From a bacterium (GTDB lineage Bacteria > Fidelibacterota > Marinisomatia > Marinisomatales > UBA1611): a stretch of DNA of 64,000 nt. The stretch lies in NCBI GenBank assembly GCA_004321745.1, contig SGYO01000001.1:1-64000 (forward strand), given 5' to 3'. Positions 1 through 64,000 of this stretch are shown here, piece by piece; position 1 is the stretch's first letter; each line of letters starts with the position of its first letter. The notes below the pieces were generated by a model that ran no database searches, was not told where the DNA came from, and saw only the letters and a list, made by a program, of their open reading frames with translations. Both the position numbers and the translations under genes were made by a program.

Positions 1-684
1 ATGAATTTCCTTCATAGAAGGTTTAAATGAGCCAATAGCATTAATATGAACTCCTCTTTTGATAGCGCCTAACTTAAAGAGACTATCCTCAGATGGTGTC
101 GCAGTGCAAATTACATCTGCATTTTTTAAATCTTTTACCCTCCCCGGCATGACATCAATTGAAAATAAATTATGTATATAGTTTGAAAATCTTTTAGCTG
201 ATTTTACATTTCTACTATACACGAAAACTTTTTTAATTGGACGGCAAGAAATAACTGCTTCAACCTGGGTAAGAGCTTGAACACCTGTGCCAAAAATAGC
301 TAATACCTCGCTCAATGGAGAAGAAAAATATTTGGTTGCTATTCCAGATGCTGCCCCAGTTCTAATTGCTGTAATTGAATCTCCATCAAGTTTAGCTAGT
401 AAATTTCCATTTTTTGAATCAAATACAATAACAGAAGAATCGACCATTTTATCTTTTTTGATTGATGATTGGTCAAAAACAGTAACAACCTTTATGACAA
501 AATATTTCCCATCTTTTCTATAACACGGCATAGTTAAAACTGTTGCTGCTTCAATGTCCATTATTGTTCGTTGAGGCATATGAAAAAGTCCATCATTGAA
601 ATCTGAGAAACCTCTAGCAACGCAATCTATTGCCTCAGGCATTGAAACTGATGATTTTATTTCCTTGCCGCTAACCAATAACAT
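1..684 (-). CDS. ornithine cyclodeaminase / mu-crystallin family protein (3' part missing), probable delta1-pyrroline-2-carboxylate reductase
   Basis: The gene starts with ATG at 684 and runs off the left edge, so about 228 codons of an expected 310-330 are present. The translation has the family core: an RTGAASGIATKYF stretch near residues 108-120, which binds substrate and cofactor, and a Rossmann motif GTGVQA near residue 133. The family holds ornithine cyclodeaminase, ketimine reductases and NAD(P)H-dependent delta1-pyrroline-2-carboxylate reductases. A trans-3-hydroxyproline dehydratase in the same operon makes exactly that imine, so reduction to L-proline is the best functional inference. 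The gap to the upstream rhodanese gene is 21 bp, consistent with cotranscription. The family assignment is secure; the substrate is inferred from context. Confidence 0.85.
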   Translation of the reverse strand, partial: MLLVSGKEIKSSVSMPEAIDCVARGFSDFNDGLFHMPQRTIMDIEAATVLTMPCYRKDGKYFVIKVVTVFDQSSIKKDKMVDSSVIVFDSKNGNLLAKLDGDSITAIRTGAASGIATKYFSSPLSEVLAIFGTGVQALTQVEAVISCRPIKKVFVYSRNVKSAKRFSNYIHNLFSIDVMPGRVKDLKNADVICTATPSEDSLFKLGAIKRGVHINAIGSFKPSMKEIH

Positions 685-705
685 AAAATGATATTTCTAG
701 TATTA

Positions 706-1011
706 TTATTTTACCATACGATCTTTGTAACCACCATTTAAACTGTAAACATTTTTAAAACCAAGATTACATAAATGCTGGGCGACATTTTGGCTAGAAA
801 TTCCTTTATAACAGTACACAAGGATAGTCTTTTCTCTATCGGTTTGTTCAACAATTTTACTAAAATTTTCGTTCGTTAAATGAATTGCGTTAGAGTGATG
901 AGAGTCATTGTAAGAAACCTCATCTCTTATATCAAATATTGAAGAATTTTCATCTTTAAGGATGCCTTCCGCATCTTCAAACGAAATCATTTCAAAATTA
1001 TTATTTTCCAT
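706..1011 (-). CDS. glpE: GlpE-like rhodanese (thiosulfate sulfurtransferase)
   Basis: This is a 101-residue single-domain rhodanese with no signal peptide, so it should be cytoplasmic. The active loop CYKGISS has the nucleophile Cys67 and matches the GlpE-type loop (C-Y-x-G-x-S). The GlpE-like ending VYSLNGGY follows. The length agrees with GlpE, about 108 residues. Such enzymes pass sulfane sulfur from thiosulfate or persulfides to thiol acceptors. It lies 19 bp downstream of the nucleotidyltransferase and 21 bp upstream of the ornithine cyclodeaminase-like gene, so it rides in the catabolic operon. Its link to that pathway is not obvious. The symbol reflects domain type, not proven orthology. 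Confidence 0.82.
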   Translation of the reverse strand: MENNNFEMISFEDAEGILKDENSSIFDIRDEVSYNDSHHSNAIHLTNENFSKIVEQTDREKTILVYCYKGISSQNVAQHLCNLGFKNVYSLNGGYKDRMVK

Positions 1012-1030
1012 ATTTGAATCTCCTATTTCC

Positions 1031-1915
1031 TTAAAATAAACTTACCGGATATTCGCCGCTTTGAATCAATTCTTTAATTTGACTTTCAACAAACGCCTTA
1101 TCTTCAACATAAGTCACTCCAAACCAAGTAGATTGTGTTTTAAGCACTTTAACTTTTTCAATATTTTTTTCTATCAAATCATTTATTACAGACGGTATCA
1201 AAAATTCACTTTTTAAATCTGATATATTACCCGTTAAAAAATCATTAAACATTTTTTCTAGATGGTCAAACAGTGTAGGCGTAAATCCCCACATATTCAT
1301 GGATACTAACTCACTACCTAAAAATGAAATATCTCGATCACACTCAATGATTCCAGCACTATTTTTTTTAATATCATGTGTTTCAACAACAGTTACTAAT
1401 TCATTTGAATTTTGCTCACAAATTCCACGGGAAACTGAACCATTTTCTGACAATGTTTTATCTAATTGAAAGGCAACCATTGCAAAACCACTATTTACTG
1501 TTGAATAATAATTACTGATAATTTCGAAAGACTCTTTCCCGTAAAAGTCATCTCCATTAATAGCAACAAATGGTTCTGATACTGCGTTTCTAGCAGCTAA
1601 AATCGCATGCCCTGTGCCCCAAGGTTTTGATCTTTCATTTGGACAACGAAAAGACCTAGGCAAATCATTTAGATCTTGATATACAATCTCTACATCAATC
1701 TTATTTTTATATTTGTTTGAAATTTTTTGTTTGAATTGTTTTTCAAAGTCCTTCCTTATGATAAAAACTACTTTATTATATCCTGCTCTAATGGCATCAT
1801 ATACAGAAAAATCTATTATTGTCTCTCCATTTGGCCCCACTGCATCAAGTTGTTTTAAACCTCCATACCTTGATCCCATTCCAGCTGCCATCACTAGCAA
1901 TGTCATATCTTTCAT
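1031..1915 (-). CDS. sugar-phosphate nucleotidyltransferase
   Basis: A 294-residue NTP transferase. The N-terminal nucleotide-binding signature AAGMGSRYGGLKQL (residues 10-23) and the metal-binding acidic motif INGDDFYG (about residue 119) are both present. Proteins of this type activate a hexose-1-phosphate or N-acetylhexosamine-1-phosphate to an NDP-sugar. In Bacteroidetes-type genomes they are paired with a GHMP sugar kinase. That partner is present here only as a wreck directly upstream, and its stop codon overlaps this ATG by 4 bp (ATGA), showing past translational coupling. The enzyme itself looks intact. The sugar substrate cannot be read from the sequence; galactose or GalNAc is suggested by the neighbours. 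Confidence 0.85.
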   Translation of the reverse strand: MKDMTLLVMAAGMGSRYGGLKQLDAVGPNGETIIDFSVYDAIRAGYNKVVFIIRKDFEKQFKQKISNKYKNKIDVEIVYQDLNDLPRSFRCPNERSKPWGTGHAILAARNAVSEPFVAINGDDFYGKESFEIISNYYSTVNSGFAMVAFQLDKTLSENGSVSRGICEQNSNELVTVVETHDIKKNSAGIIECDRDISFLGSELVSMNMWGFTPTLFDHLEKMFNDFLTGNISDLKSEFLIPSVINDLIEKNIEKVKVLKTQSTWFGVTYVEDKAFVESQIKELIQSGEYPVSLF

Positions 1916-2214
1916 ACAATATTTTCCTTTTTATCTTCCTGCGTTCCCGCAGCAATATTTACAATATGTGCTTTACCACCAGCCTTTTCAATGGCCCTTT
2001 TTGTCTCTGAGTAGTTTTCCGGACAATAAGCAATCATACAACCTCCACCTCCTGAACCATTTATTTTTCCTCCATATGCTCCAACTTGCTACGCTGATTT
2101 TAACATTAATTCTATTTTAGGAGTGCTAATATTTAATATTTTATCCTAGATTGAATGATGCTCATTTAAAAGCTCACCAAATAAACAAATTCTCCCAGGT
2201 GTTTTTACTTTCAC
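1912..2214 (-). pseudogene. remnant of a GHMP-family sugar kinase with a large internal deletion
   Basis: Reading leftward from a GTG at 2214, the first 14 residues VKVKTPGRICLFGE are a GHMP kinase N-terminus. They continue directly into LLNEHHSI, then (after an in-frame TAG at 2148-2146) ILNISTPKIELMLKSA, a second in-frame TAG, and GAYGGKINGSGGGGCMIAY, the GHMP C-terminal glycine-rich motif. The final TGA overlaps the next gene's ATG. About 100 codons remain of an expected 330 or so. The central ATP-binding GLSSS region and the substrate site are missing. All pieces share one frame, so a clean internal deletion, perhaps at a repeated LFGE coding sequence, came before the two amber mutations. 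It was probably a galactokinase- or N-acetylhexosamine-kinase-like enzyme. Confidence 0.88.
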
Positions 2215-2264
2215 AAGTTGAGTTCTTTAAAATTATTTTTGGTAAAAATATAGATTAACCTAAG

Positions 2265-3632
2265 TCAATAATCAGTATTTAAACCAAATATAGGTTTATT
2301 TTTTTTCCATTTTCCGCGAGTAAAATCTGGAAATTTGACTGGTGCGCTTCCAAGCTTAATAGATTTTTCAGATAATGGACTTATTACACTCATACTAGCT
2401 GCATCATAAACATCCAGTGGAGGTTTTAAGCCTCTTTTAAGAGGTTCAACAAATGCATTTAAAATGAAAAAATCCATGCCTCCATGCCCAGAACCAGCGG
2501 CGTTTTTATTAAACTTTTTCCACAATGGATGATCGTATTGTTTCAAATAATCCTCATCCGATTCCCAGCGATGCTCCTCTTTACTAAGTCCTTGAATGTA
2601 AATAGAATTGTTATCTACCATCCATAATCCTTCCGTGCCTTGTACACGGAAATTCAAGCTATATGGTCTAGGCGAACTTGTATCGTGGCTTAAAACAACT
2701 GACTGGCCATTTGAACATTTTATAACAGATGTTACAATATCACCTAGCTTAAATTTTATTCCAGCGTTACGATGATTAAGGCCTCCTTGATCAATAATGT
2801 ACTTGTTTAATCCTCTAGATTGCGATGCTGTGGAGGTCATATGGACAAACCTGTTTCCTCTATTAATATCCAGCATTGTATGAATTGGACCTATTCCATG
2901 AGTAGGGTATAAATCTCCATTTCTATTAATGGAATGTTGTGTTCTCCATTTAGATTCGCTGTATCCTTTATCATTGAATTCTAATCCTCCGCCATAAGGC
3001 TGCTTTCCATCATTAAACTTAACATCTCTAAGATCATGCTGATACCCACCTTGGCAGTGTAATAATTCTCCAAATACTCCCTCTCTTACCATATTTAGCA
3101 CAGCCATCACATCTCTTCGATAGCACACATTTTCCATTAACATACAATGCTTGTTTTCCTTATCGCTCACATTGACTAAATCCCAAAGATCATTTACTGT
3201 TAATGCAGCAGGGCATTCAACACCAACATGCTTACCCTGCTTCATTGCCGCAACAGCCATTTCATGATGCCACTCCCAAGGTGTAGCAATATATACAGCA
3301 TCAATGTCATTTCGGTTTACAAGGTTTAAAAAATCATGCTCATTTTTCTTATAGATATCCGGAGGTTTATTTCCTGATTTTTTAATTATATTTAAAGTCG
3401 CATTAATCATTTCATGATCAATATCGCAAATAGCTCTGATATCTACATCACCTCTAAGCATGCATAGATGAGTCATCCATTGACCTCTAAGGCCTGTGCC
3501 TATGACTCCTAATCTTAGTTTTAAACTACTATCTTTTACAGCACTCATTTTTGATGGTAATAAAGCAACTGATGCACCTACAAAAGTAGATTGTTTAATG
3601 AAACTTCTCCTACTAATTTTTTTTAAGGACAT
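2265..3632 (-). CDS. GH109-like NAD-dependent glycosidase (Gfo/Idh/MocA fold), Tat-exported
   Basis: 455 residues. The N-terminus carries a twin-arginine signal (SRRSFIKQ, Arg8-Arg9) and a hydrophobic segment, so export of a folded, NAD-loaded enzyme is expected. The Rossmann motif GVIGTGLRG is at residues 42-50. GH109 hallmarks follow: ATPWEWHHEMA (117-126), the MLMENVCY stretch ending at Tyr171, and YPTHGIGP with His245. GH109 enzymes are retaining alpha-N-acetylgalactosaminidases that use NAD in an oxidation-elimination mechanism. The length matches the family, about 440-460. It sits 8 bp downstream of the hydroxyproline dehydratase gene. A different sugar specificity within this broad family is possible. 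Confidence 0.82.
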   Translation of the reverse strand: MSLKKISRRSFIKQSTFVGASVALLPSKMSAVKDSSLKLRLGVIGTGLRGQWMTHLCMLRGDVDIRAICDIDHEMINATLNIIKKSGNKPPDIYKKNEHDFLNLVNRNDIDAVYIATPWEWHHEMAVAAMKQGKHVGVECPAALTVNDLWDLVNVSDKENKHCMLMENVCYRRDVMAVLNMVREGVFGELLHCQGGYQHDLRDVKFNDGKQPYGGGLEFNDKGYSESKWRTQHSINRNGDLYPTHGIGPIHTMLDINRGNRFVHMTSTASQSRGLNKYIIDQGGLNHRNAGIKFKLGDIVTSVIKCSNGQSVVLSHDTSSPRPYSLNFRVQGTEGLWMVDNNSIYIQGLSKEEHRWESDEDYLKQYDHPLWKKFNKNAAGSGHGGMDFFILNAFVEPLKRGLKPPLDVYDAASMSVISPLSEKSIKLGSAPVKFPDFTRGKWKKNKPIFGLNTDY

Positions 3633-3640
3633 ATGTTTAT

Positions 3641-4684
3641 CTACCTTAACATAAAACCTTGAGCAATATCATCGGTAGAATCAACCCAGAAAGTATTTCT
3701 GCCAACTATATTAGCTGAACCAACTACCTCAGGTATTACAGCATCTAGCGAACCAATTTTAGACTCTTCTACCACTGAAACATTAAATGTTGAACCAATT
3801 ATACTTTCTATAGTCAACATTTCTCGCATTTTGATTTCATTTCTAGCATAGTGTATCGCGGCACGCGCACTTACGCCTGTTCCAGTTGGGCTTCTATCGA
3901 CTTCCCCATTTGCAAAAACGCAAACATTCCTACTGTGATTATTATTATCTATTGGATCAAATGTAAAAATAGTCCCATATAAAAAATTCATCTCTTGCAT
4001 TATCGGATGCTCAATTTTTATATCTTGAATTATGTTATTTTTAATCTTCATACCAATATCAACGAATTCACTCATTTTACTTAATTCACTATTCAAACCA
4101 ACATCTTCACCTTTTACAATAGCATAATAAGCACCTCCATAGGCAAGGTCATAGTTTATTATGCTTAATCCAGGAATTGATATACTTGCATCTAAAAGCT
4201 CCACAAAAGAGGGAACATTTAGGAATCTCACTGAATTAACTTTATTATTTTTTACTTTAACATATGATTTAATTGTCCCCGATGGGACATCCATATTTAT
4301 TTCAGTTTCGGGCTCAATTACATTAATTATACCTGTTTCTACAAGCACTGTTGAAATAGCAATTACTGCATGCCCACATCCTGTAGAATACCCTTCATTA
4401 TGCATAAAAATTACTCCAAAGTCTGAGCCTTTATTTTCTGGTTCGACTATAAGGGCACCATACATATCAGCATGTCCCCTAGGTTCAAGCATTATAGCCT
4501 TCCTCAAATAATCAAATTCTTGAGCCAAATGATTCCTCTTTGCTAACACTGAATTACCATTTAGTTTTGGGAAGCCATTAATAATAATTCGTAAAGGCTC
4601 TCCTCCTGTATGCGCGTCAATTGTATTTATTTCAAGACGCTTATTATTGGGTGACCATTTTTCTAATGGCGAAAGTTCAATCAT
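3641..4684 (-). CDS. trans-3-hydroxy-L-proline dehydratase (proline racemase family)
   Basis: 347 residues, close to human L3HYPDH (about 354). Family motifs include HTGGEPLRI (residues 25-33), EPRGHADMYGA (67-77) and HNEGYSTGCGHA, with catalytic Cys103. The second active-site position reads DRSPTGTG with Thr267, where proline racemases and 4-hydroxyproline epimerases have cysteine. This Cys-to-Thr change is the known diagnostic of trans-3-hydroxy-L-proline dehydratase, which removes water to give delta1-pyrroline-2-carboxylate. An ornithine cyclodeaminase-family reductase lies further down the same operon, which would complete conversion to L-proline. Gaps to both neighbours are 8-9 bp. No signal peptide, so cytoplasmic. 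Confidence 0.9.
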   Translation of the reverse strand: MIELSPLEKWSPNNKRLEINTIDAHTGGEPLRIIINGFPKLNGNSVLAKRNHLAQEFDYLRKAIMLEPRGHADMYGALIVEPENKGSDFGVIFMHNEGYSTGCGHAVIAISTVLVETGIINVIEPETEINMDVPSGTIKSYVKVKNNKVNSVRFLNVPSFVELLDASISIPGLSIINYDLAYGGAYYAIVKGEDVGLNSELSKMSEFVDIGMKIKNNIIQDIKIEHPIMQEMNFLYGTIFTFDPIDNNNHSRNVCVFANGEVDRSPTGTGVSARAAIHYARNEIKMREMLTIESIIGSTFNVSVVEESKIGSLDAVIPEVVGSANIVGRNTFWVDSTDDIAQGFMLR

Positions 4685-4693
4685 TAAATTTTT

Positions 4694-6289
4694 CTAGGCA
4701 GAGATTGAAGATAATAAAACATAAATTAATATTGTGACTGCAACTATAACTATAGATGCTTCTTTTGCCTTCGGCCATGGAGTCATATCAACAGGAGCGG
4801 GGTCTCTCTCGTCGCTAATTTCAATTTCCTTTTGACTCTTTGGTTTTAAATATCCAACCAAGAGCATTACCATAATTGACCATGTGAAGCTAATGAAATA
4901 CATATGAAGCCAATGAAGATTTTCGATAGGGAAGAATACAAAATATGCATAAGAAACGAACCCGACAATCATACCAATTTTTGCTCCTAAAGCAGGGATA
5001 TGCTTGGTAAGAATACCTAGTAAAAAAATAGCTATAATTGGAACACTGTAAATTCCATTAACTTTCTGGAGATATTGAAATATTGAATCTAATTGAGCTA
5101 ATAAAGGAGCTATAATTATTGATGCTATTGCAAGAATAATCCCAAATTTTTTTCCAGTACTTACTATCTCTATTTCTGTAGCATTTTCATTCATATATCC
5201 TTTATAAAATTGCAGCGAAAATAGAGTGGAAGCACTATTCAAAGCGCTGTTAAATGAACTCAAAATAGAGCCCATTAGTACAGCAGCAAATAACCCCAAA
5301 GACCAGTCTGGTAAAACATGTCTTACGACTGCGCCATAAACCTGATCTTGTTTTTCAATTTCAAGATCTGGCATATGTAGAGCTATAATACCTGGTAAAC
5401 ATAGCATTAATGGACCAACTAATTTCATTGCAGATGCAAACAAAACTCCTTTTTGACCTTCAGCTAAACTTTTTGCTGCCATTGCTCTTTGAACAATGAC
5501 CTGATTTGTTGACCAATAAAAAATTTGAATAAACATCATCCCTGTTAATAATGTAGGCCAGGGAACTGAAACTTGTTTACCTTCAAAATTCTCTTGTGTG
5601 AAAACTCTTAAATATTCTGGTTTATCAGTGCCTAAAATAGTCAAACCATCAAAAAAAGATCCTCCACCTAAGGACATTAATGCTAATATTGGAATCATAA
5701 GGCCACCAATTAGTAGACCAATTCCATTCAATGTATCGCTTACAGCAACAGATTTTAATCCTCCGAATATGGCATATGAGCTGCCAAGAAGCCCAATTGC
5801 AGCAGCTACCACCCAAAGAGAGATATTTAAATCAAACATTGTAATTAATGCAAGCGAACCCGTATAAAGAACTACAGGTAGTAAGACACTAACATACCCA
5901 AATAAGAATAATCCTGAAACCATACTCCTTGTCATTTTATCAAAACGTTTTTCTAAAAAGGCTGGAGTCGTTGTAAAGCCACTAGCTAAGTAAGTTGGCA
6001 AAAACAGCATCGCAGTGGCAATCATAGCAAAAGCCGCCAACGCTTCCCACGCAATCCCAACTAATGCTTTATCTCCAAATACGTCTCCGTTTAACCCTAC
6101 TAATTGTTCTGTTGATAAGTTTGTTAAAAGTAAAGATCCAGCTACTACTGGCCAAGCAAGTGCCCTTCCTCCAGTAAAATATTCCTCAGTAGCACTATCT
6201 GATTTTTTCATTTTTGAAACAATAAAAAATGTAAAAAATGCAACAGCTCCTGTTGCTATTACGAATGAAACCAGAGATATTGTATTCAT
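4694..6289 (-). CDS. sodium:solute symporter (SSS/SLC5 family, sugar type)
   Basis: A 531-residue integral membrane protein with many hydrophobic segments spread over its full length, consistent with the 13-15 helices of the SSS family. The stretch TNLSTEQLVGLNG near residues 56-68 corresponds to the SAEQFIG region of vSGLT, where the Glu contacts galactose. This resembles sugar transporters of the SGLT/YidK branch more than proline transporters (PutP). It is flanked by the beta-galactosidase (18 bp) and the hydroxyproline dehydratase (9 bp), so galactose or a galactoside import is the favoured inference. Amino-acid transport cannot be excluded. Confidence 0.87.
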   Translation of the reverse strand: MNTISLVSFVIATGAVAFFTFFIVSKMKKSDSATEEYFTGGRALAWPVVAGSLLLTNLSTEQLVGLNGDVFGDKALVGIAWEALAAFAMIATAMLFLPTYLASGFTTTPAFLEKRFDKMTRSMVSGLFLFGYVSVLLPVVLYTGSLALITMFDLNISLWVVAAAIGLLGSSYAIFGGLKSVAVSDTLNGIGLLIGGLMIPILALMSLGGGSFFDGLTILGTDKPEYLRVFTQENFEGKQVSVPWPTLLTGMMFIQIFYWSTNQVIVQRAMAAKSLAEGQKGVLFASAMKLVGPLMLCLPGIIALHMPDLEIEKQDQVYGAVVRHVLPDWSLGLFAAVLMGSILSSFNSALNSASTLFSLQFYKGYMNENATEIEIVSTGKKFGIILAIASIIIAPLLAQLDSIFQYLQKVNGIYSVPIIAIFLLGILTKHIPALGAKIGMIVGFVSYAYFVFFPIENLHWLHMYFISFTWSIMVMLLVGYLKPKSQKEIEISDERDPAPVDMTPWPKAKEASIVIVAVTILIYVLLSSISA

Positions 6290-6307
6290 GTTACTTACTT
6301 CCCTTTA

Positions 6308-9532
<3,225 letters not shown>

Positions 9533-10411
9533 TTAACCATGCCATTTATTAAAAACTTCAGAAAACATCTGAGGCGATTTTGGATCCATGTTAAAGTATA
9601 AAGATGGTTCAATTAATTCTACTTCCATTAATAAATAATTATCACTACCTCTAACTACATCGACCCTTGAGTAAAGACATTGGTATGGAATAGTTCCCAT
9701 AACTTTATTTCCAAAATCAATAAGTGAACTTTCAGGTTTATTAATTGCCTTTAGAGTACCACCATGTTCCTCCTGAACACGAAAATCACCATTTTTTGGT
9801 GTTTTTAGTAAAACATGGCTTAACCTATTACCAAAGTATATTAATGAATACTCACCCTCGCTTTTTATGCTTTTAATAAAAGGTTGAACTAAAAAGTCTT
9901 TTCGAGAAAAAGTGCCTTCCAAGACAGACCTTAAATTTTCCATCTTACTATGCTCTAAAATATATGTATCATCAGCATTGGCACTAACACATGGTTTGAT
10001 AACTAATTTGTTTTCATTAAAAAATGAAAACAATTGACTAACAATTTCAAAATCAAAACTATCATAGAGCCTAGTTGGGATGATCGATATATTTTCTTTT
10101 TCTAATTCTAGTAAGTATCGTTTATTTATATTCCACTTAACTGTATCCAAAGAATTATACAAGGTTGCAGACGAAGCCTCTATCGCTTGAAGAGTTTTAA
10201 AGAACAGATTTTCTTTTTGTTGATAATCCCAAGTTGAACGAATGATAACTGCGTCAAAATCATCCCAATCAACTAGGGTAGAATCCCATGGTACAAACTC
10301 GCATTCCCAACCTAGTCCTCCCAACGGCTTTACTATTAAATTATCATAAGATTGGAAATTTGATAAATCCCTTATAGTAAGAAGAGCACATTTACTTTTC
10401 AAATCAAACAC
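9533..10411 (-). CDS. ATP-grasp domain protein (DcsG / glutathione-synthetase-like)
   Basis: A 292-residue soluble protein. An N-terminal region with AVIIRSTWDYQ (about residues 74-84) precedes an ATP-grasp core: VIKPCVSANADDT (binding lysine region), VQPF..S...EGEYSL, and the late metal and phosphate segment LLMEVELIEPSLYF. This arrangement matches the ATP-grasp group that includes D-cycloserine ligase DcsG and RimK/GshB-like ligases, which join a carboxylate to an amine through an acyl phosphate. The substrate is unknown. It is the first gene of the leftward operon, diverging from the pilus locus across a 393-bp gap. Confidence 0.75.
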   Translation of the reverse strand: MFDLKSKCALLTIRDLSNFQSYDNLIVKPLGGLGWECEFVPWDSTLVDWDDFDAVIIRSTWDYQQKENLFFKTLQAIEASSATLYNSLDTVKWNINKRYLLELEKENISIIPTRLYDSFDFEIVSQLFSFFNENKLVIKPCVSANADDTYILEHSKMENLRSVLEGTFSRKDFLVQPFIKSIKSEGEYSLIYFGNRLSHVLLKTPKNGDFRVQEEHGGTLKAINKPESSLIDFGNKVMGTIPYQCLYSRVDVVRGSDNYLLMEVELIEPSLYFNMDPKSPQMFSEVFNKWHG

Positions 10412-10491
10412 CTATATTAATTTTTTATATTATTAGAAAACGAAGAAAATATAATCATGAAATAATTGCAACTCTTGCTTTTTACGACACT

Positions 10492-10508
10492 TGTACAAAA
10501 ACGTTACA
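10492..10508. promoter_or_regulatory. 17-bp imperfect inverted repeat, TGTA...TTACA type
   Basis: The sequence TGTACAAAAACGTTACA has the same length and outer half-sites as the palindromes upstream of the two sigma-54 pilin promoters. It lies far upstream of the pilus core operon and might be a binding site for the same regulator (autoregulation). No correctly spaced sigma-54 promoter follows it. Confidence 0.4.
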
Positions 10509-10630
10509 TAATTTACTAAAAGAAAAATATCACAAATAAAAATTTGAATAAAAACTTTTGTAACATTTTAATCCAGTAAAAATATATAAACTAAAAAATA
10601 AATTGATTTTATGGACGGCGAGGCTGGATA

Positions 10631-10647
10631 TGTAACATAATGAAACA
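10631..10647. promoter_or_regulatory. 17-bp imperfect inverted repeat TGTAACATAATGAAACA
   Basis: The left half TGTAACA is identical to that of the palindrome at 17476-17492. The right half matches TGTTACA at 5 of 7 positions. A lone TGTAACA half-site also occurs at 10559-10565. Clustering of this heptamer in the three upstream regions of the pilus locus suggests a shared regulator; the assignment is inferred. Confidence 0.35.
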
Positions 10648-10696
10648 ACGATTTTTAGACGTAAAAAGACATGTAATAATATGATACATTTTATTA

Positions 10697-10724
10697 TTGC
10701 TGTGTATTATTTTGTTATTATATT
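10697..10724 (+). promoter_or_regulatory. candidate sigma-70 promoter of the pilus core operon
   Basis: A TTGCTG -35-like hexamer and a TATATT -10-like hexamer are separated by 16 bp. A start near 10731 would give a leader of about 75 nt that contains the hairpin at 10745-10765. In such AT-rich DNA this match is only suggestive. Confidence 0.35.
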
Positions 10725-10744
10725 CTGGGTAACCGAGGTAAGCA

Positions 10745-10765
10745 GCATAGTATGCGGAACTATGC
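10745..10765 (+). other. perfect 7-bp hairpin in the leader of the pilus core operon
   Basis: GCATAGT pairs with ACTATGC around a 7-nt loop ATGCGGA, just after a GC-richer stretch (GGGTAACCGAGG) in otherwise AT-rich DNA. There is no U-tract, so it is not an obvious terminator. It may be a small structured leader element. It does not match a riboswitch class recognised here. Confidence 0.35.
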
Positions 10766-10804
10766 AATTAATTATTTTAAAAATTACGGGTTTATTAATT
10801 ATTT

Positions 10805-11188
10805 ATGCCTGAACCATTACTACAACCAATACTAATCGTTGATAGTGACGAACAATCTGTTGATAATATTTCTTCAGGATTAAAAGCAAATGGCTATCTA
10901 GTAATTACTGCTCCAGATGGTTACGATGGGTATGTAAGAGCAAAAAGAGAATCCCCCAAAGTTATTATTGCAAACGATTTACTCCCATATGTAAGCGGAT
11001 TCAAACTTTCTAAACTAATTAAATGTGATGACAGGCACCAAGATACAAAAATTATTATCATGAGCAATTCTAAAGGACCTGCAATAGATAAAATGTTTAA
11101 ACAAAGCAGCGCAGATAAAATGCTGGAAAAACCATTTCAATTAAAAGATATAATGCAATTGCTAGAAATAAAAGAAGACTCAAACTAA
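10805..11188 (+). CDS. stand-alone response-regulator receiver protein with altered phosphoacceptor
   Basis: A 127-residue single receiver domain, of the size of PilG/PilH/CheY. The acidic pocket residues Asp13 and Asp15 (IVDSDE), the switch Ser87 (IIIMSNS) and the conserved Lys109 (EKPF) are visible. At the phosphoacceptor position, four residues before the conserved proline in ANDLLP, there is Asn57 with Asp58 beside it. Canonical phosphorylation is therefore doubtful. It opens the pilus core operon and is followed after 1 bp by the prepilin peptidase. It may act as a phosphorylation-independent protein-interaction module. No histidine kinase is encoded nearby. Confidence 0.82.
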   Translation: MPEPLLQPILIVDSDEQSVDNISSGLKANGYLVITAPDGYDGYVRAKRESPKVIIANDLLPYVSGFKLSKLIKCDDRHQDTKIIIMSNSKGPAIDKMFKQSSADKMLEKPFQLKDIMQLLEIKEDSN

Positions 11189-11189
11189 C

Positions 11190-12011
11190 ATGATAACAAA
11201 TGAGATTTATCCATTTTTACAGGCATATGCATTGATTATTGGCCTAGTAGTTGGGAGTTTTCTTAATGTAGTTATTTATAGAATTCCTAATAATAAATCC
11301 ATAGTAAAACCAAGATCAAAATGTACTGGCTGCGAAAATCAAATTGCTTGGTATGATAACATCCCAATCATTAGCTATATCATCCTTTTAGCTAAATGCA
11401 GGAATTGTAAAGCCCCGATAAGTATTAGATATCCATTGGTGGAATTTATATGCGGAATGATGACATTGATGCTTTTGAATATTTATGGACCATCATTTGA
11501 GTTTATTGTTGTTGTTTTAATTTGTTATATGTTAATTGCAATTACATTCATTGATGTTGATTATTTTATCATTCCTAATGAATTCATCATATTTGGCTTT
11601 TTTACTTCAATAATTGCTCATGGGTTTAATTTGCTACCGCTAACTTTGGCTCAAGGGTTTTATGGACTACTTACTTTTGGTGGAACTCTATTTTTAATGG
11701 GAGCTTTAGGAACTTTTCTTTTTAAAAAAGAAGCGATGGGTTTTGGAGATGTTAAACTTGGTTTGGTACTTGGTTCTTTTTTAGGCGTAGAACTTTCTCT
11801 GTTAGCTTTGTTCTTTAGTTTTATTTTTGGTGGTTTTATGAGCATAATATTACTTGTAACAAAAGAAGTCGCCGATGATCATATGATACCTTTTGGCCCA
11901 TCAATTACAGCTGCAACCTTACTAACCATACTGACAAAAACTGTTGGCGGTGGTAATTACATAATCAACTGGTACTTTACGAATATGTGGAATGGGGAAT
12001 ACTTCTTCTAA
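11190..12011 (+). CDS. pilD: type IV prepilin peptidase / N-methylase
   Basis: A 273-residue polytopic membrane protein. It begins with the family motif GSFLNVVIYRIP (residues 22-33) and carries the zinc-type pair C45-x2-C48 and C70-x2-C73 of the N-methylase part. Catalytic aspartates lie in FIDVDYFIIP (Asp122) and GFGDVKLG (Asp187). It cleaves prepilins after Gly(-1) and methylates residue +1. It would process the fourteen or so prepilin-like proteins encoded downstream. Its stop overlaps the ATPase start (TAATG). Confidence 0.95.
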   Translation: MITNEIYPFLQAYALIIGLVVGSFLNVVIYRIPNNKSIVKPRSKCTGCENQIAWYDNIPIISYIILLAKCRNCKAPISIRYPLVEFICGMMTLMLLNIYGPSFEFIVVVLICYMLIAITFIDVDYFIIPNEFIIFGFFTSIIAHGFNLLPLTLAQGFYGLLTFGGTLFLMGALGTFLFKKEAMGFGDVKLGLVLGSFLGVELSLLALFFSFIFGGFMSIILLVTKEVADDHMIPFGPSITAATLLTILTKTVGGGNYIINWYFTNMWNGEYFF

Positions 12012-13666
12012 TGGCAATTACTAGAAAAAAGAACTTAGGCCTGCTCCTAATCGAGGCTGGTATTATAGAACCGGAGCAGCTAGAGCAAGCATTGCTCAAA
12101 CAAGCTAAAGAGGAAAATAGTGGATATATTGGAGATATATTAATCTCAGCAGGCTTAATCGACGAAAAAACGAGAAATCGTTTTTTAAGTCAACAACTAC
12201 ACATACCAAACGTAGAATTAGGCCATTTTGAAGTTGAAAAATCTGTACTAGGCATGATTCCTGAAAGAATTGTGATGGAGTATAACGTATTACCCATTTT
12301 TAATTTAAATAATACTATCAATGTAGCAATAACTGACCCCATAGACCCTGAACCAATAAATGCCGCTCGAAATGCGTCAGGTCTAAAAGCAGAACCCATA
12401 ATTGTAACAGCAAATGAACTTCAATCTGCTATTGATATTTATTATGGGATGTCAACCTTAAGTGGTTTCGAGGATGAAAATATTAGTATTGATGATATTG
12501 ATGATACTCGAATTGTTCAACTAGTTGATAACATCATTGAAAATAGTGCTAAATACAGGGCAAGTGATATCCACATTGAGACTAGAGAAACCGACATAAG
12601 AGTTCGATTTAGAATAGATGGGAAGCTTGTAGATTTTCAAACCCTTCCTGTTTCAATTGCAACTCCTCTTACCTCACGCATAAAAATCATGGCCAATATG
12701 GATATAGCTGAATCTCGAAGACCTCAAGATGGAAGAATTCTTTTCGATATGAATGAAGATAGGCTAGATCTTCGTGTATCAACTTATCCTACATTATATG
12801 GGGAAAAATCAGTTCTTAGATTATTGAATATTTCAGATGCTATGCATGATCTTGATGGCCTAGGGTTTGAAAAAGACATACTTAATCGTTTTGAAGATAT
12901 GTTAATCGGAGGCGAAGGCATTATTCTTGTGTCAGGACCCACAGGAAGTGGAAAAACAACAACATTATACTCTACTTTGAATAAAATGGATAATCCTGAT
13001 GTCAATATTGTTACGATTGAAGACCCAATTGAATACGACCTAGATAATATTAACCAAGCTCAAGTAAATAGAAGATCAGGAGTAACATTTGCCTCCGCGC
13101 TAAGAGCAATATTGAGACAAGATCCAGACATCATAATGGTTGGAGAGGTTCGTGATGAAGAAACTGTAGAACTTGCAATAAGGGCAGCTCTTACGGGTCA
13201 CTTAGTTTTCAGTACAATACATACAAATGATTCTGCAGCTGGGTTTACAAGGCTACTAAATTGGGGGATGGAACCCTTCTTAATTACATCTACCGTGAAA
13301 GGTATATTGGCACAAAGATTGGTTAGAAAACTATGTAAAGAATGTCGTGAAAAACATATGGTTGAACCATCAGAACTAGAACGATTTGGCCTTAAAGTTG
13401 ACGAAGCAATGGAATTTTACAAAGCAGTAGGATGTTTGAGCTGTAGAAATACAGGATATCAAGGAAGAATTGGTCTTTTTGAACTCATTAGAATGAATAA
13501 TGAAATTGCTGATTTAGTTATGGAGCAAAGACCTGGTCACGTTATTAGGGAAAAGGCTATTGAATCAGGCATGTTTTCTCTTTTGCATGATGGTCTAATT
13601 AAAGCTCAGAGGGGAGACACCTCTTTGCAGGAAATTTTAGAAACATTGGGGACTGAAAAAATATAA
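12011..13666 (+). CDS. pilB: pilus assembly ATPase (PilB/MshE/GspE family)
   Basis: 551 residues from the ATG at 12011, which overlaps the preceding stop (TAATG) and follows a GGGGAA sequence; an in-frame ATG at 11987 is less likely. The N-terminus has two LGxxL...G.I repeats (residues about 8-63) like the MshEN domain, which binds cyclic di-GMP in MshE. The first has Asn8 where the motif usually has Arg. Walker A GPTGSGKTTT is near residue 308, and the His box and Asp box are intact. A tetra-cysteine motif (CKEC...CLSC) lies near the C-terminus. It powers pilus extension from the cytoplasmic face. Single-copy GspE-type naming would also fit. Confidence 0.94.
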   Translation: MAITRKKNLGLLLIEAGIIEPEQLEQALLKQAKEENSGYIGDILISAGLIDEKTRNRFLSQQLHIPNVELGHFEVEKSVLGMIPERIVMEYNVLPIFNLNNTINVAITDPIDPEPINAARNASGLKAEPIIVTANELQSAIDIYYGMSTLSGFEDENISIDDIDDTRIVQLVDNIIENSAKYRASDIHIETRETDIRVRFRIDGKLVDFQTLPVSIATPLTSRIKIMANMDIAESRRPQDGRILFDMNEDRLDLRVSTYPTLYGEKSVLRLLNISDAMHDLDGLGFEKDILNRFEDMLIGGEGIILVSGPTGSGKTTTLYSTLNKMDNPDVNIVTIEDPIEYDLDNINQAQVNRRSGVTFASALRAILRQDPDIIMVGEVRDEETVELAIRAALTGHLVFSTIHTNDSAAGFTRLLNWGMEPFLITSTVKGILAQRLVRKLCKECREKHMVEPSELERFGLKVDEAMEFYKAVGCLSCRNTGYQGRIGLFELIRMNNEIADLVMEQRPGHVIREKAIESGMFSLLHDGLIKAQRGDTSLQEILETLGTEKI

Positions 13667-15135
13667 TGACTGATCCAATATTATACGTAGGTGATTCGCT
13701 AGACATAAAACAGATTATAAATGAATCTAACAAAAAAATTGATGCTGTTCAAAATGGTATGATCGCATTAAATGCTCTATCAGATAGTGCAAATAAATAC
13801 AGTGCCGTCATCATAGAAGATCAGTTACCATTAATGGACCCGAGCAATTTAATAAAACAACTGGAACATTATAGTAAAACACCAATTATTGCAATTGTTA
13901 GGTCAGACAAAAGGAGATCTGAAATTTTAAACGATTTTGAAAATGGCCTTTCAGGATGGTTTGAACCAAAAAGGTCTTCAATTGAACATTTTAATAACTT
14001 ACTTGATAGCTGTAATACTTTCATCAATTTTAGCAGAGGGCTTAATAAAAATCATCGCTTACAAATAAATTCACATGGCTTAGGAACAATCTTGGGTGTA
14101 TCTGATTCAATGCAAAAAATTTATACTCTCCTACTTCAAATTCAAGAAAAAGATGTAATCACTATTTTGTATGGCGAAAGCGGAACTGGTAAAAACCTCA
14201 CCGCAAAATTCATGCATGATACAAGTAAAAGAAATAAAAAGCCACTTATATCAGTAAATTGCCCAGCAATTCCATCTGAACTTTTAGAAAGCGAACTTTT
14301 TGGGCATGAAAAAGGTTCATTTACTGGAGCCGATGAAAAAAAGGATGGTAAATTTTTAGTTGCTAATGGTGGGACAATATTCCTAGATGAAATTGGTGAT
14401 ATGAGCACCTCACTTCAAGCAAAAATATTAAGAGTTTTAGAAAGTGGCGAGATAGAAAGAGTAGGCGGCGCAGAAACTCATACAGTAAATGTCAGAGTTA
14501 TTTCGGCGACTAATCAGGATTTAAATGAAAAAATAAAAGAAGGAAAATTTAGAGAAGACCTTTTCCATAGAATAAATGTTTTCCCCGTTACACTTCCACC
14601 ACTTAGAGAAAGAAAGGTCGATATACCGCTCTTAACCTATGCTATCTTTAAAACATTAAAGAAAAAACACAATCTTAATGTTTCATATATTGGTCCAAAA
14701 GCAATAGATAGACTTATAGACTATTCTTGGCCAGGTAATGTGAGAGAACTTGAAAATACCTTAGAAAGAGCATTATTAATATGTAATAACAAATATTTAA
14801 CAGAAGATGATTTAGGTTCAGTACTTGATGAAAAAGAAACTGCAATTAAAGCACAAAAAGAACCAGTTACTATCGAATCTGGCGATCAAGGTCTAACAGA
14901 AATAAATAAAACAAGTATTAATGAACCCAATAATTCTTTTAAAACGGAAACTATCGTTGAACAAGCATCAACACCCAAAATAGCAACACTAAAAGAGATT
15001 GAAATGGAAGCAATTAAATCAAGCGTTGAAAGAAACAAATGGAATATGACTACTACTGCAGAAGAACTGGGAATTAGTCGTATGACTTTATATAGAAAAT
15101 TAGATCAATATGGCCTCAGAAGCAAAGAGCAGTAA
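13666..15135 (+). CDS. sigma-54-dependent activator (NtrC/PilR family) with degenerate receiver
   Basis: 489 residues in three parts. Residues 1-120 have a receiver fold in which the phosphoacceptor position holds Glu51 (IIEDQLP), the acidic pocket reads VGD, and the conserved Lys is shifted (EPK). The AAA+ domain (about 140-370) has Walker A GESGTGKN (170-177), the sigma-54 contact loop GSFTGA (217-222, usually GAFTGA) and Walker B GGTIFLDEIGD. A Fis-type helix-turn-helix ends the protein (TAEELGISRMTLYRKL). It is the obvious activator for the two sigma-54 pilin promoters at 17599 and 18552. The Glu may mimic phosphorylation. Its start abuts the ATPase stop (TAATG). Confidence 0.92.
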   Translation: MTDPILYVGDSLDIKQIINESNKKIDAVQNGMIALNALSDSANKYSAVIIEDQLPLMDPSNLIKQLEHYSKTPIIAIVRSDKRRSEILNDFENGLSGWFEPKRSSIEHFNNLLDSCNTFINFSRGLNKNHRLQINSHGLGTILGVSDSMQKIYTLLLQIQEKDVITILYGESGTGKNLTAKFMHDTSKRNKKPLISVNCPAIPSELLESELFGHEKGSFTGADEKKDGKFLVANGGTIFLDEIGDMSTSLQAKILRVLESGEIERVGGAETHTVNVRVISATNQDLNEKIKEGKFREDLFHRINVFPVTLPPLRERKVDIPLLTYAIFKTLKKKHNLNVSYIGPKAIDRLIDYSWPGNVRELENTLERALLICNNKYLTEDDLGSVLDEKETAIKAQKEPVTIESGDQGLTEINKTSINEPNNSFKTETIVEQASTPKIATLKEIEMEAIKSSVERNKWNMTTTAEELGISRMTLYRKLDQYGLRSKEQ

Positions 15136-16363
15136 TACTGTAGAAATATTTTCTTACATCGCTAGGGATCAAAAATCCTCTGTTGTAAAAGGTGAGATTA
15201 AAGCTATTGAAGAAAGAATAGTTTTAGAGCAACTTAAAAAAATGGGATTAGATCCTATTTCTATTACTATTAAAAAAATATCTATATTTGAAAAATTAGA
15301 TGTTAACGTTTTTGATAGTGTTCCTCCAGATGCAATATATAATTTTTCCAGACAATTATCAGTAATGCTAAAAGCTGGTGTCCCACTAATTGATGCCCTA
15401 GAATCTATGCTCTCAAAAACAATAAACCCTTTATTAAATAAGACAATTGAAAAAATAATTGAAGATATTTCAGCAGGATCGACATTATCAGGAGCACTAG
15501 AAAAACATCCGAAAGTTTTCGATACAATGTATATAAATATTATCAGAGCTGGCGAGAGTTCAGGCGTGCTAGAAACGGTTCTTTTTAAACTGGCAGATTT
15601 TATTAGTTATGATTTGCAACTAAGAAATGGAATCAAACAAGCTATACGTTACCCGATGATTGTAATTGGTATAACTGTCACAGTGGGTTTTTATGCTGTC
15701 GCATTCATATTACCGAGATTTTCAGTGCTATTTAACCAAACCGGAATTGAACTCCCCTTACCAACGAGAATTTTACTTGGAATTGATAATTTTCTTCAAA
15801 ATTACTCTAGTTTCCTGTTGCTAGGGATTGCAGTCCTTGCAGGATTATTTTTTCATTTAAAAAGGACAGAAAAAGGATCTATCGCATGGGATAAATTCAA
15901 ATTAAATGCTCCAGTTTTTGGTAAAATATTTAAAAACATGGCAATATCTAGATTTTGTCATGTTTTAGAAACCTTAAATAGAACAGGTGTACCTATACTA
16001 GAATCACTAACAATTTCTTCAAGAAGTACTGGGAATAATTATGTTAAACATAAATTAGCTAATACAAAATCTGATGTAAGCCTTGGACATAAGATCGCTA
16101 AATCTCTTGATAAATATGGAGCTGATATCTTTGAAGCTCAACAAATAAAGATGATTCAAGTTGGTGAAGAAGCGGCTTCATTAGATGATATGTTAGCCGA
16201 AATAGCGATAATGGTAGATAATGAAACTCAAACCAGAGTTCGAACTCTTACATCTACTTTAGAGCCAATCATTACGGTAATTATGGGGGCTATGATTTTA
16301 GTCTTAGCACTATCAATATTTTTGCCAATTTGGGATATGTATGAATCGCTTGCTAACAATTAA
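15110..16363 (+). CDS. pilC: pilus inner-membrane platform protein (PilC/GspF family)
   Basis: A 417-residue protein with two GspF domains. The first contains FSRQLSVMLKAGVPLIDAL (about residues 81-99). The second repeats the pattern ISRFCHVLETLNRTGVPIL (about 279-297). Three hydrophobic segments (near 183, 235 and 388) match the family. It organises the inner-membrane base that couples the ATPase to pilin polymerisation. The ATG at 15110 overlaps the activator gene by 26 bp, so the two are probably translationally coupled. It is the last gene of the core operon. No clear terminator follows. Confidence 0.93.
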   Translation: MASEAKSSNTVEIFSYIARDQKSSVVKGEIKAIEERIVLEQLKKMGLDPISITIKKISIFEKLDVNVFDSVPPDAIYNFSRQLSVMLKAGVPLIDALESMLSKTINPLLNKTIEKIIEDISAGSTLSGALEKHPKVFDTMYINIIRAGESSGVLETVLFKLADFISYDLQLRNGIKQAIRYPMIVIGITVTVGFYAVAFILPRFSVLFNQTGIELPLPTRILLGIDNFLQNYSSFLLLGIAVLAGLFFHLKRTEKGSIAWDKFKLNAPVFGKIFKNMAISRFCHVLETLNRTGVPILESLTISSRSTGNNYVKHKLANTKSDVSLGHKIAKSLDKYGADIFEAQQIKMIQVGEEAASLDDMLAEIAIMVDNETQTRVRTLTSTLEPIITVIMGAMILVLALSIFLPIWDMYESLANN

Positions 16364-16460
16364 GGCAAAAAATTATATTGTTTAAATAATCATTATAGCA
16401 TTTAAAGATTTTTATTAAATTATTTGAAATAAAGTTATACAAAGATATAAAGGATTTATT

Positions 16461-17471
16461 ATGTCAATATGGGTTATAAGAGGCGGAAAATTTGGAGAGT
16501 ATGAAAACCGCTTTCTAAATGAGGATAAAGTATATTTAACTAGAGATGGGTTTAAAACTGACCTTAATAAGATTGAGGCGCAAACTGGACTACGAACAGT
16601 TCTTGATGAATTTTACCCAACTCAACCATCATCTAAACTTTCAAGCTGGTCAGATCAAATTTGGCAATTTGCTCATGACATACAGCAAAAAGATTGGATA
16701 GTCCTTCCAAGTAAATTAAGTCCTGTACTTCATGTAGGAGAAATTACAGGAGGGTATAACTATGAAAAAAACGGCTCAGACCCATACTATCACTCCAGAG
16801 AAATAAAATGGATTGAAAAAGACCTGCCAAGGGGCTACTTCCCAACAGAGATATTATATCAATTAGGTGGTTTCAAAGATGTATTTAATGTTGATGGTGT
16901 TGAAAAAGTCTTTCATACAATGGCTGATAATGATTGGGCACCAACAAAAGATGATGACGCAGGCTATGAGCAAATGAATGAGCTAGTTGCTCTTCTCCAA
17001 GAAATTTCTAGAGATCAAATAGCCCAATTAATTAGAACAAAATTTAAGGGGCATAGGCTGGCTAAACTTGTTAAGGCCATTATGGAAGCAAAAGGATATA
17101 CGACGCATATGGGCTCATCTGATGAATCTGGATCAGATTTAGACATTTTAGCAGCTAAGGGTGGAATGGGTTTTGATAATGATTCTAGAATATGCATTCA
17201 AGTACGAGCTGATGATGTTCCTGTTGCTACACTTGATAAATTTTTAGGTACTATGAATGATGTAGGAGCTAATTATGGTCTGCTAGTTGCTTGGGGAGGA
17301 TTTAAAAGCAATGTAGAGCAAGAAAGATCAAATGAGTTTTTTAAAGTTCGCCTGTGGAACCAAAATGATCTTATTGATCAAGTATTATCTCACTATGAAG
17401 ATCTCGATAATTACATCATTGGGGAAATTCCGCTAAAATCATTTTGGACTATCGCATCAGATCTGGACTGA
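16461..17471 (+). CDS. Mrr-like restriction endonuclease-fold protein with PUA/EVE-like N-terminus
   Basis: 336 residues, no signal peptide. The N-terminal 115 residues (IWVIRGGKFGEYE, then VVLPSK-like and LHVGEITGGY) resemble the PUA/EVE-like domain found on modification-dependent nucleases. The C-terminal part (about 185-310) looks like an Mrr_cat PD-(D/E)xK domain: KGYTTHMGSSDESGSDLDIL with Asp228, then ICIQVRA. The usual QxK lysine is replaced by Arg249, so catalysis is uncertain. It lies between the pilus core operon and the first sigma-54 pilin gene. It may be a defence nuclease or a DNA-binding derivative. A link to pilus function is not shown by the sequence. Confidence 0.7.
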   Translation: MSIWVIRGGKFGEYENRFLNEDKVYLTRDGFKTDLNKIEAQTGLRTVLDEFYPTQPSSKLSSWSDQIWQFAHDIQQKDWIVLPSKLSPVLHVGEITGGYNYEKNGSDPYYHSREIKWIEKDLPRGYFPTEILYQLGGFKDVFNVDGVEKVFHTMADNDWAPTKDDDAGYEQMNELVALLQEISRDQIAQLIRTKFKGHRLAKLVKAIMEAKGYTTHMGSSDESGSDLDILAAKGGMGFDNDSRICIQVRADDVPVATLDKFLGTMNDVGANYGLLVAWGGFKSNVEQERSNEFFKVRLWNQNDLIDQVLSHYEDLDNYIIGEIPLKSFWTIASDLD

Positions 17472-17475
17472 CCAT

Positions 17476-17492
17476 TGTAACATACTGTTACA
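17476..17492. promoter_or_regulatory. perfect 17-bp palindrome, candidate enhancer site of a sigma-54 activator
   Basis: TGTAACA-TAC-TGTTACA is a perfect 7-3-7 inverted repeat. Its first base lies 125 bp before the GG of the sigma-54 promoter at 17601. The equivalent site before the second pilin gene lies 126 bp before its GG. That spacing is typical of NtrC-family upstream activating sequences, and the activator gene is in the same locus. Confidence 0.7.
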
Positions 17493-17598
17493 TTTTGTCT
17501 AGGTTTGCGTATCAAATTTTGTAGTGTGTAAATATTAAAAACATTGAAAAAAATTAATTTTAGAGAATAAAAAATATTTATTAATTTATATAGTCTTG

Positions 17599-17615
17599 TT
17601 GGCACAGATATTGCT
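17599..17615 (+). promoter_or_regulatory. sigma-54 (-24/-12) promoter of the first NSLAEF pilin gene
   Basis: TTGGCACAGATATTGCT matches the consensus YTGGCACGNNNNTTGCW, with the required GG-N10-GC spacing (GG 17601-17602, GC 17613-17614). The predicted start near 17626 gives a leader of about 28 nt with an AGGAA ribosome-binding site before the ATG at 17654. Confidence 0.85.
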
Positions 17616-17653
17616 ATATAAGAATGACATTATTACTAGCTAGGAATTAAACT

Positions 17654-18325
17654 ATGATAAATTTCAAAATATTAAAGAAAAAAATTAAAAACATTAAAGG
17701 TAACTCACTCGCTGAATTTGCTGTCACCACAGCTATGATGGCTACTTTGGCTACCACCGCAGCTCCAAGATTTTCAGGTATTGGAGAAGGAGCTAAAGAG
17801 AAGAAGACATTAGCGGAAATAGACAAAATAGTAATTGCGTCGTCAAACTTTTTTAACAGTAAAGTTACCATTGAAGGACGTGGTAGATTTCCTGGCCAAG
17901 AAAAATATAACATTGCCGTTGGCGGATATGATAGTGAAATAGCGCTTCTTAACGTTATTGGATCAGATGCAAATCAAAACTCTACAAGTACATTCAACAC
18001 TTACAATCACGCTGAAGGATCAAAGTGGAGATCAATTTTTGGAGTTGACGCTGAAGGTGCTGCACTTGTCGAGGGTAGCAATGTTATAAACGATACTGGT
18101 ACTGAAGGACATGCAGAATTTATGGCAGAATTTGCTAATAACGCAATTAAGAGTCCGTTTCAGGATGGACATTACATATACATAGTTCTTCCTGGTGGAA
18201 TACAATATGTTGACCCTGACGGAGATGGAGTATACGTACCAGTCCCATGTTTAGACTGCTCGCCTATATTATATGTTGCTGACAATGAAAACCCATCTAA
18301 AATATTTAAGAAATATCAACCTTAG
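17654..18325 (+). CDS. NSLAEF-type prepilin, paralogue 1
   Basis: A 223-residue class III signal protein. A lysine-rich 16-residue leader ends in Gly, then the mature protein starts NSLAEFAVTTAMMATLATTAAP, with Glu at +5 and Phe at +6. The +1 residue is Asn, and the hydrophobic segment is rich in Ala, Thr and Met, unlike the FTLIELIIVMV class encoded further on. The C-terminal half shares with paralogue 2 the blocks GRGRFPGQ, GEGSKWRSIFG, GHYIYIVLPGG and a final CLDCSPI, whose two cysteines may form a disulfide. It has its own sigma-54 promoter and terminator, suggesting a highly expressed, switchable major subunit. The Flp/TadE class is a remote alternative. Confidence 0.85.
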   Translation: MINFKILKKKIKNIKGNSLAEFAVTTAMMATLATTAAPRFSGIGEGAKEKKTLAEIDKIVIASSNFFNSKVTIEGRGRFPGQEKYNIAVGGYDSEIALLNVIGSDANQNSTSTFNTYNHAEGSKWRSIFGVDAEGAALVEGSNVINDTGTEGHAEFMAEFANNAIKSPFQDGHYIYIVLPGGIQYVDPDGDGVYVPVPCLDCSPILYVADNENPSKIFKKYQP

Positions 18326-18354
18326 TTTTTACAAGCTAACATATTAAAAATAGA

Positions 18355-18379
18355 AAAGCCTCTTTATAGAGGCTTTTTT
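18355..18379 (+). terminator. rho-independent terminator after pilin paralogue 1
   Basis: AAAGCCTC and GAGGCTTT form an 8-bp stem with loop TTTATA and a run of T (18374-18379). It separates this pilin gene from the next transcription unit. Confidence 0.9.
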
Positions 18380-18427
18380 ATTACATAAAATTATATACAC
18401 CTGTATCATTATTTTACATTCTCTTTC

Positions 18428-18454
18428 TGTAACAAAAGTTTACAATTTGTAAAC
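18428..18454. promoter_or_regulatory. two overlapping 17-bp inverted repeats upstream of pilin paralogue 2
   Basis: TGTAACAAAAGTTTACA (18428-18444) has the outer half-sites of the 17476 palindrome. It overlaps GTTTACAATTTGTAAAC (18438-18454), a perfect 7-3-7 palindrome of the opposite phase. The first begins 126 bp before the GG of the sigma-54 promoter at 18554, within 1 bp of the spacing at the first pilin gene. Confidence 0.65.
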
Positions 18455-18551
18455 ATAATCACATCTTCTCCCTTCTCCTTTCCTACACTTATAAATTACT
18501 TTTAATTTATTTATTGTCGATAAATTACTTTTTTGCATCTTTTTTGATTTT

Positions 18552-18568
18552 TTGGCACGCCATTTGTT
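18552..18568 (+). promoter_or_regulatory. sigma-54 (-24/-12) promoter of pilin paralogue 2 and the pilin array
   Basis: TTGGCACGCCATTTGTT fits the -24 element exactly (TTGGCACG). It keeps the GG-N10-G(C/T) spacing, with GT replacing GC at -12. The predicted start near 18578 leaves a leader of about 34 nt. Because the element lies where a longer reading frame could begin with TTG, it also rules out that upstream start. Confidence 0.78.
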
Positions 18569-18611
18569 ATATATAGGCAACTATAAACAATTTTTTAAAA
18601 AGGTAAATAAA

Positions 18612-19313
18612 ATGAAGAAATTTTTTAACAAGTTCAAAAATAATAAAGGTAACTCACTTGCTGAATTTGCCGTAACAGCTGCTATGATGGCTACTTTAGC
18701 TACCACTGCTGCTCCTGCTTTCTCAGGAGTTGCTGATGCGGCTAAAGAAAAGCAAACTTTTGCCAATATGGATAGAATTGCTGGCATGATTAACCAATAT
18801 TACAGTAATAAGTCTGCTTCAGTAGGTACAAGTGATGCTGCCGAAGGCAGGGGTCGCATTCCAGGACAACAAAATTTTGAAGTTCAGCTAGGCAGTTACT
18901 CTACATTAGATGAAGTAGTTGCTGACCTTACTGCTCCTCTTGGTGGTGAAGCGCCTTATAATAAATGGAATAGCGGTGAAGGTTCTAAGTGGATATCAGT
19001 ATTTGGAACTTCTACCGTAGATCCTAATTATCTTGGCGGGGTTTTAGATCATCAAACAGGCGATGATGATGGGAATACATATTATCAGTATGATGAGATG
19101 CTTTCCATGTTATCAGAAGAAGAGGGAATCATTTCTAGCCCCTTCGGAGAAGGACACTACATCTATGTCGTCATCCCAGGTGGTGTAAAATATTATGTTG
19201 ATGAAACTACAGGAAATACAGGAACAGTGACTTGCAATGGTTGTGGGCCGATCGTGGTCATCGCAGATGCATATGACCCTGCTGCTTATCATAAAATACA
19301 AAGTTTTCAATAA
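18612..19313 (+). CDS. NSLAEF-type prepilin, paralogue 2
   Basis: 233 residues from the ATG at 18612, chosen because it follows AAAAAGG and lies downstream of the sigma-54 promoter. The 13-residue leader ends at Gly, then NSLAEFAVTAAMMATLATTAAP, again with Glu+5. It is a clear paralogue of the 17654 product, sharing EGRGRIPGQ, GEGSKWISVFG, GHYIYVVIPGGV and CNGCGPIVVIAD near the end. The globular middle differs and is longer. It heads a transcription unit that continues into eight further pilin genes, 31 bp to the first. It is a probable major pilin. Confidence 0.86.
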   Translation: MKKFFNKFKNNKGNSLAEFAVTAAMMATLATTAAPAFSGVADAAKEKQTFANMDRIAGMINQYYSNKSASVGTSDAAEGRGRIPGQQNFEVQLGSYSTLDEVVADLTAPLGGEAPYNKWNSGEGSKWISVFGTSTVDPNYLGGVLDHQTGDDDGNTYYQYDEMLSMLSEEEGIISSPFGEGHYIYVVIPGGVKYYVDETTGNTGTVTCNGCGPIVVIADAYDPAAYHKIQSFQ

Positions 19314-19344
19314 GATATTAGAAAGATAGAAAAGGAAAATTAAA

Positions 19345-19776
19345 ATGAAGAATAATAAATCACGTAATGGTTTTACATTAATCGAGTTGATCATTGTAAT
19401 GGTCATTCTAGGAATCATGGCAGCTGTGGCTGTTCCAAGATATCTAGACAGTATCTCAAATGCAGAAGAAGCTGCTGAAGATGCTGTGATCTCTGCAATA
19501 CGCTCAGGGTTAACACAATATGCTAACAACTCTCTTTATGAGAGCGGAAGAGCTGAATGGCCTACTAATCCATTTGATGCCTTAGCTGAAAAGCCTGTTG
19601 GCTATTCATTAGATGAGTCAGATGCTGATGTTGATGGCGAGTGGACGTTTAGTAATGGAAGAATTACTCATCAAAGAGCAGATAATAGCAGATATGCGTG
19701 GGAATATGATCCAGGAACCCAGGGTGGTGGCGACGACGCTGCTATCGGTTCTCTAGGACAAAGATCTGCGTTTTAA
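19345..19776 (+). CDS. type IV pilin-like protein, array copy A
   Basis: 143 residues. The 9-residue leader ends in Gly, then FTLIELIIVMVILGIMAAVAVP with Glu+5. The small globular domain has WPTNPFDALAEKP, GEWTFSNGRITHQRADNSR and YAWEYDPGTQ, and ends GSLGQRSAF. These motifs and the G-S-L ending make it the closest relative of copy H. There is no cysteine in the globular part, so no classical disulfide-bonded D-region. A strong AAGGAAA site precedes the ATG. It probably serves as a pilin or pseudopilin subunit. Confidence 0.88.
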   Translation: MKNNKSRNGFTLIELIIVMVILGIMAAVAVPRYLDSISNAEEAAEDAVISAIRSGLTQYANNSLYESGRAEWPTNPFDALAEKPVGYSLDESDADVDGEWTFSNGRITHQRADNSRYAWEYDPGTQGGGDDAAIGSLGQRSAF

Positions 19777-19805
19777 TAAATAGAGAATAATTTTACCAGG
19801 AGTAA

Positions 19806-20294
19806 ATGATGAATACAAAAAAGAAAAACGGTTTTACATTAATTGAGCTTATCATGGTGATAATAATTGTTGGAATATTAGCCGCAGTGTCTATCCCTCG
19901 CTTCTCTGTAGTTATTAGGCAAGGAGAAGCTGCATCCGAGCAAGGAGTTGTTACTCAACTGGTAGACGGCTTAGAGACATGGTCAATGGAAGAGTTTATG
20001 GATACAGGAATTAAAGCATGGCCTGAAAACCCTTTCAAAACTCTTGCCACTATATCATTTGATTATGATTCCACAAAAACTGATTTAACAGCTATGTCCG
20101 GATCAGATTGGCTATTTACTGGTGAAAACGGTATGACCTATGAAAATGTTTCACTCTCCAATGCGATTGTTCATCGCAGAGTTGAGGACACATTAGCTGT
20201 TTGGATATATGATCCATCAACTGGAGCCATTGCTCACGGAGAATCACCATATTTACCATACATCAAAATTTTTAAAGGCGACTTATCTAATTAA
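19806..20294 (+). CDS. type IV pilin-like protein, array copy B
   Basis: 162 residues after a choice of two adjacent ATGs (19806 or 19809) behind AGGAG. Leader MMNTKKKNG, then FTLIELIMVIIIVGILAAVSIP. The globular domain carries WPENPFKTLA, DWLFTGENG, IVHRRVEDTLAVWIYDPSTG and a proline-rich end (SPYLPY). Copy G has the same DWIFTGNG and IAVWKYDPNTG blocks, so B and G form a pair. The helix starts its variable part with VVIRQGEAASEQ, and the ExxxEQ spacing recurs in copies C and D. Confidence 0.87.
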   Translation: MMNTKKKNGFTLIELIMVIIIVGILAAVSIPRFSVVIRQGEAASEQGVVTQLVDGLETWSMEEFMDTGIKAWPENPFKTLATISFDYDSTKTDLTAMSGSDWLFTGENGMTYENVSLSNAIVHRRVEDTLAVWIYDPSTGAIAHGESPYLPYIKIFKGDLSN

Positions 20295-20324
20295 TAAAAT
20301 TTTATATACAGAAAGGAAATAATA

Positions 20325-20822
20325 ATGAGTAGATTAAAATCTAAAGGCTTCACTCTTGTAGAACTTATAATTGTAATGGTTTTACTTGGCATATTAGCAG
20401 CTGTTGCAGTCCCTAGAATGTCTCAAAGTATTATGGCGGGTGAAGAGGCTGCGGAGCAGAAATTTCTAGCAAACATGATTAGTGCTATTGAAGTGCAAGC
20501 TAATGATCAGTTTGTTCGAAATTCTCGCAAGCAATATACAGTTGATCCTTTTGATGCACTAGATAAATATCCAAGTAGAGATTCTAATGGCGAAGGTTGG
20601 TGGACAGAAAACCGAAGCGATGGTAATGATTGTTGCGATAGTAGAGGGCGAGAATATCAAAGATCTACTATCGAAATTAGGCATAGGAGAAATGATGGAT
20701 CTGAATACACCTGGAACTACCAAACTGTGGGCCCTAGATATCGCAGAAATAATAATGAAGAGTACATTGAGCAAGGAGAATATTCAATATTTGGTCCTGG
20801 CTTTAATGGACTAACCTATTAA
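20325..20822 (+). CDS. type IV pilin-like protein, array copy C
   Basis: 165 residues. Leader of 8 residues, then FTLVELIIVMVLLGILAAVAVP with Glu+5. It is most similar to copy D, the adjacent gene, throughout: MSQSIMAGEEAAEQKFLA, NGEGWWTE, HRRNDGSEYTWNY and the end GPGFNGLTY. A pair of adjacent cysteines (GNDCCDSR) lies in the globular loop, and D also has a CC pair but at another loop. An AAAGGAAA site precedes the ATG. It is a recent tandem duplicate of D or the reverse. Confidence 0.88.
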   Translation: MSRLKSKGFTLVELIIVMVLLGILAAVAVPRMSQSIMAGEEAAEQKFLANMISAIEVQANDQFVRNSRKQYTVDPFDALDKYPSRDSNGEGWWTENRSDGNDCCDSRGREYQRSTIEIRHRRNDGSEYTWNYQTVGPRYRRNNNEEYIEQGEYSIFGPGFNGLTY

Positions 20823-20844
20823 TGTTTAATTGAGGAGATAGATT

Positions 20845-21345
20845 ATGAAGAATTTACATTCTAAAGGTTTCACACTAGTGGAACTAATAATTGTAATGGT
20901 TTTACTCGGCATTTTAGCAGCTGTTGCTGTACCCAGAATGTCACAAAGCATAGTAGCTGCCGAGGAAGCAGCTGAGCAAAAGTTTCTAGCTAGTATGATT
21001 AGCGCAATTGAAATTTATGCAGCTGATGAATTCGTTCGAAATTCAGTTAAACGATATCCTGATTTCGATTTTGGACAAGGTCCTTTTGCTGTCCTTGACA
21101 AAATTCCTACTAGATCATCAAACGGTGAAGGTTGGTGGGTTGAATATCACGGAAATTGGGATGATGGTAATGGTAGATTAGGTCAACATTTTAGAATCAA
21201 ACACAGAAGAAATGATGGCAACGAGTACGAGTGGAATTACAGAACTGTAAATCCTTACATGAATTGCTGTTTAGAAGGCAGAAATTACCAAGAGCAAGGT
21301 TCATATTTGATCGATGGCCCGGGTTTTGATGGCCAAACTTATTGA
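20845..21345 (+). CDS. type IV pilin-like protein, array copy D
   Basis: 166 residues, leader of 8 residues, then the same FTLVELIIVMVLLGILAAVAVP helix as copy C and the next segment MSQSIVAAEEAAEQKFLA. The globular part shares NGEGWWVE, HRRNDGNEYEWNY and the GPGFDGQTY end with C. The region between is reorganised, with a CC pair (MNCCLEG) placed after the HRRNDG block instead of before it. It is preceded by GAGGAGA. The duplicate is tandem and recent, with divergence concentrated in surface loops. Confidence 0.88.
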   Translation: MKNLHSKGFTLVELIIVMVLLGILAAVAVPRMSQSIVAAEEAAEQKFLASMISAIEIYAADEFVRNSVKRYPDFDFGQGPFAVLDKIPTRSSNGEGWWVEYHGNWDDGNGRLGQHFRIKHRRNDGNEYEWNYRTVNPYMNCCLEGRNYQEQGSYLIDGPGFDGQTY

Positions 21346-21371
21346 TCAATATTTTTTAATATTCCGCGTTC

Positions 21372-21776
21372 ATGAAAAAAATATTAAATGAAGGATTTAG
21401 CTTGGTAGAATTAATTATAGTCATGGTATTAATAGGAATACTAGCAGCTGTTGCTGTTCCTAGAATGAGTAACACCATTAATTCAGGGGAAGAAGCATCA
21501 GAAAATGGAGTATTAGCAGCCCTTGAATCTGCAGTTGAAATGTATGCAATGGATCAGGTTGTTGAAAATTCTTCAAGAAGCTATCCTTACAACCCTTTTG
21601 ATCACATGGAAAAAGTGCCTCAGGGTTATACAGGTGAAAACAGTGTATTAGATGAGGATGGGGAATGGACTTTTGAAAATGGCCAGTGGATTGCTCATCA
21701 GAGAAACGATAACAGAAGATATAAATGGTCATATAACTCTAATACTGGTCAATTTGGAGACAGAGTTGCTTATTAG
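21372..21776 (+). CDS. type IV pilin-like protein, array copy E
   Basis: 134 residues, leader MKKILNEG then FSLVELIIVMVLIGILAAVAVP. The globular part has YPYNPFDHMEKVPQGYT, GEWTFENG, IAHQRNDNRR and YKWSYNSNTGQ. It pairs best with copy F. Unlike its neighbours it has no evident Shine-Dalgarno sequence before the ATG; an all-AT hairpin (21348-21363) occupies that stretch. Its translation may depend on ribosomes arriving from copy D or be low. Confidence 0.86.
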   Translation: MKKILNEGFSLVELIIVMVLIGILAAVAVPRMSNTINSGEEASENGVLAALESAVEMYAMDQVVENSSRSYPYNPFDHMEKVPQGYTGENSVLDEDGEWTFENGQWIAHQRNDNRRYKWSYNSNTGQFGDRVAY

Positions 21777-21793
21777 CTGGAGAAAAATTAATT

Positions 21794-22213
21794 ATGAATT
21801 CAAAACTACAAAAAGAAAGTTTATCAATGTACGCATCTAGAAAATTAAAAGAGGGTTTTACGCTAGTAGAGTTGATCATTGTAATGGTCATACTAGGAAT
21901 AATGGCAGCCGTTGCAGTCCCAAGAATGGGCAACATAATTTCCAAGTCATCAGAAGCAGCTGAGGATGCTATTCTTGCACAACTTGAGTCAGCAGCGGAA
22001 ATTAAGGCACTTGATAATGTCTTGCTTACAGGCTACAAAACCTACCCTGAAAATCCATTTACTGAGCTAGAAAAAACCCCCTCTGGATACACAAATGGCA
22101 ACGATTCTGGTTTAGATGATGCATGGTGGTTTACAGCGAATAAAGTTTACCACAGAAGAAATGGAAATGTTTATTTTTGGGATTACAACCCTATAAATGG
22201 CGAGATAAATTAA
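21794..22213 (+). CDS. type IV pilin-like protein, array copy F, with long leader
   Basis: 139 residues from the ATG at 21794, supported by GGAGAA just upstream. This gives a 21-residue leader, twice that of its neighbours; a second in-frame ATG at 21827 would give a 10-residue leader. Mature start FTLVELIIVMVILGIMAAVAVP with Glu+5. The globular domain has YPENPFTELEKTPSGYT, WWFTANK, YHRRNGNVYFWDYNPINGE. It is closest to copy E. Confidence 0.86.
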   Translation: MNSKLQKESLSMYASRKLKEGFTLVELIIVMVILGIMAAVAVPRMGNIISKSSEAAEDAILAQLESAAEIKALDNVLLTGYKTYPENPFTELEKTPSGYTNGNDSGLDDAWWFTANKVYHRRNGNVYFWDYNPINGEIN

Positions 22214-22236
22214 TAATTAAAAAATGAGGCAATGAA

Positions 22237-22719
22237 ATGCAACATATGAAAAATAAAAACGGTTTTACAATTATTGAACTTATAATGGTGATGATCATTA
22301 TAGGCGTGCTAGCCGCAGTAGCTATTCCTAGGTTTCAGGATATTGTTATCGAGAGTGAAGTTGCCGTAGAGCAAAGGATACTACAAACTATAAGCGATGG
22401 CCTAGAGACATATGCTAGAGAAAGGTACGTAGCAAACGGAGTGCGTTCATGGCCAGAAAATCCTTTTGTAGCTCTTTCTAAACTCCCTCCAGACTATGAC
22501 GCAGATAATTTTGTATTAACTAATATGAAAGATAGAGACTGGATTTTTACCGGTAATGGCAACAATGAGGCTTACAACAATACCATAGCCCATTTAAGGA
22601 AATCAGATAGTATTGCTGTATGGAAATATGATCCAAATACTGGTGAAGTTGAATATTCAGGTGCTCCATTTAGCCCAGTAAATGTTTTACATAGAGTAAA
22701 TGCTACTGGTGGTAACTAA
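22237..22719 (+). CDS. type IV pilin-like protein, array copy G
   Basis: 160 residues; leader MQHMKNKNG, then FTIIELIMVMIIIGVLAAVAIP. The globular part has SWPENPFVALSKLPPDY, DWIFTGNGNNEAY, IAHLRKSDSIAVWKYDPNTGE and a proline-containing end (APFSPVN). It matches copy B in order and spacing, although six genes separate copies B and H and four lie between B and G. A GAGG site precedes the ATG. No cysteine is present. Confidence 0.87.
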   Translation: MQHMKNKNGFTIIELIMVMIIIGVLAAVAIPRFQDIVIESEVAVEQRILQTISDGLETYARERYVANGVRSWPENPFVALSKLPPDYDADNFVLTNMKDRDWIFTGNGNNEAYNNTIAHLRKSDSIAVWKYDPNTGEVEYSGAPFSPVNVLHRVNATGGN

Positions 22720-22747
22720 AAATATTATAAAAAAGGAATTATTTATC

Positions 22748-23239
22748 ATGAAGAATAGACAGTCAAATGGGTTTACACTTATAGAATTAATAATGGTTAT
22801 GATAATTTTAGGAGTATTAGCAGCTGTTGCAATACCTAGGTATCTAGAAACTATTCAAAAATCAGAAGTATCTGCAGAAGATGCTGTAATTGACAGAATA
22901 TGTGTAGCATTAGAAAATTTTGCTCAACATAAAATGTTGACAGAGGGAAGAAGATATTGGCCAGAAAATCCTTTTGATGCATTAGAAACTGTTCCACAAA
23001 CCTATACTAAAGATGGTAACAACGCAGACACAGATAATGAATGGACTTTTGTAAATTTTTACACACCTGATGACAATGCAGAAGTTTCCGGTAGAATAAC
23101 TCATCAAAGAGCTGATAATACGAGATGGCAATGGACCTACAATGCAGGTATCAATCATGGTACTGATGGTGATGTAACGGGTAGTTTATTTAGACGAACA
23201 GAACTTGGCACTGCGGGAACTGAAATCCGATTTCAATAA
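22748..23239 (+). CDS. type IV pilin-like protein, array copy H
   Basis: 163 residues from the ATG at 22748, which follows AAAAAGGAATT. A further upstream in-frame start at 22700 lies inside copy G and would give an implausible leader. Mature start FTLIELIMVMIILGVLAAVAIP. The globular part has YWPENPFDALETVPQTY, EWTFVNFY, SGRITHQRADNTRWQW and GSLFRRTELG. The GRITHQRADN block is identical to that of copy A. It is the last gene before the terminator. Confidence 0.87.
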   Translation: MKNRQSNGFTLIELIMVMIILGVLAAVAIPRYLETIQKSEVSAEDAVIDRICVALENFAQHKMLTEGRRYWPENPFDALETVPQTYTKDGNNADTDNEWTFVNFYTPDDNAEVSGRITHQRADNTRWQWTYNAGINHGTDGDVTGSLFRRTELGTAGTEIRFQ

Positions 23240-23273
23240 ACAATAGTTGAAATTTAGTTTTTATTTTATACTT

Positions 23274-23310
23274 AAGGCTTCGCTGATCTAGCGAGGCCTT
23301 TGTAATTTTT
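23274..23310 (+). terminator. rho-independent terminator after the pilin array
   Basis: AAGGC(T)TCGCT pairs with AGCGA(G)GCCTT around loop GATCT, with one T-G wobble, followed by a T-rich stretch (TTTGTAATTTTT). It ends the pilin-array transcript 8 bp before the next gene. Partial read-through into the minor-pilin operon is possible. Confidence 0.8.
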
Positions 23311-23317
23311 GGAGTAA

Positions 23318-23785
23318 ATGTTGTCAAAAAAATACAATTCTAAAAGTGGTGTTACAATGGTTGAGCTTGTTATTGTCTTAGCGATAATGGGCATTTTGGC
23401 GGTAACCGTAATACCAATGTATAGTCAAATGCAAGCTAAGTCTCAGTTCACTAGAAACAGAGCCAATATGGAAATTATTAAAGACGCTTTTTTAAATCAT
23501 TTTTATCATACATATTCTATGGGCACCCCTGCAGTACCCACTCCTCCAGACAGCTTAATGACGGATGAGTGGTGTAATACACCAATGGACTCAACAAAAA
23601 GCTCTAAAACACCAAATGACCTTTTTGGAACAGGTGAAGTTCCAAAAAATTCTAATAATAATCCTTTTTTATACAGGAGCTGGATTGAGACAAAGAGCGA
23701 TGGCAGGCAAGATAGAATAATAATGATTAAAGATACTGACCCAGATAGTCCGTCTTTTGGGGAACATGAAACTGTCATAATCTAA
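23318..23785 (+). CDS. prepilin-like protein (GspG/PilE-like minor pilin)
   Basis: 155 residues behind a GGAG site. The 11-residue leader ends at Gly, then VTMVELVIVLAIMGILAVTVIP with Glu+5; Val at +1 is unusual. The globular part begins with a helix containing RANMEIIKDAFLNHFYH, then a proline-rich loop (GTPAVPTPP) and an end rich in charged residues (KSDGRQDRIIMIKDTDPDS). It lacks the WPxNPF and HQRxDN motifs of the array and is therefore a different subgroup. It opens the minor-pilin operon. Confidence 0.82.
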   Translation: MLSKKYNSKSGVTMVELVIVLAIMGILAVTVIPMYSQMQAKSQFTRNRANMEIIKDAFLNHFYHTYSMGTPAVPTPPDSLMTDEWCNTPMDSTKSSKTPNDLFGTGEVPKNSNNNPFLYRSWIETKSDGRQDRIIMIKDTDPDSPSFGEHETVII

Positions 23786-23824
23786 TTATTATTTTTTATA
23801 GCTAGACTTAGATTCAGCTAGGTT

Positions 23825-24322
23825 ATGAAAAAAATAAAGTACTCGAAGCCTCTTTCATTGTTAAATCAAAAAGGTTTCTCATTAATTGAACTTATTATTA
23901 TTTTAGTTATAATTGGCATAATGATAGCTGCCTCTTCCTCCAGACTAAAAGATATTACTACTAACGCGAGAGTCGGAGCTTCAATAAATCAAATTACAGG
24001 AGATATTGACCAAGCAAAAACAATTTCCATGAGCATGCGATCACAAATACAAATTATTTTTAATCAAAATAATGAAACATATACGATATACAAAGATGGA
24101 ATCTTATATAATGATTTTCCAGGAAGTGAAAATGGTATAGTAAATCTTTTGGGGGATGATAATAATGCTGACGTAGATATAACGAGTGTGAGCCTAAATG
24201 GTTCAAATACCCTCACTTTTGACAAGTGGGGTAACTGCCTACAAAGTGGTACTATAGTTTTAAACAATGACCGCCAAATTCAAATAAAAAATCTTACTGG
24301 CCATTGGGAGATAATTAATTAA
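23825..24322 (+). CDS. GspH/FimT-like minor pilin
   Basis: 165 residues. Leader of 17 residues, then FSLIELIIILVIIGIMIAASS with Glu+5. The downstream pattern, an alpha helix (INQITGDIDQAKTISM) followed by QIQIIFNQNNETYTIYKDG and a C-terminal LTFDKWGNCLQSGTIVL, matches the GspH/FimT fold (a helix, then a beta-rich domain with a G-x-x-x-x-G-T-I ending). GspH belongs to the quaternary minor-pilin complex that primes pilus assembly. Its stop overlaps the next start (TAATG). Confidence 0.82.
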   Translation: MKKIKYSKPLSLLNQKGFSLIELIIILVIIGIMIAASSSRLKDITTNARVGASINQITGDIDQAKTISMSMRSQIQIIFNQNNETYTIYKDGILYNDFPGSENGIVNLLGDDNNADVDITSVSLNGSNTLTFDKWGNCLQSGTIVLNNDRQIQIKNLTGHWEIIN

Positions 24323-24732
24323 TGAAAGAAAATAAATTTTCAAAAGGCTTTGCACTAGTAGAAATTGTGGTTGTTACTTTGCTCCTTGGAGGTGCTTTCA
24401 TTGTTTTCATAGAAGCACTAAATCAAACAAAAGTAATGCAAGTAAAATCGGAAATACGTACAATGCAAACAGCGCTATTAAATAGTAAAATCAATCAATT
24501 ACGCAGTGCTCCTTTTTCATCAATTTTTGCTATAAATAATTTTTTAGAGTTTCCCAATAATCCAGGATACTATTATAAAATAATTGTAAGACACACTGAC
24601 CAAACTTTTACTGAAACTTATGATAACACTACTACTGATTTCAAATTAATTACTATAGAAATAAAACATGGTTTAAACGACAATACGGGTACAATCATTA
24701 GTGATACTTTTGTTATTTCTAATATTATCTAG
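24322..24732 (+). CDS. GspI/PilV-like minor pilin
   Basis: 136 residues. Leader MKENKFSKG, then FALVEIVVVTLLLGGAFIVF with Glu+5. FALVE with a short, small globular domain, and its place between GspH- and GspJ-like genes, fit GspI/PilV. A helix (ALNQTKVMQVKSEIRTMQTA) precedes a beta region with PGYYYKIIVRH. No distant feature is unusual. The start codon overlaps the previous stop. Confidence 0.8.
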   Translation: MKENKFSKGFALVEIVVVTLLLGGAFIVFIEALNQTKVMQVKSEIRTMQTALLNSKINQLRSAPFSSIFAINNFLEFPNNPGYYYKIIVRHTDQTFTETYDNTTTDFKLITIEIKHGLNDNTGTIISDTFVISNII

Positions 24733-24736
24733 TTAA

Positions 24737-25324
24737 ATGAAACACACCGGAAAAATAATTAATCTTTTAAAAAGTAATTCTAGAGGTTTTACATTAATTG
24801 AGCTGGTTTTGACAGTTATTGCAATTGGTATATTTGGAGCGATTACAGCAAATATTCTTGGTAACGCATCAAAAGTTTATGAATCCACTCTCAAAAAACA
24901 AAAATTTGTATCAGAAGCTAGGCATTCATTTTTTAGGCTAAATAGAGACTTTAACTTACAAACCTGGGCTATGAACGATGATATCAGTAATCCTAAATCA
25001 TTAAATATTGAAAGTGCAAATGGTTGGCAGTTGCAGTATGACCTTCAAACTAATAATAATTTGCGTTTGAACCTCATACAACACTCTAACCTCAGCCCTA
25101 CTTCTGAAGTACTTTCAAAAAATACACATTATCTATCATCAAATATATCATACTATGATAACCAAAATAACATCGTTAGTGATAGCTATAATTCAAGTAT
25201 CATTAATTTAGCAAAAATTAGAATCCTTTTTAATGATCCTACCAACGGGTATTCAATGAACATAGAAAGTTATGCTTATCCTTATAATTTCAAATTTGGT
25301 AAGCCAATGGATTACCATGATTAG
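24737..25324 (+). CDS. GspJ/PilW-like minor pilin
   Basis: 195 residues; leader of 17 residues, then FTLIELVLTVIAIGIFGAITANI with Glu+5. The helix SEARHSFFRLNRDFN is typical of GspJ/PilW (an R-x-x-R-D-F/I pattern). A mostly beta C-terminal domain follows. It overlaps the following gene by 8 bp, as expected for a stoichiometric minor-pilin set (H, I, J, K order). Confidence 0.82.
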   Translation: MKHTGKIINLLKSNSRGFTLIELVLTVIAIGIFGAITANILGNASKVYESTLKKQKFVSEARHSFFRLNRDFNLQTWAMNDDISNPKSLNIESANGWQLQYDLQTNNNLRLNLIQHSNLSPTSEVLSKNTHYLSSNISYYDNQNNIVSDSYNSSIINLAKIRILFNDPTNGYSMNIESYAYPYNFKFGKPMDYHD

Positions 25325-27761
25325 ATTAAAAAATATTTTGAATGTAAAATATTTTCAATCTTCCAATGATGGTGTGATTTTGATATCTATGTCAATAGGT
25401 ATATTTCTAATAATTAGTGTTTTTACTTTTTTTCTGATGAAACTTGTGGTCAAAGAGCATAATATGTCCATGTTGCATACTTTGGATATTAAAACTCGCA
25501 ATCTTTCACATTCTGCATTAGAAAGGGGAATATTTCAATTCAAAAATTATAGAAATATTACTCAACAATTTGGAAATTTAAATAATGGTGAATATAATAT
25601 TTCATATAATGGGGTAAATGATGAAAACAATCAACCTCTCCCCTATTCTCACTATACAATGTTAGAAGCAAAAGCTGAAATAAATGAATCAAAACGGAAT
25701 ACTAGAATTTTTATGTCTTCCTTCCCTGCTGGTTTTAACCCTGCATTTTTTGGCGAAAATTTGAATAATGTTCCTGTTAATAGTATTATTAATGTAAACG
25801 GAGGGCAATTAATAAAGAATAATGGGAGTTTATATTATAATGGATCTTTGATTCAAAACGATAAAATAGTAGAAAAAATGCCCTCATTTAATAATATTTA
25901 TTCAAGTGAAATCAGTTGGACAGAAAATAATGTTCAACCAAACACTTCAAATGCTGGTTCAAATCCAAACAATAAATATTTAAATTTTGATGGGAATGAT
26001 TATGTAAGAGTTAATTACACCAATACTACCACAACTACAAATACAATAACAGTTCCTGGCTCTTATTACGATGAGGTTATTACTTTTGAAGATATGGGCG
26101 TTTCTGGCTGGAAGCAAATTAGTAACGGCTACAGAGGAATGAATTGGAATTACAGATTCTACGCATTAAATGCAAATAATTACACAAATTCTGGTTATTA
26201 CATAGCACGAAATAGTGGAGGAATAGTTGCTTATAATGCGTGGAATGAAAATCCAGTTTGGTTTGAAACACAAAATCAATCAACATTTACTCTCAAAGGT
26301 ATGTGGATGGCTTCTGCTTGGGTTGGATCGCAAAGTGTTACTATAAGAGGAATTCACCCTAATAATAGCTACACAGATAAAGTTTTTACTATAAGTAGAT
26401 ATTCTAAATCTTGGCTAAATACAAATATACCTAATGTGAAAAAAGTAGAAATCAGAAGAGGTTCTTCATGGTTTGCAGCAGATGACATAACTATTACAAG
26501 GCAAAACCCTCCTACAACTCAAACAACAACAACAACAACAACAACAACAATTTTACCAAAGTATAATGAAACAAGAACTATTACCGTTTGGGTCTACCCA
26601 TCAGATGACCATAACACTGGAGGAGGTATAATCACAACTGGTACTGGTGATTGTACAGGTAAAATGTTTGGGATAGGCAGAAGTAATGGCAAATTGTTTT
26701 TTTGGGGCGGTTGTAAAGATTGGGTATCAAATTTATCCGTCCCCAAAAATCAGTGGTCCTTCATTGCTATAAGGTATAATGGCAGTAAGGTTAGAGCATA
26801 TGTGAATGACAACTGGGAAGAGACAAACCTAAATGGCTTCAATACTCAAATGAGTGAATTGTTTATTGGTGGAGAGACAACAAATAATGGTTCATCATAT
26901 CGCAATTATTTCAGAGGTGGAATAGATGAAGTTGCTATCTGGAACGAAGCATTAACCCATAATGAAATACTAGCATTATATAATGATGGTTCGGGGTTAA
27001 ATGCCTCAGTTAACTATGGCAATTATTTATCAAAATCAAACCTTGTGGGCTACTGGAAGTTTAATGAGGGCAACGGTAACACCATTACAGATGCTAGTGG
27101 TAAAGGCAAAAATGGAACTATATACGGAGCATTATGGCAAACTGGAAGCCACTCACAGCCTCAAGTTGCACCACTAAAATTTAGTTCAAATACTCAGCTT
27201 AACTTAGATTCACCTTTTTGCGGTTCAGATCACACGTCGCTATGTGTAAATAATAAAATCGCGGTGAATGAAGATATTATTTTTGAAAATACGGACATAA
27301 CAGGTTCAGGTATTATAGTCTCAACTGGTAAAATCGTAATTAATCAAAATAGTAATATTAATGGGGGAATTACATTAATTTCAAAAAATATAGAAATTAA
27401 TAATTGTTCTCTAGGAGATTTTGAGTTGTTTAATAGTTCTGAAGGCCCAATAATAATCTACGTTGAAGATGGAGGGTCTATTTCTAATTCAAATAATATT
27501 TCAGGATTAATCATAAACTTTGATAATAATAATTCAGGAAATTTTTCAATTAGTAATTCTAACATATATGGTGCGTTACTCAACTATGGTTTAAATTTTG
27601 AGATAATTAATAACACAAGTATAGTTGGCTCAGTTGTATCGAATTACCTCATAACTATAAACGATGGGTCTTCCATTACAAAAGGAAATCTCCCTTCATT
27701 CTATGGAACTAATTTTGGATTATCACCTTCCGTCATACCAGGAAGCTATTTAGAATATTAA
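25317..27761 (+). CDS. GspK/PilX-like tip pilin carrying LamG and inserted beta-sandwich domains
   Basis: 814 residues from the ATG at 25317; an earlier start at 25272 lies inside the GspJ-like gene and would disrupt the leader. The 19-residue leader ends in Gly, then VILISMSIGIFLIISVFTF, with no Glu+5, as in the tip pseudopilin GspK. A LamG/concanavalin-like domain begins at YLNFDGNDYVRV (about 220-231) and resumes at TITVWVYPSDD (about 419-560). Between its halves sits another domain (about 250-395, GMNWNYRFYALN...WFAADDITIT), flanked by Thr-rich linkers. A beta-helix-like region follows (about 640-800). MSHA MshQ also has LamG. It is a probable pilus-tip adhesin. Confidence 0.82.
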   Translation: MIRLKNILNVKYFQSSNDGVILISMSIGIFLIISVFTFFLMKLVVKEHNMSMLHTLDIKTRNLSHSALERGIFQFKNYRNITQQFGNLNNGEYNISYNGVNDENNQPLPYSHYTMLEAKAEINESKRNTRIFMSSFPAGFNPAFFGENLNNVPVNSIINVNGGQLIKNNGSLYYNGSLIQNDKIVEKMPSFNNIYSSEISWTENNVQPNTSNAGSNPNNKYLNFDGNDYVRVNYTNTTTTTNTITVPGSYYDEVITFEDMGVSGWKQISNGYRGMNWNYRFYALNANNYTNSGYYIARNSGGIVAYNAWNENPVWFETQNQSTFTLKGMWMASAWVGSQSVTIRGIHPNNSYTDKVFTISRYSKSWLNTNIPNVKKVEIRRGSSWFAADDITITRQNPPTTQTTTTTTTTTILPKYNETRTITVWVYPSDDHNTGGGIITTGTGDCTGKMFGIGRSNGKLFFWGGCKDWVSNLSVPKNQWSFIAIRYNGSKVRAYVNDNWEETNLNGFNTQMSELFIGGETTNNGSSYRNYFRGGIDEVAIWNEALTHNEILALYNDGSGLNASVNYGNYLSKSNLVGYWKFNEGNGNTITDASGKGKNGTIYGALWQTGSHSQPQVAPLKFSSNTQLNLDSPFCGSDHTSLCVNNKIAVNEDIIFENTDITGSGIIVSTGKIVINQNSNINGGITLISKNIEINNCSLGDFELFNSSEGPIIIYVEDGGSISNSNNISGLIINFDNNNSGNFSISNSNIYGALLNYGLNFEIINNTSIVGSVVSNYLITINDGSSITKGNLPSFYGTNFGLSPSVIPGSYLEY
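26521..26550 (+). repeat. (ACA)n trinucleotide microsatellite coding poly-threonine
   Basis: About ten copies of an AAC/ACA triplet code the threonine linker between the inserted domain and the rest of the LamG domain. Slippage would change linker length without a frameshift. Confidence 0.85.
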
Positions 27762-27772
27762 AGGATTACATT

Positions 27773-28138
27773 ATGATAAAAATTACATTGCTTAAAATCA
27801 TTTTCATCACCACCACACTGTTTTCACAATCAACAATGGTTGATGTGCAGGGAACGCACACATTAACACAAACCTCAGGTATGAGTATATACGAGACCAT
27901 TGATTTATGTCTTAGAACCGCAATAAAAAATGGTCTGGTTGACTTAGTTTTTAATGAAAATGAAATTAATCCTGAAAAAACTTCAGACATATTACAAATG
28001 ATTGATCAATCTGTTGAAATGTGCGTTATTGATCCACAAATAATCAATCAAATAGTAGATGGTAACAACTTTACAATAACGGCAAAAGGTAAAGTTGATA
28101 AAATGATTTTATATGCAATTTTAGGTTTAGATAAGTAA
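27773..28138 (+). CDS. small exported protein of unknown function
   Basis: 121 residues starting 12 bp after the tip-pilin gene, with a good AAAGGA site. Residues 1-18 form a signal peptide (hydrophobic core, probable cleavage near FSQS). The rest is acidic and mostly helical by inspection, with two cysteines (IDLCLRTA and VEMCVID) that could pair in the periplasm. No family was recognised. Its place in the pilus operon suggests an accessory periplasmic role. Confidence 0.65.
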   Translation: MIKITLLKIIFITTTLFSQSTMVDVQGTHTLTQTSGMSIYETIDLCLRTAIKNGLVDLVFNENEINPEKTSDILQMIDQSVEMCVIDPQIINQIVDGNNFTITAKGKVDKMILYAILGLDK

Positions 28139-28214
28139 ATATAATTGAAATAAAATCTTTAATAAAAAGTATGATATTTTCAGTAAATTATAAAATCACA
28201 AGCTAAGATATTTT

Positions 28215-28625
28215 ATGATATATATAATCAGTATTGGAGGAATTTCCGTATTTTTTGGGCTTTTACTTTTAGTTGCACCCAATACAATTCTATCAATTGA
28301 GAGAAGAGCAAATAAAATATACATGACCGACCCAACATTTATGCAATATCGAGTTCCATTTGGTATAGGGCTTTTTTTTGCATCGATTTTTATAATTTAT
28401 TCATTAATAAATGAATCTACAGAATACCTGATTATAATTGGTGTACTAGCCTTAGTGTTTAGTTTAATGTTATTACTAACTCCAAAAGCTATATTTTCAT
28501 TAGAAAGACAAGCAAACAGAGTTTACATGACTGATCCAACATTTATGAAATATCGAATCCCATTTGGCATGTTTCTATTACTGTCAGGTGCTTTTATGAT
28601 ATATTCAAGCATTGGTTATTTTTAA
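28215..28625 (+). CDS. small membrane protein made of two tandem repeats
   Basis: 136 residues with four probable membrane helices. The protein is an internal duplication: RANKIYMTDPTFMQYRVPFG in the first half matches RANRVYMTDPTFMKYRIPFG-like residues (about 97-116) in the second, each preceded and followed by a hydrophobic helix. The repeat places the conserved YMTDPTF loop twice between helices. No family is recognised. The ribosome-binding site is weak. It lies 20 bp before the ExeA-PilM-PilN fusion gene. Confidence 0.65.
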   Translation: MIYIISIGGISVFFGLLLLVAPNTILSIERRANKIYMTDPTFMQYRVPFGIGLFFASIFIIYSLINESTEYLIIIGVLALVFSLMLLLTPKAIFSLERQANRVYMTDPTFMKYRIPFGMFLLLSGAFMIYSSIGYF

Positions 28626-28645
28626 AATAAGAGGTCTATTTTACC

Positions 28646-31528
28646 TTGGAATTATTTGAATCAATTGGCTTAAAAGCTGATCCTTTCACCACATCACCAA
28701 ACCCTGATTTATTCTTTCCTGCAAAAGAACATAAACAATGTTTAGAAGGACTAGAATTAGCAATTAGAATGCGCAGAGGCCTTTCAGTTGTTCGGGGTGG
28801 AATTGGAACTGGGAAAACGACAATAAGTAGAAAGCTAATTCAGAATTTTTCATCGGATGATGATGTAAAATTTGAATTTTATCCTGTGCTTGATCCAAAA
28901 TTTGAATCTGAATTAGTATTGCTACAACACTTAGTTGATTTATTCGGAATTGAAGAGGATGCTGGAAAGTCAGTTATAGACTGCAGAAACCAAATTGAAC
29001 ATCACTTGATTAAGGCTGGAGTTGAGGATGGACGAGTCTTAGTTTTAGTTATTGACGAAGGTCAAAATTTAAGAGGGGAATTCCTTGATGTTTTCAGAAC
29101 ATTGTTAAATTTTGAAACAGATGATTTCAAACTTTTACAGTTAATTATTTTTGGACAACCAGAAATGACATCTATAATACACGAGTATCCTAATTTTGAA
29201 GATAGGATAACGTTTAATTTTGAATTAGGACCATTGGATTTCGAATCAGCCCAAGGTATTATTAAACATCGTTTATCAGAAAAAGGTGGTGGCAGCCGCG
29301 AATATTTTACTACAGATGCAATAAAGGCAATACACAATCATACGCAGGGATATCCAAGAAAGATAAATAAGCTTTGTCATCAACTTTTGCTTAACATGAT
29401 TAGTGCAGAGCAAGAAGTTGTTTCTTTAAGTATTGTAGAAAATACCATTGGAGGTAAAGTTACTGAGGGCCTTATTGAAAAGCAGGAAGAACCAGTCGAA
29501 GCAGAAGATGCTATTCAAGAGAAAGAAGAGGAACCAGAAGAAAAAAAGGATGTAGCTGTTAATAAGCTATTTGATATTTTACGTAAAGGAGGTAAAAAAG
29601 ATAGCGAAAGTGGTAAAATTGGCGAAACCGTTTCTGAAGACGATATAATTGGTGATCTTTATGGCGATTCGAATGAAGATGATGAAGATGATGAATTAGA
29701 AGAAGAAATTATTGAAGATGATGAGCCAACTAAATGGTACCAAAGAAGAAAATCAAGGCTCAAAAAAAATATTGGTACTTATCCTACAAACATCGTTTCT
29801 CCTTCACTAAAAAAAGAAAAATTGCTTCTTGGCGTAGCTATGGATCAAGGACATATCTACACAGCTTTGATTCAAGACAAAGGTGGAATTAAATCTATTA
29901 TAGGTGCCGATATATTTTCTGCCACAAAAGCAAAGTTAGACGCAAAAAGAAATCCTACTGGTTTTTCAGTAGCTATGGGGAAAGCTTATGATCAACTGTT
30001 ATCAAAACTTGAAAAGAAAAAAAATAAAATTCCAAATGGAATAATTAAAAAACTCCAATCTGGAGTTCCAATATCATTTACAATTAACAATACAGCAAGC
30101 TTATTAAAAACGGTACTCGTCCCTCCAGAAAATAAAAAAGAACGGAAAATGATTATTGAATATGATGCTAAGAAAAATCTTCCTTTTAACTCAGATGATA
30201 TAATTTTTGATTCAATAGAGTTAGAGCAAGGAAAGAATATCATCGGAGTAGCTAATGCTGATTATATGGACTCACCCGCTCAAACATTATCAGATAAAAA
30301 GTGGGATATAAGATTATGGCCCCCAGCTGCTCAAACAGTATTAAATGCATTTAAATGGAATTATTCCAACAAAAAACATGATATTATACTTATTATCCAT
30401 ATTGGTGAAATTGAAAGCTTTTTACTTGGCTACAATCAAGGGTATCCAGATGCCATAATCCCTTTAGATCTTGGAATTCAAAACCTCACTGATGCATGGA
30501 AATATAGGTCATCAGCGTCAAAAACAAAATGGGATAAAAGAGATTATTGTAGAGTCCCCCCTTCAATTTTAAAATCAGAATTAAAAGATAATTCCACAAG
30601 TAAACAGGTTAAACCTCAAGATGATGCAATAAGACCAGTTATAGAAAGTTGGGATCAAGAGTTGGAGAGAGCATTAAATAGCATGGCTCAATCATTTCCT
30701 GTTGATAATGTTTCAGAAATTTTTCTAAGCGGCTGTGCTGAGGAAGTACTATTTCTCGATGAATACCTTGAAACTCAACTGGATGCAAAAGTGCAATTTT
30801 TAGATCCTTTCAATAACGTAGCTTTTTTCCCCGATGAGGAAGAGAGAGAAAATTTTGAAATTTCAAAAACAGCAATGACTACTGCTGTTGGTGCTGCATT
30901 AAACATTGATAAATCAATAAACTTATTACCTGAAATGTTTAAAGAGGCTGAAAAATTTAGAATTGGTAATAAATTTAGTATTCCTGCAGCCGCAGCAATT
31001 TTATTAGGTGTTATTTCGCTATCTGGATGGACAAGTATAAATCATGAAGAAATGAAAACTAAATTAAACTCAATGAAAACTCAAGCTGCCAGCGTCGCAC
31101 CTATAAAAACTAAATATGAAAGAGTTTCATCTGAAAAGAATACCATTGTCGCACAACTAGATATTTTACTAAAGGAATCAAAACTTTCAAACTTATCCAT
31201 AAGTATAATGCGATTTTTCAGCTATAACACGCCTAAAGAAATAACCTTAGATTTAATATCTTTTCAAAGAGGTTGGGAGCGTGGAGATTGGATTCATGTT
31301 GGGAATTCATTAGAAAAAGTTATAACAATTGTTGATGAAGAAAAAGATTTTGCCCGCGTCACGGGCGCAATCACAGCGAACCCCGCTCTTAAAGAAAGAT
31401 ATTTTTCTAATTTCATTACACAAGTTGAGAATTCTGGACTATTCAAAAAAATTGATGTAATAAACAAAAAGACTACAAGCGGTATGGACATAGATAATAT
31501 GACATTTGAACTAAAGTGTGAATTATAG
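28646..31528 (+). CDS. ExeA/MshM ATPase fused to PilM and PilN
   Basis: 960 residues from a TTG start behind AGAGG; the first residues ELFESIGLKADPF align with the normal start of ExeA/GspA proteins. Residues 1-270 form an AAA+ ATPase with Walker A GGIGTGKTT (51-59) and Walker B VLVIDEGQNL (133-142). An acidic linker (about 280-370) leads to a PilM-like actin-fold domain (about 392-770; LLLGVAMDQG and LFLSGCA-type motifs). A membrane helix at 778-795 and a PilN-like periplasmic part follow (796-960). In other systems these are three separate proteins. PilO follows after 6 bp. Confidence 0.84.
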   Translation: MELFESIGLKADPFTTSPNPDLFFPAKEHKQCLEGLELAIRMRRGLSVVRGGIGTGKTTISRKLIQNFSSDDDVKFEFYPVLDPKFESELVLLQHLVDLFGIEEDAGKSVIDCRNQIEHHLIKAGVEDGRVLVLVIDEGQNLRGEFLDVFRTLLNFETDDFKLLQLIIFGQPEMTSIIHEYPNFEDRITFNFELGPLDFESAQGIIKHRLSEKGGGSREYFTTDAIKAIHNHTQGYPRKINKLCHQLLLNMISAEQEVVSLSIVENTIGGKVTEGLIEKQEEPVEAEDAIQEKEEEPEEKKDVAVNKLFDILRKGGKKDSESGKIGETVSEDDIIGDLYGDSNEDDEDDELEEEIIEDDEPTKWYQRRKSRLKKNIGTYPTNIVSPSLKKEKLLLGVAMDQGHIYTALIQDKGGIKSIIGADIFSATKAKLDAKRNPTGFSVAMGKAYDQLLSKLEKKKNKIPNGIIKKLQSGVPISFTINNTASLLKTVLVPPENKKERKMIIEYDAKKNLPFNSDDIIFDSIELEQGKNIIGVANADYMDSPAQTLSDKKWDIRLWPPAAQTVLNAFKWNYSNKKHDIILIIHIGEIESFLLGYNQGYPDAIIPLDLGIQNLTDAWKYRSSASKTKWDKRDYCRVPPSILKSELKDNSTSKQVKPQDDAIRPVIESWDQELERALNSMAQSFPVDNVSEIFLSGCAEEVLFLDEYLETQLDAKVQFLDPFNNVAFFPDEEERENFEISKTAMTTAVGAALNIDKSINLLPEMFKEAEKFRIGNKFSIPAAAAILLGVISLSGWTSINHEEMKTKLNSMKTQAASVAPIKTKYERVSSEKNTIVAQLDILLKESKLSNLSISIMRFFSYNTPKEITLDLISFQRGWERGDWIHVGNSLEKVITIVDEEKDFARVTGAITANPALKERYFSNFITQVENSGLFKKIDVINKKTTSGMDIDNMTFELKCEL

Positions 31529-31534
31529 AAAGTA

Positions 31535-32338
31535 ATGGATAAACAAAGAAATCTTTTCATTGGAACAATCGCATTAGTTTTGTTATCGTGTGCAGGTTGG
31601 TACTTTGCTTACTTTAACGATCTAAATAGATCTTTAAGCAAAATGAGCTCGGATTACAACCGCTTAAAGAATGAAAAAAATAAATATAACCAGATACAAA
31701 ACAAATTTCCTGCTATTGAGAAAGAATGGAAAGAACTAAAAACTGATTTGTCAAACCTTATTAACAAGATCCCAAGTGATGGCCAGTTTGATAATGTCAC
31801 TAAAATGCTGTTCAGTTTAATGGAAAAAAATAAGTTAGCAGTAGACAATTTTAACCCCTCCCTGGCACCACTCGATGAAAAACAAATAGTTGATCCAGAA
31901 AATCAGCAACCAATCATCATAGAGAAATACCCTATAGATGTTGAGCTTAGAGGAAATTTTATAGATTTTGGTAATTTTTTAGACCAGTTGGCATTTTCAA
32001 ATTATTATCTAACAATTGGGAACATTCAAATTTCTCAAAACCAATACCTTGAGGGTGAACAAAAAATATCATTTATATCTTATGTGTTTACTAAAAACAG
32101 TGCTAATAACATAAGTACAAATGGGATTAACAATAACTTAGTTGAATCAAACTCAACAAATTTAATTAACTCAAACCTTACTGATAAAGATATTATAAAT
32201 GAGGCAATTCAAACTACAGGCGCAGCGAGTTTGATTGATATTGTAAAGATAATAAAGCATATTAAAGAAAAGACAGGAAAAGATATAGATGAGAATCTTG
32301 CAATTTCTATTTTACAAGAAAGATTAAATAACCTATAG
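31535..32338 (+). CDS. pilO: PilO-like pilus alignment protein
   Basis: 267 residues. A short cytoplasmic N-terminus, one membrane helix (about residues 8-26) and a coiled-coil (LNRSLSKMSSDYNRLKNEK) precede a ferredoxin-like periplasmic domain with PSDGQFDNVTKMLFSLMEKNKL and GNFIDFGNFLDQLAF. This is the PilO layout. The C-terminal 60 residues are an Asn-rich linker and a helical end (IKHIKEKTGKDIDENLA) not typical of PilO. It partners the PilN part of the fused gene 6 bp upstream. Confidence 0.85.
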   Translation: MDKQRNLFIGTIALVLLSCAGWYFAYFNDLNRSLSKMSSDYNRLKNEKNKYNQIQNKFPAIEKEWKELKTDLSNLINKIPSDGQFDNVTKMLFSLMEKNKLAVDNFNPSLAPLDEKQIVDPENQQPIIIEKYPIDVELRGNFIDFGNFLDQLAFSNYYLTIGNIQISQNQYLEGEQKISFISYVFTKNSANNISTNGINNNLVESNSTNLINSNLTDKDIINEAIQTTGAASLIDIVKIIKHIKEKTGKDIDENLAISILQERLNNL

Positions 32339-32420
32339 CTACTTTTCAATTTTTTTCATTCAATTAGTTTCAATTTTTAAAATATTTTAGGTCAGTTAAA
32401 CCTTGTTTTAGTTTAAATTA

Positions 32421-32972
32421 ATGGTCGACATGACCCCTAGACTTAGAAATCTTTTAATTGGATTAGGAATCTCAGTTGCAATCATGATTGTTGATCAAGG
32501 AAGTAAGTCATCTGGCTCCAGTAATTCAAACTCCGCAAGAAAGGCAAAAATTCAAAAGCCTAAAAAAGTAGTTGCGCAAAATACTAATGCAAAAAGTAAT
32601 AGTTTATCCTCAATAAAAAGTCAATCTAAAATATCTAACAGGAGGAAATCAAGCTTGTCATCACAACTTGTGGGCTGGCAGAGAAATCCATTTAATAGTG
32701 TAGCTGTATCAAGTGAGGCAAATATAGAAGGAGCTTCAGTCAACACGGAAAAAGAGAAAGATATAGAAAAATCAATCCTTCTCAAAAATCTTGAAAGGTA
32801 TAATGTTGAAATCGTAGCTGAATTCAATAATGAAAAAATTGTCCTAATTGATAGCAGAAGATTTAGACAAGGTGAATATTTAAATGATGACATATTAATT
32901 GATAGAATTGAAAATGATCAAATTACATTTAGAAATGGTAGCACTACTGTTACAAGAAATGTTGGTAATTAA
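32421..32972 (+). CDS. pilP: PilP/GspC-like periplasmic connector
   Basis: 183 residues with an N-terminal membrane helix (about 9-25), a Ser/Lys/Asn-rich linker, a RNPF motif (residues 89-92) and a small beta-rich C-terminal domain (VEIVAEFNNEKIVLIDSRRF, then GEYLNDDILIDRI). This resembles the homology-region domain of PilP/GspC that binds the secretin N0 domain. It lacks a PilP lipobox, so GspC-like anchoring is more likely. The secretin ATG follows its stop directly. Confidence 0.72.
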   Translation: MVDMTPRLRNLLIGLGISVAIMIVDQGSKSSGSSNSNSARKAKIQKPKKVVAQNTNAKSNSLSSIKSQSKISNRRKSSLSSQLVGWQRNPFNSVAVSSEANIEGASVNTEKEKDIEKSILLKNLERYNVEIVAEFNNEKIVLIDSRRFRQGEYLNDDILIDRIENDQITFRNGSTTVTRNVGN

Positions 32973-34292
32973 ATGAATCGTAATCAATTCATATTATTAA
33001 TAATTCTCTTTAATAGTTTTCTATTTTGCCAGTGGAATGACCCCGCATATTCAAGAATATCAGAAAGCGAACAGGAAAGTGAGCGTTATAAATTAATGGA
33101 TAAAATGTCTATTAATTTGAAAGAGTCTGATATTCGAAATGTTTTAACTATGATTGGTGAGCTAACTGGTCTCAATATTGTTATTAGTCCAAACATTGAA
33201 GATACAATAACCGCAAACCTTGAAAATGTCACTGTTAAGGCAGCATTGGATGCTATTCTAAAACCAAACAATTACAGTTATTTCGTTCAAGATAACATTA
33301 TAATTGTAAAGGACTTAGATACTCAACTAATAGGTGAACTAGAGTCTGTAGTCATTCGATTAAAGTATATTAATTCTAATGATTTGCAAGCTCCCTTATC
33401 AACCATCTTAACCTCAAGAGGAACTGTTCAATCATTCCTCCCAGTAGCTTCAATGGCAGGGCAAACAGGACCTCCAAATATGGCCATTGTTTCAGATGTT
33501 CAGGAAAACATTCCTAGAGTATTAAGTATGGTCAAGCAGTTAGACAAACCAATAAAAAATATTAATATTGCTGTTAAATTTATAGAAACGCAATTAGACA
33601 CATCTAAATCTTACGGAGTTGACTGGACAAATAGCCCGGTACAATTAGGTGGCAATCCGAATGATACAATAAATTTCCCAATTAATTTAAATAATGTCAC
33701 TATCGCCACTTTAAACCCATCGCAGCTTACCTCCGCTTTAAAAGTTATGCAAGCAAGGGGGCGCAGTAAATTATTATCAAGTCCTCAAGTAACTACTCTT
33801 GATAATCACCAAGCTACTACTGAAGTATCAACAACGGTGTACATCGAAGGATTAAATTCAGGCGGTAATAATACAAGCTCAAATGCGCAAGGTAATACAG
33901 CAACTGGAATACCCGGGCTTGGATTATATGGAACTGCAAATACTGTCCAAGAAAAAGACATAGGTATTAAACTGCAAGTGACCCCTAGAATAAATGAAAA
34001 TAATATTATAACATTGCTCGTAGATGCAACAGTAGAGGCCCTTTTATCTGCTGCAGAAATATCAACAGATAAACCTAGATCTACAAAAAGGACCGTTACT
34101 ACACAAGTTTCTGTCTTTAATGGAGAAACCGTAATTATTGGCGGCCTTATTGCTGATAATATCATTAGAAATAAGAAATACGTACCTATACTGAGCGCTA
34201 TACCAGTTGTTGGCTATTTTTTCAAAACTACATCAGTCCAAAAAGAACAAAGAGAACTACTAATGTTTATCACGCCTACTGTATATGATTAA
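32973..34292 (+). CDS. pilQ: secretin outer-membrane channel (PilQ/MshL/GspD family)
   Basis: 439 residues, short for PilQ. Signal peptide (1-19), then an STN/N0 domain (MSINLKESDIRNVLTMIGEL, about 43-110), an N1 domain (VVIRLKYINSNDLQ) and the secretin core. The core ends with the conserved signatures VPILSAIPVVGYFFK and RELLMFITP. It forms the outer-membrane gate for the pilus. No AMIN domain or lipobox is seen, as in MshL-like secretins. It lies directly behind the PilP-like gene. Confidence 0.94.
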   Translation: MNRNQFILLIILFNSFLFCQWNDPAYSRISESEQESERYKLMDKMSINLKESDIRNVLTMIGELTGLNIVISPNIEDTITANLENVTVKAALDAILKPNNYSYFVQDNIIIVKDLDTQLIGELESVVIRLKYINSNDLQAPLSTILTSRGTVQSFLPVASMAGQTGPPNMAIVSDVQENIPRVLSMVKQLDKPIKNINIAVKFIETQLDTSKSYGVDWTNSPVQLGGNPNDTINFPINLNNVTIATLNPSQLTSALKVMQARGRSKLLSSPQVTTLDNHQATTEVSTTVYIEGLNSGGNNTSSNAQGNTATGIPGLGLYGTANTVQEKDIGIKLQVTPRINENNIITLLVDATVEALLSAAEISTDKPRSTKRTVTTQVSVFNGETVIIGGLIADNIIRNKKYVPILSAIPVVGYFFKTTSVQKEQRELLMFITPTVYD

Positions 34293-34303
34293 TTAGTTTG
34301 ACA

Positions 34304-37207
34304 ATGCAAAAAGATTATCCATATATCCTTATTTCTTTTGGAGTCGCATCTTTATTTATCATTTTGACATGGTTTGAACTTTATGATGGTGTAGAGAGCA
34401 AGCTCTTAGATATGAGATTTTTAAATCGTGGAAGGATTGAAACTAGGCAAGACATTGCTACTCTCGATATGGATGCAAAAAGCCTGCAGCAAATTGGTAG
34501 ATGGCCATGGAGCCGTGAAAAACACATTCCTTCTATTATGGCTGCAAAAGAGCATGGTATGGATGCTTTAGCATTTGATATTTTTTTTATCGAAAGACAA
34601 GAGCGCAAGCTTGAATATGATAATGTCTCAACAATTAATGACAGCGTATTAACAATTAAAGAGATTGAAGACCTTTTTCCAGATCCTGATATTGATTTGG
34701 CAAATGCAGCTGAAAAAGCAGGGAATATTTATTTCGGATATACATTTTTCCCTCAACCAGCAAAAAAAATGGCCGTTAGAAAACGAACCAAAGAAAAAGA
34801 TGTAAGATTGCAACTTCTTGATGACGGTAAATTTTTTAGAAAAATTGACCCTTCTAAGTTTGAAACCATTAATGATTTCTATGACATTGATCCTCCAGTT
34901 GATGAACTAATTAAATCAAGCAAAGGTACTTACTTTTTTCAAACTATAGCTGAGCCAGATGGCATTAGTAGAAGATATCCTCTTGTTGGAAAATATGAAG
35001 ACAAACTTTTTCCAAATGCAGCTTTAGCATTAGCACTTGACCACTATGGAGTAAGTTTTAGTGATGTTAAAATAGAGCCAGGTAAGTATTTATCTATCCC
35101 CCTCCCCTCTAAAGATGAATATGGTAGATCAACAATAGAAATACCAATAGATAAAAGAGGTCTTATGCAGGTGAACTGGGCTGGGCAATGGGAAGATATA
35201 GACGGTAATTTTGATTTCATACACTACCCCTACTGGGTTCTTAAAAAATTTAGAGATAGTGAATATGATAATTACGTACTAGCGGAGGTAAAAAAACTTG
35301 CTTACTCTGACCCAAGCTTACAAGGTGCAAAAAACTTAAAAGCTTTAATGAAAGCGTCCTTTAAACAAAAATTCGCAAGTAAAAAAGATGTAATAAAAAC
35401 AATTAGGCAACTTGGCATGGCAACACAAATGGAGTCATACATATCTAAAACAAAAAGCCTAGATACTGGGGAACAGTTTTTTGCAAGTATTAAAAGAAAA
35501 GCAAAGTATCCTCAGATAAAAATGTACAACGAAATAAAAAATGCTAATACTATAGCTAAAGAATTAAAAGTTAATCCTAATTCTAGCCTTGATAATTTAT
35601 TAATTAACCAAAAACTTGCCTTTGAAGCACCTATGAAAAATTACAGGATGAGCAGTTTTAGGAAGCTTAAGAAAGATGTAAAATCTTTATTAAAGACATC
35701 AAAAGATGAAGGCTATATAAAAATTTTAAAAAGGTCTTTAGTCGAAATATCACAACTTGAGAGAACATTTTTAATCGTTCAAAACTTAAATAAACACAAT
35801 ATTGTTGATGAACAAAGACCATTATTCTTCTGGCAAAATAAAGACCGAATCGTTGTTGGGAATGTTAAAAAGAATACAGCTAGAAGGATCGTTCCGTTTG
35901 AGTTTCATAAGAAAAAACTACTTTATGGCTTAACCGCTCCAGGTACTTCTGATTTAGGATCACAGCCATTTAACGGCAGTTATCCAATGGTTGGTCTTCA
36001 CGCTAATGCTTTGAATACAATTTTATCAGATATTTTTATAACAAGGACATCTAAAGCTGTAGTATCCTTAATCCTTTTAGCTTTAGCACTATTATTAGCA
36101 TTTGGAATTCAAAGACTTAGCCCCGCGATCGGTGGAGTTGCTGTTGGTGCATTAATATTGCTCTATATTTTAACTGCTTTTTGGGCTTTTACTAATTATT
36201 ATTTTTGGCTAGATCTATTTGCTCCTATCGCAACTATAGGTTTGGGGTATTTAGGCATAACCGTATATAACTACATTCAAGAAGAGAAAAACAAGCAATT
36301 TCTCAAATCATCCTTTGGAACCTACATTTCTCCTGAACTCATTGATGAAATGTACGATAGTGGTAAAGAACCCGAGCTTGGCGGTGAAGAGGGTTACCAC
36401 ACTGCTTTTTTCACTGATATTCAAAGTTTTTCAGCTTTCTCAGAAAAATTAACAGCTAGCGATCTAGTCAGCCTTTTAAATAATTATCTAACTGAAATGA
36501 CGGATATACTCATGGAGAATAATGGTACGCTAGATAAATACATTGGCGATGCAATTGTAGCATTTTATGGAGCTCCATTAGACTTAAAAAACCATGAGCT
36601 AATGGCATGCAGAACAGCGATAAAAATGCAGGAAAGGTTAGCTGTCCTTAGGGGTCAATGGCAACAAGAAGGTGATAGATGGCCTGAAATAGTACATAAC
36701 ATGCAAAATAGAATTGGCATCAATACTGGGAAGATGGTAACTGGCAATATGGGTTCTGAATCCAGAATGAATTACACTATGATGGGTGACACGGTAAATC
36801 TCGCAGCAAGACTGGAAAGTTCAGCTAAGCAATATGGTGTATACATTCAAATAGCTGATAGTACATATGAAGCAGTGAAAGATCAAATCGTTGTAAGAGC
36901 GCTTGATTTTGTCCGAGTAATGGGTAAAACCGAGCCTGTTAAAGTTTTCGAACTAATTTCTGAAAAGGACCAAGAACCTGAAATTTATAAAAAGATACTA
37001 CCTGTATTCCATGAAGGTTTAGAATATTACTTTAAACAAGACTGGGATAAAGCAATTGAGGCATTTCAAACAGCTGATGAGCTTGAAGAAATGTTTCCTG
37101 GAAGGAAAACAAACCCAAGCAGAGTTTACATACCCCGCTGCCAAAATTTTAAATCAAACCCTCCTGGTGATGATTGGGACGGTGTTTGGACTCAAACATC
37201 TAAGTAG
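34304..37207 (+). CDS. membrane adenylate cyclase with CHASE2 sensor
   Basis: About 967 residues; ATG at 34304 preferred over a TTG two codons upstream. One N-terminal helix and a long extracytoplasmic CHASE2-type region (about 30-580) are followed by three close membrane helices (about 586-664). A class III nucleotide cyclase domain follows (about 700-890). Metal-binding FTDIQSFS and DKYIGDAIVAFYG and the purine and ribose motifs GDTVNLAAR are intact; the Lys-Asp pair suggests ATP as substrate. It is cotranscribed with the secretin (12 bp). Making cAMP from an envelope signal could link pilus state to gene control. Confidence 0.88.
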   Translation: MQKDYPYILISFGVASLFIILTWFELYDGVESKLLDMRFLNRGRIETRQDIATLDMDAKSLQQIGRWPWSREKHIPSIMAAKEHGMDALAFDIFFIERQERKLEYDNVSTINDSVLTIKEIEDLFPDPDIDLANAAEKAGNIYFGYTFFPQPAKKMAVRKRTKEKDVRLQLLDDGKFFRKIDPSKFETINDFYDIDPPVDELIKSSKGTYFFQTIAEPDGISRRYPLVGKYEDKLFPNAALALALDHYGVSFSDVKIEPGKYLSIPLPSKDEYGRSTIEIPIDKRGLMQVNWAGQWEDIDGNFDFIHYPYWVLKKFRDSEYDNYVLAEVKKLAYSDPSLQGAKNLKALMKASFKQKFASKKDVIKTIRQLGMATQMESYISKTKSLDTGEQFFASIKRKAKYPQIKMYNEIKNANTIAKELKVNPNSSLDNLLINQKLAFEAPMKNYRMSSFRKLKKDVKSLLKTSKDEGYIKILKRSLVEISQLERTFLIVQNLNKHNIVDEQRPLFFWQNKDRIVVGNVKKNTARRIVPFEFHKKKLLYGLTAPGTSDLGSQPFNGSYPMVGLHANALNTILSDIFITRTSKAVVSLILLALALLLAFGIQRLSPAIGGVAVGALILLYILTAFWAFTNYYFWLDLFAPIATIGLGYLGITVYNYIQEEKNKQFLKSSFGTYISPELIDEMYDSGKEPELGGEEGYHTAFFTDIQSFSAFSEKLTASDLVSLLNNYLTEMTDILMENNGTLDKYIGDAIVAFYGAPLDLKNHELMACRTAIKMQERLAVLRGQWQQEGDRWPEIVHNMQNRIGINTGKMVTGNMGSESRMNYTMMGDTVNLAARLESSAKQYGVYIQIADSTYEAVKDQIVVRALDFVRVMGKTEPVKVFELISEKDQEPEIYKKILPVFHEGLEYYFKQDWDKAIEAFQTADELEEMFPGRKTNPSRVYIPRCQNFKSNPPGDDWDGVWTQTSK

Positions 37208-37211
37208 GTAA

Positions 37212-40200
37212 ATGGCTTCAATAATTAAATGTTTGCTTAAGATAATCATCTTAACATTTATTTTTTTCACTAACATTTTTGGACAGAATAACTTTGAATT
37301 AGATGAAGAGCGCAGTAACGTGCTCCAAAATATTATTTCCTCAGATATTGAAGCAGCAGACCTTAATAATGATGGAATTAGTGATATAATCATTTATGGA
37401 TACAATAAAATAGGTACCCAACAGGGACTTTTTTTAAATACATATAGTATATCCTCGGATGGTGAGATAGATACTCTTCAAATGAATATTATTAATAATT
37501 ACTTTACTTATATCCCTGAGGATCATTCTTCAAGATATATTGGTGGAGATGGAAAAATTTCACTAGGAGATTATGATCGCGATGGGTTTATTGATGTGTT
37601 AGCACACGGAGCAGAGTTTATGTTTTTAACAAAAAATATAAATGGCACGCTGTCAACAAATAACTATTTATCTAATAATTATGCTGAAAGTTTAGGGGAA
37701 AGCTCATTACAATGGGGGGATGTTGATCTAGATGGCGATCTTGATATTTTTTGGATGGGACTAAAAAATAGCAGAGGTACAATTACAAATAAATTGCTAT
37801 TAAATCAATCTGACTTTGATGGAAACATTACATGGGAGTTTGATAATTCCATTGTAATGCCAGACCTAAGAAATGGAGCAGTTGCTTGGGATGATATTGA
37901 TCTAGATGGTGACCTTGATCTTCTTACTAGTGGGCAACAAATAACCGCTGAATCTGGAGTCACAAAATTATATTTAAATGATCCAGTAGGTCGTTTAGGG
38001 GAAGATACTAACCAGGAAATTAAACCATTAAAAGGAACATCGATTTGTTTTTCTGATTTGGATAATGATGCGGATTCTGACCTAATTATTTCCGGTTATA
38101 GCCCAATAGATTCAACCTTGAAAACATTCGTCTATATAAATGAACCTACCGGTAATTTTAGATTGGCCGAGCAACAAATTGATTTTGGTACGATTTTTGG
38201 ATCTATAAAAGCAATTGATGTCAATATGGATGGCTTTAAGGATATTGCAATTAGCGGAGCTGTTGAGCATAGCATTAACTACGATAATATTTATATCATT
38301 GATACATTAGAAATAAGCGAACAAGGTGATGTATTAGTAGCTGATACTACCGTTCTTCTACTAAACCCAAGAGATAGTGTATGGGCACTTGAAGGCAAAA
38401 TATTTTTAAATGATGGTTCTGGCAACCTAGGTTTTTCAGAACTTCAAACAATCGATGGTGCAAGGATAATATCATTTGTTGATATTAACCAAGATCGAAA
38501 ACCTGATATTGTTGCCTCTGGTTCATTTGAAATTGGAAATGATGATAGTTCTTTTGTATCAGTTTTCTTGAATACATTTGGAAATGACAATTTAAAACCC
38601 ACACCGCCAACCGTACTTGAATCATTTGCTATTAGTAACAGAGTTATATTCAACTGGGGAGATGGCCAGGATGACTTTGGATCAAATCAAGCTTTAAGAT
38701 ATAATCTATCTATCTCAAGATTAATAATAGAAAATGATGTTAGAACTCTTCTTTCAAGTGCAACTTCATATAATAGTTCAAACACTGGCACAAAATTAAT
38801 TAGAGAGTTTACAGGAATTCCTTGGGGAAATTATATTTGGAAAGTACAAACTATTGACCCGTCTGGCGTGGTTTCTGAATGGTCAAATGAGAAAGAATTA
38901 TTTATTCCAAGGTTAGTTAAATCCTTCCAATCAATTCCAGGATACTCATATGGAATATCAAGATGGAGTGATATAAACAATGATAATTTACTTGACCTAG
39001 CTATTACAGGTAATCTCTACACAGGATCAAGCAAAACACAAATTTATCTTAATGAAGATGGAATTTTAAATGTAAATAACTTGCAACCTCAAATGGCAAA
39101 TGTTTATGGTGGCCACTTGAGCTTTGTCGATTATAATAATGATGGGTTCTTAGATATATCCATGTCAGGGCTGGCTACTGTAAACTTTTCAACTTTCACC
39201 GCACTTTTATTATATAAATGGGAAAATGGTAATTTCGTATTAGATGATGATGAAAACCAATTGTCAATAACAGATGGGTACTGGGGTGGTCAATACAATC
39301 ATGATTGGGCGGATTATGATAATGATGGTGACTTAGACTTAGTAAGTGGAGGAATAAGTATTTTTGACAATACTAATTATTTAACTATTTTTAAAAATAA
39401 CAATGGAATACTTTCAAAAGACACGACTCAAACTGATTTAATTCCACTATTCCCTTGTGCTTTAATTTGGATCGATATTAATGGAGATAACTATAAAGAT
39501 CTTTTAACACTTGGAAGATTACAATTAAATGGTGTTTCTCATATGTATATAAATGACGGGATGGGAAAGTTAATAAAGTCTTCAGATCAGCCATTTGAAA
39601 TACCCTCAATACTTCATGCAATTTCTGTTGGAGATCATAATAGTGATGGATATGATGATATCGCTATTGCTCATCTGAATGGAACTGAAATGCACACAAA
39701 TATTTATACCAATGAATATAGTAATAGCTCAATAAACGAATTTAGTTTACACCAAGAACTACAAGGTGCAACGTATGCTAGTTTAGATTGGGGTGATTAT
39801 GACAACGATGGAGATTTAGATCTTGTTACAAGCGGTTACACAGCAACATCAACAACTGATCAAGGTTTGGAAGAATACACCAATCCAATTACTAATATTT
39901 ATCAACAAGATGATCAAGGAATATTTATTTTTGATTCGTCTTTATACATGATTGATAGTGTCGGACTATCCTCTACTCAATGGGGTGATTATGACAACGA
40001 TGGAGATCTCGACCTTCTAGTTACTGGAGAAACAGCAGAAAAAGAATTAATTACAAGAGTTTATGAAAACCTAGAAGGCTTTACGAATTCTAATACTCCA
40101 CCGACAAAACCAATTATGCTAATGAGCAATGTGAATATTGATTCTGTTCAAATTAGTTGGCAAGGAGGAATTGATGCTAATAATAGTACAGATCAGGGAA

Positions 40201-41495
40201 AAACTTTAGATGAAGCACTGAAATACCATTTACAAATGGGCGAAGATCAAAATTATAACCTATCTGGCAATGTACATTCTATTATAACAGGTAATTATGG
40301 CACTGGTACAATGGGGCTTAGGTCTGGGAATTCTCATATTATTAATAGCCTGCCTGAAGGCAGATACCAATGGCGAGTTAGATCAGTTGACCATAGCTTA
40401 TCATTTTCAGATTGGTCTAATTGGGATTATTTTTATATTGATCAAACTCCCCCTACTGTAGAAGAGATACAAGTAAACTATGGAGTAGGTGGTCAAATAA
40501 TTATTATTGTGAATTTCAAAGAAGAATTTGAAATGAACAACTTTTTGAATGCTGAGCCAGTCATCTATGCTATGCATCCAGATATGAACGATATTGATGG
40601 AGATAATCTTAACGATACTCTGCTAGTTGAAAAGCAAAGTTATAGCGCTACGGTCTGGACTGGGTTATTGAGTCTTCCAGGTGAATATGTAGGAAAAGCA
40701 ATAAAACTAAATATTTCAAATGCACAAGACATGCGCGGAAATATTATGAAAAGTGAAATATTTTTTAAAACACCAGAAAAAATTATATCTCAAGAAGGAG
40801 GAAGTGTAATAAGCTCTGATGGTAAGGTCTCAATTTTATTTCCACAAAATGCTGTTAATGAGGATATATCAGTTTCAATTGATCCTTTAGCTAATGTTAT
40901 TTCACTAGATACAAATTCTATATCTGATTTTTATTCAATATCTCCTTATGAAATAAACCTACAAAAACCAACCGTACTACGGATTGCTATTCCAGATAGT
41001 TTTATAGCAGATGATTTAAAGGATCATCACCTTCACATTGGCAAAATAAATAATGCAAGTGGAAACATAGATCCGCTCGGCGGAACAATTATTACAGTAA
41101 ATAATATACCTTATTTACAATCTGAATTATCAGAGTTAGGCATATATGCTGCATTTAAATCTGATAGTTTATTCCAAGTAGACTCAGTCAGTACTGATAT
41201 GATTACGTGCCAACCTAGAATTTTTTCTCCGGACGGCTCCGTTTTTGAATTTCCTCATACAAATATTTTATTTGATTTATCTATTTCAGATAACGTCACT
41301 GCAAGAATATTTAACCTTGCAGGAAAAATTAAAAGAACAATAAAACCAGAAAACTCCTTAGGACCAGGTAAGAATGTGATTGTATGGGATGGAAAAGATT
41401 TTGATGGGAGCATTGTTCCAAGTGGGTTATATATCGTAACACTTGAATCTTCTGGATCAGTACTTAGAACTACCGTAGGAGTTCTAAACCGATGA
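37212..41495 (+). CDS. secreted FG-GAP/VCBS repeat protein with FlgD-like C-terminal sorting domain
   Basis: 1427 residues. Signal peptide to about residue 24 (FTNIFGQ). Fourteen FG-GAP-type calcium-binding motifs of the form D-x-(N/D)-x-D-G-x-x-D are seen, in two groups, as in DYDNDGDLDLVSGG. A fibronectin-like segment separates the groups (about 465-560) and another occurs near 985-1075. A ZU5-like stretch (GGSVISSDGKVSILFP) precedes a final 90-residue FlgD-Ig/type IX sorting-like domain (GLYIVTLESS...). FG-GAP arrays form beta-propellers used in adhesion. It overlaps the next gene by 4 bp (ATGA). Confidence 0.82.
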   Translation: MASIIKCLLKIIILTFIFFTNIFGQNNFELDEERSNVLQNIISSDIEAADLNNDGISDIIIYGYNKIGTQQGLFLNTYSISSDGEIDTLQMNIINNYFTYIPEDHSSRYIGGDGKISLGDYDRDGFIDVLAHGAEFMFLTKNINGTLSTNNYLSNNYAESLGESSLQWGDVDLDGDLDIFWMGLKNSRGTITNKLLLNQSDFDGNITWEFDNSIVMPDLRNGAVAWDDIDLDGDLDLLTSGQQITAESGVTKLYLNDPVGRLGEDTNQEIKPLKGTSICFSDLDNDADSDLIISGYSPIDSTLKTFVYINEPTGNFRLAEQQIDFGTIFGSIKAIDVNMDGFKDIAISGAVEHSINYDNIYIIDTLEISEQGDVLVADTTVLLLNPRDSVWALEGKIFLNDGSGNLGFSELQTIDGARIISFVDINQDRKPDIVASGSFEIGNDDSSFVSVFLNTFGNDNLKPTPPTVLESFAISNRVIFNWGDGQDDFGSNQALRYNLSISRLIIENDVRTLLSSATSYNSSNTGTKLIREFTGIPWGNYIWKVQTIDPSGVVSEWSNEKELFIPRLVKSFQSIPGYSYGISRWSDINNDNLLDLAITGNLYTGSSKTQIYLNEDGILNVNNLQPQMANVYGGHLSFVDYNNDGFLDISMSGLATVNFSTFTALLLYKWENGNFVLDDDENQLSITDGYWGGQYNHDWADYDNDGDLDLVSGGISIFDNTNYLTIFKNNNGILSKDTTQTDLIPLFPCALIWIDINGDNYKDLLTLGRLQLNGVSHMYINDGMGKLIKSSDQPFEIPSILHAISVGDHNSDGYDDIAIAHLNGTEMHTNIYTNEYSNSSINEFSLHQELQGATYASLDWGDYDNDGDLDLVTSGYTATSTTDQGLEEYTNPITNIYQQDDQGIFIFDSSLYMIDSVGLSSTQWGDYDNDGDLDLLVTGETAEKELITRVYENLEGFTNSNTPPTKPIMLMSNVNIDSVQISWQGGIDANNSTDQGKTLDEALKYHLQMGEDQNYNLSGNVHSIITGNYGTGTMGLRSGNSHIINSLPEGRYQWRVRSVDHSLSFSDWSNWDYFYIDQTPPTVEEIQVNYGVGGQIIIIVNFKEEFEMNNFLNAEPVIYAMHPDMNDIDGDNLNDTLLVEKQSYSATVWTGLLSLPGEYVGKAIKLNISNAQDMRGNIMKSEIFFKTPEKIISQEGGSVISSDGKVSILFPQNAVNEDISVSIDPLANVISLDTNSISDFYSISPYEINLQKPTVLRIAIPDSFIADDLKDHHLHIGKINNASGNIDPLGGTIITVNNIPYLQSELSELGIYAAFKSDSLFQVDSVSTDMITCQPRIFSPDGSVFEFPHTNILFDLSISDNVTARIFNLAGKIKRTIKPENSLGPGKNVIVWDGKDFDGSIVPSGLYIVTLESSGSVLRTTVGVLNR

Positions 41496-44230
41496 AGAAA
41501 TTAATTCTACATATAATGATAGTATCATCTATTCTAATTTCGCAAGATCAACTATTTGTTGGAACTAGGCCGCTAGGTATGGGTGGTGCTTTCATAGCTG
41601 TAGCTGATGATGGAAATACAATTACTTGGAATCCAGCTGGCCTTCCTCGATTGCGAAGAAAAGAGTTTACCTCTAGCTATGCAGATCTTTACGCAATGGA
41701 TATTACACATTCATATACGGGAATTGTATGGCCTTTTGGTGATCGTATTGCAATTGGTTTTGACTGGGCCAATGTTGGATTTGATGATCAAGAACTAAGC
41801 TATAGCGAAAACAAACTCAATTTTTCAATCGGATATCAACCATTTAAACTAGTTTCCATTGGAGGGACTTTTAAATATTTATCTAGAGATATGGGTCTTG
41901 ATGGGACTTCCTATGGAAAATCCACAGGTGTTGGGTACGACCTAGGTTTATTAATATCTCCACACAAAAAAATTCGTTTTGGCTTAGGAGCCTATGACCT
42001 TGGAGGAACAAACGTAACCTACAAACAAAACAAGGTTGACGAAAAACTACTTGGACAAGCATTTAAACTAGGAATAGCCTACTTTCCAATAGATGGCCTC
42101 ACAATGGCGATGGACTTAGATGATGATAGGATTCATGTTGGTGGAGAATACTTTATTAAAAACCGTATTGGTTTTAGAGCCGGGTTCCAACAAGACCTTA
42201 ATGGAGAAGAAAAACTCAGAATCCCTTCTTTTGGTGTCACTTTAAAATTTAAGAGTCTTGTATTTGAATATGGGTATGAATCTCACCCCTACCTCGAGCC
42301 GACATATAGATACTCTTTATCACTGCAATTAAGCCCAGCGGTAGTAAGTATTAACTCAGCATCCATAAATCATAACCCAATCTTTAGATCTCTTCATAGA
42401 TATTATGAAGGGAGTTCATTTGTAAAAGCGAACATTAAAAATATATCTGATTCAGAGCTCCCCGTAGATGTTTCTTTTTACATACCAACAATGATGGAAA
42501 ATCCACATACAGAATCAATTACACTACCTCCTAAGTCGGATGAAACATATAATTTAGGAGTCTCATTTTCATCTGATGTCTTAACATCAGCAAAAGCTTC
42601 ATTCGACAATTTGGTTCAACCTGATATAAAGGTTACTTACAAACAAGATGGAGAAGAAAAACTTGCTCAGAAAAAATTAGAATCTTCCTATGTGCTAGGA
42701 AAAGGAAAATTGACATGGAGCGACCCTGAAATGATCGCTTCTTATTTCACAACCCAAGATGTTGTGGTAGATAAATTTGCTAGAACTAATATCCAGGCTT
42801 ATTCTGAAGTATTAAAAAAATATTTTGGGAAAACTAATTTAGGAAGAGCTATCATACTATATGATGCTCTCGGCTCTTTTGGATTAGTATATAATGTTGA
42901 CCCCTCTACACCGTTTTTACAAATCTCTGATGATAAATCAGCCTTCGATACTGTAAAATATCCATGGGAGCTTTTAGATGATAAAATTGGGGACTGCGAT
43001 GATCTAGCTACATTGTATGGCACTCTTCTAAATAATATTGGAATTGAGACAATGTGGTTGGACGTATTTAAACCTGGTGAAGGTCATGTATTTTTAATGT
43101 TTGACAGTGGTGTAGACCCTGACGATGTAGATAGATTATTTTTAGATAGAAATGAAGTTGCTGTTTTAGATGGCAAAGTTTGGATACCAGTTGAAGCCAC
43201 ACTAGTTGGTAAGCCATTTTTTAGTGCATGGAAGCAAGGCGCTCTAAAATATAACCAAATGAAGACAGATCAATTTGTAAATGAAATTAGTATGACCAAA
43301 GCAATGGCGAAATATCTTCCTGGTTCAATTACACCAGAAGAGGTATACATCCCAGACCCCACTGGTGTTAGTGAACTCTTAGAAGAAGACATTAGACAAT
43401 ACATAAAATGGCTTGATCAAGTAGTTGCAAAAGGGATTGAAGGTAAATTAGAAACTGCAGATGATTATTATGATGTTGCAGTTTTGTATATGGAATTTGG
43501 AAGATATCAAAGTGCTATAGATAATCTCAATACTGCAATGAGCATAACACCAACTTTTCCTGATGCGTTAAATACGCTAGGTGTTTGTTATACAAAACAA
43601 GAAGAATACGAAAAGTCTATTGAGTTTTACAATAACGCCCTTGAACAGCAAGATAACCACCCAGGATTTATGTTAAATATTGCTATTTCGCAATTCATGC
43701 TTGGTAATAAAGGACTTGCAAAACAAACATATGATAATGTGGTAAAAATAGCCCCTTCATTTTCTGGTAAACTAGAAGATATATTAGGTGCTGCAAAAGC
43801 CTCAGTCGGCCCTATTGCTAGTTCAAATACAATAAGCTTATCTGCTGATCTTGAAGCCGATCTAGATGCAGAATCTTCAAAAGGATTAAATGAATTAAAA
43901 GGATTAGCTCCAAAATTAGAACCTGAAGCAGTACAACGAGCGTCATATAGAGCAAGAAGAGCAAAGAGTGATAATGCGGTTGGAATAACATTTGCGCAAA
44001 TAGGAAATAATGCAATGGCGGTTGATTATTTCAAAAAAGCAATTGAGAAAGATCCTGATAATGGAGAATATAAAATCAATCTTGCTGTAGCTTTATACCG
44101 TATAAGAAACTATGAAAAAGCATTTGAAATTTTTGAAGAGGTTAAGCTAAAAAGTCCCGAATTAGTTGGTCAAGTAAGTTTCATAGAAAGTATGGGCGAA
44201 AAACCTTCCAAATACAAAAAATTTGATTAA
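41492..44230 (+). CDS. outer-membrane barrel fused to transglutaminase-like domain and TPRs
   Basis: 912 residues with signal peptide (to about 17). Residues about 20-285 are a UPF0164/PorV-like barrel (RPLGMGGAFIAVADDGNTITWNPAG). A bridging region leads to a transglutaminase-like core with GDCDDLATLYG (Cys about 505), GHVFLMF (His) and WIPVEAT (acidic), the expected triad order. TPR repeats follow (about 650-760), and more TPR-like repeats lie near the end (about 830-905). Such a three-part fusion is unusual. It begins inside the FG-GAP gene's stop, so the two may act together at the cell surface. Confidence 0.78.
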   Translation: MKKLILHIMIVSSILISQDQLFVGTRPLGMGGAFIAVADDGNTITWNPAGLPRLRRKEFTSSYADLYAMDITHSYTGIVWPFGDRIAIGFDWANVGFDDQELSYSENKLNFSIGYQPFKLVSIGGTFKYLSRDMGLDGTSYGKSTGVGYDLGLLISPHKKIRFGLGAYDLGGTNVTYKQNKVDEKLLGQAFKLGIAYFPIDGLTMAMDLDDDRIHVGGEYFIKNRIGFRAGFQQDLNGEEKLRIPSFGVTLKFKSLVFEYGYESHPYLEPTYRYSLSLQLSPAVVSINSASINHNPIFRSLHRYYEGSSFVKANIKNISDSELPVDVSFYIPTMMENPHTESITLPPKSDETYNLGVSFSSDVLTSAKASFDNLVQPDIKVTYKQDGEEKLAQKKLESSYVLGKGKLTWSDPEMIASYFTTQDVVVDKFARTNIQAYSEVLKKYFGKTNLGRAIILYDALGSFGLVYNVDPSTPFLQISDDKSAFDTVKYPWELLDDKIGDCDDLATLYGTLLNNIGIETMWLDVFKPGEGHVFLMFDSGVDPDDVDRLFLDRNEVAVLDGKVWIPVEATLVGKPFFSAWKQGALKYNQMKTDQFVNEISMTKAMAKYLPGSITPEEVYIPDPTGVSELLEEDIRQYIKWLDQVVAKGIEGKLETADDYYDVAVLYMEFGRYQSAIDNLNTAMSITPTFPDALNTLGVCYTKQEEYEKSIEFYNNALEQQDNHPGFMLNIAISQFMLGNKGLAKQTYDNVVKIAPSFSGKLEDILGAAKASVGPIASSNTISLSADLEADLDAESSKGLNELKGLAPKLEPEAVQRASYRARRAKSDNAVGITFAQIGNNAMAVDYFKKAIEKDPDNGEYKINLAVALYRIRNYEKAFEIFEEVKLKSPELVGQVSFIESMGEKPSKYKKFD

Positions 44231-44258
44231 TAATGCCTAATGTTGTAATATTGAAAAC

Positions 44259-44717
44259 ATGAAAAAGTTCTATTATATATTACCTATTATCTTCTTTTCA
44301 TTTCTCCTTGCACAAGACGAGGATGAAGATGTCAATTTAGATGATCTCTGGGATACTACCGTTTGGGAAGAGATTGAAGAAATCAATGAAGTAGAAGGTG
44401 AAGTTGAACAAGTTGTAACGGTGGCTGGTGTTCGTGGTGCTGAAGCTGAGGACGAAGCTCTACACCATCTTTACTACAGAAAGTCTATGAAAGGTCCTAA
44501 CAAAATGGAGCTTCAATCGGCTTTGGGAAAGCTCATGAAAACGCTTAGTAGATTAGAAAAGAAAGATAAAAACCATGCTAAGATTCCGGAAGTTAGACAT
44601 TACATGATTCAGATTTATCGTAAGCTTGGTGATGAAACAACCGCAAGAGCAAAAGAAAAAGAACTTATCGCGATTGCTCCTGAATCAAAATGGGCTAAGG
44701 CTTACGCTCCAAAATAA
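44259..44717 (+). CDS. small exported acidic protein with a TPR-like C-terminus
   Basis: 152 residues. Signal peptide MKKFYYILPIIFFSFLLAQ, then an acidic stretch (DEDEDVNLDDL) and a helical C-terminal part (LGKLMKTLSRLEKKD, then YMIQIYRKLGDETTARAKEKELIAIAP). The latter resembles one TPR-like helix pair. It follows the barrel-transglutaminase gene by 28 bp and converges with the next gene, so it likely closes this operon. No family was recognised. Confidence 0.62.
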   Translation: MKKFYYILPIIFFSFLLAQDEDEDVNLDDLWDTTVWEEIEEINEVEGEVEQVVTVAGVRGAEAEDEALHHLYYRKSMKGPNKMELQSALGKLMKTLSRLEKKDKNHAKIPEVRHYMIQIYRKLGDETTARAKEKELIAIAPESKWAKAYAPK

Positions 44718-44721
44718 ATTT

Positions 44722-46230
44722 TTACTTTTGGATCCTTAATCCAAATCCAAATTGCATTCCATTAGCATCATTAAATAAACCACCTAACTGACCACCACTG
44801 ACATCAAAGATAACTGAACCCATTTTTAAACTAATTCCAGTGCCCCATACAAAACTATTTTCTCCTCCAAAAGACACCCCTAAATGAATTGGTGCTTGAG
44901 TAGATGGAAAAAATTCTGAGCTAAATGAAAAAAGGGGTTTCTTACTTCCCCAATAACTATCTCCAATGTCAATCCTAATATTTGCATCCAGCGTAACCCA
45001 ATCATCTATTTTATACGTACCACTTAAATTCATTAAAGTAGGCAAACTAGTTTTATAGCTCGAACTTTCTTTTAACTCAGACTGAAATAATAAATCAGAC
45101 AAAGAATCTGCCTCAGTAATTTCATCAGGCTCTATCTCGCCTTGGGCTCTAGCAGAGTAAATAGTTGCACCATCCCAATTAAACGAAGCCAATAAATTAT
45201 CTATGCTCAAGCCAATAGATGTTTTTTCATCTATTTCAGTTATTACGCCAAGGTCAATTCCAAGGCCAATCGGAATAGATCCTGCAGGCATAGAATCATC
45301 AATTGATACTGGCAATGAGGAGCCAATTTCTATATCAGCATCAATTATCGTATTTACCTCTGTGCCCTTAACAATTCCTTCAACTTTCTTAGTATGTACT
45401 TCTGCTAATCCAATAAGAAGGCTTGCTCTTACACCAGCGTAGCTTTTGTTTCCAAAAGGAATTAAACCTGGCTTAAGTGCAAAACCCTTAGAATACGATA
45501 CTGGTAGATATGTAATGTGCTCTATACTCAAATCATTAATATTTAACTCTTCATCTTTTTCTAACCCAATAAATGGAACTTGTGCTATATCTTTTGGAAT
45601 ATTTACAGAGGTGTAACTTACTACTTGCCCTAAACTAATCACGTTTGAACCAAAGCTAAAATTTATCAATGGCAAAGTAGAATAAAGTGGCACCTGAACA
45701 TTTATATCTTTTGATATACCTTTTAAGAAAGATTTTCTTTGATCTTTATCTCTAAGATCCCTGCCACCAAATAATTGATTACTGATCCAATCTGGAGTGA
45801 TTGACCCACTTCCTATCCCAAGTGATACACTAAAAAGGCTCATGCTGAAATTAGAACTACTCTGAGCTGAATCAGCTTTTATTGAGTCTGAATAGGCTAC
45901 CATCTCATCAATTTTTAAAGATAAAGTATCAGTAAAATCGCTTTGATCATCGTCGAGCTCAGAGAATTCATTATCTACACTATCCTTTACAGCATTTTCA
46001 AGATTTTCTGCCTCCTCTAAATTTTCATTAAAATCATCTAAAGAATCTTCAGTGTACGATGAGTCTATTTTTATTTGAACTAAAGAAAGGCCCAACGTTG
46101 CAGGGTTCTGAAAAATATTTAACTGCCCATTCATTCTTAACTTATTCGCACCAGTAGTAGCAATATCAATCGGGTTCGTTTGACCAATCATAAAAGAAAT
46201 AATCGATAATATTATGACTGCTTTTTTCAT
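44722..46230 (-). CDS. outer-membrane beta-barrel protein (PorV-like / DUF5723-type)
   Basis: 502 residues from the ATG at 46230; an upstream start at 46284 would lie inside the neighbouring gene. Signal peptide (MKKAVIILSIISFMIGQ), then an N-terminal QNPATLGLS motif, shared with UPF0164-like barrels, and many short amphipathic strands with Gly- and aromatic-rich ends. The C-terminus ends in FGLRIQK, a barrel-like strand. It lies directly downstream of the giant lipoprotein gene (1-bp gap), suggesting an export or surface complex. Confidence 0.72.
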   Translation of the reverse strand: MKKAVIILSIISFMIGQTNPIDIATTGANKLRMNGQLNIFQNPATLGLSLVQIKIDSSYTEDSLDDFNENLEEAENLENAVKDSVDNEFSELDDDQSDFTDTLSLKIDEMVAYSDSIKADSAQSSSNFSMSLFSVSLGIGSGSITPDWISNQLFGGRDLRDKDQRKSFLKGISKDINVQVPLYSTLPLINFSFGSNVISLGQVVSYTSVNIPKDIAQVPFIGLEKDEELNINDLSIEHITYLPVSYSKGFALKPGLIPFGNKSYAGVRASLLIGLAEVHTKKVEGIVKGTEVNTIIDADIEIGSSLPVSIDDSMPAGSIPIGLGIDLGVITEIDEKTSIGLSIDNLLASFNWDGATIYSARAQGEIEPDEITEADSLSDLLFQSELKESSSYKTSLPTLMNLSGTYKIDDWVTLDANIRIDIGDSYWGSKKPLFSFSSEFFPSTQAPIHLGVSFGGENSFVWGTGISLKMGSVIFDVSGGQLGGLFNDANGMQFGFGLRIQK

Positions 46231-46231
46231 G

Positions 46232-49138
46232 TTAATCACTACTAACCAAACTTGATAGATCAATTGATGAAGATATGCCATCAATTGTTATTGTAAGAGT
46301 ATCCGTACTTAAAAATTTTACCGAGGATCCACTTTCTGATATTACACTGACCTGAGGTTGAATCCAGCTAGGGGATCTTTTTAAAAGTTGAAAGGCATCT
46401 TGATCTAGAAAAATTGTATCAACTATAGAATCATCAGGATTAAAAGAAAAACCGGAGATTAAGGTATCTACTTCCCCGCTTTCAATAGATAATGAATCAG
46501 GCCCTAATATAACAGATACGCTTGCTCCAAATTCCCATTGGTTATCAATTTTTAAAATGAGGGCTGCATCGATTATATCATCAGGAATTCCTAGACTATC
46601 TCCTTGCTCTACTAATTCAACAGGGTCTGGGCTAATAACCGCATCAGCATCTACAATAAACATTAGAGGCGCTCTTACATTCATCACACCTGATAAAGAA
46701 TCATCACTTGCTACTGTCCCAACTGAATCTAAATCACCAACTTGAGCTGAACCACGCGCAATGATACGATCAGGTCTTATATTAATTAAAGATGAGGCAT
46801 CAGGGATTTGGACACTAGGGTTAGCATGAATATTCTGAGTAACATTTTTTACAATTGAATCACCATGCGTGTCATTATATGCTGTAATGATCAAATCAAG
46901 ATAAACTGGAAGATCTATGCTAGAAGTAAAATCAAGAACCATCTCGACATCCTCAAAATCAAATCCATCTAACTCTTCAGGTAATGCGTCAATAGATTGT
47001 TCAACTGGATCGATCTCTACAGTAACAGGATTTATTTGACCAGTAACAGATTGAAATGCCATATTCGTCATGTTAACTGTTATAGCGATTGAATCACTTA
47101 AAGAAAGTGTCATTTCTTGATCTGATGGCAATGAAATATTTGATATGTAATTGACCTTTTGAGTATCGACATCCGATGGCAAAATAAGATTATACCCACT
47201 TAAATCGATCTCAACATCTGAGACTCCTGGACTAATTGTAAATGAAGTATCTAATGATAAAGAATTTTTATAAAATTCGTTTATCTGAAAAAATACATCT
47301 GCAACAACGCCTATACTATTTTCTATTGTTAACGAAAGGTCGCCAGATTTTAAAACTGCACTATGTACGATGGTTGAGTCATCTAAAGATATAGAATTTG
47401 AATCGGACATCGCATCCTGAGAGAAAAAGCCTCTGACGGTGGAGAAACCAAGGTCAGAAACAATGATATCAATAATAATAGAGTCTAACAGGCTATATGT
47501 TCCAACTTCATACGCCGTTGTAACATCAGCTGAATAATTCAGAGATTGATCATTTTGAGGCATTTGGATTATATATCCATTTAGATCAATTTCAATTGGA
47601 GCAAGATCTCCAAACATAGAACCTGTCTCTATGACCAGAGGTTGATTGGTTTCAACGTTAACAATTTCATCAATGGTAATGATGGCCTCTGGGGAACCAT
47701 TGGAGCTTGTATTGATACCATTATTAATGTTTAGAGTTAGACTACCACTACTAAGGTTAGCTTCTAAAATATCAGAATCACTTTCAATATTCATCTGTCC
47801 ATCAAAACCAAGGTCCTGCGGAGTCACCTTCCCCTCAAAGTCAGAGAATGATAGTTGCTGCCCTTCAGCCGGACCTTCTAAAATTATATTTACAATAATA
47901 CTATCTGTAGATGTAATAACAATAAAATCTTCACCAGAATCCTGAGTTGTAACATCATAACTATAGTCTACAAATTGTTCATCAATTGACATAGATAACG
48001 CATAACCAGATATATTGGTCTCACTAATCAGGTTAGTGGAATTAGCGCCTATATTTATACTGGTTTGAAAATTAGATCCATCTGGAGTTTTGAGAGATGG
48101 TATATAAAGATTCATTTCACTCGTAATAGCCATATAGTTATCGATGTCTATGACAAGTTTACCTGCAGCAATAGTTGCGAGTACTACCTTGTTAGAATCT
48201 GATGCTAAATCAATAGTACCAATTTCTGAAATTGTTTGGGCAGGTATCTTAGCTGTTGCTGAGGTTACCTCAAGTCCACTCCCTGTTATCTCAACAGAAA
48301 AAGAAGAATTTTTAGCATCATCATCTATCAATACATTGTTTTGACCTGGGCTACTACCAGTAACCTCAACAATGATATCACCGGACAAAATAACATCAGC
48401 AAGATCTAGTAAAGCTGATTGCTGCTCTCCGCTATTTATGGGCCCTACTATCGTTGTCGAACCACCTACAATATCTGATCCATCTGCATTTTTTAATTGT
48501 ACATCTACATCCCCTAGGGGTATAACAAGATTATTTATAATAGTGAGTGATAATGAACCATCGCTGAAAACAGCTGCCGAAAAATCTGAAAAATTAAAAT
48601 CATTTGTTACAGGCTCAAGGTCAAAAGATGTAATGTTAACTGTGTTACCATTTGGAATATCTGAAACACTTGGATAGATAGATGAGAACAAATAAGGTTC
48701 TGTTGCTTGAGGATCAATATTATCAAGAGAGATTATACCAACCTCTGAACTGACTTTATTTTCAATTGGATCAATACCTACAGGGTCAAATCCTATTTTT
48801 TCTTCCACTTCAGTATCTTCAATTGTGACATTGTCAACGCTCTGGGAAAACTGCTTGCTTATATCATCTATTGAAAGTTTATCTCCTACCTCTTGCTTAT
48901 CAATGTTAGCAACCTTGGTAAAAACAAATATTGAATCATTATTGCCGTATGATTCTTTAGTAATGCTCGAATCACCAGTGAGTATATCAACATCATTCAA
49001 TGTGATAGATTCTTGATAAACTGAAAATCCAAAAGATGGCTGAATTATTGGGAGCTTATCAAGATCAGGCTCTATCGAACATGATGCGAAAAAAGCTCCA
49101 ATAATATATATGGTAGTATGTTTTTTAAAATTGAACAC
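46232..49138 (-). CDS. large beta-repeat lipoprotein
   Basis: 968 residues from a GTG start. A lipobox ends at FFASC with the likely lipidated Cys near residue 20. The rest is acidic and made of repeated beta-sandwich-like units, recognisable by recurring patterns such as SGDLSLTIENSI, SGSLTLNINNGI and AAGKLVIDIDNYM, followed by IDLSGY(N/I). At least four copies are present. No enzyme motif is visible. It is upstream of and nearly overlaps the barrel gene (44722-46230), so the pair may form a surface-exposed scaffold. Confidence 0.68.
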   Translation of the reverse strand: MFNFKKHTTIYIIGAFFASCSIEPDLDKLPIIQPSFGFSVYQESITLNDVDILTGDSSITKESYGNNDSIFVFTKVANIDKQEVGDKLSIDDISKQFSQSVDNVTIEDTEVEEKIGFDPVGIDPIENKVSSEVGIISLDNIDPQATEPYLFSSIYPSVSDIPNGNTVNITSFDLEPVTNDFNFSDFSAAVFSDGSLSLTIINNLVIPLGDVDVQLKNADGSDIVGGSTTIVGPINSGEQQSALLDLADVILSGDIIVEVTGSSPGQNNVLIDDDAKNSSFSVEITGSGLEVTSATAKIPAQTISEIGTIDLASDSNKVVLATIAAGKLVIDIDNYMAITSEMNLYIPSLKTPDGSNFQTSINIGANSTNLISETNISGYALSMSIDEQFVDYSYDVTTQDSGEDFIVITSTDSIIVNIILEGPAEGQQLSFSDFEGKVTPQDLGFDGQMNIESDSDILEANLSSGSLTLNINNGINTSSNGSPEAIITIDEIVNVETNQPLVIETGSMFGDLAPIEIDLNGYIIQMPQNDQSLNYSADVTTAYEVGTYSLLDSIIIDIIVSDLGFSTVRGFFSQDAMSDSNSISLDDSTIVHSAVLKSGDLSLTIENSIGVVADVFFQINEFYKNSLSLDTSFTISPGVSDVEIDLSGYNLILPSDVDTQKVNYISNISLPSDQEMTLSLSDSIAITVNMTNMAFQSVTGQINPVTVEIDPVEQSIDALPEELDGFDFEDVEMVLDFTSSIDLPVYLDLIITAYNDTHGDSIVKNVTQNIHANPSVQIPDASSLINIRPDRIIARGSAQVGDLDSVGTVASDDSLSGVMNVRAPLMFIVDADAVISPDPVELVEQGDSLGIPDDIIDAALILKIDNQWEFGASVSVILGPDSLSIESGEVDTLISGFSFNPDDSIVDTIFLDQDAFQLLKRSPSWIQPQVSVISESGSSVKFLSTDTLTITIDGISSSIDLSSLVSSD

Positions 49139-49234
49139 AAAAATATCTCAAAATAATTTGCACAGAAAAATAACAAATTATTATGACTGAGAATATGATG
49201 AATTACGAAGAATTAAAAATTAAATAGGTTAACG

Positions 49235-49732
49235 TTATTTTTCTTTTCTAAGCTTTTTTAAATGGTCAATTCCATGTTGTTCAAAGTATAAATTAGTAAA
49301 CTTATCAAGTAGCTCATATGCATCGCTGCAATTGCGCTGGTCTACAGTCTGTTTGGACTTCATCAGTTTAACAATGATTTGGTGAAGTGTTAGCGTTTGA
49401 TCAACATATTTTTGTCTGTCTTTATTGCCCTTTTCTTTGGCCTTAACACGCTGTGCCAAAAAATAATTTAAAATAGTTTCTTGAGCATTTTGAGCATGCG
49501 ATTCTTTGGTTGTAACCCATCTTGATATCTGATTTAAAGACTGCGCATCTGATTTACCAGCTAAGTCATTGATCATATTCATTGCCTTACGTATAGTAGT
49601 AATATCTTCTTCAATTTGAACTATTCGTACTGCATCATCATAAATACCACATGGTACCTGACAATGTCCATATATTTTTGTTGAAATCGTAAACAGAGCT
49701 AATACTAAAAATATCTTTATAGATCTAATCAT
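49235..49732 (-). CDS. sodN: nickel superoxide dismutase with a Sec signal peptide
   Basis: 165 residues. A 22-residue signal peptide (core VLALFTISTKIYG) is followed directly by HCQVPCGIYDD, the NiSOD nickel hook: His1, Cys2 and Cys6 supply the nickel ligands. The third residue is Gln instead of the common Asp. The rest is helical, as expected for NiSOD, and the mature part is about 143 residues, longer than Streptomyces SodN (117). Cleavage by signal peptidase would expose His1 outside the cytoplasm. No sodX-type maturation peptidase gene is seen next to it. An AAGGAA site precedes the ATG. Confidence 0.9.
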   Translation of the reverse strand: MIRSIKIFLVLALFTISTKIYGHCQVPCGIYDDAVRIVQIEEDITTIRKAMNMINDLAGKSDAQSLNQISRWVTTKESHAQNAQETILNYFLAQRVKAKEKGNKDRQKYVDQTLTLHQIIVKLMKSKQTVDQRNCSDAYELLDKFTNLYFEQHGIDHLKKLRKEK

Positions 49733-49767
49733 AATTATTCCTTTTAAATAATAAGTTTAAAATTAAA

Positions 49768-49798
49768 TAAAAAAGGGGCTTCAAATAAAACCCCTTTT
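49768..49798 (-). terminator. rho-independent terminator of the giant secreted protein gene
   Basis: On the minus strand AAAAGGGG pairs with CCCCTTTT around a 12-nt loop, followed by a T-rich tract. It lies 29 bp after the stop codon at 49827 and isolates this operon from the NiSOD gene. Confidence 0.85.
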
Positions 49799-49826
49799 CT
49801 ATTTCTAAAAGCCTAAGCCTTGATGT

Positions 49827-52800
49827 CTATTTCATTAATACCATCTTGCGATTTTGAGTGAAATCACCAGCCTGAATTGTGTAGATATACATGCCCGCAC
49901 TTACAGGTCTTCCTATCTCATTTGTCGCATTCCACATTACAGATCTATGACCAGCACTTTGAACTTCATTTACAAGAGTACGAACCATACGACCTGTAAG
50001 ATCATAAATCGATATAACAACTCTTGATTCACTTGGCAAAGCATACTGAATCTGAGTAGATGGATTAAATGGGTTTGGATAGTTTTGCTTTAACGCAAAC
50101 TCCGTTGGCATTCCCATATTCTCTTCTGCTGATAGTACTGCTGAAACAATACTAGAAGCATCAGATTCTAGACCAGATATATCCACAGCTGTGACCCAAT
50201 ATTCATAAGCACCAACATCTGAAAGCTCTTGATCAACATAAAAAGAGTCAGTTGTTGTAAATACCATAGCAGGCTCATTTGTTAGAATGTCTTGCCTGTA
50301 TATATTAAAGTAGCTGAAATCATCATCAACCGAACCTGACCAAGTTAGTGATACTGCACCAGGATTCGTGCTGAAAGCTAAACTCATTGGCGCTTCAGGA
50401 TGAAGGTTATCAATTGAATAACCACTCATAGGCTCAGAGTCTAACCAGAAACCAACATCTTCCGTATGCGCAGTAACCATGAAGGTACTCATATGCATGC
50501 TATGCATCGATGAATCACCAAGTGTTGGAACAACTGCTGCATAAGGATCCATACCATGCCAAGGCACAGTTTCAATATAATCCCACAGTTCTATTGGAAC
50601 ATTATTCACTTTTCTCCATATGGAAAATTGAGTGAAGTAACCCCAATCACCTGGCATTCCTGCATCCCAAACGGCACGCATTTGCCTTCCTTGATCATTC
50701 GGCACATCATGAAGATCAACCATATGCGGAGGACCAGCGAAACCATACTCAAATAATTCAACATCATAAATGACTGTATTGCCGCTTATCTCAAATGCTT
50801 CCTCCATATAATAGGAATCATATCCAGGAGCGTCGACATATATATTGTACACACCATCAATTAGATCAATGGAGTAAAAACCATCATCATTTGAATATGT
50901 ATTAACACTATATGTATCATTCCAAACATTGATAAATGCAGGTTCATCGGGGTCATATTCGCCTACATACGACACTACACCTTGAACTGAACCTGTAAAA
51001 CCACCGATAGGACTCAAGGTAAAATCAATGACAACATCAGCGCTTACATCTACTCCATATGCTGTCTCATTGAAAAATCCATCAGATATTACACTAATGT
51101 CATAAACACCTTCAGGAACTGTCGTTAAATAATAACCTTCAGAATCTGTACTAGTGAAAGTATACCAACCGCCATCATGGTCACGGCTTCCATCATCACC
51201 CATCATTGCTGAACTTATATCTAAAGTTGCATCAGCTAGAGGCTGCCCCATATCATCATATACATATCCTGAAATCATGTAATAATCAATGTATATGAAA
51301 AAGACTACATCAGGTATCATTGTATAATTATTTGGAGTTACAAAAACTTGATCATAAAAATCGTAGTTTGAATATCCCTCCATATTATTGGTTACCGCAA
51401 CAAGATATGCTCCAGGTGCTGGTACTTCAGCCATATAATACCCAGCTTGGCCAGTATTTACTGTATAAGATTCATTATCATTGTAAACTACTACCTCAGC
51501 ACCCTCTAGAGGCTCGTAGTAATTATTACCATGCTCATCTGTGTATTCCTTAAAAACATAACCTTCAACAAAACCTGTAGCTTGTGGGGGAGTTACATCT
51601 ATATTATAGTTGTATACATAAGCGCCTAGACCATCATCAAAAGTTGATGCATCTAAGAAAAATGTTTCAGATACAAACGGACCACCATCAAAAGATGCAA
51701 ATACATTTATTTCTGTACCATTTTGAGCCCAAAAACTATAATAGCCATTATCACCTATTTCGGAGGAACTATACAACCCGATTGGGTTCTCATCAGAGCC
51801 AATCTGAGAATCCACCCAAATGTAACCTGATAGCGGCTGACCATTTATTCCATAGGCAAAACCTTGTACTAAAGTATTTAGCTTCATCACAGAAATGTTT
51901 GATACATAGCTAGTGCCATCAGTAATAGTAACTTCTGATTCATTACCATATGTTACATCACCAGTTGTTTCATCAACTTGCCCAATGAGAGGTACTAACC
52001 TGCCACCATTATCTTCATCCTGATGGTAAGGGTACAACCTAACTACGTCTCCAGCCACTATATCATTAGCTGACACTCCAATATCATAAGTACCATCCGC
52101 AGCACTGATACCTTCTGTTAAGGTTTCAGTATCATAGTAATAGTAATCATTATAGTAGTAACCTTCATCTTTACCAATCTCTACAAAAACTCCTTCAACA
52201 GGTAGAGCCTGGTCTGTCATCTCAGTAGCAATACCAGTAAAACGTATTTGAGAGCTACTAAATGGTTTAACAACAGTTGATCCCGTAACAGTTAGATCAG
52301 GGTCCAACTCAGCAAAAAAGAATGTTGCCCCTTGAACTTCCATGAAATCAAGGTCATCGATAAACGTAACAAAAACACCTTCCGTAGTATCGGAGTCAAT
52401 TGTTTCTTCATTGTCAATTAATATGGCAAAGGAAGGTTCATCATTTTCATGCTCTCTAGAATTATAATAATCATCATAATAATAGTCATCATCAAAATCT
52501 TCAAGAATGTTTAGATCGCCTTCATCAAGTACGCCATTAAAATTTGCATCCCAAAAGATGCCCATAGCCCCTACATAAGGAGCTGGATTTTGCAGGTCAA
52601 ATGTAGCCTTAACTACAATTCCATCTGCTTCAACATCTAGATCAGGAAGCGTATTTACCGTACCGCCATTGTACGAAGCTGCATCAAAAACTTCTAAAGA
52701 ATAATCAGAGAAGACATATTGTTCAGAATCTTCCTCTATTACCTCCACTTGCCTTAACGTAACAGCAGCATCGCGAGTTACAACATACAGCAAAAATGAA

Positions 52801-55800
52801 CTGTAAGTATTATCACCTAAAGCAGGAACAGGAACCTCATAAAATGCAGGGTCTGTACCGGATATGGTAATAGTTTGAGTATTGAAGCTAGGTTCTACAT
52901 CGGGAAATGGATTATACTCAAAACGAAAATACACATTAACGTCTGCACCAGCAGTGAATGCTTCAAACGCAATAGACCCACCGTATGGGAAGCTAAACGG
53001 ATAAATGCCGGTGTTCTCGTTAGCAAAACCTGCCCAATCTTGTGAACCAGTTGGATTTAGATACGTTTCACCAGTTACTACAGCACCTCCAAATGGACCA
53101 GAAAAAATAATACCTGATTCTGGGCCTGGATCACCACTTATGCGGCACCCACCACCAAAAATATAGGTAGGTAGTAACACATCGCTGTCACCAACATAAG
53201 CGCCGTAATTATTATAAGTGTCTAGCGGGTTCCAGTCACATGGACCACCAAGCTCTGCACTAGATTCAAAACTGCCCCAACCTCCGACAATGTATTTATA
53301 CTCGAAAGCAGTATTTTCTAACATCTCAGTTGCTCCAACGTAGATACCATCTCCATCTTCATCCGTCATTTGTACTCCATATCCGCTCCATCCTTCAAAA
53401 CTACCAGTAGCATAGATCATTTCTAAAGGTAATTCTCCATTTGCAGTAAGCATATCATTATATTCATTAGCATCAGTGCTAAATACAACCACAGCTGTTG
53501 GAGGAGGAGTAAGCTCAGAACAATTACCATTACCACAGAGTGAAAAACAATGATCAATTTTCTGATCTACAATTGTAGTATAAAAATGTCTATCATTAAA
53601 TTGCCCAAAAGCACACTCCTGCCCTTCAATATTCTCCTTATCATCCCACCAATCACCGTTAACATAAGTATATGCATCATCCAAGCCGACAGGGAAACTA
53701 TCTGCTACGAACCACTTATTAGATAAACTGTCAACTTGGGTAAATGGATAACGCTGATCCCATGGACCACCAAAATAGTTACCGCCAGCTAACCATAGAC
53801 CATCATCAGAAACCACTTCGTCTCCCATATCAAGAGTAATTTCAACGTATACACTATCACTGTAAGTATAATCACAATCTCCAAAACGATGATTTGCAAT
53901 CATGTCCCCTTGAACGGTAATTCTTCTATCTGAAAATGGGTCAACGGCGCATGATTGGCCTTGAATATTTTCTTTTACATCCCAACTCATACCATTGGTA
54001 AATGTATAGTCATAAGTTCCACCATCAACGAGGTCTACTTCAATCTCAAAAACGCCGTCGTGATTAAAATCAACCATACGATAATTATCTTCCCACGGAC
54101 CGCCAAATGGGCCTCCAGCTAAATGTACACCGTCTGGAGAAATATTCTCGACACCGGTCATATCAACACGGAATTTTACAGTTGCAGTGTCAGGAGCACC
54201 TACTGTCTCGCAAGAACCTTCACCGCACAGACCAAAACAATGGTTTATCTGCCTGTCAACTATAGTCGTTCTAAACTCTCTGTCGCTAAATTGACCAAAA
54301 GCGCAATCTTGGCCTTGAATGTTTTCTTTATTACCCCAATCGGTACCATTAACGTAAGTGTAAGCATCATTCAAAACGGCTGGAAAACTATCTGCAAGGA
54401 ACCAGACATTATTGGATCCTTCAACAAGAGTAAAAGGATAACGACCTTCCCATGGACCACCAAAATAACTGCCACCAGCTAAAAATAATCCAGCATCTGA
54501 GATAACCTCGTCTCCCATGTCCAAGGTAAACTCAACATATACGCTGTCACTATACGTTGCATCACAATCTTGAAATTTAGCAAAAACGGTTGTATCTGAA
54601 TTAACAGTCATGTCTCTATCATGAAAGTTCGATGGATTAGCACACGACTGCCCTTCAATATTCTCTTTACTACTCCAATTATGTCCGTTTGTGTAGGTGT
54701 AAAAAATGCTTGATCCGGTAGAAAGCTCAAACGTACCTTCAAAAACTCCATCGCCATTATGATCGATTAACCTACCTGATTGATTACCATCATTTGGCTC
54801 ACCCCATATCGATCCAGCAACATAAACGCCCTGCTCTGAAACAGTTTGATCTGTCATGTCCAAATAAAATGTAACATTTGCAATTGGAGGCGGCGGCGGT
54901 ACAAAGTCACACGCATAACATGAAGCATAACATACTAAAGGAAGTTCAAAATCTTGATCTCCTATAGACACAATCCTGTCATTGAACTCACCAAAACCAC
55001 ACGGCTCTAATGCATTTGCATCTTCAAATCCATCCCAAGTACCAAAAGATGGCTGATTTCTAAATTTATATGTTACGTCCTGATTGATCGCGAGCTCGAC
55101 AGTTACTTTCCAAATGTCATCACCGTCAGAGTCATTCATTAACACACCTTCTTGGCCAAATTGACCACCAGCCAAATAAACTCCTTCTGGATGAGTATCA
55201 ACCTCATTCATGTCAACACTAAAGGTTACATCGATAAACGGATCATAACCTTCTCTAACAAATTTAAATGTCCAATAATTATCTCCAACCTGTATAGATA
55301 AAGTCATAAGATTACCATCGAACGAAAGAATATCGTAAGTTCTTGAGTTAGGTACAGCATCGGTTAAACTGGAAAGTTCTCCACCATTGTAAGCCTTAGC
55401 TAGTGCAAAATATGCACCAACTCCATCAAGGGTTAGACTCATATCAGTTTCATTGTAGCTCCATGTAGCAGAGTTCGAACCATCATGAGGTGAAATAGGA
55501 GCGCCACAGCCTTCGTCTACACCCTGCCAAGTCTCCAACCAAGTCTCAGTACCCATATCATTAACAAAAGTGCCATCATCGTTTAGAATGTATTTATCAT
55601 CAAATAAACACGCCCTATTCGCCACTGAGGCAGCATCATTTTGCCAGTGAACAGATCCAGTAGCATTTTCACCAGAACTAACCACTAACGAGCCAGCCTC
55701 TGGTACAAGCTTCCAAACATGAGCAAATGGGCTAAGGGGGGTATGTGTATGAGTTCCAATATTTGAAAAGTCATCTTGGCCAAGAACAATCCACTCTGAA

Positions 55801-56348
55801 TCAGTTGCATTAGTTCCGGCAGATGAAACCCAATCAATATTCCCAATGCCTACATTAGACTTTCTTACTAAAGTATGTTCTCCTGTTGCATTATCAATCC
55901 CAGCAACAGACCAACCAGCACCAGGGTCATCACCTGCATCTCCAACTATGTCTATTAATATACCATTATGTACCAAACCAATTGCATCATCGCCATTAAA
56001 AAAAGTAGCAGTTGATCCAATTAAATCTGAAGCCGCTTGAATTTCATCATTTGCACTACTGTTACAAACTATCCAGACATCTCCTGGAGCTACAGACCCT
56101 TCAAGCTGAACACTATTACTTTCACCTTCAGCCCAGTCTCCTCCATTTGAAATACGCCAAATTTGATATGTGCTTAAATCAATTGCTACATCTGTGCTAT
56201 TGTATATTTCGATATACTTGTTATTGCTGGACCCCTCAGCATATTCACTAATAAATACGCCTTGAGCCTTAGAAACAGAAAAAACAAATATTGCTGTTAA
56301 AACAATAACTCTAATTAAATTGAATAAATTATTTTTATTATTTTTCAT
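49827..56348 (-). CDS. giant secreted modular protein with type IX-style sorting domain
   Basis: 2173 residues, signal peptide to about 29. Domains in order: lamin-tail domain (FISEYAEGSSNNKYIEIYN, 30-200); a lipocalin-like segment (about 205-365); six starch-binding-like modules (a near 371, b near 489, c 593-713, d near 721, e 823-943, f near 952); a region with Asp/Tyr tracts (YYYDDYY, about 1300-1410); carboxypeptidase-regulatory-like beta domains (about 1560-1850); fibronectin-like (about 1985-2070). The C-terminal sorting module starts at LKQNYPNPFNPST near 2083. The modules carry CAFGQF/CF cysteines. No catalytic domain was recognised, so it may be a glycan-binding or structural surface protein. 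Confidence 0.85.
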   Translation of the reverse strand: MKNNKNNLFNLIRVIVLTAIFVFSVSKAQGVFISEYAEGSSNNKYIEIYNSTDVAIDLSTYQIWRISNGGDWAEGESNSVQLEGSVAPGDVWIVCNSSANDEIQAASDLIGSTATFFNGDDAIGLVHNGILIDIVGDAGDDPGAGWSVAGIDNATGEHTLVRKSNVGIGNIDWVSSAGTNATDSEWIVLGQDDFSNIGTHTHTPLSPFAHVWKLVPEAGSLVVSSGENATGSVHWQNDAASVANRACLFDDKYILNDDGTFVNDMGTETWLETWQGVDEGCGAPISPHDGSNSATWSYNETDMSLTLDGVGAYFALAKAYNGGELSSLTDAVPNSRTYDILSFDGNLMTLSIQVGDNYWTFKFVREGYDPFIDVTFSVDMNEVDTHPEGVYLAGGQFGQEGVLMNDSDGDDIWKVTVELAINQDVTYKFRNQPSFGTWDGFEDANALEPCGFGEFNDRIVSIGDQDFELPLVCYASCYACDFVPPPPPIANVTFYLDMTDQTVSEQGVYVAGSIWGEPNDGNQSGRLIDHNGDGVFEGTFELSTGSSIFYTYTNGHNWSSKENIEGQSCANPSNFHDRDMTVNSDTTVFAKFQDCDATYSDSVYVEFTLDMGDEVISDAGLFLAGGSYFGGPWEGRYPFTLVEGSNNVWFLADSFPAVLNDAYTYVNGTDWGNKENIQGQDCAFGQFSDREFRTTIVDRQINHCFGLCGEGSCETVGAPDTATVKFRVDMTGVENISPDGVHLAGGPFGGPWEDNYRMVDFNHDGVFEIEVDLVDGGTYDYTFTNGMSWDVKENIQGQSCAVDPFSDRRITVQGDMIANHRFGDCDYTYSDSVYVEITLDMGDEVVSDDGLWLAGGNYFGGPWDQRYPFTQVDSLSNKWFVADSFPVGLDDAYTYVNGDWWDDKENIEGQECAFGQFNDRHFYTTIVDQKIDHCFSLCGNGNCSELTPPPTAVVVFSTDANEYNDMLTANGELPLEMIYATGSFEGWSGYGVQMTDEDGDGIYVGATEMLENTAFEYKYIVGGWGSFESSAELGGPCDWNPLDTYNNYGAYVGDSDVLLPTYIFGGGCRISGDPGPESGIIFSGPFGGAVVTGETYLNPTGSQDWAGFANENTGIYPFSFPYGGSIAFEAFTAGADVNVYFRFEYNPFPDVEPSFNTQTITISGTDPAFYEVPVPALGDNTYSSFLLYVVTRDAAVTLRQVEVIEEDSEQYVFSDYSLEVFDAASYNGGTVNTLPDLDVEADGIVVKATFDLQNPAPYVGAMGIFWDANFNGVLDEGDLNILEDFDDDYYYDDYYNSREHENDEPSFAILIDNEETIDSDTTEGVFVTFIDDLDFMEVQGATFFFAELDPDLTVTGSTVVKPFSSSQIRFTGIATEMTDQALPVEGVFVEIGKDEGYYYNDYYYYDTETLTEGISAADGTYDIGVSANDIVAGDVVRLYPYHQDEDNGGRLVPLIGQVDETTGDVTYGNESEVTITDGTSYVSNISVMKLNTLVQGFAYGINGQPLSGYIWVDSQIGSDENPIGLYSSSEIGDNGYYSFWAQNGTEINVFASFDGGPFVSETFFLDASTFDDGLGAYVYNYNIDVTPPQATGFVEGYVFKEYTDEHGNNYYEPLEGAEVVVYNDNESYTVNTGQAGYYMAEVPAPGAYLVAVTNNMEGYSNYDFYDQVFVTPNNYTMIPDVVFFIYIDYYMISGYVYDDMGQPLADATLDISSAMMGDDGSRDHDGGWYTFTSTDSEGYYLTTVPEGVYDISVISDGFFNETAYGVDVSADVVIDFTLSPIGGFTGSVQGVVSYVGEYDPDEPAFINVWNDTYSVNTYSNDDGFYSIDLIDGVYNIYVDAPGYDSYYMEEAFEISGNTVIYDVELFEYGFAGPPHMVDLHDVPNDQGRQMRAVWDAGMPGDWGYFTQFSIWRKVNNVPIELWDYIETVPWHGMDPYAAVVPTLGDSSMHSMHMSTFMVTAHTEDVGFWLDSEPMSGYSIDNLHPEAPMSLAFSTNPGAVSLTWSGSVDDDFSYFNIYRQDILTNEPAMVFTTTDSFYVDQELSDVGAYEYWVTAVDISGLESDASSIVSAVLSAEENMGMPTEFALKQNYPNPFNPSTQIQYALPSESRVVISIYDLTGRMVRTLVNEVQSAGHRSVMWNATNEIGRPVSAGMYIYTIQAGDFTQNRKMVLMK
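53520..53878. repeat. diverged 359-bp module copy e in the giant protein gene
   Basis: Collinear with 54210-54568, 690 bp away. Both units have the same length and the same order of protein motifs (LAGG.YFGGPW, AYTYVNG, KENI.GQ). Many third positions differ, so the duplication is old at the DNA level. Confidence 0.75.
54210..54568. repeat. diverged 359-bp module copy c in the giant protein gene
   Basis: Partner of 53520-53878. Intervening module d (about 53900-54190) is more distant, so the arrangement suggests duplication of a two-module unit c-d or d-e. Confidence 0.72.
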
Positions 56349-56772
56349 TTTCAGACTCCCTATGGCTTGACTCTGGAGTTAATGGTAACTTGATAGCTTT
56401 GTTACCATTTTCTATTTTTAGGGTTATCACAGAAAGTTTCGAGCGAGCGTTTGATGCCCATCTTTTAAAAATACTTTTTTCTTTATCTTTTTTAATTCGA
56501 CTTTCTAGAATCTCTTGTTGCTCTTTCTGAACAACTTGCTGCTTTTTCAAAACAGATTGCGCATATTTTTTCTCTCGAATCGATTTTTGAATTCTAGACT
56601 CATTGATTTTATCAACATCGATAGGTAAAACTTCTTGATCGATTGCTTTAATATTTGAATCTGTGTTATTCACATCTGTGTTTTCACCATCAATAGTTGA
56701 ATTATTTTCTGATGCATAAACAAATGTAAAGACAATGAAGATAGTACCAATTATAGTTAGACTTTTCATCAT
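56338..56772 (-). CDS. small exported coiled-coil protein
   Basis: 144 residues with a signal peptide (core TIIGTIFIVFTFVYA), an Asn/Asp-rich linker, a charged helical segment (about 60-105; KKYAQSVLKKQQVVQKEQQ) predicted to coil, and a basic segment before the end. Its stop lies 11 bp inside the giant protein gene, so the two are one operon. No family was recognised. It may be a periplasmic partner of the large protein. Confidence 0.6.
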   Translation of the reverse strand: MMKSLTIIGTIFIVFTFVYASENNSTIDGENTDVNNTDSNIKAIDQEVLPIDVDKINESRIQKSIREKKYAQSVLKKQQVVQKEQQEILESRIKKDKEKSIFKRWASNARSKLSVITLKIENGNKAIKLPLTPESSHRESENEK

Positions 56773-56946
56773 TACTCCTTTTTTGTGTTCCTATATATAA
56801 AAGTTTTGTGGTAAGTGGACAAAAACGCTACCGAATATAGAAAACAACAGAAGGTTTGTCAAACAATACAGTCCTAATTTTTTCACAAGTTTTAATTGTA
56901 AAATACCATTGAAAAATTTTGGAATGTTTTTACCTAAATAGTTAAG

Positions 56947-56966
56947 TTTCGACCAGTGATTCGAAA
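56947..56966. promoter_or_regulatory. candidate TetR operator TTTCGA-N8-TCGAAA
   Basis: A 6-8-6 perfect inverted repeat of 20 bp lies 43 bp before the TetR start codon and just ahead of a TATAAT -10-like hexamer at 56975-56980. This is the usual place for TetR-family autoregulation. It is a sequence-based inference. Confidence 0.5.
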
Positions 56967-57008
56967 TTTAAACTTATAATTTATATTAACTAAAAATAAG
57001 GATGCGAT

Positions 57009-57608
57009 ATGTCACCTTCTAAAAGACAAATAGAAGAAAGAGAAGCGAGAAAACAAAGAATTCTAAAAGGTGCACTTGAGGTGTTCAAGTCAAACGGGCT
57101 TGAGGGCGCTACCATGGATCAAATCGCTCAGCAGTCTGGTTTTGGTAAAGCAACTTTATATTATTACTTTAAATCAAAAGAGGATGTTTTTAGCGCTATA
57201 CTTGAAGATGGTTGGGAGAATATTTGGGAATCTTTAGAGCCCATAATTGCTGATGGTGACGGCCCTCGAAACTCATTTATAAAACTATTAATAAAGATCG
57301 CTGAAATTGCTCAAGGCAGGCCAGGTCTTTTTGAGTTTTTATTCAATGCTCCAAAAACAATAAAACTTGAAAATCAGCCATGGAAAGAATATCAACACCG
57401 TCTCTATGGCGTAATCCAAGGGCTACTCGAGGACGGCGTAAAAGCAGGTGAATTCCCCAAAATAAATCCTGAATTAATGTTCAAAGCGCTTGGAGGGTTA
57501 TTCATGGGGCTTGTTTTTATGGGTGATAAAAAGGAACCCGTCTCTGAAAAAGATGTTGAAAAATTGTTGAATCAGCTTATCACCGATCCAAATTATTCAT
57601 CAAACTAA
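57009..57608 (+). CDS. TetR/AcrR-family transcriptional regulator
   Basis: 199 residues. The N-terminal helix-turn-helix is typical: ILKGALEVFKSNGLEGATMDQIA, then QSGFGKATLYYYFKSKEDVF (about residues 18-62). The ligand domain (about 75-195) is less conserved. It lies 25 bp upstream of the TonB receptor gene, and the candidate operator precedes it, so it probably controls the heme/TonB operon as well as itself. The effector is unknown. Confidence 0.9.
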   Translation: MSPSKRQIEEREARKQRILKGALEVFKSNGLEGATMDQIAQQSGFGKATLYYYFKSKEDVFSAILEDGWENIWESLEPIIADGDGPRNSFIKLLIKIAEIAQGRPGLFEFLFNAPKTIKLENQPWKEYQHRLYGVIQGLLEDGVKAGEFPKINPELMFKALGGLFMGLVFMGDKKEPVSEKDVEKLLNQLITDPNYSSN

Positions 57609-57632
57609 TACGATCCACAAAAAAATACTTTT

Positions 57633-59765
57633 ATGAAACTGAAATTCCTCTTCCTGCTCATTCTACTTTCATTTGCTAACTCGCAAATAAAAATAGCGGG
57701 AACTGTAATCGATAATAAAAGTGGCTCCCCCTTACCTCTAGTGAATGTTTACAGCTCAGATTTAGATTTAGGAGAAGTAACCGACAATAAAGGAAGATTT
57801 TCATATACCTTTAATGATAAGCAAAAAGCAGAATTAATTTTTAGCCATGTTGCATATGAAAAATACCATCAGGTTTTTGATTCAACTTACGATGACGTTG
57901 TTATCAGATTGAATGAAACATTAATTCAATTAAATAATGTTGTAGTAACAAGCACAAGAAGTGGATACTTGCTTAGGGATGTACCAGTTGCAACGGAGGT
58001 AATCGGTAAAAAAGAAATAACCGAATCTGGCGCCACCACTATAAATGAACTTTTACAACAAAGGGCTGGAGTTTCCACCTCTACGAATGTTGATGGCGGT
58101 GCTATTTTTAATATGTTAGGTTTAGATTCTAGATATATTTTAATTTTAAAAGATGGTCAACCTATAACAGGGCAGTTTAATAACCGAGTTGACCTTAATC
58201 ACATTTCAACAAATCGCTTAAAAAAAATAGAGATCACTAAAGGCCCTGGATCTGCTATTTATGGCACTGATGCAATGGGTGGCGTAATAAATATTATTAC
58301 AGAAGATGCTAAAAACTCTCCCACTTTGACTACTAGTTACAGGGCAAGTAGTTTTGGTGGCACTCCAAAACAAATTTCTAAAGACCCGATTAATTCTATT
58401 GTTAAAAGCAGTTTAACGATTCCTTTTAATAATTTCAATTTTACATCTGATATCACTTATCAACATTTTTTAAAAGGCCAACAGTTCGAATACATTAGCG
58501 CAGATCAAATTGATAAAGTCAATTTTGATAATGAATTAAAATGGAACAAGGAAAATCATAGCTTAAGGGCCTCGCATAGTAAGTACAAACAAACCGATGA
58601 AGGCGCTACTAGATTATCTAGTGGAACTGTGTTATATACAAACGAAACAAATATTAACAGAAATCAACTTACATTGAATCATAAGTGGCAGTTGAAAGAT
58701 AATTTCTTCATTGAGCAAACTATTCGCAATGCAAATTATATTCGTAGCTACATAGTAAAAAATAATGATGGGTCACTGTCTACTGAAGATGATACTAAAG
58801 AAGAAAATACTGAATATGAATTTTTATTTAATAGAACATATGAAAAATTAAAATACAATGGCGGTGTAGAATTTTCAAAACCTGAATACAAAAGTGATAG
58901 AATAGCTGGAGGCATTCGACAAAAGGAAATATTTGGGTTATTTAATCAGATTGCATGGAGCGCAACTTCAATGATAAAAGCTGTTTCAGGCCTAAGGTTC
59001 GATACTTATGGAGATACCACAGTGACAAGCCCGCGGCTAGCTCTATCATTTAAAATGAATGAAAGTTGGATATACCGATTATCATATGGGCATGGATTTA
59101 GAGCACCTTCATTTATGGAGTCTCTAATTGACTGGGACCATTTACAATTTGGATATAGCGTGAAAGGCAACCCCAACTTAAAGCCAGAAATTTCAAAAGG
59201 GTTTACTTTAGGTGCAGAATATAGAAATAATAATAATTTTCAACTTAGTACATTGTTATATCATAATACTTTTTCAAATTTGATAAAAGACTATGCCATC
59301 GAACCAGGCCTACTAAGTTATCGCAATATTGAAAGAGCATACTTTACAGGACTTGAGATAATCTCAAAGTGGGCAATAAATTCCAAACTTTCATCTAGTT
59401 TTACATTTAATTACGTAAAAAATGAAGATGAAAATAGTGAGCAGATCCCAAATACAATCCCATTATCAATTGGCGGCAGGTTATCATACTCCCCTGGAAA
59501 TCAGAAAGTTTTATATGCTTTAAACTTCAAAGGAACCGGAAAATACGATCCGCAAGAATTTGATCCATCAAGTGGTGACTATCAGTCTTCAGATACTTCA
59601 GTAAAATCATATTTAACAGTTGATGCTCAAATCATTTATAACATAACCCCATCATACCGCGTCATCTTTGGTGCAAAAAATATTGGGAACCACACAAACC
59701 TAGCATATGGGCCTTATATAGGGAGGACCGCTTATGTTGAACTAAATACAAACTATGAAAGGTAA
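57633..59765 (+). CDS. TonB-dependent outer-membrane receptor, probable heme receptor
   Basis: 710 residues with a signal peptide (to about 17), an N-terminal CarboxypepD-reg-like domain (IAGTVIDNKSGSPLPLVNVY, about 20-105), a plug domain (about 110-225, with RDVPVATEVIG and GPGSAIYGTDAMGGVINI) and a barrel. FRAP and NPNL boxes (HGFRAPSFMES, then KGNPNLKPE) flank a segment with His (DWDHLQF), the pattern seen in heme and hemoglobin receptors such as HmuR. The same boxes occur in some B12 receptors. The HmuY-like lipoprotein that follows supports heme. Confidence 0.83.
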   Translation: MKLKFLFLLILLSFANSQIKIAGTVIDNKSGSPLPLVNVYSSDLDLGEVTDNKGRFSYTFNDKQKAELIFSHVAYEKYHQVFDSTYDDVVIRLNETLIQLNNVVVTSTRSGYLLRDVPVATEVIGKKEITESGATTINELLQQRAGVSTSTNVDGGAIFNMLGLDSRYILILKDGQPITGQFNNRVDLNHISTNRLKKIEITKGPGSAIYGTDAMGGVINIITEDAKNSPTLTTSYRASSFGGTPKQISKDPINSIVKSSLTIPFNNFNFTSDITYQHFLKGQQFEYISADQIDKVNFDNELKWNKENHSLRASHSKYKQTDEGATRLSSGTVLYTNETNINRNQLTLNHKWQLKDNFFIEQTIRNANYIRSYIVKNNDGSLSTEDDTKEENTEYEFLFNRTYEKLKYNGGVEFSKPEYKSDRIAGGIRQKEIFGLFNQIAWSATSMIKAVSGLRFDTYGDTTVTSPRLALSFKMNESWIYRLSYGHGFRAPSFMESLIDWDHLQFGYSVKGNPNLKPEISKGFTLGAEYRNNNNFQLSTLLYHNTFSNLIKDYAIEPGLLSYRNIERAYFTGLEIISKWAINSKLSSSFTFNYVKNEDENSEQIPNTIPLSIGGRLSYSPGNQKVLYALNFKGTGKYDPQEFDPSSGDYQSSDTSVKSYLTVDAQIIYNITPSYRVIFGAKNIGNHTNLAYGPYIGRTAYVELNTNYER

Positions 59766-59772
59766 TTTTTTA

Positions 59773-60306
59773 ATGAGTAAACCATTACTTTCTGTCATTA
59801 TGATCTCATATCTCCTACTAATTGGATGTGAGGACAAAGAAACAAATAATAATCAAGCAGGGGAAGAAGTTATAACTCACGATATTGATGCAATAGGAGC
59901 TTCAGGTTTCTATTTTAATCTTTCCTCTGGAACAGAAGTTGATTCATCATCTACATGGCATGTATCATTTCAAATGATTCCTGTTGAATTTGGAGAGGCA
60001 ACATACATGATGCCGAGTTTGATCTTAGGAGCGACTACTTATACAGCAGAGTATACAGATATTTTGTTTGAAGACATGGAAGATACTCCTGATTCATTTA
60101 TGTCTGATTATTTTCAGGACGCATCTGCAGTTCAATATTCTGGTTCTAATGAAGTTTTACAATATGATATGCAATCCCATACTGTTAGTGTTAAAGACCC
60201 AGAAAGGGTATTCGTAGTTTATGAACTTGGTAACCATAAAACTTATAAAATACAATTTAATGAGTACGTTAGCGGCGTAATAGTTTTTCAATACGGAAGT
60301 CTCTAG
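59773..60306 (+). CDS. HmuY-like lipoprotein
   Basis: 177 residues from the ATG at 59773, chosen because AAAGG lies 10 bp before it; an alternative ATG at 59755 overlaps the receptor stop. The lipobox LLIGC gives a lipidated Cys near residue 19. The mature protein has the HmuY-type opening GFYFNLSSG...STWHVSFQM (the family usually has W-D-I/V-A-F) and a beta-rich end with FNEYVSGVIVFQYG. HmuY proteins capture heme for their TonB receptor, which here lies directly upstream. The heme-ligand histidines cannot be assigned by eye. Confidence 0.68.
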   Translation: MSKPLLSVIMISYLLLIGCEDKETNNNQAGEEVITHDIDAIGASGFYFNLSSGTEVDSSSTWHVSFQMIPVEFGEATYMMPSLILGATTYTAEYTDILFEDMEDTPDSFMSDYFQDASAVQYSGSNEVLQYDMQSHTVSVKDPERVFVVYELGNHKTYKIQFNEYVSGVIVFQYGSL

Positions 60307-60317
60307 TTTTATAATAA

Positions 60318-60719
60318 ATGAGATTAATTTTTAAACAAATGCCCTTTTCCAAAATTATATATTTCTCTTTTGGTTTATTTTTAACAGGGCTAGGCCTAGT
60401 AGGAGTTATAATACCAGGTTTACCCACGACCATCTTTATGATTTTAGCAGCAGCATGTTTTTTTCGTAGCTCGGCAAGAATGTATAATTGGGTGATTAAT
60501 CATCCTCTTTTTGGGGAGAGTGTGTTACGCTTCAGATCTGGCGAAGGTATGCCAATAAAAGCTAAATACACTTCTATTATTATGATGTGGTTTTTCATTT
60601 TAACCTCAATATTTTTCTTTCTTCATTCTCATGCTTTGTGGATAAAAACGATCATTGCTTTATCAGGTTTCATTGGTACTGCCTTCATTCTAAGGCAACC
60701 AACTTTTAAAAAAGTATAA
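60318..60719 (+). CDS. DUF454 (YbaN family) inner-membrane protein
   Basis: 133 residues with about three membrane helices. The family signature GLGLVGVIIPGLPTTIFMILAA-like stretch and CFFRSSARMYNWVINHPLFG (about 46-65) are clear. The function of YbaN is not established. It follows the HmuY-like gene by 11 bp and is likely cotranscribed. Confidence 0.85.
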   Translation: MRLIFKQMPFSKIIYFSFGLFLTGLGLVGVIIPGLPTTIFMILAAACFFRSSARMYNWVINHPLFGESVLRFRSGEGMPIKAKYTSIIMMWFFILTSIFFFLHSHALWIKTIIALSGFIGTAFILRQPTFKKV

Positions 60720-60794
60720 TAATCTTCCAAGCATATCCCTTTATTTTCCATTAAATAGAAACCGATCTTAATTTATGTGCCTAATTATGCTATC

Positions 60795-60995
60795 ATGAAG
60801 TCTATTTTATTTATTCAAACGTTACTATTATTCCTGATCGGTTGCGGTGAAAAACCCTCTCGTCCAAATATAGTTATTATTTTTACGGATGATCAGGGCT
60901 ACGGGGACCTTAGCAAAGAACAAATCATAAACCATGTAAAAGTACGATTTCTTCGAGATCAAGTGGTTTGGATTTTTTTGCCTAAGATGATTTAA
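60795..60995 (+). pseudogene. truncated sulfatase N-terminus
   Basis: From the ATG at 60795 the translation has a lipoprotein signal (LLFLIGCGEK) and then RPNIVIIFTDDQGYGDLS, the classic N-terminal sulfatase motif whose two Asp bind calcium. The family usually spans 450-600 residues, but this reading loses similarity after about 33 more codons and stops at 60995. The Cys/Ser that becomes formylglycine (C/S-x-P-x-R) is absent. It is a remnant of an exported sulfatase. Confidence 0.85.
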
Positions 60996-61220
60996 ATTAC
61001 ATATTCAATTGATGGAATGAATTTTGAGTTAGCATATGAATTTTATCCTGATAATAGTTTCAGCTATGATCAAGATATTTTCGAATACAGCGCCGCATTA
61101 TACAATATCAAATCTAGATATGTTCGTGTAAAAGGTTTAAATATTAATGAATGCCCAGAATTCCACCCTGGCGCTAGTGGGCCGTCTTGGGTTTTCGCAG
61201 AAGAGATAATAATTAAATGA
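60996..61220 (+). pseudogene. C-terminal remnant of a GH20-type beta-hexosaminidase
   Basis: In the frame of 61217 minus 221, reading ITYSIDGMNFELAYEF and then SRYVRVKGLNINECPEFHP and GASGPSWVFAEEIIIK. This matches the C-terminal discoidin-like end of many GH20 hexosaminidases (RYVRV.A.N.G.CP..HPGAG..AW.F.DEI). Its stop overlaps the next gene's ATG by 4 bp (ATGA). About 70 codons remain from an enzyme of over 600. With the sulfatase stub it forms a deletion scar. Confidence 0.75.
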
Positions 61221-62407
61221 ATTTCTTTTTTATTTTTGCAACTATAATTCTTATAACAATGCATGGAGCAGTTGGTTTAAGAATCATCCCGTTTTTGAAC
61301 CTAAATAACAACGTCAAAATCATAACGTGGTGTGTTATCGCTGTGCTAGGTGCTTTACCTATCATCCCAATTATTTTAAGATCAAAAGGCTATGAAGAAA
61401 AATTTGTAGACTGGTTTTCATGGGCGGGTTATATAAGTTTAGGGTTTTTTGCTCTAACATTCCTTGCTGTAATTACAAAAGACCTTGTTTATTTCGCATT
61501 GGGATTAATTTCAAAATTCTCATCTGGATATTCACAAGAAACAATAGACCCACAAAGGAGAGAATTCATTCAAAAGTTATTGAGTATTGGAATCATTACA
61601 ACTACTGGTGCCTCGACTCTTAAGGGTTTATATAATGCACGTAAAGGTCCTACAATAATGAAGGAAAACATTGCTATAAATAACCTTCATAAAGATATGG
61701 GAGGGCTTAAAATTGCCCAAATATCTGACCTCCATGTAGGGCCAACTATAAAAAAAGGTTACGTTGAGAGTGTTGTAAACGAAGTAAATGAACTAAATCC
61801 GGATATCATAGCCATTACTGGCGATATGGTCGATGGTTCAGTCAATTACCTTGCTCCGCATGTAGAACCCTTAAAAGACTTACACGCAAATATTGGGACG
61901 TTTTTTGTAACAGGTAATCACGAATACTATTCTGGGGTAGACCAATGGCTAGATAAAACAGATCAGTTAGGGTTTACAAATCTACTAGATAGTCATGAAA
62001 TAATAAAAAAAGGATATGGTGAGATAACCTTAGGGGGAGTAACTGATTATAGAAGTAGTACAATAAAGTCTAGTCATAAGAGTGACGCAAAACTAGCATT
62101 CGATAATGCTCCAGAAAACATCCCTAAAATATTGTTAGCTCACCAACCGTGGAGTATTTATAATGCACACGAGGCAGGCGCAGACCTCCAATTATCTGGT
62201 CATACTCATGGCGGACAATTTTGGCCATTTGTATACCCTGTTCGGTGGGCAAACCCATACACAGCTGGATTACATGATCATGACGGTACTTTAATCTATG
62301 TGAATCGAGGAACTGGATATTGGGGACCACCTTTAAGGCTTGGCGTAGAATCAGAAATCACTTTAATTACTTTGAATACAAAAAAACAAAATAGTCTATC
62401 ATCATAA
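61217..62407 (+). CDS. membrane-anchored calcineurin-like metallophosphoesterase
   Basis: 396 residues. The N-terminal 120 or so have four hydrophobic segments. The catalytic domain has the dinuclear metal motifs in order: QISDLHVGP (about 170), ITGDMVDG, VTGNHEYY, and LSGHTHGGQFWP. This is the YkuE/TMEM-type layout. The substrate is unknown; lipid or nucleotide phosphoesters are typical. Its ATG overlaps the stop of the GH20 remnant, so it was once the distal gene of a glycan-degradation operon or was placed there by the deletion. Confidence 0.88.
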   Translation: MNFFFIFATIILITMHGAVGLRIIPFLNLNNNVKIITWCVIAVLGALPIIPIILRSKGYEEKFVDWFSWAGYISLGFFALTFLAVITKDLVYFALGLISKFSSGYSQETIDPQRREFIQKLLSIGIITTTGASTLKGLYNARKGPTIMKENIAINNLHKDMGGLKIAQISDLHVGPTIKKGYVESVVNEVNELNPDIIAITGDMVDGSVNYLAPHVEPLKDLHANIGTFFVTGNHEYYSGVDQWLDKTDQLGFTNLLDSHEIIKKGYGEITLGGVTDYRSSTIKSSHKSDAKLAFDNAPENIPKILLAHQPWSIYNAHEAGADLQLSGHTHGGQFWPFVYPVRWANPYTAGLHDHDGTLIYVNRGTGYWGPPLRLGVESEITLITLNTKKQNSLSS

Positions 62408-62434
62408 TTTCCTTTTTGTAAATTAAAAGCCCTT

Positions 62435-63640
62435 ATGATAAAAAATTTTATAAAAAATTGTGCAGCTTTATTAATAATTGTCAATTTATTTTATGCCCAG
62501 CAACTATCAAAAAAAATGGGTAGCCATGTAAATGGTGAGCGTTATAAGGGTTCATACAAGAATGGATTAAAAGATGGATTTGGTGAATGGATACATCCTG
62601 ATGGAGACAATTACCGAGGAAAATTTAAAGCAGGAATAAAAAGAGGAAAAGGGGTTTATACCTTCGAAAATGGAGATAAATATAAAGGATATTTCAAAAG
62701 AGATAAAAAACATGGACTGGGTTCATATATCTATAGTAATGGTGAAATATTTATTGGCGAGTTTAAAAACAATATAAGAGATGGCAAGGGTTATGTTGTT
62801 TTTCGGGGCGATACAACTAAATCAGGAGTTTGGCTTGCTGACAAATTCATAAAGAAAGAAAGACTCAAAAATGTAAAAAGGCGTTTAGAGGCAACTTATC
62901 CAAAATATAAAAAAACAAAGAAAAAACCTGAGTTAGCTATTTTGTCTAGTAAACTACTCATAAATAATGGAAGTGACACCTTAGAAACAAATGATATAGC
63001 TGAGCTAATTATCGAACTAAAAAACACAGGAGAGGGTAATGCTCAAGGGATTGAAATATTTCTAGAATTAAGTAATTATTCAGGTGGCCTAGATATAAGC
63101 GAAACAAAAATCATTCGCAAGCTCATTCCTGAAGCTCAAAAAAAAATAAAAACTGAAATTTCTGCAACTGATATGATGATATCAGAAAAAATTTCAATTT
63201 CAGCTTATATTACGGAACATTATGGAAATGACCTGTACGCTCCACAAATAATTTCTTTAAATACAAAATCATTGACAAGCCCTGATCTTGTTTTATCTGA
63301 TATTAATATCAATGATCAAAATAACAAGAATGGTTTAATCGAACCTGCTGAGGTCATCAAAGCGACAATGTATGTCAAGAACAACGGCCAGCAAGTTGCT
63401 AAAGACGTTAGCTTAGAAGTACTTTTTGGAGATTTTGTATTCAATACAGGAAAATCTAGTTTTAACCTTGGAAATATTAAAAAAGATCAGAAGAAAAAAG
63501 TTCAATTCTCTTTCTTTGCGATGAGTGAAGCTGAAAAAGAATTACCCATCAGTTTTGAAATCAAAGAATCAAGAAGTAAGTTTGATCAAATAGTCCCCTC
63601 TGGATTAGACCTGAATAGAAATAATAAAGTCCAAAATTAA
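62435..63640 (+). CDS. exported MORN-repeat protein with CARDB-like domains
   Basis: 401 residues with a signal peptide (core CAALLIIVNLFYA). Residues about 29-135 hold four MORN repeats (GERYKGSYKNGLKDGFGEW and three like it). A basic linker follows, then two CARDB/beta-sandwich-like segments (about 165-265 and 280-390; LKNTGEGNAQGIEIFL and VKNNGQQVAKDVSLEV), each with the NxG...A pattern of those domains. It may bind membrane or envelope components. No enzyme motif is seen. Confidence 0.78.
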   Translation: MIKNFIKNCAALLIIVNLFYAQQLSKKMGSHVNGERYKGSYKNGLKDGFGEWIHPDGDNYRGKFKAGIKRGKGVYTFENGDKYKGYFKRDKKHGLGSYIYSNGEIFIGEFKNNIRDGKGYVVFRGDTTKSGVWLADKFIKKERLKNVKRRLEATYPKYKKTKKKPELAILSSKLLINNGSDTLETNDIAELIIELKNTGEGNAQGIEIFLELSNYSGGLDISETKIIRKLIPEAQKKIKTEISATDMMISEKISISAYITEHYGNDLYAPQIISLNTKSLTSPDLVLSDININDQNNKNGLIEPAEVIKATMYVKNNGQQVAKDVSLEVLFGDFVFNTGKSSFNLGNIKKDQKKKVQFSFFAMSEAEKELPISFEIKESRSKFDQIVPSGLDLNRNNKVQN

Positions 63641-63727
63641 ACGATATCTTTTTCGTAATATCAAATCGATTTTACGATCTACATAAATAATCATATTCAA
63701 CATTTGTTTAAAATTAGGAGCTCAATC

Positions 63728-63979
63728 ATGAATACATATACAAAGGGATTTGTATCAGGTTTTTTTCTCTGTCTTTCAATTATAATACTAATTGGTGCAA
63801 CCAAGCCCAATAGCTCTAACGAACAGAAAGAAATAATAAAAAAACTAGAAAACATAGAGCAAAAAATTGACTTTAATTATAATGTTCTAAACAAACACTT
63901 AGTGAGAATAATGGCTTATGGAGTTAAAGTAAAAGAGGGTGAAATCGATAAAGTAAGAAATTCGGTCGATTGTAACTAA
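63728..63979 (+). CDS. small single-pass membrane protein
   Basis: 83 residues from the ATG at 63728, chosen because TTAGGAG lies just before it; a longer in-frame reading from 63704 has no such site. A hydrophobic helix (about 8-24, SGFFLCLSIIILIGAT) precedes a helical, charged tail with KEIIKKLENIEQKI, likely a coiled coil. No family was recognised. Confidence 0.6.
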   Translation: MNTYTKGFVSGFFLCLSIIILIGATKPNSSNEQKEIIKKLENIEQKIDFNYNVLNKHLVRIMAYGVKVKEGEIDKVRNSVDCN

Positions 63980-64000
63980 TTTAATAAAATTTAATAAAAG

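Follow-up and report, generated by a model that had tools for sequence, protein, structure and literature searches.

The window (the whole stretch of 64,000 nucleotides that was analysed) carries a pilus gene cluster at 11190–37207, encoding a prepilin peptidase, a PilB/MshE-type ATPase, an NtrC-type regulator, PilC, pilins, a LamG protein, the fusion protein with which this work is mainly concerned, PilO, a PilP-like protein, a secretin and a cyclase; all the features described below lie on the + strand. The PilB/MshE-like extension ATPase (11987–13666; TIGR02538, E 6e-170) bears an MshEN c-di-GMP-binding domain (NF053729, 44.2 bits against a cut-off of 38) and its gene adjoins that of the NtrC-type regulator. 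The inner-membrane platform protein PilC/GspF (15110–16363; TIGR02120, E 2.5e-88) is followed by about 14 pilin-like genes in tandem (17654–25324), recognized from the N_methyl domain (PF07963), present in five of the eight tested, and from the mutual similarity of several, and then by an 829-aa LamG/ConA-like surface protein (25272–27761; PF13385, E 9e-18) which occupies, as a conserved position, the place of MshQ. Directly upstream of the fusion gene lies a gene for a small membrane protein in which one unit occurs twice in tandem (28215–28625), assigned by synteny: it immediately precedes the ATPase in almost every fused locus and also in L083, an unfused locus described below, and lies near the ATPase in loci L089 and L090. 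Downstream of the fusion gene are PilO (31535–32338; PF04350, E 4e-9), a PilP/GspC/GspB-like periplasmic protein (32421–32972), assigned from weak T2SSB-like and SctD-like C-terminal matches and from its conserved position, and a secretin of the PilQ/GspD/MshL superfamily (32973–34292; PF00263, E 1e-40). Against the MshL equivalog model (TIGR02519) this secretin scores 102 bits (cut-off 250); the PilQ model scores higher, also below its cut-off, and the GspD equivalog cut-off is not reached either. A CHASE2 nucleotide cyclase (34298–37207; PF05226, PF00211 and synteny) ends the cluster, as it does in those loci of the window's family that have readable downstream sequence and in L083, which suggests that the machine is under cAMP or cGMP control. 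PilT was not found in the source genome (92% complete), where only matches to PilB, below the cut-off, were obtained, and we infer that the machine is MSHA-like and probably non-retracting.

The gene at 28646–31528 is one unbroken frame of 960 codons, running from a TTG start at 28646, with an AAGAGGT stretch about 10 nt upstream, to a stop codon at 31526–31528, and it was recovered unchanged when the whole source genome was checked. It is a real gene and encodes one protein of 960 aa, in which an ExeA/MshM-like AAA+ ATPase domain, a linker, a PilM domain, one membrane helix and a PilN-like part follow each other. An earlier note on this DNA, made from the sequence, had proposed just such an arrangement, with intact Walker motifs in the same frame as a PilM-like actin fold, an acidic linker and a single membrane helix, and in these respects it was right. 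The AAA+ domain (residues 1–272; 28646–29461) matches AAA_22 (PF13401; residues 42–177, E 1e-17) above the Pfam cut-off, and its best NCBIfam match is TIGR03015, the ExeA-like XrtA-associated ATPase family (residues 8–268, E 9e-51), with a score of 172.9 bits that lies below the equivalog cut-off of 324.5. Its motifs are Walker A (GGIGTGKTT, 51–59), Walker B (VLVIDE, 133–138), a sensor-like FGQPE (169–173), DRI (186–188) and GYPRKI (235–240), and the Walker A, Walker B, GQPE, DRI and GxPR motifs are kept in 20 fused and in the split homologues. The domain belongs with the ExeA/TnsC-like AAA+ proteins and not with the PilT/PilB family; plasmid matches, one of them annotated exeA, share about 31–34% identity with it over at least about 90% of its length, and GspA of Escherichia coli proved too divergent to serve as a yardstick. 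Beyond the ATPase, where ExeA has a membrane helix and a periplasmic domain that binds peptidoglycan, no such Pfam match was obtained, and this place is taken by PilM–PilN.

The linker (residues 273–376; 29462–29773), delimited by its composition and by comparison with the N-termini of the split genes, is predicted to be disordered and is indeed acidic (37 D/E among the 105 residues 272–376). The PilM-like actin-fold domain (residues 377–762; 29774–30931) matches PilM_2 (PF11104; residues 659–752, E 7.6e-10) with 38.7 bits against a cut-off of 27, and a profile of PilM–PilN homologues matches the solved PilM structures 3jc8 (E 7e-21) and 2ych (E 8e-10). The PilM model TIGR01175 gives 28.1 bits, below its cut-off of 133, and the Amuc_1101 PilM-like model (NF045709) matches residues 662–844, across the PilM/PilN junction (E 3.8e-17), with 62.3 bits, far below the equivalog cut-off of 650. 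At the end of the PilM part stands an INLLP motif of the PilN type (758–762), and the remainder of the protein (residues 763–960; 30932–31525) consists of the membrane helix, a coiled coil and a C-terminal alpha/beta domain, as judged from hydropathy and from a full-length profile match; the hydrophobic helix at 777–795 is the only one. PF05137 (PilN) is reached by 2 of the 17 fused homologues (best E 2.5e-4), the window protein itself giving no match, and the cytoplasmic GspL domain (PF05134) gives weak matches in 3 of the 17 (best E 0.027). The PilM–PilN region of the fusions aligns end to end with the split proteins by profile (100%, E 1e-40); when the PilN part was compared by profile to classical PilN and to E. 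coli HofN, no significant similarity emerged. The periplasmic PilN-like domain of the earlier note holds as a probable PilN, judged by its motif, its topology, its place in the chain and weak matches to PilN families, and is the least certain of the domain assignments.

A point absent from the earlier note is that the signature of ATP binding has disappeared from the PilM part. All three elements of the actin-type site (DIGxxxxK ... DIG ... GG) are gone in 17 of 17 fusions, the first being replaced by, for example, AMDQGHIY, the second DIG by HIG or NIG and GG, in nearly all, by SGx. The lysine lost with the first element is the counterpart of Lys-26 in Thermus PilM, a residue required for ATP binding by that protein, which links the motor ATPase PilF to the PilMNO platform (PMC6325625). 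As the site is missing also in six of nine split forms, its loss preceded the fusion and is not a consequence of it. Because the PilM fold no longer has a recognizable site of its own, the AAA+ domain is the only recognizable nucleotide site of the polypeptide.

Relatives and a phylum set of 245 genomes were searched for the same arrangement, as orthologues in other Neomarinimicrobiota had been suggested as a check. AAA+, PilM and PilN parts in one frame (936–1040 codons) were found in 17 species-level genomes, all from the window's own family (f1) and from at least eight genera; they make up 18 loci, one genome having two copies. Every genome of this family with a complete locus carries the fusion, the matches in other members being pieces cut by contig ends, and no ATPase was found as a separate gene within the family. 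Loci L002–L006, which come from another collection, include the single-cell genome AG-390-N21 with the fusion. Apparent fusion pieces in two other families, L085 (f8) and L102 (f16; almost identical to the window's genus), probably stem from contamination of the genomes concerned. Neither a second PilM nor a second ExeA-like ATPase is present in the 92% of the source genome available, in which the other PF11104 match is FtsA, upstream of FtsZ. Many relatives also possess a classical locus in which PilM, PilN, PilO, PilP and the secretin are encoded separately; in the fused family this is seen in L055 (2008–6184) and L054, where PilM has an intact DIG motif and no ATPase neighbour, and the source genome appears to be without such a locus.

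Outside the family the two halves are separate. In all 21 inspected loci, from 13 families, an ATPase gene of about 270–290 codons (open frames up to 347) is followed by a PilM–PilN gene (open frames of 651–1156 codons). The start of the second gene overlaps the stop of the first at 15 of the 21 junctions, 14 of them by 8 nt (ATGxxTGA type) and one by 11 nt; at the other six there are three in-frame pairs with one stop codon between, one gap of 14 nt and two of 510 nt. One substitution in any of the in-frame pairs (L086, L087 and L088) would suffice for an independent fusion to arise. One genome of family f3 contains a further copy of the pair (L039, 1–2650), whose PilM–PilN is broken into pieces of 141 and 628 aa by a frameshift or an assembly error. 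Locus L083, from a relative in the same taxonomic order, has the gene order of the window throughout (late, minor pilins, LamG protein, small membrane protein, ATPase, PilM–PilN, PilO, PilP, secretin, CHASE2 cyclase) and is unfused. Since the split state is found in all other families and in the closest outgroup, the gene pair is inferred to be ancestral in the phylum. In a tree of the ATPase domain the difference between fused and split forms requires one change, with support of 100/100 and in 100% of bootstrap trees, the distant paralogue L056 having been left out of this tree as its inclusion misplaced the root. In the PilM–PilN tree more changes of the fused label are required, solely owing to truncated contigs of the fused family that are scored there as unfused. 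Taken jointly, the architecture and its single origin we regard as close to certain.

The position of the join can be read from the linker, which contains the sequence AVNKLLDVLR at residues 303–313, within a conserved motif at 301–313 (29546–29584; consensus AxNKLLDVLR), with N306, K307, L308 and L312 invariant across the 17 fusions. Unfused PilM–PilN proteins begin with a short charged stretch followed by LATNRLLDLLRA or a variant of it. The motif of the linker is equivalent to the N-terminus of the unfused protein, and this places the join between the end of the ATPase (about residue 272) and about residue 300. By pattern search 43 of 46 ATPase-linked (fused or adjacent) PilM–PilN frames carry the motif, and of the three that do not one has a variant spelling (L079, VKLLETLR) and two are truncated or frame-broken (L039 and L080). 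It is absent from all 31 free-standing frames of PilM or PilM-like proteins whose upstream sequence could be read, a set that includes one FtsA (L081) and one short fragment (L088), and from which the one match in this class, L085, was not counted as it is a cut fusion fragment; it should be noted that the association is confounded with ancestry, the free-standing PilMs all belonging to another PilM clade. As the motif tracks linkage to the ATPase, the helix of about 11 residues is a candidate docking element, and in the split relatives it is likely that the ATPase docks on it. An AlphaFold model of residues 1–317, built from a six-sequence alignment and of low confidence (pLDDT 48.7), places a helix at 302–314 between unstructured stretches; a model of the full-length fusion from a six-sequence alignment reached a pLDDT of 35.7. 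A separate PilM–PilN made by read-through or from an internal start was considered and rejected, since comparison of the fused homologues revealed no conserved start codon with a Shine–Dalgarno sequence in the linker. Proteolysis after translation could still separate the two halves.

From these results we favour, with a probability of roughly 60%, a derived functional fusion by which the ATPase is anchored to the cytoplasmic PilM/N/O ring of a machine that is MSHA-like and lacks PilT. The ancestral pair would have consisted of a stand-alone ExeA/MshM-like ATPase followed by a PilM–PilN protein whose unstructured tail started in the short helix LATNRLLDLLR. Sequences and tree show that the gene for the ATPase was fused in frame with this N-terminal tail at the base of one family. 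By homology and from the operon, the product would be an inner-membrane protein whose PilM/PilN part forms, together with PilO, the cytoplasmic and periplasmic alignment ring, with the ATPase hanging beneath it on a flexible acidic tether of some 110–200 residues. Oligomerization or switching of the ATPase, driven by nucleotide, may then govern how the ring is assembled or how it is coupled to PilB and the secretin. Where the two genes are split, the short helix at the N-terminus of PilM would serve to dock the ATPase. To this mechanism of a tethered ATPase we give slightly better than even odds. That the ATPase would stand in a 1:1 ratio to the ring, as the earlier note had it, follows from the fusion itself, and both its location on the ring and its activity there are suggested by homology and gene order. 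A more far-reaching and tentative extension, which we hold to be rather doubtful, is that the nucleotide switch of the ring was exchanged, the ATP site of PilM having decayed while an ExeA/MshM-type ATPase, docked by the helix and in one family fused, came to drive ring assembly or gating.

Among the alternatives the one that survives best is a neutral fusion, in which the stop codon between two neighbours was lost, the halves work as before and equal dosage is the only gain. The 8-nt overlap at most split loci and the single in-frame stop at three of them mean that the mutational step was small, and the anatomy of the protein is compatible with this explanation; retention of the fusion, the absence of a kept internal start and invariance of the motif do not prove a new function. 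The same features nevertheless count to some extent against it, since there has been no reversal across at least eight genera, no alternative internal start was kept and the linker motif is invariant, and we consider neutrality possible rather than probable. A second main alternative, in our view only slightly less likely, is that the ATPase plays the part of ExeA, driving assembly and insertion of the secretin with the PilP/GspB-like protein at 32421–32972, and that the fusion only brings it to the site. The likeness of the domain to ExeA is in keeping with this, as is the presence of PilO, PilP (with its weak T2SSB-like C-terminus) and the secretin next in the operon, and in Aeromonas and Vibrio the secretin does not assemble fully without ExeA/EpsA (PMC6532946). 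However, the parts with which ExeA acts on the cell wall (membrane helix and peptidoglycan-binding domain) are missing, and the partner gene conserved across the phylum is PilM–PilN rather than a GspB gene. The failure to find PilT might further suggest that the AAA+ domain is a second motor replacing it in retraction or extension, but the genome is incomplete, the domain is of the ExeA/TnsC-like and not the PilT/PilB kind, and its tether leads to PilM rather than to PilC, so that this proposal is very improbable. Lastly, an assembly chimera of three genes, the error that the earlier note had named as what would refute its claim, can be dismissed, as the same frame and gene order recur in 17 independent genomes and the single-cell genome, and purifying selection is strong on the AAA, PilM and PilN segments (dN/dS about 0.02–0.07, rough ratios because dS is saturated).

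The fusion here and the neighbouring, usually overlapping genes of the relatives suggest that the inner ring of the machine is what the ExeA-type ATPase, itself little understood, acts on directly. MshM is an MSHA-specific component which is mandatory in models of the MSH system (PMC6668835) and whose function is stated to be unknown (PMC9815625); the fusion and the overlapping pair point to the cytoplasmic PilM/PilN ring as the partner of ATPases of this type. What is understood of ExeA concerns mainly its periplasmic part. For ATPases of the MshM/ExeA type a helix of about 11 residues is now pinpointed as a docking candidate, and we have a pilus-type machine in which PilM, to judge from its motifs, apparently does not bind ATP and has an AAA+ ATPase attached. 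Were the exchange of the nucleotide switch to be borne out, PilM/PilN would be a direct partner of MshM/ExeA-type ATPases more widely.

The comparison with known systems shows where the novelty lies. Closest in the same phylum are the split pairs, which have the same two proteins in the same order and the same motif at the N-terminus of PilM–PilN, but encoded by two genes, usually with an 8-nt overlap. The XrtA/PEP-CTERM ATPase shares the family match (TIGR03015), to which the window protein scores under the cut-off, and no exosortase or EPS genes were seen beside the fusion gene. MshM resembles the ATPase described here in being a small ATPase beside an MSH-like set (an MshE-type ATPase with a c-di-GMP domain, a LamG protein and a secretin); to our knowledge it occurs only as a separate gene, the likeness being one of type and gene context. 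In GspL and in the Amuc_1101 family of Verrucomicrobiota (Akkermansia) a single chain likewise unites an actin-like cytoplasmic domain with one membrane helix and a periplasmic part of the PilN kind; unlike the window protein, neither has an AAA+ domain. ExeA/GspA of type II secretion shares the ExeA-type AAA+ domain, the catalytic motifs being intact here too, and in EpsAB of Vibrio vulnificus, an ExeA–ExeB fusion (PMC6532946), ExeA is, as here, joined to another component of the machine, whereas the window protein has neither a peptidoglycan-binding domain nor an ExeB part and its partner is PilM–PilN. No paper describing a fusion of ExeA/MshM with PilM was found among open-access full texts. 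The statement of the earlier note that these are otherwise separate proteins, or at most a GspL-type fusion, calls for two corrections, in that PilM–PilN is one gene already in the split loci, and so not unusual in this phylum, and that EpsAB provides a precedent for ExeA: PilM–PilN in one chain and ExeA fused to a machine component were both known, and the new step is the N-terminal ATPase only.
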